Both the position numbers and the translations under genes were made by a program. Positions 1-21,387 of a DNA stretch of 21,387 bases are shown one piece after another; within the stretch, counting starts at the first letter, position 1; each line of letters begins with the position of its first letter. The notes below the pieces were generated by a model that saw only the letters and a program-made list of their open reading frames with translations, searched no databases and was not told the origin of the DNA. The DNA is from a virus. Where the stretch lies: IMG/VR virus record IMGVR_UViG_3300048102_000071, positions 1 to 21,387 of that record, one strand, 5' to 3'.

Positions 1-1
1 T

Positions 2-91
2 TTTAAAATACAAAGAGAAAGAATACTTGAAGAAAATACAGAAAGAAGATATAAAAGAAATGGTGTATTGATTACGAACAAAAAAAAATAA
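2..91 (+). CDS. 3' end of an upstream gene (partial)
   Basis: An open frame enters from outside the window and stops at TAA 89-91, two bases before the next ATG. The visible 29 residues are highly charged (many Arg, Glu, Lys), as expected of a helical C-terminus, and use AGA for arginine like the neighbouring genes. A second frame is open from base 3 to a TGA at 68-70, but its lysine-rich translation mainly reflects A-rich DNA. I prefer the longer frame because of its tight spacing to the following gene. No function can be assigned. Confidence 0.45.
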   Translation, partial: FKIQRERILEENTERRYKRNGVLITNKKK

Positions 92-93
92 TT

Positions 94-240
94 ATGAGAT
101 TAGGAGATTTAATATATTACATAACTAAATACACAGGAATAAAATATCTTGTGGACAAATATCATTTATATAATGATACAAAATGCAAATGTGATGACAG
201 AAGAAAAAAATTAAACAAAATAAAAATATTAAGAAAATGA
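94..240 (+). CDS. Small conserved-looking phage protein (48 aa)
   Basis: This short gene encodes 48 residues starting MRLGDLIYYITKYTGIK and ending in a CKC-DDRR-KKLN segment. The GDLI...TGIK...C.C..RR..LN layout resembles a small protein often found in Bacteroidetes phages, where the cysteines and basic tail suggest metal or nucleic-acid binding; that role is inference. Its TGA (238-240) overlaps the ATG of the next gene (237-239), so translation is probably coupled. It starts right after the preceding partial frame and has no visible Shine-Dalgarno sequence, as is usual for Bacteroidetes. Confidence that it is real rests on the overlap and the non-random composition. Confidence 0.65.
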   Translation: MRLGDLIYYITKYTGIKYLVDKYHLYNDTKCKCDDRRKKLNKIKILRK

Positions 241-461
241 TTCAATTCGATGAAACAGACTATAAAAAATGGGAGCTATTTCGAAAGTCAAAGCGTAAGT
301 CATTGCTTACCCGAGAATTTGAAATGGTGTGCCAGCTACACGCACTCTATTCAGTTCCTAAACACGAATACTACAAACCCTGTACTTGCAACCCAAAAAC
401 AATAGTAAGGTGGATTGCTGACCTTAACAGAATCTTTGATAATGGGGTTAGAACAGATTAA
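237..461 (+). CDS. Small Cys/His-containing phage protein (74 aa)
   Basis: A 74-residue protein with a C-terminal segment reading roughly C-x2-LH-x2-Y-x3-H-x2-YY-x-PCTCNP followed by WIADLN. The cluster of Cys32, His35, His43, Cys49 and Cys51 could bind a metal ion, and the Trp-Ile-x2-Leu-Asn helix recalls small DNA-associated phage proteins, but I cannot name a function. The start overlaps the upstream stop (ATGA), and the 3' end overlaps the next gene by 20 bases. Its position beside a putative nuclease and an exonuclease suggests a role in DNA metabolism; that is context only. Confidence 0.7.
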   Translation: MIQFDETDYKKWELFRKSKRKSLLTREFEMVCQLHALYSVPKHEYYKPCTCNPKTIVRWIADLNRIFDNGVRTD

Positions 462-861
462 TAAATTAGAACAATCTGTTGTAGCTACATTAAATATTGA
501 TGGGTGGAATTTAGAATGGACTGGTAAGGGATATCTTCCTTATGATGCTAAAGGTTATACACCTAAAGGAAAAGATTGTGTCGTAGAGATGAAATTTCGC
601 ACAAAGTATTATGAAGATAAAATGCTTGAAGTAGATAAGTATGAATCTATGATGAGCTTAGACAAAAAGATTCTGAAGTTCTATTTTGTCAATGACCCTA
701 AAGGTAATTTTATGTACTGGTTAAATGATATTGAGTTGCCTGAAACGACAAGTATGTATTGTCCTGATACTACAATATGGACTAAAAAAAAGGTCTTAAA
801 AGATGTCTATTTGTTGACAGAGAATCAAGCAACAATAATAAATATAAATAAGATGAATTAA
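442..861 (+). CDS. Putative PD-(D/E)XK nuclease-like protein
   Basis: The 139-residue product has a plausible restriction-endonuclease-fold core: an N-terminal helix with Glu10, Asp35 in a YDAKGY segment, then VVEMKF with Glu49 and Lys51 in the E-x-K position, followed by a helix with K-Y (66-67). This order (helical E, D, ExK, then a conserved polar helix) is the signature of small PD-(D/E)XK nucleases such as Holliday-junction resolvases or Cas4/RecB-like nucleases. A longer reading from TTG at 415 is possible, but ATG 442 gives a normal N-terminus and a shorter overlap with the upstream gene. The exonuclease gene downstream is consistent with recombination or replication processing. The function is inferred from the motif only. 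Confidence 0.6.
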   Translation: MGLEQINKLEQSVVATLNIDGWNLEWTGKGYLPYDAKGYTPKGKDCVVEMKFRTKYYEDKMLEVDKYESMMSLDKKILKFYFVNDPKGNFMYWLNDIELPETTSMYCPDTTIWTKKKVLKDVYLLTENQATIININKMN

Positions 862-888
862 AGTTGTGAAATTTTTTGTATATTAGCC
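860..888 (+). promoter_or_regulatory. Repeated intergenic element (candidate promoter)
   Basis: Immediately after the stop of the nuclease-like gene lies AAGTTGT-x-AAAT-x-TTTTGT followed by TATATTAGCC. A closely matching element without gaps occurs at 4101-4128, also directly after a stop codon. The TATATTAG segment is one mismatch from the Bacteroidetes TAnnTTTG -7 box, and a TTG lies upstream, but the spacing is shorter than the usual -33/-7 distance. The second copy does not preserve the TATATTAG box. A promoter is the likeliest meaning, and it is not proven. Confidence 0.4.
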
Positions 889-890
889 AT

Positions 891-1028
891 ATGGACAAAC
901 AGACAAGAGAATTTTACATTTCATCAGAGGAACAACTAGATAGTTTCTTATTCAATACAAGTTTTAAATTAACAAGCATTTTGCAAAAGCCTGACCATTG
1001 GGTGGTAGTAGGATATTTTAAAGACTAA
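891..1028 (+). CDS. Hypothetical mini-protein (45 aa)
   Basis: A 45-codon frame starts at the ATG directly after the repeated intergenic element and ends four bases before the next gene. The product is a mixed-charge peptide with a FYISSEEQLDSFLF segment and a C-terminal HWVVVGYF strand. It looks like a small folded protein with no membrane segment or cysteines. I do not recognise it. Support comes from its placement between a probable promoter and a downstream gene in a region with no other coding option. Confidence 0.55.
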   Translation: MDKQTREFYISSEEQLDSFLFNTSFKLTSILQKPDHWVVVGYFKD

Positions 1029-1032
1029 TAAA

Positions 1033-1296
1033 ATGACACAGAAGGAAAGAATCCAAGAGCTAGAAGATAAACTAGCACACGCAAAAGAAAACACATACGT
1101 CAGAGACATAACCAATATATGGGCAGCAAACAATGAACTATGTATTCAGTATGGAGACGATGACAACCTATTGGTCTTAGACATAGACTCATTATTTCCT
1201 GACCTATCTCTTATTGTAACATTAACTTCAAGAGAACGAGACAAGACAGAGAACGAAAACTACGAAAGACTAAAGGAATCTTTAGACAAATTATAA
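1033..1296 (+). CDS. Hypothetical protein with terminal coiled coils (87 aa)
   Basis: The 87-residue product begins with a heptad-rich helix (TQKERIQELEDKLAHAKEN) and ends with another charged helix (NYERLKESLDKL). Between them is a beta-rich middle with an acidic DDDNLLVLDIDSLFPDL stretch. This suggests a small oligomeric protein. It belongs to a coupled string: its TAA shares one base with the ATG of the following membrane mini-gene. I cannot assign a function. Confidence 0.65.
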   Translation: MTQKERIQELEDKLAHAKENTYVRDITNIWAANNELCIQYGDDDNLLVLDIDSLFPDLSLIVTLTSRERDKTENENYERLKESLDKL

Positions 1297-1385
1297 TGGA
1301 TTATTTTGAAGGAGTTTTATTTGGAGTAGGAATGTCTCTGATTGTATTCGTTTGGATAGCAGATTATACACAGAGAAAAAAATGA
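1296..1385 (+). CDS. Single-pass membrane mini-protein (29 aa)
   Basis: This 29-residue frame is joined on both sides: its ATG overlaps the preceding TAA by one base (TAATG), and its TGA overlaps the exonuclease ATG (ATGA). Residues 4-22 (roughly FEGVLFGVGMSLIVFVWIA) form a clear hydrophobic helix followed by a basic QRKK end, which predicts an inner-membrane peptide with a cytoplasmic C-terminus. The gene bridges two others exactly, which argues that it is translated. A role such as a membrane anchor or superinfection factor is speculation. Confidence 0.6.
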   Translation: MDYFEGVLFGVGMSLIVFVWIADYTQRKK

Positions 1386-2095
1386 TTCTTTTAGTAGATG
1401 CTGATTCTTTAATCTTTGCCAGTTGTCTGACAACAAAAGCTGAGAACATAGAGAGTCCATTCTATGAGACAATAGACAAATGCCAACATAAGTTTGATGA
1501 GCAGTTTCAAAAGATAGTAAATGACCTTGATGATATATATTCTGTAGACAAGGTTATGGTATTCAATGGAAGCAAAGGCAACTTCAGGAAGATAATCACA
1601 CCTAAATACAAAGCCAACAGAAAGAAGATAAACATACCTCCTTTGTTAAACGATATGCACCAATATGTATTTGATAATTACGATGGCATACAAGCCTTCG
1701 GAATAGAGACAGATGACTTGGTTGCTAGACATTGGTATCAGCTTTCTCAGGAACTAGGTAGAGACAACGTAATGATAGTATCAATAGACAAAGACTACAG
1801 ACAATTCCCAGCTCTGATATACAACTATCACCACAAACACAGAGAGGTGTTAAACATAACAGAAGAACAGGCTATTTATAACTTCTATGAGCAATTTATA
1901 ACTGGAGACAAAGCAGACAATATTGAATATTTTTTTGGCAAGGGGAAGGCATTTGCAAAGAAGTATTATGATGGTTGCAAAACACAATATCAATACACAA
2001 GAAAATTATATGAGCTATTCATACAAGAATACAAAGGAAAGGCAAGACAGAAATACACAGAATGTTATCATCTACTAAAACTAAGAACACAATGA
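1382..2095 (+). CDS. Phage 5'-3' exonuclease (FEN/PIN-like, T5/T7-exonuclease type)
   Basis: The 237-residue product carries the metal-binding acidic motifs of the FEN-1/5'-3' exonuclease superfamily in order: VDADSL (Asp6, Asp8), FNGSKGNFR-x-KYKANR (helical-arch region, 61-80), ETDDL (Glu109, Asp111, Asp112), SIDKDYRQ (Asp136, Asp138) and GDKADNI (Asp176, Asp179). Such enzymes remove RNA primers and process 5' flaps or ends during phage replication and recombination. The ATG at 1382 is preferred over 1352 because it overlaps the upstream stop as ATGA and places the first metal ligand at residue 6, as is usual in the family. The gene end is coupled to the next by another ATGA. No DNA polymerase is visible in the window; it may lie upstream. 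Confidence 0.88.
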   Translation: MILLVDADSLIFASCLTTKAENIESPFYETIDKCQHKFDEQFQKIVNDLDDIYSVDKVMVFNGSKGNFRKIITPKYKANRKKINIPPLLNDMHQYVFDNYDGIQAFGIETDDLVARHWYQLSQELGRDNVMIVSIDKDYRQFPALIYNYHHKHREVLNITEEQAIYNFYEQFITGDKADNIEYFFGKGKAFAKKYYDGCKTQYQYTRKLYELFIQEYKGKARQKYTECYHLLKLRTQ

Positions 2096-2577
2096 ACGTA
2101 AATTTAAAACCAATAGAGTTAGCCAATAAGATTAAAGAAATCACAGGCATAAACGTATTTGAAAACACAAGAAGAAGAAGTGTAATAGAAGTAAGGTCTT
2201 TATTATGTTATCTGATGAGAGTAAAACTAAAGATGAGATGGATAAGCATTGCCAGCTTCTTTCAGGAGAATGGTAAACACATCACTCACGCAACTGTAAT
2301 AAATGCAGTCAATTCATATTCTACAAACAAACGATATAATAGGTCTCTTGCAGAAACAGAAAACTGCTTTGTGTTTAAGGATGATTTAAGTCTTGATGAA
2401 ATAGACAAGATGAAGTACCTAGAAGATAAATGCGAAAAGCTACAACAGAAACTAGACCTTCCATTGGTTAAGCTAGTGAGCAGAATACCTAAACACAGAG
2501 AAGAAGAAGCATTAGGCTTTGTCAGGAATGTTGTAAAAAGTTTTGAATGGAAATACAACGAGAAAGAAATTGTGTAA
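2092..2577 (+). CDS. DnaA domain-IV-like DNA-binding protein
   Basis: The 161-residue protein has a region (about 30-78) that reads like DnaA domain IV: RSLLCYLMR, an IASFF helix, then GKHITHATVINAV, where H-x-T-V corresponds to the DnaA DHSTV recognition-helix signature. There is no AAA+ ATPase, so this would be a stand-alone origin- or operator-binding protein with a C-terminal helical region (105-160). The start at 2092 is chosen over 2062 because of the ATGA overlap with the exonuclease stop. The likely role is binding phage DNA at the replication origin or regulating transcription. A generic HTH regulator is the alternative. Confidence 0.65.
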   Translation: MNVNLKPIELANKIKEITGINVFENTRRRSVIEVRSLLCYLMRVKLKMRWISIASFFQENGKHITHATVINAVNSYSTNKRYNRSLAETENCFVFKDDLSLDEIDKMKYLEDKCEKLQQKLDLPLVKLVSRIPKHREEEALGFVRNVVKSFEWKYNEKEIV

Positions 2578-2584
2578 AAATTTA

Positions 2585-2593
2585 CGTTATATA
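2585..2593 (+). promoter_or_regulatory. CGTTATATA motif upstream of terminase operon (P1)
   Basis: This nine-base motif recurs at five gene-block starts in the window. Here it precedes the terminase genes, and unlike the other four copies it lies 31 bases before the ATG, leaving room for a leader. If TTATAT is the -10 hexamer, transcription would begin around base 2598, just at an inverted repeat. Confidence 0.55.
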
Positions 2594-2598
2594 AATAC

Positions 2599-2623
2599 AT
2601 TGAATAAACAAAAAGGATTCAAT
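2599..2623 (+). repeat. 7-bp inverted repeat in the terminase leader
   Basis: ATTGAAT (2599-2605) and ATTCAAT (2617-2623) are perfect reverse complements separated by 11 A-rich bases containing AAAAAGG, the nearest thing to a ribosome-binding site for the TerS ATG at 2625. It could be an RNA hairpin that modulates initiation or a dyad operator. The stem is AT-rich and short. Confidence 0.45.
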
Positions 2624-2624
2624 T

Positions 2625-2891
2625 ATGGATAAGAGAAAGAATAATGGAGGTGCTAGAGAAGGCGCAGGTAGACCTAAGAAGGTAGATGAGCAGAAGCTAA
2701 TTGAAAAGCTAGACAACCTAATAGATAGTGATAAGGTCATTGAGAAATTAGGTGAGATGGTTCTCAACGGAGATAGCAGAGCAATGAGCCTATACTTTGG
2801 GTATCGCTATGGTAAGCCAAAAGAATCTGTTGACATTACTTCAGACGAGGGAATAAACATTAGCTTTAAGGAGCTAATTAATTTCAAGTGA
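2625..2891 (+). CDS. terS: Terminase small subunit-like protein
   Basis: The 88-residue product starts with NNGGAREGAGRPKK, a basic glycine-rich motif common at the N-terminus of phage small terminases and related DNA-binding proteins. A helical segment and a short C-terminal strand region follow. Small terminase subunits recognise the packaging site and regulate the large subunit. It is short for a TerS, and the assignment rests mainly on the N-terminal motif and on direct coupling to TerL: its TGA (2889-2891) overlaps the TerL GTG (2888-2890). It is the first gene of the unit driven from the P1 motif. Confidence 0.75.
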   Translation: MDKRKNNGGAREGAGRPKKVDEQKLIEKLDNLIDSDKVIEKLGEMVLNGDSRAMSLYFGYRYGKPKESVDITSDEGINISFKELINFK

Positions 2892-4096
2892 TTGAGGTAA
2901 ACAAAAAATACGCTCCTATTGCGACAGATGATTCTCGATATTTTATTATAACTGGAGGTCGAGGCTCAGGAAAGTCTTTTAGTGTTAATCTGATGCTTGT
3001 GCTTCTGACGTATGAAGCTGGGCATACTATCCTATTTACAAGGTATACATTAGCCTCTGCTTATATATCTATCATTCCTGAATTTATAGACAAGCTAGAA
3101 ACCCTAAACATATTTAGTGATTTCAGAGTAACAAAAGACGAGATACGAAATAAGAGGTCAGGAAGCAAGATTGTATTCAAGGGAATCAAAACATCATCAG
3201 GAGACCAAACTGCTAATCTAAAGTCACTACAAGGTGTTACAACTTGGGTGATGGATGAAGCTGAAGAATTAGTTGATGAGGACATATTTGACAAGATAGA
3301 TTTATCAGTCAGACAACAAGACCAAAGAAACAGGGTAATGCTCATTCTAAACCCAACAACAAAAGAGCATTGGATATATAATAGATTCTTTGAGGACAAA
3401 GGAGTACAAGAAGGTCAGAATATCTGCAAGGGAAACACAACATATATACATACCACATACAAAGACAACCTAGATAATCTCTCAGAGAGTTATATACAAC
3501 AGATAGAGAATATAAAAAAACGCAGACCTGAGAAATACAAACATCAGATGCTCGGAGGTTGGTTAAGCAAAGCAGAGGGAGTTATATTCACAAACTGGAA
3601 AGTAGGTAAGTTTAAAAGAGTTGGTGTTTCTGTATTTGGACAAGACTATGGATTTGCATCAGATGAATCTACTCTTGTAGAGACTAATATCGACAAGGCA
3701 AATAAAACGATATATCTAAAAGAATGTTTCTACCTAACCCAGTTAACCACATCACAGATAGCTCAGCTTAATTTAAATCACGCAAAGACAGACCTTATTG
3801 TAGGAGACTCAGCAGAGCCTAGACTAATATCAGAGGTAAAGTCTAAAGGATGTAATCTTGTTCCTGCAATCAAAGGACAAGGGTCAATCACTTATGGTAT
3901 CAGCTTGCTTCAGGACTATGACCTTATAATAGATGAGAACAGTATCAATCTTATAAAGGAGTTGAATAACTATTGTTGGTTAGAGAGAAAATCAAATACA
4001 CCAATAGACAAATGGAATCACCTCCTTGATGCAGTCAGATACGCAGTATCGTATCAGCTTCAGAATCCAAACAGAGGTAAATATCACGTCAGCTAA
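2888..4096 (+). CDS. terL: Terminase large subunit
   Basis: The 402-residue packaging motor has an N-terminal ATPase with Walker A GGRGSGKS (23-30), Walker B VTTWVMDEAEEL (Asp123, catalytic Glu124) and a LILNPT coupling motif (152-157). The C-terminal RNase H-like nuclease has acidic residues in QDYGF (Asp253), VGDSAEP (Asp307) and NHLLDAVRY (Asp381). This is the Terminase_3/PBSX-like architecture at normal length. It pumps DNA into the prohead through the portal and cuts the concatemer. Initiation is at GTG, overlapping the TerS stop (GTGA), so translation is coupled. The portal gene is unusually far away, at 16074. Confidence 0.95.
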   Translation: MIEVNKKYAPIATDDSRYFIITGGRGSGKSFSVNLMLVLLTYEAGHTILFTRYTLASAYISIIPEFIDKLETLNIFSDFRVTKDEIRNKRSGSKIVFKGIKTSSGDQTANLKSLQGVTTWVMDEAEELVDEDIFDKIDLSVRQQDQRNRVMLILNPTTKEHWIYNRFFEDKGVQEGQNICKGNTTYIHTTYKDNLDNLSESYIQQIENIKKRRPEKYKHQMLGGWLSKAEGVIFTNWKVGKFKRVGVSVFGQDYGFASDESTLVETNIDKANKTIYLKECFYLTQLTTSQIAQLNLNHAKTDLIVGDSAEPRLISEVKSKGCNLVPAIKGQGSITYGISLLQDYDLIIDENSINLIKELNNYCWLERKSNTPIDKWNHLLDAVRYAVSYQLQNPNRGKYHVS

Positions 4097-4100
4097 AATA

Positions 4101-4128
4101 AAGTTGTAAAATATTTTGTGGATAACCC
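4101..4128 (+). promoter_or_regulatory. Second copy of the intergenic element (candidate promoter)
   Basis: AAGTTGTAAAAT followed by ATTTTGTGGATAACC lies four bases after the TerL stop and aligns without gaps to the copy at 861-888, sharing AAGTTGT, AAA and TTTTGT. A short hairpin (CAAGAT 4128-4133, ATCTTG 4139-4144) follows but has no T-run. The element could start a transcript for the small genes at 4165-4905. Confidence 0.4.
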
Positions 4129-4164
4129 AAGATGTCGTATCTTGCAGACCTAACCAAATCAATT

Positions 4165-4281
4165 ATGAAAAAGACAGTAGAACATTACATCGCTTACTTC
4201 GTAGCTTTAATCCTAATGACCGCAGTATTCTTATTGCCATTTGCAGGATGTGCATTAATCAGATACATTTTTAATTTGTAG
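4165..4281 (+). CDS. Single-pass membrane mini-protein (38 aa)
   Basis: The 38-residue frame begins MKKTVEHYIAYFVALILM and has a long hydrophobic stretch (about residues 8-33) with an internal PFAGC. It looks like one membrane helix or a lipoprotein-like leader, although the cysteine lies later than in a standard lipobox. It sits downstream of the repeated intergenic element and a small hairpin. It may act at the host membrane; a holin would normally be larger, so I do not call it one. Confidence 0.5.
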   Translation: MKKTVEHYIAYFVALILMTAVFLLPFAGCALIRYIFNL

Positions 4282-4290
4282 ATTTACACA

Positions 4291-4563
4291 ATGGACAAGA
4301 AAGACAGATTAATATGCGATACTCACATTGAGGTCGTTATGCACATACTCGATGAATGGAGTAAGGGTAAAAAGAAAAACGAGAAACTTAATCAAGTCAT
4401 AGAATCATTTTGGCAGATTTCGTTTTATATTAGCAAACTAACCAATGGCTTACTCGATGCTCAGCTAGAAGCATCAGACTTAAAATATGAACACAACATT
4501 CTCAAGTTAAAATACAGAGAGCTAGAAAATAAATTAAAATCGTTACAAGATGAATTACATTGA
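4291..4563 (+). CDS. Hypothetical coiled-coil protein (90 aa)
   Basis: The 90-residue product is almost entirely helical. Residues 55-88 form a clear heptad-type coiled coil (LDAQLEASDL...LENKLKSLQDEL), preceded by an amphipathic region with DEWSKGKKKNEKLNQ. It has no enzyme motif or membrane segment. Its end overlaps the next mini-gene by 14 bases in another frame. It may be a small assembly or regulatory factor; I do not recognise a family. Confidence 0.65.
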   Translation: MDKKDRLICDTHIEVVMHILDEWSKGKKKNEKLNQVIESFWQISFYISKLTNGLLDAQLEASDLKYEHNILKLKYRELENKLKSLQDELH

Positions 4564-4678
4564 TATAGGAAATCCATACCTCGTAGATTACGGAGGTGAA
4601 TGTTCAGAATGTGGAATAGAAATAGACGAGGGTCAGAGTGTTTGCTCTAGTGCTTGTCGTGAAGCTGCTGACCGATGA
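4550..4678 (+). CDS. Zinc-ribbon-like mini-protein (42 aa)
   Basis: This 42-residue protein has the pattern CSEC (Cys18, Cys21) and VCSSAC (Cys32, Cys36), a four-cysteine layout typical of a small zinc finger. It overlaps the preceding gene by 14 bases and ends with TGA overlapping the ATG of the DUF3310 gene (ATGA), so it is embedded in a translationally coupled string. Small treble-clef or ribbon proteins in phages often bind DNA or host proteins. The specific target is unknown. Confidence 0.65.
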   Translation: MNYIDIGNPYLVDYGGECSECGIEIDEGQSVCSSACREAADR

Positions 4679-4905
4679 GAAAGTCACCTGATTACTATAT
4701 GGGCAAGTATATGAAGATTGAAGCCAAGAACGTGGTTTGGGATTTTCAAGATGACAATTACAATTTGGGAACTGCACTCACATATATTATGAGAGCAGGC
4801 AAGAAACCAAACAACCCAATTACTCAAGACATAGCAAAAGCTATACACCATTTAGAGATGGAACTAGAAAATCAAAACTACATTGAAGGTTTAAAGAACA
4901 GATAA
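4675..4905 (+). CDS. DUF3310-like small protein
   Basis: The 76-residue product contains YNLGTALTYIMRAGKKPNN followed by DIAKAIHHLEMEL, which matches the conserved core of the DUF3310 family (Y-x2-G-x-A-x-x-YI-x-RAGKK ... D-x-x-KA-x-x-L). This family is frequent in phages of diverse hosts, sometimes labelled nucleotide kinase-like, and its activity is not well established. The ATG overlaps the preceding stop, and the gene is the last one before the terminator at 4933. Confidence 0.8.
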   Translation: MRKSPDYYMGKYMKIEAKNVVWDFQDDNYNLGTALTYIMRAGKKPNNPITQDIAKAIHHLEMELENQNYIEGLKNR

Positions 4906-4932
4906 GTTTAGTTGCTTTTGGTTAGGCAATTT

Positions 4933-4960
4933 GGGTGGGCAGAAATGTCCGCCCTTTTTT
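4933..4960 (+). terminator. Intrinsic terminator after the packaging operon
   Basis: GGGTGGGC (4933-4940) pairs with GTCCGCCC (4947-4954) across the six-base loop AGAAAT, giving an 8-bp stem with two G-T pairs, followed by six T residues (4955-4960). It is far more GC-rich than its surroundings and separates the packaging block from the tail operon. Confidence 0.88.
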
Positions 4961-4996
4961 ATTAAATTAGGGTTTAGAAAATATGTCGAAAAAATA

Positions 4997-5005
4997 CGTT
5001 ATATA
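4997..5005 (+). promoter_or_regulatory. CGTTATATA motif before the tail operon (P2)
   Basis: The motif ends three bases before the ATG at 5009 and lies just after the terminator, which is where a new promoter is expected. A TAGAAAAT sequence at 4975-4982 may stand for the upstream element seen at P3 and P4, with one base more spacing. Confidence 0.6.
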
Positions 5006-5008
5006 GTT

Positions 5009-5659
5009 ATGAAGATTAAGGTCGAAATACCAACCTCCCTTGCTGACATCAAATTATCTCAGTACAAGAAATATCTAAACATCCAGTTAAATAATGATGA
5101 TGAGAGATTTCTACAGGCTAAGATGATAGAGATATTCTGTAATATACCTCTGAAGGATGTTATGCAATTAAAATACAACGATACACAGGAAATACAAAAT
5201 ATTCTGACAAAGATGTTTGATGAGAAACCTAAGCTCGTTCAGAAGTTTAAAGTAAATGGTATTGAATATGGCTTTCATCCAAACCTTGATGACTTGTCTT
5301 TAGGTGAATATATAGACCTAGACACATACATAGGTGACTGGGAGAATATAGAGAGAGCTATGAATGTTTTATACAGACCCATAGAAAACAAATTCAGAGA
5401 GAAGTATTCTATTCAAGAATATAAAGTAGACAACTATACAAACGCTTTAGATGTTCCAATGGATGCAGTATTAAGCTCGATTTTTTTTTTGTGGAATTTA
5501 GGACTGGACTTGTCGCAAACTATGATGAGCTATTTGGAAACGGAACAGAACGTGGACTTGACAGAGTATCTAACTTCTCAACTAAATGGGGATGGTATCA
5601 ATCATTATATGGACTCTCTCAGGGAGATATTACAAGATTTAAACATATCACAGAATTGA
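5009..5659 (+). CDS. Tail assembly chaperone-like protein, zero-frame product
   Basis: The 216-residue zero-frame product has a central block YGFHPNLDDLSLGEYIDLDTYI (about 87-108, key residues Leu-Gly-Glu-Tyr-Ile-Asp) and NVLYRPI (119-125), which I recognise from Bacteroidetes phage proteins in the tail-chaperone position. After a run of ten T residues at 5481-5490 it continues for 56 more codons to TAA 5657-5659. A frame at -1 overlaps this tail and runs to 5745. The arrangement parallels lambda G/G-T: a short chaperone plus a longer frameshifted form that binds tape measure and tube subunits. ATG 5009 is chosen because of the CGTTATATA motif three bases upstream. Confidence 0.78.
   Translation: MKIKVEIPTSLADIKLSQYKKYLNIQLNNDDERFLQAKMIEIFCNIPLKDVMQLKYNDTQEIQNILTKMFDEKPKLVQKFKVNGIEYGFHPNLDDLSLGEYIDLDTYIGDWENIERAMNVLYRPIENKFREKYSIQEYKVDNYTNALDVPMDAVLSSIFFLWNLGLDLSQTMMSYLETEQNVDLTEYLTSQLNGDGINHYMDSLREILQDLNISQN
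5480..5491 (+). other. T10 slippery run, candidate -1 frameshift site
   Basis: Ten consecutive T residues (5481-5490) are read in the zero frame as ATT TTT TTT TTG. Slipping back one base after the second TTT continues as TTT GTG GAA, opening the frame that ends at 5745. Homopolymeric U runs allow both P- and A-site tRNA re-pairing. I see no strong hairpin just downstream. A sequencing or assembly indel in the run is the alternative. Confidence 0.65.
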
Positions 5660-5745
5660 ATGTACACGAATGTTTTATGATGCTATCATTTATGAAAGAC
5701 AAAAACGAACTAGAAGCAGAGCAAATAAAAAGTAAAATGAAATGA
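5488..5745 (+). CDS. -1 frame extension of the tail assembly chaperone
   Basis: In the -1 frame the 84 residues from GTG 5491 include KWGWYQSLYGLSQGDITRFKHITELNV in several conserved-looking pieces (KWGWY, GDITRF, LNVHECFMMLSF) and end in a charged helix. The fusion made by slipping on the T-run would have about 245 residues. Its TGA (5743-5745) overlaps the ATG of the next gene (5742), the same coupling seen across this genome, which supports it as a true gene end. The frame has no convincing independent start codon other than GTG 5491 directly in the run. The longer form is expected to recruit the tail tube to the tape measure. Confidence 0.72.
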   Translation, partial: FVEFRTGLVANYDELFGNGTERGLDRVSNFSTKWGWYQSLYGLSQGDITRFKHITELNVHECFMMLSFMKDKNELEAEQIKSKMK

Positions 5746-6221
5746 GCAATAACGACAATCAAGCAGTCAGAGGCTTTTACAAACTAACCGAAACAATCAA
5801 AAGTCAGTTATTAGGTGACCCTAATGTTAACACAGTCACAACAGGAGAGTTGTCAGATGTAAACCTAAACAAGCAAGACATATTTCCAATGTGTCACATA
5901 ATCATCAACAACGTAACAGATGAAGAACAAGTTCTGAGGTTTAACATCACAGTTTTAGCTATGGATATTGTTGACCAGTCTAAGGATGAGACATACGATA
6001 TATTTACAGGCAACGACAATCACCAAGACATCTTAAATACACAACTAACTGTTCTAAACAAGCTCATACAAGTGCTAAGAATGGGTCAGTTATTTACAGA
6101 CAAATATCAGCTTGATGGCAATCCTAATTGTGAGCCTTTTTATGATAGGTTTGAAAATGAGTTAGCTGGTTGGGGTGCTACAATGGATGTAATGATTTAC
6201 AATGATATATATATCTGCTAA
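5742..6221 (+). CDS. Tail terminator / tail completion-like protein
   Basis: The 159-residue product has a helix-rich start, a segment VNTVTTGELSDVNLNKQDIFPM, a strand with HIIINNV, and ends with ENELAGWGATMDVMIYNDIYIC. Alternating strands and the length (about 150) are typical of siphophage tail terminator proteins that cap the tube. I recognise this type from Bacteroidetes phages but can only infer the role. It starts inside the stop of the chaperone -1 frame and ends at TAATG with the next gene, so it is part of the coupled tail operon. A head-tail joining protein is the alternative. Confidence 0.6.
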   Translation: MSNNDNQAVRGFYKLTETIKSQLLGDPNVNTVTTGELSDVNLNKQDIFPMCHIIINNVTDEEQVLRFNITVLAMDIVDQSKDETYDIFTGNDNHQDILNTQLTVLNKLIQVLRMGQLFTDKYQLDGNPNCEPFYDRFENELAGWGATMDVMIYNDIYIC

Positions 6222-6754
6222 TGGCAACCAATAAATATATCAATCTAAAGAAGGCTTTAAACGCATACGGAAAATATGTTGTCCAACAATCAAAGTCAAA
6301 CCTAACTAAACTAAAGAAGGGTGGTGGGCCTTTGTACAATTCTATTTCTTATGAGTTAGAGTCTGAGAAAGGGTTTTTCTTTTTGGAGTTCTTAATGGAA
6401 GAATATGGAGAATTTCAAGACAAAGGAGTAAGAGGTGCAGGAGGTACTAGAAAAACCACAAGTAAATACAACAGAAAGAACAACAAGGGAAAGATATGGA
6501 AACAGAAGGGTGGCAAAAGTCCGTATAGTTTTAAACAGGGAAGAAAGCCATCAGTAAAGCATTTTAAAGACTGGGCAAAATCCAAAGGACTTAATGCCTA
6601 TGCAGTTAGGGAATCAGTATTTCGTCAAGGACTAACACCTTCATTATTCTTTTCTAAACCATTCAATAAAGGCATAGAGAAATACTCAGATGAGATTTTT
6701 AATGGCTTTGTCTTAGATATAGAAAACAAAATATTATTTGGAGAATCAAAATAA
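6221..6754 (+). CDS. HK97 gp10-like head-tail/tail completion protein
   Basis: The 177-residue product is basic and follows the HK97 gp10 pattern: an N-terminal helix (YGKYVVQQSKSNLTKL), a strand pair with LYNSISYELESEKGFFFLEF, an EYGEFQDKGVRG segment, and the C-terminal VRESVFRQGLTPSLFFSKPF motif followed by a helix. The central 70-110 insertion is lysine- and glycine-rich and probably flexible. Proteins of this family sit at the head-tail interface or tail end during assembly. It shares one base with the upstream stop and lies next to the terminator-like gene, as in canonical phages. Confidence 0.68.
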   Translation: MATNKYINLKKALNAYGKYVVQQSKSNLTKLKKGGGPLYNSISYELESEKGFFFLEFLMEEYGEFQDKGVRGAGGTRKTTSKYNRKNNKGKIWKQKGGKSPYSFKQGRKPSVKHFKDWAKSKGLNAYAVRESVFRQGLTPSLFFSKPFNKGIEKYSDEIFNGFVLDIENKILFGESK

Positions 6755-6760
6755 AACACG

Positions 6761-7789
6761 ATGTCACAGAAAGCACTTAGAAGTCCACAATTTGTAAATG
6801 TAGCAGCAGTAGCAGGGTCTTTGTCTACAGAACTTGTAATAACTATAGATGGAACTATAAGGTATCGAATAGTAAAAAATACTACACCAAATCAACTTGT
6901 TCAATATGAGTGGGCGGAGTTAGCAAGGGATTATCTTGACATTTCATTTGATGGCACATATACAGTTCAACAAATAACTGTAAATCTTATAGTTCAAGGA
7001 TATTCAGGAATTAATGGAACAGGAAATCCTATTACTCCTACTATTCTTAATACAACAGTACAAGGTGTAGGTGGTTATGGTACATTTATGGAGGGTTCTA
7101 ATCCTGCAATACCATTCCCATCACGAACTGCTCCTGCTTGGCTAGTTTGTGTCCAGTCAGATGCTGCAGACTCGGATTCTGAAATATTTGTACCTACAGG
7201 AGTTGAAGGAAAAGTTCCTTATATGAAAGGAGAGGGCAATGATTATGAGTTAACTTATGAAAATTATAGTACTACAGAAGTTATAATAGGTGGAGAAGCT
7301 CCGATTACTCAAGTTCTAAAAATAAACAGAGTTGATTGTACTAAGTATGGTCAAGGAACTAAATTTACCTTTATCAATAAGTATGGAATGTTGCAAGATA
7401 TATGGTTTTTCTTAAAACATATTAAAAGGCTTAATAGAACTACGGAGAGCTTTCAAAGAAACACATTAAGCAATGTATTTCAAATAGGAGAAAACAATTA
7501 TTATGATGTAAACGAAGCACCTAAAAAACACTTTAACACAGAAGGGACACAAAGCAATGTTTTTAATTCAGGATATTACCCTGAAGCTGCTAATTGTATG
7601 TTTGAAGAATTGCTATTGTCTAATTATGTATGGATGACAAGACCAAGCACATCAGGCTCAGGTGATGAAGTTGTTCCTGTAATGGTTAAGAGTTCTGATT
7701 TGACTTATAAAACCTCCTTAAACGAAAAGCTAATTGAATACACAATAGAATTTGAGGATGCGTTTGACTATATAAACAATGTCAGATAA
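6761..7789 (+). CDS. Tail structural protein, uncharacterised (342 aa)
   Basis: The 342-residue product is beta-rich. It has a short N-terminal domain with TIRYRIVKN and YEWAELARDYLDISFDGTY, a glycine/threonine-rich middle, then NRVDCTKYGQGTKFTFINKYGMLQDIWFFLKHI and a C-terminal strand block ending in EFEDAFDYINNVR. I have seen this arrangement in Bacteroidetes siphophages beside the large tail protein that follows, but no named family comes to mind. Position between tail completion and tape measure genes suggests a distal-tail or baseplate component. Its stop shares a base with the next ATG (TAATG). Confidence 0.6.
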   Translation: MSQKALRSPQFVNVAAVAGSLSTELVITIDGTIRYRIVKNTTPNQLVQYEWAELARDYLDISFDGTYTVQQITVNLIVQGYSGINGTGNPITPTILNTTVQGVGGYGTFMEGSNPAIPFPSRTAPAWLVCVQSDAADSDSEIFVPTGVEGKVPYMKGEGNDYELTYENYSTTEVIIGGEAPITQVLKINRVDCTKYGQGTKFTFINKYGMLQDIWFFLKHIKRLNRTTESFQRNTLSNVFQIGENNYYDVNEAPKKHFNTEGTQSNVFNSGYYPEAANCMFEELLLSNYVWMTRPSTSGSGDEVVPVMVKSSDLTYKTSLNEKLIEYTIEFEDAFDYINNVR

Positions 7790-9879
7790 TGCAGAAGTTA
7801 CAACTGTACATAGGAGGTGAAAGACTAGACTTGTTTGATGATGAAACTGTGTCAATGACACAATCTATTCAGAACATAAAAGACATAGAAAAGGTATTTA
7901 CAGAGTTCACACAACCATTTACTGTTCCAGCTAGTAGTATAAACAACAAGATATTCAAGCACTATTATAATTTTGACATATCTAATGGATATGATGCAAG
8001 ACAAAAATCATCAGCATCTATTGAGTTAAACTTTATTCCTTTTAAGACTGGATATATTCAGCTTAATGGAGTAGAGTTAAAAAAGAACCTCCCATACGCT
8101 TACAAGATTACGTTTTACGGAAACACAATAAACCTAAAAGATGTTCTTGGAGAGTCTGAATTGTCATCATTAACATTTCCTAATAGTTTAAACTTACCAT
8201 ACAACTACACAAACATTGAGTCTAAAATGACTAATGGTTTGCAAAGTATAATAGCTCCATTAATAACACATACACAAAGGCTATTTTATAATTCACATAG
8301 TTCTGCTCACAATACTGCTGGCAATTTACATTATCACAGTAGCAATTCAACAAATGGAGTTCTATGGTCAGACCTAAAATATGCTATTCGCTTATATGAG
8401 ATAATTCAAGCGATAGAAACAACATATCCATCAATAGACTTTTCTACTGATTTCTTTAGCACTACAAATCCTACGTTCTATAATTTGTATATGTGGCTAC
8501 ACAGGAAAAGTGGAGCAGTTGCATCTGAAGAACAAACAACAACAAACTGGGTTTTGGTTGACACTTGGACACAACAAAATACAGGAACTGCTATGGTAAC
8601 GAAGGTTGGTGCAAACATAATTGTAGACACAACTTTAGCTTTCAAAGGATTAATTGATTGTTCTGTAAGTATAAGTCCTGATGACCCAAGTATAAAATAT
8701 GACATCAGAATATTAAGAAACGGACAAACTTATTTTGAGAAATTTAATCAAGAAGATGTATTTAATTTAAGTCAAATATTTCCAAGCGGAACATACACAA
8801 TAGAATTAAATTCAGCAGATACTTTAGAATTTACACAAGGAAATATAGAATTTACTTTTACAGGAGAAACAGACACAATTCCTTCAGTACCTTTTACAAA
8901 CGTATTAACGAATAGCAATCTTATAGATTCGTTAAGTTCAGAATTATACTTTGTTATATCTCAACAGATACCTGAGATGAAGATTATAGATTTTCTCACA
9001 GGCTTATTTAAGATGTTTAATCTTACTGCTTATGTAGATGGAGCAGGAACAATCGTTGTTAGGACTTTAGATAGCTACTATGCGGATAGAGTAAACAATT
9101 CTAGTGGAGGTAATTTTGACATTAACAAATACCTAGACATAACTAAAAGCACAGTAGATGTTGCCCTACCATTTAGACAAGTAAACTTTAAGTATAAAGG
9201 AACAAAGACTTTTCTAGCTAATCAATACACAGAATCAAATGGCATAGGTTGGGGTGAGTTGAGATATACACAAGATGGTCAAGACTTTGATGCACCAAAT
9301 ACTGAATACAACCTAGAAGCTCCATTTGAACATATGATGTTTGAAAGGTTATCAGACCAAAATCCATCTTTAGCTCCAGCTACATTTGGCTCTACTACTA
9401 TTCAATATGGCTTTTTTGTAGACAGTAATCAGCAACCCTATTTTGGTGAGCCTTTAATTTTCTATGCAGTTAACGCATCAGCAACACCTCCAAATCTTGT
9501 TACTCCTATATATTTAAAATCGGCTTCCAATTCAGGAACTTCAGAAAGTGCATATATTATTCCATCTAATTCATTAGCTATTGAATCAAGCACAAGTACA
9601 AAGAATTTAAACTATTCTTTAGAGATTAATGAATACACAGGAGATTCTACATTTACAGGTACTCTATTTGAGGAAGAATATAAAACGTATATAAGCGATG
9701 TATTTAGTACAAGAAGGAGAATCACTAATGTGTCTGCTTTTATGCCCTTAAAAGTCCTCTATGGCCTTCAGATGAACGACTATATAACCATAGGACAACA
9801 ATCATACAAGATAAATAGCATTACAACAGATTTAACGAATGGGAAAAGCTCTCTTGAACTTCTAAACAATGTGCAATGA
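7789..9879 (+). CDS. Large tail/baseplate protein (696 aa)
   Basis: The 696-residue product begins with a compact domain (1-130) containing IGGERLDLFDDE, FTQPFTVPASS and NGYDARQKSSASIELN, followed by PYAYKITFYG and LKDVLGESELSSL. The middle is beta-rich, and a later domain (about 400-500) has MKIIDFLTGLFKMFNLTAYVD and DVALPFRQVNFKYKG. The C-terminal segment ends ITNVSAFMPLKV...INSITTDLTNGKSSLELLNN, which resembles gp27-like hub domains. A tail hub/baseplate role fits the length and the position just before the tape measure, but it is inference. The end overlaps the next mini-gene as ATGA. Confidence 0.62.
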   Translation: MQKLQLYIGGERLDLFDDETVSMTQSIQNIKDIEKVFTEFTQPFTVPASSINNKIFKHYYNFDISNGYDARQKSSASIELNFIPFKTGYIQLNGVELKKNLPYAYKITFYGNTINLKDVLGESELSSLTFPNSLNLPYNYTNIESKMTNGLQSIIAPLITHTQRLFYNSHSSAHNTAGNLHYHSSNSTNGVLWSDLKYAIRLYEIIQAIETTYPSIDFSTDFFSTTNPTFYNLYMWLHRKSGAVASEEQTTTNWVLVDTWTQQNTGTAMVTKVGANIIVDTTLAFKGLIDCSVSISPDDPSIKYDIRILRNGQTYFEKFNQEDVFNLSQIFPSGTYTIELNSADTLEFTQGNIEFTFTGETDTIPSVPFTNVLTNSNLIDSLSSELYFVISQQIPEMKIIDFLTGLFKMFNLTAYVDGAGTIVVRTLDSYYADRVNNSSGGNFDINKYLDITKSTVDVALPFRQVNFKYKGTKTFLANQYTESNGIGWGELRYTQDGQDFDAPNTEYNLEAPFEHMMFERLSDQNPSLAPATFGSTTIQYGFFVDSNQQPYFGEPLIFYAVNASATPPNLVTPIYLKSASNSGTSESAYIIPSNSLAIESSTSTKNLNYSLEINEYTGDSTFTGTLFEEEYKTYISDVFSTRRRITNVSAFMPLKVLYGLQMNDYITIGQQSYKINSITTDLTNGKSSLELLNNVQ

Positions 9880-10019
9880 TTAAGGATATAATGAACTTGC
9901 TAAAAATAGCCAAAGGCGAAACTGAGAATATCAGAATTGCACAAGGAAAATACAACCTCCCCAAAACAATAAAATCAACATACCAAAAGATTAAAAACGA
10001 ATCCAAATGGCAACAGTAA
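9876..10019 (+). CDS. Hypothetical basic mini-protein (47 aa)
   Basis: This 47-residue frame begins with the ATGA overlapping the previous stop and ends 13 bases inside the tape measure gene. The product is rich in Lys and Ile, with a segment ENIRIAQGKYNLPKTIKS followed by YQKIKNES. The bridging position between two well-supported genes is the main evidence. It may help couple translation of the tape measure gene rather than have its own structural role. Confidence 0.5.
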   Translation: MIKDIMNLLKIAKGETENIRIAQGKYNLPKTIKSTYQKIKNESKWQQ

Positions 10020-11767
10020 GAGAATTTGAATTAGATGTAGATACTAATAAAGCAGAAAAGAATGTCGATGATTTAGCAAAAAGTATTGACAAGTTAGCTG
10101 AATCTATTTCTGAAAGTAATAAAGAAACTGCAGAAGGATTAAAAGATGTAGAGAAAGCATCTCAGGAAACTGCTGGTGGTGTTAGAAAGATAGGAGGTGC
10201 ATTAAAAGCTGCTGGTATTGGTTTAGCTATTGCTGCATTTGCACAACTTAAAGAGGTGTTTGAACAGAATCAGAAAGTAGCTGATGCTTTTAGTACAGTA
10301 TTTGAGTTTTTAAGTATAACATTTAATGACTTCTTTAAGTTTATTGAAAGTAATATTAGTGTATTGAATGGCTTTTTTAAATCAGCCTTTGATGACCCTA
10401 AGCAATTAGTAATAGATTTTGGTGTTGCTATTAAAGATAACCTCATTGAAAGATTTAATTCGTTGCTTGACACATTAGGGTTTTTAGGTAGTGCATTAGT
10501 CAAGGTATTTAGTGGAGATTTTAAAGGAGCTTTAGAAGATGTTAATTCTGCATCTGCTGAATTGTTTGATGTTGTTACTGGTGTAGATGATAGTTTTAAC
10601 AAAGTAATTGAAACGACTAAGGATGTTGTGTCAGGAGTTGTTGAATACACAAAGGCAACAGTAGAATCTGCTGCTGAAAATGTACAATTAGCGAGAACTG
10701 CTGAGTTGGCTGCGGTAGCTAATCAAGGACTTATAGAAAAGTATGATTTACAAGCTGAAACACTAAGACAAGTAAGAGACGAAGAAAGAAACACTATTGA
10801 AGATAGAAAGAAAGCCAATGATGAGTTAAGTGCAGTTTTAGATGAGCAGGAAAAGGCTATGATGGCAAACGCTAATGCTATCCTTGCAGCAGCACAAGCT
10901 CAGTTTGATAAAAACAATAATGATGAAAATGCTATTGCATTACAAGAAGCCAAAAATGAATTGGCAGCAGTAGAAGCTCAGATAGCTGGATTTAGGTCAG
11001 AACAGAAAGCTAATGACCTAGCATTAGACAGAGAACAATTAGAATTGAACGAAGCTCTTAGTGCTGGAGTAGCTGAGAGAAGCAAAGCTGAAAATGACTT
11101 TACTGCAGAGCAGATAGATAATGATGTGTTAAGATTACAAACACAACTAGAAAATGCTCAAAAAGAAAAAGAAATAGAAACAAAAAGATTAGAGACAAAA
11201 AGAGATTTATACAAAGAAGGAACACAGGCTTATGTCGATGCAAATAATGAACTGTTAGCTTTCCAACAAGAGAATGGTAATGCTCAACTACAAATAGAAA
11301 AAGAGTTAAATGTCGCAAAAGCAGAAGTTATATCATCTGCTCTTTCAGGAATTGCAGACCTTGTTGGCAAGGACTCAAAATATGGTAAGGCTATAGCTAT
11401 TGTACAAGCGATTAGAGACACTTTCGCAGGGGCAACTAAGGCATTAGCTCAAGGAGGTATATTTGGAGCAATAGGAGCAGCAGGAATAGTCGCATCAGGT
11501 ATTGCGAATGTCAGAAGCATAACTGCTACACCTGACCCTGAACCTCCTGCTGGACTCGGTGGTGGTGGTGGTGGTAGTGCTAGTGTTCCTATCCCAGCAA
11601 TCCCAGCACCTCCATCTTTTAACATTGTAGGTCAGACAGGAACAAATCAGTTGGCTGATGCAATCGCAGGACAAGCACAAAGTCCTGTAAAAGCCTTTGT
11701 AGTATCTAGTGATGTAACTACTGCACAAAGCCTAGATAGAAATATTATAAAAGGTGCAAGTTTATAA
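10007..11767 (+). CDS. Tape measure protein
   Basis: The 586-residue product has the expected composition. It has an N-terminal helical domain with a hydrophobic patch (GALKAAGIGLAIAAFAQL, about 64-81), a long coiled-coil region (220-440) rich in Ala, Glu, Gln and Lys, a hydrophobic Gly/Ala segment (IFGAIGAAGIVASGIANV, 485-502), a PEPP hinge with six glycines encoded by a (GGT)6 run at 11558-11575, and a C-terminal PVKAFVVSSDVTTAQSLDRN block. Tape measure proteins set tail length at about 0.15 nm per residue, suggesting a tail near 90 nm. It is short for a siphophage. It is the last gene of the tail block and is followed by the P3 motif. Confidence 0.85.
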   Translation: MATVREFELDVDTNKAEKNVDDLAKSIDKLAESISESNKETAEGLKDVEKASQETAGGVRKIGGALKAAGIGLAIAAFAQLKEVFEQNQKVADAFSTVFEFLSITFNDFFKFIESNISVLNGFFKSAFDDPKQLVIDFGVAIKDNLIERFNSLLDTLGFLGSALVKVFSGDFKGALEDVNSASAELFDVVTGVDDSFNKVIETTKDVVSGVVEYTKATVESAAENVQLARTAELAAVANQGLIEKYDLQAETLRQVRDEERNTIEDRKKANDELSAVLDEQEKAMMANANAILAAAQAQFDKNNNDENAIALQEAKNELAAVEAQIAGFRSEQKANDLALDREQLELNEALSAGVAERSKAENDFTAEQIDNDVLRLQTQLENAQKEKEIETKRLETKRDLYKEGTQAYVDANNELLAFQQENGNAQLQIEKELNVAKAEVISSALSGIADLVGKDSKYGKAIAIVQAIRDTFAGATKALAQGGIFGAIGAAGIVASGIANVRSITATPDPEPPAGLGGGGGGSASVPIPAIPAPPSFNIVGQTGTNQLADAIAGQAQSPVKAFVVSSDVTTAQSLDRNIIKGASL

Positions 11768-11798
11768 ATGCAAAATAGTAATTTAAAATCGTTATATA
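11768..11798 (+). promoter_or_regulatory. Bipartite motif before the prohead protease (P3)
   Basis: ATGCAAAAT (11768-11776) and CGTTATATA (11790-11798) are separated by 13 bases, and the second element ends three bases before the ATG at 11802. Read as TGCAAA-N17-TTATAT, this has sigma-70-like spacing. P4 has the same elements at the same distances. Confidence 0.7.
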
Positions 11799-11801
11799 GT
11801 T

Positions 11802-12710
11802 ATGAGAATAGTTGAACTAATATTAGATGAAGCTCAAGAGATGATGGGCATAGATGCCATCTCTATTGTAGAAAGTCCAGCAATACAAGAAGATTTTGTT
11901 GCTTTAAATTCAGACGAAATTAAACTGGCTGAAGTATCTAAGGAAAAGAAAATACTAATGGGTGCTTTGCTTGTACCAAACAAACCCATATACCGAAAGA
12001 ACGGAGATGATGAGTATTATATATATTTCTCAAAGGACACAATAGCAAAGGCTTCTCAGTTATATCTAAAAAATGGCTATCAAGGAAATTCTACTTTAGA
12101 ACACGCAAGTGCTTTACAAGGTTTGACGTTGGTTGAAAGTTGGTTAGTAGAAGATGAGGTCAATGACAAGTCAAGAAAGTATGGAATGAACGTGCCTGTC
12201 GGAACTTGGATGGGTGCAGTAAAAGTAGACAACGATGAAGTATGGAACGAATATGTTAAGACAAATAAAGTTAGGGGTTTTTCTATTGAGGGTTATTTTG
12301 CAGACAAGATGGAACAATCTGATAAATCGAATAAAGCAGATATGGAAGAAGTAGAAGCTGCACAGTTGCTTAGTGCTATCGAGAAGATAGTCAGAGGCGA
12401 AAAGGTAGAATTGGGTATTGTAGATGATTTAGAAAAATTAAGACAAGAATATATGAATACTTATGCAGATACTCGTGAGGTTAGAAAATTAGGTGTTTTA
12501 CTAAAGAAAAAAGCAAGAAGTGCTTTTGATGATTTAAGTAAAACAGAAAATAAAATAAAACAAGCGTTAAAAGAATTTGAGCAAAAAGCAAATGATTTGG
12601 GTATAAAACCAGCAAGTGTAAAAGAATATAAAAATTTAAGTGATAGTGCAAAATCTATTCCTGATTATTTAAGAATATACAAACAAGCAATGAAACTGGA
12701 TACATTATAA
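11802..12710 (+). CDS. XkdF-like prohead protease with C-terminal helical extension
   Basis: The 302-residue protein has an N-terminal IDAISIVESPAIQEDFVALN motif, then a serine protease core: EHASALQGLTLVESW with His101, and KVRGFSIEGYF with Ser161. This His/Ser pair in order is the signature of the XkdF/Peptidase_S78_2 head maturation proteases, which cut scaffold and capsid precursors. The core ends near residue 168. Residues 180-302 form an extra helical tail that begins with GEKVELGIVDDLEKLRQEY and resembles the adjacent 128-aa protein. The CGTTATATA motif sits three bases before ATG. It is followed by the scaffold-like and capsid genes, fitting a head-maturation role. Confidence 0.85.
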   Translation: MRIVELILDEAQEMMGIDAISIVESPAIQEDFVALNSDEIKLAEVSKEKKILMGALLVPNKPIYRKNGDDEYYIYFSKDTIAKASQLYLKNGYQGNSTLEHASALQGLTLVESWLVEDEVNDKSRKYGMNVPVGTWMGAVKVDNDEVWNEYVKTNKVRGFSIEGYFADKMEQSDKSNKADMEEVEAAQLLSAIEKIVRGEKVELGIVDDLEKLRQEYMNTYADTREVRKLGVLLKKKARSAFDDLSKTENKIKQALKEFEQKANDLGIKPASVKEYKNLSDSAKSIPDYLRIYKQAMKLDTL

Positions 12711-12721
12711 AATAAGTAAAA

Positions 12722-13108
12722 ATGAAAACACCACAAGAGTTAGATAAAATCTACAATAGATTACCAAAGGAAAAGATTGAGCTATCTGTTGAAAAGGTAG
12801 AGTTGGCTCAATATGATTTTACCGAATTTAAAAAACAATATGATAAAGCGTTTTCTAATTACAGAACAGATTTCAGAAAATCTATAAATCAAGCAAAACA
12901 AAGTGCTGATTTATATTTTAAAGTCTTAAATGATATATTACAAGATGCAGATAAATTAGCTGATGATTTTGGTAACAAAGCAGAAGATTTAGGCTTAGAA
13001 TATAGAGGAACTAAACCTTATCAACAATTTCAAGAAATTAAAAAAATTATATTAAGTGCAATATCTAACGCAAAAGAAAAGCAAAGAGATATTTCTAAAA
13101 TAATGTAA
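12722..13108 (+). CDS. Helical protein resembling the protease C-terminal tail (128 aa)
   Basis: The 128-residue protein is nearly all alpha-helical. It begins with MKTPQELDKIYNRLPKEKIE, then EKVELA (24-29), a long helix, and a segment FGNKAEDLGLEYRG (83-96). The protease tail carries the same elements in the same order: EKVELG at 200-204, then FEQKANDLGIKPAS at 259-272, with similar spacing. This suggests paralogy through duplication or domain exchange. The function is unknown. A prohead internal protein or a protease partner fits the place between protease and scaffold, but that is inference. Confidence 0.6.
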   Translation: MKTPQELDKIYNRLPKEKIELSVEKVELAQYDFTEFKKQYDKAFSNYRTDFRKSINQAKQSADLYFKVLNDILQDADKLADDFGNKAEDLGLEYRGTKPYQQFQEIKKIILSAISNAKEKQRDISKIM

Positions 13109-13127
13109 GTCTTAATTTAGTGATACA

Positions 13128-13283
13128 ATGAATAAAAACACTAACTACATACCTAGTCGTTCATCACCTAGAGGTGCATCAAGAGGATGTCTATGTAGAG
13201 ACAAAAACATCTACTCAAGGAAGTGTTGCAATGGAGATATAATAGCACAAGGCATAGGCAACATTACAAGAACCAGTTATTAG
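13128..13283 (+). CDS. CLC/CC mini-protein (51 aa)
   Basis: This 51-residue frame encodes NYIPSRSSPRGASRGCLCRDKNIYSRKCC... ending in AQGIGNITR, with Cys21, Cys23, Cys33 and Cys34 and an Arg/Ser-rich start. I recognise this RGCLC...YS+KCC.G...AQGIG.I pattern from other Bacteroidetes phage genomes, where it lies in structural gene blocks. The four cysteines could bind zinc or form disulfides. The low-complexity basic N-terminus and position between the protease and the scaffold genes suggest a minor virion component, but this is inference. Confidence 0.72.
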   Translation: MNKNTNYIPSRSSPRGASRGCLCRDKNIYSRKCCNGDIIAQGIGNITRTSY

Positions 13284-13295
13284 AAAACGCTGAAA

Positions 13296-13326
13296 ATGCA
13301 AAATTTAATTTAAACATCGTTATATA
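13296..13326 (+). promoter_or_regulatory. Bipartite motif before the scaffold/capsid unit (P4)
   Basis: ATGCAAAAT (13296-13304) and CGTTATATA (13318-13326) have the same 13-base gap as P3, and the ATG at 13330 again follows after three bases. The flanks are also similar (TTTAA tracts in the spacer). It precedes the scaffold and capsid genes, where strong late expression is expected. Confidence 0.72.
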
Positions 13327-13329
13327 ATT

Positions 13330-13917
13330 ATGAAATCAAGTGAAATGATAAATAATATCAAAACGCTTCTTAACATCGAGGTCAAACTTGAGGAAATGAA
13401 GCTCGAAAATGGCACAGTTGTAGAAGCTGAATCATTTGAGAAAGGAAAGGAAATTTTCATCAAAACAGATGATGAAAAAGTCGCAATGCCTGTTGGGGAA
13501 TATCTTCTTGAAGATGGTCGATTGGTAGTTGTTGAAGAAGAAGGAATCATCGGTGATGTCCGAGAGGTATCTGATGAAGTTCCTGCAAAGGAAAATGAAG
13601 AAGGTGAAGAAATCACTTCTGACTTAGAAGAAGAAAAAGAGGAAATGGCTTATGCAACTAAAGAGGAATTATCTTCTGCGGTTGAGGAAATGAAATCTAT
13701 GATTGAAGAAATCAAAGCTATGGTATCTCCTAAAGAAGAAATGTCAGACGATGACGAAGAACTTTCTGCAAACATTAAGGAAGAATTATCTGCACCAGCT
13801 GCTGAGCCAATTAAGCACAGTCCTGAAGCAGAATCTGCGCAAGTAGAAAAAAAGGTTTTTGCTCAAAGTAAAGTAAGAACGACCCTCGATAGAGTAATTA
13901 GTAAATTAAATAAATAA
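13330..13917 (+). CDS. Scaffold-like acidic protein upstream of capsid
   Basis: The 195-residue product has a small N-terminal beta domain (GTVVEAESFEKGKEIFIKTDDEKVAMPVGEYLLEDGRLVVVEEEGIIGDV in pieces, residues 28-75). A very acidic, low-complexity and coiled-coil region (85-150) follows, then a basic C-terminus (KVRTTLDRVISKLNK). Acidic helical middles with a basic end that contacts the capsid are typical of phage scaffolding proteins. The gene is directly upstream of the capsid gene and downstream of the protease. It has no protease or structural motif of another family. The start is fixed by the CGTTATATA motif three bases before. Confidence 0.72.
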   Translation: MKSSEMINNIKTLLNIEVKLEEMKLENGTVVEAESFEKGKEIFIKTDDEKVAMPVGEYLLEDGRLVVVEEEGIIGDVREVSDEVPAKENEEGEEITSDLEEEKEEMAYATKEELSSAVEEMKSMIEEIKAMVSPKEEMSDDDEELSANIKEELSAPAAEPIKHSPEAESAQVEKKVFAQSKVRTTLDRVISKLNK

Positions 13918-13920
13918 AAA

Positions 13921-14880
13921 ATGAGTTTAGAAAAAGTAAATCTCGCAACAACCACAAATATCACGACCACGTATGCTGGGCAATTTGCTGGTGAATATAT
14001 TGCTGCCAGTTTGCTCTCGTCAAGCACTATTGATGATGGGGGTCTTACAGTTAAGGGCAATATCGCATATAAAGAAGTAATCAAGAAGTTAGCTACTACT
14101 GAGTTAGTATCTGCTGCATCTTGTGACTTCACTCCAACTTCTACTGTAACACTTACAGAGAGAATTTTGCAACCTACAGAGCTACAAGTTAACTTACAAC
14201 TTTGTAAGAAAGACTTCATTAGCGATTGGGAAGCTCAATCAATGGGCTTTGGATTAGCACAAACACTACCTCCTAAGTTCTCTGACTTTATGATAGCTCA
14301 CGTAGCTGCTGAAGTTGCTCAATCAAATGAGTTGAACATTTGGCAAGGTGATACTGCTGCTGCTTCAAACAACGCTTATGATGGATTTGAGAAGTTGTTA
14401 GCTGCTGATGCTGGAGTTGTAGATGTTGCTGCAGTTGCAGGAGGTCTTGATGCTGCAAACATTATCGCTGAATTAGGAAAAGTTGTTGATGCAATTCCTT
14501 CTGCTTTATATGGCAAGGAAGATTTGTATATCTACATCGGTTCAGCTGCTGCTAAGTTCTACGTTCAAGCATTAGGTGGATTTGCTGCTAGCGGTCTTGG
14601 AGCTAATGGTGTGAACAATATGGGAACACAATGGTGGAACAATGGAAGTTTGACTGTTAACGGAGTTAAAATCTTTGTTTGCCCAGGTATGTCTGTCAAC
14701 AAGATGGTAGCTGCTCAAAGAAGCAACTTGTACTTCGGTACTGGACTTCTTAATGACACTCAAGAAGTAAGAGTTCTTGATATGCAAGATTTGGATGGTT
14801 CACAGAATGTCAGAATGGTTCTCAGATATACTGCTGGTGTCCAGTTCGGAGTTGCTGAAGATGTAGTTCTTTACGCTTAA
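13921..14880 (+). CDS. Major capsid protein (HK97 fold, probable)
   Basis: The 319-residue product lies immediately after the scaffold-like gene and has the composition of a capsid protein: Ala/Gly/Thr-rich, with few charged runs. Features include an N-terminal flexible arm, a mixed strand region (LTERILQPTELQVNLQLCKKDFISDWEA), a long helix, a DLYIYIGSAAAKFYVQAL segment, and a C-terminal domain with NNMGTQWWNNGSLTVNGVKIFVCPGM and VRMVLRYTAGVQFGVAEDVVLYA. The length matches HK97-type capsid proteins and the C-terminal strand fits the A-domain. The four-base gap from the scaffold gene and the strong terminator after it support high-level co-expression. Confidence 0.85.
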   Translation: MSLEKVNLATTTNITTTYAGQFAGEYIAASLLSSSTIDDGGLTVKGNIAYKEVIKKLATTELVSAASCDFTPTSTVTLTERILQPTELQVNLQLCKKDFISDWEAQSMGFGLAQTLPPKFSDFMIAHVAAEVAQSNELNIWQGDTAAASNNAYDGFEKLLAADAGVVDVAAVAGGLDAANIIAELGKVVDAIPSALYGKEDLYIYIGSAAAKFYVQALGGFAASGLGANGVNNMGTQWWNNGSLTVNGVKIFVCPGMSVNKMVAAQRSNLYFGTGLLNDTQEVRVLDMQDLDGSQNVRMVLRYTAGVQFGVAEDVVLYA

Positions 14881-14897
14881 TTTTTGGATATTTTAAA

Positions 14898-14914
14898 TTA
14901 TTGATAATCAATAA
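14898..14914. repeat. 7-bp dyad TTATTGA/TCAATAA
   Basis: TTATTGA (14898-14904) and TCAATAA (14908-14914) are perfect inverted repeats around a three-base centre, in the gap after the capsid gene and before the terminator. It could be an operator or a weak RNA hairpin. AT-rich dyads of this size arise easily by chance here. Confidence 0.3.
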
Positions 14915-14952
14915 ATTAGCTATTCAGATAAGGATAAATAATAACACGAAAG

Positions 14953-14988
14953 AGGGTAGGTGGAGTTTACTACCTACCCTTTTTTTTT
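14953..14988 (+). terminator. Intrinsic terminator after the capsid gene
   Basis: AGGGTAGGT (14953-14961) and ACCTACCCT (14972-14980) form a perfect 9-bp stem around a ten-base loop, followed by an uninterrupted run of T to 14988. It separates the capsid unit from the tube gene. Confidence 0.92.
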
Positions 14989-15003
14989 AAAAAATAAATA
15001 ACT

Positions 15004-15552
15004 ATGGCTTGTGCAATAACATCAGGAAGAAAAGTACCTTGCAAATCAGCATTTGGAGGCATCAAAAGAGTTTACTTCTGTAACTACGGAGATGCTACTA
15101 TTACGTTGGATGCAACTACTGACGAAGTTGAGACTATCACTATGGATGGTTCTACAACATTTTTTCAATATGATGTAAAAGGAAATTCTAGTCTTACAAC
15201 TACAATAACTAGTTCAAGAGACAACGGAACAACTTTTTACACTCAGACTCTCGCATTGACTCTACCTTACCTAGACAACCTAACTAAAAACGAAGTTCAG
15301 TTGTTAGCTGCTGGTAGACCACAAATGATTGTAGAGGATTATTACGGAAACAGATTCTTCTGTGGATATGAGAATGGTATGGACTTGACTGGTGGCACTA
15401 TCGTAACTGGAGCTGCTGCTGGAGACCTATCAGGATTTACATTGACAATGGAAGGAATGGAAGAATTTGCTCCATATTTCTTAGAGAGTGCAGTTACTAT
15501 TAGTGTTGGTTCTCAGATTGACCCAACATCTGCTGCAGTACCTCAACCTTAA
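15004..15552 (+). CDS. Major tail tube protein (probable)
   Basis: The 182-residue product starts MACAITSGRKVPCKSAFGGIKRVYF and has the alternating pattern of a siphophage tube subunit: FQYDVKGNSSLTTTITSSRDNGTTFYTQTLALTLPYL, then LLAAGRPQMIVEDYYGNRFFCGYENGMDLTGG and a C-terminal FTLTMEGMEEFAPYFL (given here in pieces). Two-beta-sheet tube proteins of about 180 residues are common, and I recognise this exact type from Bacteroidetes phages. It is the only gene flanked by intrinsic terminators on both sides, so an independent transcript or tuned read-through from the capsid unit would set its high expression. No CGTTATATA motif precedes it. Confidence 0.75.
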   Translation: MACAITSGRKVPCKSAFGGIKRVYFCNYGDATITLDATTDEVETITMDGSTTFFQYDVKGNSSLTTTITSSRDNGTTFYTQTLALTLPYLDNLTKNEVQLLAAGRPQMIVEDYYGNRFFCGYENGMDLTGGTIVTGAAAGDLSGFTLTMEGMEEFAPYFLESAVTISVGSQIDPTSAAVPQP

Positions 15553-15575
15553 TATTTAATCATATTAAAATCAAG

Positions 15576-15600
15576 ACCCTACTTCGGTAGGGTTTTTTTT
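15576..15600 (+). terminator. UUCG-loop intrinsic terminator after the tube gene
   Basis: ACCCTAC (15576-15582) and GTAGGGT (15587-15593) form a 7-bp stem closed by the very stable UUCG tetraloop (15583-15586), followed by T residues to 15600. Confidence 0.93.
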
Positions 15601-15633
15601 GTTTTAGACTTTTACAAATTCAGACAATTCTGT

Positions 15634-15642
15634 CGTTATATA
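15634..15642 (+). promoter_or_regulatory. CGTTATATA motif before the portal unit (P5)
   Basis: The motif ends three bases before ATG 15646, immediately downstream of the UUCG terminator. At the distance of the P3/P4 upstream element lies TTACAAATT (15612-15620), which matches ATGCAAAAT at six of nine positions, keeping C-A-A-A. Confidence 0.62.
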
Positions 15643-15645
15643 AGT

Positions 15646-16077
15646 ATGATTGTATTAACAACATCAGCAACTGCTCAAACACTTAAAGTAATACCTAGAC
15701 AATATGATAGTGTATTTAAGATGTCAGTTCGTGATGATTCTACAAATGTTACTGTAGAATACGATGTGAATAGTGCTACAATATCAGGAAACTATTATAC
15801 GTTTGATAATGTATTTTCTCCTGCTTTAGTCGAGGGACATTTTTATGATTTAGAGTTATATGCTGCCTACGACTTTTGGAATTTAAACTACTCTTTATGG
15901 CAGAATTATGATGTCTTATGGCAAGATGATGCAGGATTTAAAGGGATAATATACAAAGACAGAATATTTTGTACTGACCAAGATATCGAGCAATTTGAAA
16001 ATGATTACTATCAACTTAATGAAGGTCAATATACACCTAGCACATCAGGAAATAATGACTACATTGTAACGTTATGA
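15646..16077 (+). CDS. Putative structural protein (143 aa)
   Basis: The 143-residue product has a beta-rich first half and a distinctive block YDFWNLNYSLWQNYDVLWQDDAGFKG, followed by IIYKDRIFCTDQDIEQFENDYYQLNEGQYT (shown here in parts). I have seen the IYKDRIFCTDQ motif in Bacteroidetes phage proteins of unknown function near head-tail genes. An N-terminal immunoglobulin-like strand pattern would fit a head decoration or a minor virion protein. It is the first gene after the P5 motif, and its TGA overlaps the portal ATG, so it is translated together with the portal. Confidence 0.6.
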   Translation: MIVLTTSATAQTLKVIPRQYDSVFKMSVRDDSTNVTVEYDVNSATISGNYYTFDNVFSPALVEGHFYDLELYAAYDFWNLNYSLWQNYDVLWQDDAGFKGIIYKDRIFCTDQDIEQFENDYYQLNEGQYTPSTSGNNDYIVTL

Positions 16078-18212
16078 AGAATAAAAGAACAAGAAATAAA
16101 TTAGGACAATTCTCAACAGAATCAAAAGTTTCTGAATATGGATTTGTAAACCTAAGCACTTACACCAGTCCTGAGATTAAGGAAGTTAAAAACAAGGGAT
16201 GGGTAGAATACGGAGCAGACAATGACTATTTTCAGTTTCTTATAGACAGATACAATGGTAGTCCAACTAATAACGCTGCAATCAACGGAATCAGTCAAGC
16301 TATCTATGGTAAAGGTCTAAACGCTACAGACTCAAACAGAAAGCCAAACGAATATGCTCAGATGATTTCTTTGTTTCACAAGGATTGTGTCAGAAAGCTA
16401 TGCTATGACCTGAAGCTAATGGGTCAATGTGCTATGCAAGTAATATATTCTAAAGACAGAAGTCGTATTGCACAGATAGAGCATTTCCCTATCGAGACAT
16501 TAAGAGCAGAAAAGGCAGATGAAAAAGGCGAAGTTCCAGCATATTACTATTTCAAAGACTGGTCTAAGATAAAGCCAAGCGATAAGCCAAGAAGAATACC
16601 AGCTTTTGGTAAGTCTAAAGAGAACATAGAAATTATGTATGTTCAACCATATCGTGCAGGGTTCTATTACTATTCTCCTGTGGATTATCAAGGTGGATTA
16701 CAGTATGCGGAACTAGAAGAAGAAATTTCTAATTTTCATTTGAATAACATTATGAATGGACTAAGTCCATCAATGCTTATAAACTTCAATAATGGTACAC
16801 CTAACCAAGAAGAAAGACAACTAATAGAAAGCAAGATTGCAAACAAGTTCTCAGGAACATCTAATGCTGGTAAATTCATTCTAGCATTTAATGACAATAA
16901 AGAAGCATCAGCAGATATAACACCTATTCAGTTGTCGGATGCGCACAATCAATACCAATTCCTATCAGACGAATCTTCTAAGAAGATAATGGTAGCACAC
17001 AGGATTGTCAGCCCAATGCTCTTAGGTATTAAAGATGGTTCAGGGTTAGGCAACAATGCAGATGAGATTAAGACCGCATCTCTTTTGATGGATAACACAG
17101 TTATTAGACCTTTTCAGGAGCTTTTAATTGATTCCTTTGACAAGATACTAGCTTACAATGATATCGCTTTAAACTTATACTTTACGACCTTACAACCATT
17201 AGAGTTTACAGAGGTAGATTCTGAGGTACAAGATGAGGAAACCATCGAAGAAGAAACAGGGGTTGAGATGGAGACTGAGTTAAAGAAACCTTGTCAAGCA
17301 GGATATGAGCAATATGGAATGAAAATGAAGAACGGAAAGAAAGTTCCTAATTGTATTCCTATTCAGAATAGTGAAGATATCAAGCTAAAAGAGATTGATG
17401 GAGAAACTGTTTACAAGACACAAGAAGAAGCGGAAGCTGCTGCTATAGAAAAAGGATGTAAAGGCTATCACGAACACGAAGAAGATGGTATTATTTGGTT
17501 TATGCCTTGTGAATCTCACGATGAAATCCCAAAACTATCAGAAGAACAAGGAGGCTTAATGCTTGAACATCTAAAAGGAGAAAAAATAGATGATGAATGG
17601 GTTATTACAGATGTTAGAGATGTCTGTGATGATAATGTTAGTGATGAAGAATGGGTGAATGCTAGTATTGTAAATAAAGAAACAACATTAAATAAAATAA
17701 AAAAAGTCATTGGTTTAGCTGATGAAATTAAATCTAAAAAAAATGGTAGTTCTTTTAGCACTTTAGATTCTAATAATTATAAAATTAGATACCAATACTT
17801 TAAAAAATCAAATGCTAAGTCCATACAGAAAGATGCTGATGGAAAAAGAAAAAGTTCTTATAAGACAAGAAAGTTTTGTGAGAATATGATGGATTTATCA
17901 AGAGCTGGAACAGTTTATACTTTAGAAGATATTGATAAAGCAAGTAGAGCAGGGGTGAATGGTGGTTTTTCACCATCAGGCAAAAAAACGTATGATTTAT
18001 TTAAATATAAAGGAGGCTGCTACTGCCGTCACGCTTGGAAGCAAGTTTTATATAGAAGGAAAAAAAGTGCTGATGTTAGTGAAAATTTAAAAGATTATAG
18101 AAGAACTGGAAACATTCCATCTACTTATAAACGAAATCCTTGGGGTAGTAAAGATGCAAAAAGAGCAACATTTGACTTACCTAATCACGGTTCATTGAAA
18201 TACAAATACTAA
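16074..18212 (+). CDS. Portal protein with long C-terminal Cys/His modular extension
   Basis: Residues 40-380 form the portal: WVEYGADNDYFQFLIDRYNGSPTNNAAINGISQAIYGKGL, FPIETLR, then a clip and stem with FHLNNIMNGLSP and HRIVSPMLLGIKDGSGLGNNADEIKTASLLMDNTVIRPFQ (each quoted in parts). This is the usual phage portal fold, the dodecameric channel for DNA. At 712 residues it is 200-300 longer than typical. The extension has three modules: C-x-AGYEQYGMK...VPNC (407-427), GCKGYHEH...FMPCESH (461-482, with Cys462, His466, His468, Cys479, His482), and a 570-663 domain with RAGTVYTLEDIDKAS and YKGGCYCRHAW. The first two look metal-binding. It is far from TerL, and its TAA shares a base with the connector ATG. 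Confidence 0.85.
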   Translation: MKNKRTRNKLGQFSTESKVSEYGFVNLSTYTSPEIKEVKNKGWVEYGADNDYFQFLIDRYNGSPTNNAAINGISQAIYGKGLNATDSNRKPNEYAQMISLFHKDCVRKLCYDLKLMGQCAMQVIYSKDRSRIAQIEHFPIETLRAEKADEKGEVPAYYYFKDWSKIKPSDKPRRIPAFGKSKENIEIMYVQPYRAGFYYYSPVDYQGGLQYAELEEEISNFHLNNIMNGLSPSMLINFNNGTPNQEERQLIESKIANKFSGTSNAGKFILAFNDNKEASADITPIQLSDAHNQYQFLSDESSKKIMVAHRIVSPMLLGIKDGSGLGNNADEIKTASLLMDNTVIRPFQELLIDSFDKILAYNDIALNLYFTTLQPLEFTEVDSEVQDEETIEEETGVEMETELKKPCQAGYEQYGMKMKNGKKVPNCIPIQNSEDIKLKEIDGETVYKTQEEAEAAAIEKGCKGYHEHEEDGIIWFMPCESHDEIPKLSEEQGGLMLEHLKGEKIDDEWVITDVRDVCDDNVSDEEWVNASIVNKETTLNKIKKVIGLADEIKSKKNGSSFSTLDSNNYKIRYQYFKKSNAKSIQKDADGKRKSSYKTRKFCENMMDLSRAGTVYTLEDIDKASRAGVNGGFSPSGKKTYDLFKYKGGCYCRHAWKQVLYRRKKSADVSENLKDYRRTGNIPSTYKRNPWGSKDAKRATFDLPNHGSLKYKY

Positions 18213-18721
18213 TGGCTACAAAATTATTCATAAATCGTACTGACCTTGTCCGTAATTCTATTATGGATGGGAATATCAATACAGACAAGTTTATTCAGTT
18301 CATTAAACTGGCTCAGGAGATACACATACAAAATTATATGGGTACAGAGCTATATAATGAGGTCTTAGGACTTATCCCAACGGATATAGACCTACCAGCT
18401 AACGCAAAGTTTAAAACGCTTCTAGTCGATTATATTCAGCCTATGCTAATTTGGTTTGCTCAGGTGGATTATCTTCCTTTTGCAGCTTACCAAGTACGCA
18501 ATGGAGGTGTCTATAAACATACTGCTGAAAATTCTGAATCTGTAAGCAAGAACGAAGTTGATTATTTAGTAGAAAAAGCAAGAACAAACGCAGAATGGTA
18601 CACAAGAAGGTTTATTGATTATATGGCATTTAATCAAGCTCAGTTTCCTAATTACAATACCAATAGTGATTCTGACATATATCCTTCACAAGATGCTACA
18701 TTTAATGGATGGGTACTATGA
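18212..18721 (+). CDS. Head-tail connector/adaptor-like protein
   Basis: The 169-residue helical product starts LFINRTDLVRNSIMDGNINTDKFIQFIKLAQEIHIQNYMGTELYNEVL, quoted here in shorter parts (LFINRTDL; NINTDKFIQFIKLAQEIHI; MGTELYNEVL). The pattern matches head-tail adaptor (gp6/DUF6712-type) proteins of Bacteroidetes phages, which bind the portal and form the connector ring. The later part has a helix bundle ending in a low-complexity acidic tail. Location directly after the portal fits this role. Its stop overlaps the following mini-gene (ATGA). Confidence 0.72.
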   Translation: MATKLFINRTDLVRNSIMDGNINTDKFIQFIKLAQEIHIQNYMGTELYNEVLGLIPTDIDLPANAKFKTLLVDYIQPMLIWFAQVDYLPFAAYQVRNGGVYKHTAENSESVSKNEVDYLVEKARTNAEWYTRRFIDYMAFNQAQFPNYNTNSDSDIYPSQDATFNGWVL

Positions 18722-18819
18722 GCTACAAACCAAAACAAATTAATATCAAGAAATTAGAAATATTCCTAAAGAAAAAAGAAAAAAACACTCAAAAAAAGAA
18801 TTATGGCAAGTCTATTTAA
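18718..18819 (+). CDS. Lys-rich mini-protein before the tail fibre (33 aa)
   Basis: A 33-residue frame starts on the ATGA of the connector gene stop and ends 17 bases inside the fibre gene. It is very lysine-rich (13 of 33), so coding potential is hard to separate from A-rich DNA. It may only couple translation into the fibre gene. Confidence 0.4.
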   Translation: MSYKPKQINIKKLEIFLKKKEKNTQKKNYGKSI

Positions 18820-21387
18820 CACTAAAATCTCCGATACTTATGTTGGTCTAATTAAGACATTAGACACAACTGCTATTACTGCTACTCTTAAAGAGTTAAG
18901 TGATGGTAATGGAAATGCAACAGGATTATTCATCAATACAAGTGGTGATTTTAAAGTGACTGCTACTTTAGAATGGGGTTCTTTGAAAGACACAGGCGAA
19001 GGAATTACAATTACTAAGTTTGTTGATGAAGCTGATGGTATTGCAAACAACGATAATGACACAAGTATTCCAACATCTGCTTCTGTTGTTGATTATGTAT
19101 CTAGTCAAATAGGTGGTCAAGACTTAGATTTCTCAGGAGATACAGGAACAGGCGCAGTAATTCTTGCTAGTGAGACTTTTGCAGTCACAGGAACAACGAA
19201 TCAGATAGAAACTACTGCTTCAGGAACTGGTTTAGCTCTTTCTTTACCTTCTACAGTACACAGAGACTTACAAGGTAACGTAACAGGGAATCTTACAGGA
19301 GATGTTACAGGCAATGTTACTGGTAATGTTACAGGAGATTTAACAGGCAATTCTGCTGGTACTCATACAGGCGCAGTTGTCGGAAATGTAACAGGAAACG
19401 TAACAGGAGATTTAACAGGAACTGTAACTGCTACATCAAGTCTTGCTGATGGTGTTACTGCAACAAGTCAATCATTGTCTGATGACTCTACTAAGGTGGC
19501 TACTACTGCTTTTGTTCAAGATGTTGTAGGAACTATTCCTGCTGGTCTAGTATTTCAGGGAACGTGGAACGCAGACACAAATACTCCTACTCTAGCAAGT
19601 GGCACAGGAACGACTGGTCATTTTTATATTGTATCTGTAGCTGGTACTACTGACTTAGATGGTGTAACGGATTGGGCCGTAGGTGACTGGGCGGTCTTTG
19701 TTGAGCAAGGTGCAACTGACCAATGGGAGAAAGTAGACAATAGTTCTGTTTTAGATGGTAACGGAACAGGAGGTAAGATAAGCAAGTGGGCTGGTTCAGG
19801 TAATTCAGTCACTCTTACTGATTCGGTAATGACAGAGCTTAGTTCTAAAATTGGTATTGGTGTATCAAACCCAACATCTACATTAGAAGTAGAGGGAGAT
19901 GTAAGGGTTAAAAGTGGAAATAAACTTATCCTAAACAGACCAAACAATGCAGTCACTTCAGAATTGTCAACTAACGCTTCAGGAACATTAATATTAAACA
20001 GTTTAAATGCTGAAGGTATAGACGTTCAAAACAATGGAACAAGTTCTTTAAAAGTTGATTCTGCTGGAGCATTACAATTAAACACATACGGAGCTGGTAC
20101 ATTAGTATCAGATGCAAGTGGAAATATCACATCAATAAGTGGTGGTGGAGAAGGTGGGCCATACTTACCTCTTGCTGGTGGAACGATTACTGGTCTTACA
20201 AACATAACAAGCAATTTAACTTTTGGTAATGGAAATGAATTAAGGTTTGGTTCTAGTAATGAGTTTGGAATGTTTTTTTCTTCAGGAACAAGTAATATTA
20301 GAATCAATTCAGGTATTCTAGCAATAAGAGCAGATGATTTAAGACTTACCAATCAGGCTAACAATGAATTTTATCTTAAAGGAATTGCAAATGGCGCAGT
20401 AGAGCTTTATTACGACAATTCTAAAAAGCTAGAAACTACAAGCTCAGGTGTTACTGTTTCAGGGGCTGGTGCTGATACTATTTTAACAGTAGGAAACACA
20501 GGAAGTGGTGGAGTAAATTGGTCTATTCATAGTGCTAGTGGAAGTTCACCTTATGCTCAATCTTCAGGAGATTTTCTTATTAGAAATGCAAGTTCAAATG
20601 TTTTAAGATTAGGAAATAATGGTAACGCAACTTTTGCAGGTGATATAACTTTTGGCTCAACTAATCCATTTGCACAAAGTACAAATGTTTTAGATGGCAC
20701 AGGAACAGATGGTGCAAGGATTAGGTCTGCAGTAAGTTCAGCAGCTAACCCAACATTTTCAAATTCAGATGATACAAATACAGGGATGTTTTTTGCAGCA
20801 GCAGATACATTAGGTTTTGCTACTGGAGGTACAGAAAGGATGCGCATCACTAGTGGAGGGGAATTGGAATTAACACAATCAAATGCAGAATTTGATTTTA
20901 CTTCTTCATCTAGTTCAGGCTACAAGACTACATTCAATATGGATGATACTGGATTGGACATTGGTCATAATAGTGGTGGTAGAGCTTTAAATCTAATAAC
21001 TAATAGTGCAGATAGACTTACTATTACAGGTGGTGGAAACGTAGGAATTGGAACGACTAGTCCTTCTTTAAATACTGCTTATGATAAGGTTCTTCATATA
21101 GATTCAACTCTTGGTAGTCTTGTTAAATTAACAGATGCGACTTCAGGTTCAGCTACTGGTGATGGAACAGAGTTATTGAATTATGGTAATGACACGTTTC
21201 TTATAAACAGAGATTCTGGAGTTATGGCTTTTCTTAATAATGGCTCAGAAAGAATGCGCATTGATAGCACAGGAAAGGTAGGAATTGGTACAGGAGCTTC
21301 AGTTGATGCAAACTTGCACGTAGTTGGTACAGATATTAAATTACAAGGTGTTGGAATTGCTGGAGATTTAACTTTTGCTTATAATGC
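18803..21387 (+). CDS. Long tail fibre / receptor-binding protein (5' part)
   Basis: The frame is open from ATG 18803 to the window end (861 codons, no stop), so the 3' end is missing. The order is: an N-terminal domain with LIKTLDTTAITATLKELSDGNGN (1-60), a VDYVSSQIGGQDLDFSGDTGTG segment, the G-N/D-V/L-T repeat region (158-209), an FVQDVVGTIPAGLVFQGTWNADTNTP...GDWAVFVEQGATDQWEK module (about 230-330), and then several copies of fibre shaft units such as ANGAVELYYDNSKKLET and ERMRITSGG, with three GIG-type strands (KIGIGVSNP, NVGIGTTSP, KVGIGTGAS). These modules are widespread in marine phage fibres that contact host glycans. It lies at the end of the visible late block. Confidence 0.88.
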   Translation, partial: MASLFNTKISDTYVGLIKTLDTTAITATLKELSDGNGNATGLFINTSGDFKVTATLEWGSLKDTGEGITITKFVDEADGIANNDNDTSIPTSASVVDYVSSQIGGQDLDFSGDTGTGAVILASETFAVTGTTNQIETTASGTGLALSLPSTVHRDLQGNVTGNLTGDVTGNVTGNVTGDLTGNSAGTHTGAVVGNVTGNVTGDLTGTVTATSSLADGVTATSQSLSDDSTKVATTAFVQDVVGTIPAGLVFQGTWNADTNTPTLASGTGTTGHFYIVSVAGTTDLDGVTDWAVGDWAVFVEQGATDQWEKVDNSSVLDGNGTGGKISKWAGSGNSVTLTDSVMTELSSKIGIGVSNPTSTLEVEGDVRVKSGNKLILNRPNNAVTSELSTNASGTLILNSLNAEGIDVQNNGTSSLKVDSAGALQLNTYGAGTLVSDASGNITSISGGGEGGPYLPLAGGTITGLTNITSNLTFGNGNELRFGSSNEFGMFFSSGTSNIRINSGILAIRADDLRLTNQANNEFYLKGIANGAVELYYDNSKKLETTSSGVTVSGAGADTILTVGNTGSGGVNWSIHSASGSSPYAQSSGDFLIRNASSNVLRLGNNGNATFAGDITFGSTNPFAQSTNVLDGTGTDGARIRSAVSSAANPTFSNSDDTNTGMFFAAADTLGFATGGTERMRITSGGELELTQSNAEFDFTSSSSSGYKTTFNMDDTGLDIGHNSGGRALNLITNSADRLTITGGGNVGIGTTSPSLNTAYDKVLHIDSTLGSLVKLTDATSGSATGDGTELLNYGNDTFLINRDSGVMAFLNNGSERMRIDSTGKVGIGTGASVDANLHVVGTDIKLQGVGIAGDLTFAYN
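19274..19429 (+). repeat. GNVT/GDLT tetrapeptide-coding repeats in the tail fibre
   Basis: About ten copies of a 12-base unit encode G-N-V-T, G-N-L-T, G-D-V-T and G-D-L-T in tandem, interrupted once by SAGTHTGAVV. This is the coding sequence of a beta-solenoid-like fibre shaft; units are degenerate at third codon positions, and no spacer pattern is present. Confidence 0.85.

Follow-up and report, generated by a model that had tools for sequence, protein, structure and literature searches.

Candidate sigma factor-dependent late promoters and predicted leaderless late mRNAs in phages of marine Bacteroidetes

Gene blocks and repeated elements in the window

The window, a 21,387-nt stretch of viral DNA (IMG/VR record IMGVR_UViG_3300048102_000071), carries five putative late gene blocks on its + strand. 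The first block (2625–4096) holds a gene in the terS position (2625–2891), named from that position and having a PHROG hit of unknown function, together with terL (2888–4096), which is assigned from PHROG hits. The second block (5009–11767) contains a tail assembly-chaperone-like gene at 5009, a label that comes from weak matches, genes of unknown function and a tape-measure-like gene at 10007. The third block (11802–13108) encodes an XkdF-like head maturation protease (Pfam Peptidase_S78_2, E = 4.6e-14) and a small gene; the fourth (13330–14880) combines a scaffold-like gene with a major capsid-like gene, names that are taken partly from position; and the fifth (15646–21385) contains a small gene, the portal gene, the gene at 18212 and a tail fibre gene, and runs past the window's end.

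The window's + strand holds five exact copies of the nonamer CGTTATATA (at 2585, 4997, 11790, 13318 and 15634) and its - strand none. Dinucleotide shuffles of the window average 0.11 copies and never exceed 1; the original prediction had named these five positions, and the count bears them out. Moreover, the pattern CGTTATATANNNATG has 4 exact matches in the window and its reversed control has 0, and a de novo 9-mer count restricted to the regions upstream of ORFs recovers CGTTATATA, while a count by strand asymmetry alone returns coding bias and nothing else. Four of the copies (4997, 11790, 13318 and 15634) are separated by 3 bases from an ATG (at 5009, 11802, 13330 and 15646), opening ORFs of 216, 302, 195 and 143 aa, respectively, and a 31-nt stretch separates the copy at 2585 from the ATG at 2625, as had been described. 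The repeated presence of CGTTATATA at the starts of gene blocks is confirmed.

In all five window copies, an AAA box, which the original prediction had not mentioned, lies at -18 to -16 from the C of CGTTATATA, as read directly from the sequence. Candidate late promoter 1 (2567–2593), upstream of the terS-terL block, has its AAA at 2567–2569 and CGTTATATA at 2585–2593, with a predicted start at A2597 and a 28-nt leader to the ATG at 2625. For the other four, the predicted start is the A of the ATG itself: promoter 2 (4978–5005; AAAA at 4978–4981, CGTTATATA at 4997–5005) would start the tail block at A5009; promoter 3 (11772–11798; AAAA at 11772–11775, CGTTATATA at 11790–11798) the head protease block at A11802; promoter 4 (13300–13326; AAAA at 13300–13303, CGTTATATA at 13318–13326) the scaffold-like and major capsid block at A13330; and promoter 5 (15616–15642; AAA at 15616–15618, CGTTATATA at 15634–15642) the block of the pre-portal gene and portal at A15646. 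All five are on the + strand.

Two of the copies, 4997 and 15634, follow terminators, in agreement with the earlier claim: a terminator-like hairpin (4933–4954) with a T run forms a predicted intrinsic terminator at 4933–4964, before promoter 2, and another (15573–15596), again with a T run, forms one at 15573–15600, before promoter 5, both on the + strand. A strong hairpin and T run (GGGTAGGT...ACCTACCC) is also present at 14954–14988, after the capsid-like gene; the gene at 15004 lies behind it and has no CGTTATATA promoter, so its expression would depend on read-through or on a promoter of some other kind. The protein encoded at 2092–2577, just before promoter 1, weakly matches PF08299, the C-terminal helix-turn-helix of DnaA (22.8 bits, below the cut-off), and this DnaA-C-like gene was weighed as a candidate reader of the motif.

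A bipartite element conserved in related phages

A terL search provided 80 related viral contigs (731 kb in total), in which CGTTATATA occurs 142 times on the + strand versus 2 times on the - strand. In a profile of 118 distinct sites, the AAA at -18 to -16 from the C is present in 98–100%, and an A/T-rich stretch lies immediately 5′ of the C. Across these relatives the spacing between the AAA box and CGTTATATA is constant, whereas the distance from the motif to the ATG is usually 3 nt, 4–7 nt in some orthologues and 24–38 nt at terS. The original prediction had taken the distance to the start codon as the fixed quantity; that part does not hold in the relatives, where the constant one is the distance between the two boxes. 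With the AAA box present in all five window copies and in the relatives, the conserved unit appears to be a bipartite, promoter-like element consisting of AAA(A), about 15 bp and CGTTATATA.

The placement of the element is conserved when upstream regions are collected for each window gene without selection for the motif. In particular, the motif is found upstream of terS orthologues in 57 of 76 distinct cases, of orthologues of the 5009 gene in 56 of 67, of the 11802 protease in 11 of 15 and of the scaffold-like gene at 13330 in 7 of 9. For the remaining window genes, several of which have few orthologues, no orthologue carries it upstream. Three long relatives of 26–37 kb (G001, G011 and G014) share the full set of five promoters at matching positions, that before the 15646 orthologue among them, and have no such promoters in their region of sigma and replication-type genes. 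A conserved motif upstream of the late operons that is absent from the early region is the arrangement of the phiEco32 and 7-11 kind.

Two of the long relatives carry more copies. G014 has one additional motif copy without an AAA box, and G001 has additional terS and 5009 promoter copies at the contig's other end. In L374 and L375 (G001, 37.4 kb), the terS and 5009 promoter regions at both ends are similar, not identical, which suggests that the assembly is mixed or that two related phages are joined in tandem.

A candidate ECF-type sigma factor

In the isolates P12024L and P12024S, a gene annotated as sigma-70 region 2 lies a few genes upstream of terL. Of 10 related records searched with PF04542, 8 contain a match that falls short of the threshold, and the sigma-like ORFs of the relatives are about 157–170 aa long and are located early in the genome, a few kb upstream of terL. 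Such a gene is also present in near-identical counterparts of the window, whose exonuclease is 98% (L095) and 95% (L096) identical to the window's own; in L095, the sigma-like gene ends about 450 bp before the position equivalent to the window's first base, so the window's own copy most likely lies outside the contig.

Matches to ECF sigma models cover most or nearly all of the protein's length at scores below the cut-offs; for example, the L039 protein scores 15.9 bits against PF04542 (cut-off 24) and 21.8 against TIGR02937 (cut-off 42.9), the latter nearly full length. The P12024L homologue scores 25.2 bits against PF04542, above the cut-off; a curated-model cut-off is a limit of sensitivity and not a defining trait of the ECF family. 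A search of PDB sequences with the sigma profile gives weak matches, the ECF factor SigE among them. The AlphaFold model (pLDDT 83.6, pTM 0.46, with the placement of the domains relative to each other not fixed) consists of a helical domain (1–78), a disordered linker (80–93) and a helix-turn-helix domain (98–154), and ECF sigma factors are at the top of the Foldseek and VIA lists. Taken alone, the sigma2 domain superimposes on SigR at 2.4 A over 71 residues, and the sigma4 domain on M. tuberculosis SigC at 1.6 A over 60 residues. The computed fold therefore identifies the relatives' small protein as a predicted ECF-type sigma factor; it has sigma2 and sigma4 only, within the roughly 160–200 aa of that family. 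In a scan of genome contigs, one relative was found, in a Campylobacterales MAG contig that is possibly contamination, and it does not indicate the host. A literature search of open-licence papers found no description of the CGTTATATA promoter or its sigma factor.

Promoter type follows the sigma clade

Where contigs lack the exact nonamer, the sites seen have a variant instead: CGATATATA in the L063 group and TTATATATT in the L117 group. On a tree of 113 distinct, promoter-labelled sigma sequences, the three labels (CGTTATATA, CGATATATA and TTATATATT) require 2 changes, the least possible, compared to a minimum of 23 in shuffled labels. Promoter specificity thus tracks the phage sigma factor through few independent events; such co-segregation is expected of a trans-acting factor, and with two type changes only, it would also be seen with other phage genes that are linked. 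P12024L, P12024S and their relatives, whose sigma factor is more distant, have a fourth type, AAAACAAA...CGTTAATATA; the P12024 phages have 13 sites of the form AAAACAAA...CGTTAATATANN-ATG in the same register.

Position of the start codon and the predicted transcription start

The A of the ATG lies at +12 relative to the first base of the box in 94 distinct main-type contexts (CGTTATATA, T-type), 5 of the CGATATATA type (A-type), 13 of the P12024 type (P-type) and 17 of the TTATATATT type (G-type), making +12 the commonest ATG position in all four promoter types. Because the TTATATATT box was aligned on the TATAT it shares, its mode at 12 reflects in part how it was aligned. Independent of alignment, the first A of the AAA box precedes the ATG by 30 nt in both the main and TTATATATT types. 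Among 114 main-type sites whose ATG is not at +12, 108 have a purine there, a preference that is less clear in the other types, whose sets include chance matches. Because the sites are related by descent, these counts are not independent trials.

The main type has a tail towards longer distances (+13 to +16, about 21 contexts), and its only positions below 12 are five contexts with the ATG at +10 (L128, L163, L177, L208 and L210). Either the start site is able to shift or the starts in those five contexts differ. The gene concerned begins MELVKI or MIKKVKI and lies behind a terS-type promoter; the five contexts look like one gene inserted behind the terS promoter.

The register of ATG and purine at +12 points to transcription starting at position 12, which is the A of the ATG at the commonest spacing, in which case the late messages very probably begin at the AUG itself. 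The comparative evidence accordingly favours one part of the original prediction, that the motif belongs to a promoter and that four operons would give leaderless mRNAs. Its reading of TTATAT as a sigma-70-type -10 box fares less well: taking TATATA as the hexamer would put the start site beyond the AUG. The whole of CGTTATATA, with its C at about -12, makes a better -10 element, within a putative bipartite promoter of the ECF type.

An inverted repeat in the terS leader

The terS leader (2598–2624, + strand) contains an inverted repeat, ATTGAAT...ATTCAAT, which ends beside the ATG and whose arms covary in the relatives (18 cells changed on both sides versus 6.9 when shuffled, with 0 of 500 shuffles as high). 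Arm pairs in the relatives include TTGAAT/ATTCAA, TTAGT/ACTAA, CAGT/ACTG and AATTAA/TTAATT, and there is a partial third arm. The repeat may form an RNA hairpin that covers the terS start, or it may be an operator in the DNA; no G-U intermediates occur in the arms across the relatives, which leans towards DNA. In L012, L022 and L048, terS apparently starts with GTG and the repeat is changed to AATTAAT/ATTAATT.

Alternative explanations

The same sigma-dependent promoter could start transcription a few nucleotides upstream of the ATG, or at multiple sites, and thereby produce very short leaders. The T-type contexts with the ATG at +13 to +16 would have leaders of 1–4 nt, and the five contexts at +10 also fit a less rigid start; yet four promoter types have their mode precisely at +12, sites below it are few, and the purine at +12 persists where the ATG is elsewhere, leaving this a rather improbable variant. 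Far less probable, and the least so of the alternatives, is that the motif is a 5′ UTR signal for translation initiation, a Shine-Dalgarno substitute in a phylum that lacks one, as the original prediction had allowed. The usual gap of 3 nt would suit such a signal, as would the upstream A-rich context that Bacteroidetes use in place of a Shine-Dalgarno sequence (PMC6847099). The motif is nevertheless missing before the internal genes of the same blocks, lies 24–38 nt from the terS ATG, and keeps its distance to the AAA box in orthologues where the ATG moves to 4–7 nt; the translational reading was dropped on these grounds.

Two further alternatives concern the polymerase, and both are very unlikely. 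The yeast mitochondrial promoter is a nonamer, ATATAAGTA, with +1 at its last A, and promoter 5, reading TTATATAAGTATG, is strikingly like it, which would be consistent with a phage single-subunit RNA polymerase. PF00940 has 0 matches in 22 records, a weak argument in that the control genomes are negative as well; the ORFs of more than 600 aa in the three long relatives occupy the positions of the window's phrog_38559-type, portal and tail fibre genes, and the AAA box and the co-segregation suit a sigma factor better. Alternatively, a housekeeping or ECF sigma factor of the host could read the promoters, since host sigma factors are present in every infected cell. The element does not match the Bacteroidetes housekeeping promoter TTTG/TANNTTTG (PMC6847099): TANNTTTG was not found at -7, and promoters 2–5 lack TTTG in the box and in the gap between the box and the ATG. 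Moreover, the promoter type shifts with the clade of the phage sigma factor. A phage-encoded sigma factor is the most likely reader of the late promoters.

Discussion

In the proposed mechanism, host RNA polymerase would transcribe the early region, from which the phage sigma factor is made; the host core polymerase, directed by this ECF-type protein (sigma2 and sigma4), would then read the five late promoters, each consisting of AAA(A), about 15 bp and CGTTATATA as the -10 element, with a start 12 nt after the C. Four transcripts (the tail, protease, scaffold/capsid and portal blocks) would begin at or about 1 nt from the A of the AUG and be leaderless, while the terS transcript would retain its leader of about 28 nt. 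From the motif, the AAA box, the orthologous placement, the co-segregation, the ECF fold and the start-codon register that were computed here, we infer the sigma–promoter binding, the exact start site, the late timing and the leaderless translation. Counted against the mechanism are the spacing of the AAA box from the presumed start, at about 30 nt less by a few bp than that of textbook ECF promoters, the location of the window's own sigma gene outside the contig, and the scores of the sigma-like proteins under the Pfam and NCBIfam cut-offs. Overall, we consider it likely that these are late promoters of Bacteroidetes phages, read by a phage sigma factor, and that four of the five transcripts are leaderless. 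The relatives are the one guide to the window's host, which would be a marine Bacteroidetes.

SigW-type promoters have a -10 element that begins with CGT, and the phage element begins likewise. The candidate sigma factor resembles bacterial ECF factors of the SigW, SigR and SigE kinds in being a small sigma2 plus sigma4 protein whose model fits solved ECF structures. It differs in that no anti-sigma gene was noticed and in scoring below curated ECF cut-offs, and its promoters differ in their spacing, which is slightly shorter, and in having an AAA box in place of the GAAC-type -35 element. Nonlabens (Persicivirga) phages P12024L and P12024S (gp35/gp33) have homologous late genes and a sigma70-region-2 protein upstream of terL, and share AAAACAAA-CGTTAATATA-ATG promoters in the same register; their sigma factor has diverged (PHROG 31712), their -10 box has an extra base, and the promoters are unannotated in their records.

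The closest known kind is that of the late sigma factors gp36 of phiEco32 and gp47 of phage 7-11. The middle and late promoters of phiEco32 have one element, tAATGTAtA, located 6–8 bp from the start, and they lack a -35 element because gp36 has no homology to sigma region 4 (PMC8948821). The two systems are alike in that a phage sigma factor steers the host core polymerase to few promoters through a short A/T-rich element near the start; a sigma4 domain in the protein and an AAA box in the promoters set the flavophage system apart from that of gp36. Gp47 of phage 7-11 is the phage sigma factor that reads bipartite late promoters, GTAAtg-16-aCTA (PMC8948821). Bipartite late promoters, and a sigma factor and promoter that diverge between related phages, are common to both, although the sequence and the host phylum differ; the passages covered contain no statement on leaderless late mRNAs of phage 7-11 (PMC8948821). 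The present system differs from those of gp36 and gp47 in its promoter sequence, its sigma factor and its fixed AUG register.

On balance, we lean towards the broader proposition that a widespread family of marine Bacteroidetes phages runs its whole late programme from about five promoters of its own sigma factor, with a specificity that changes in step with that factor, and produces leaderless capsid and tail mRNAs. Such mRNAs would be unusual in this host group, which is mostly leadered; in F. johnsoniae, 87% of the transcripts from probable promoters have leaders longer than 10 nt (PMC6847099). If true, the choice of promoter would switch on a phage-specific route of translation, and leaderless messages would raise the question of how, in hosts without Shine-Dalgarno sequences, late genes with massive expression are translated starting at a bare AUG. 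For hundreds of contigs of uncultured marine phages, sequence alone would predict the late transcription system, with late promoters tied to a sigma gene filed under unknown function (PHROG 31712). The isolate P12024L and its host offer a testable system for the proposed pairing of promoter and sigma factor, and the phages as a group may supply natural sigma–promoter pairs for studying how ECF specificity changes.
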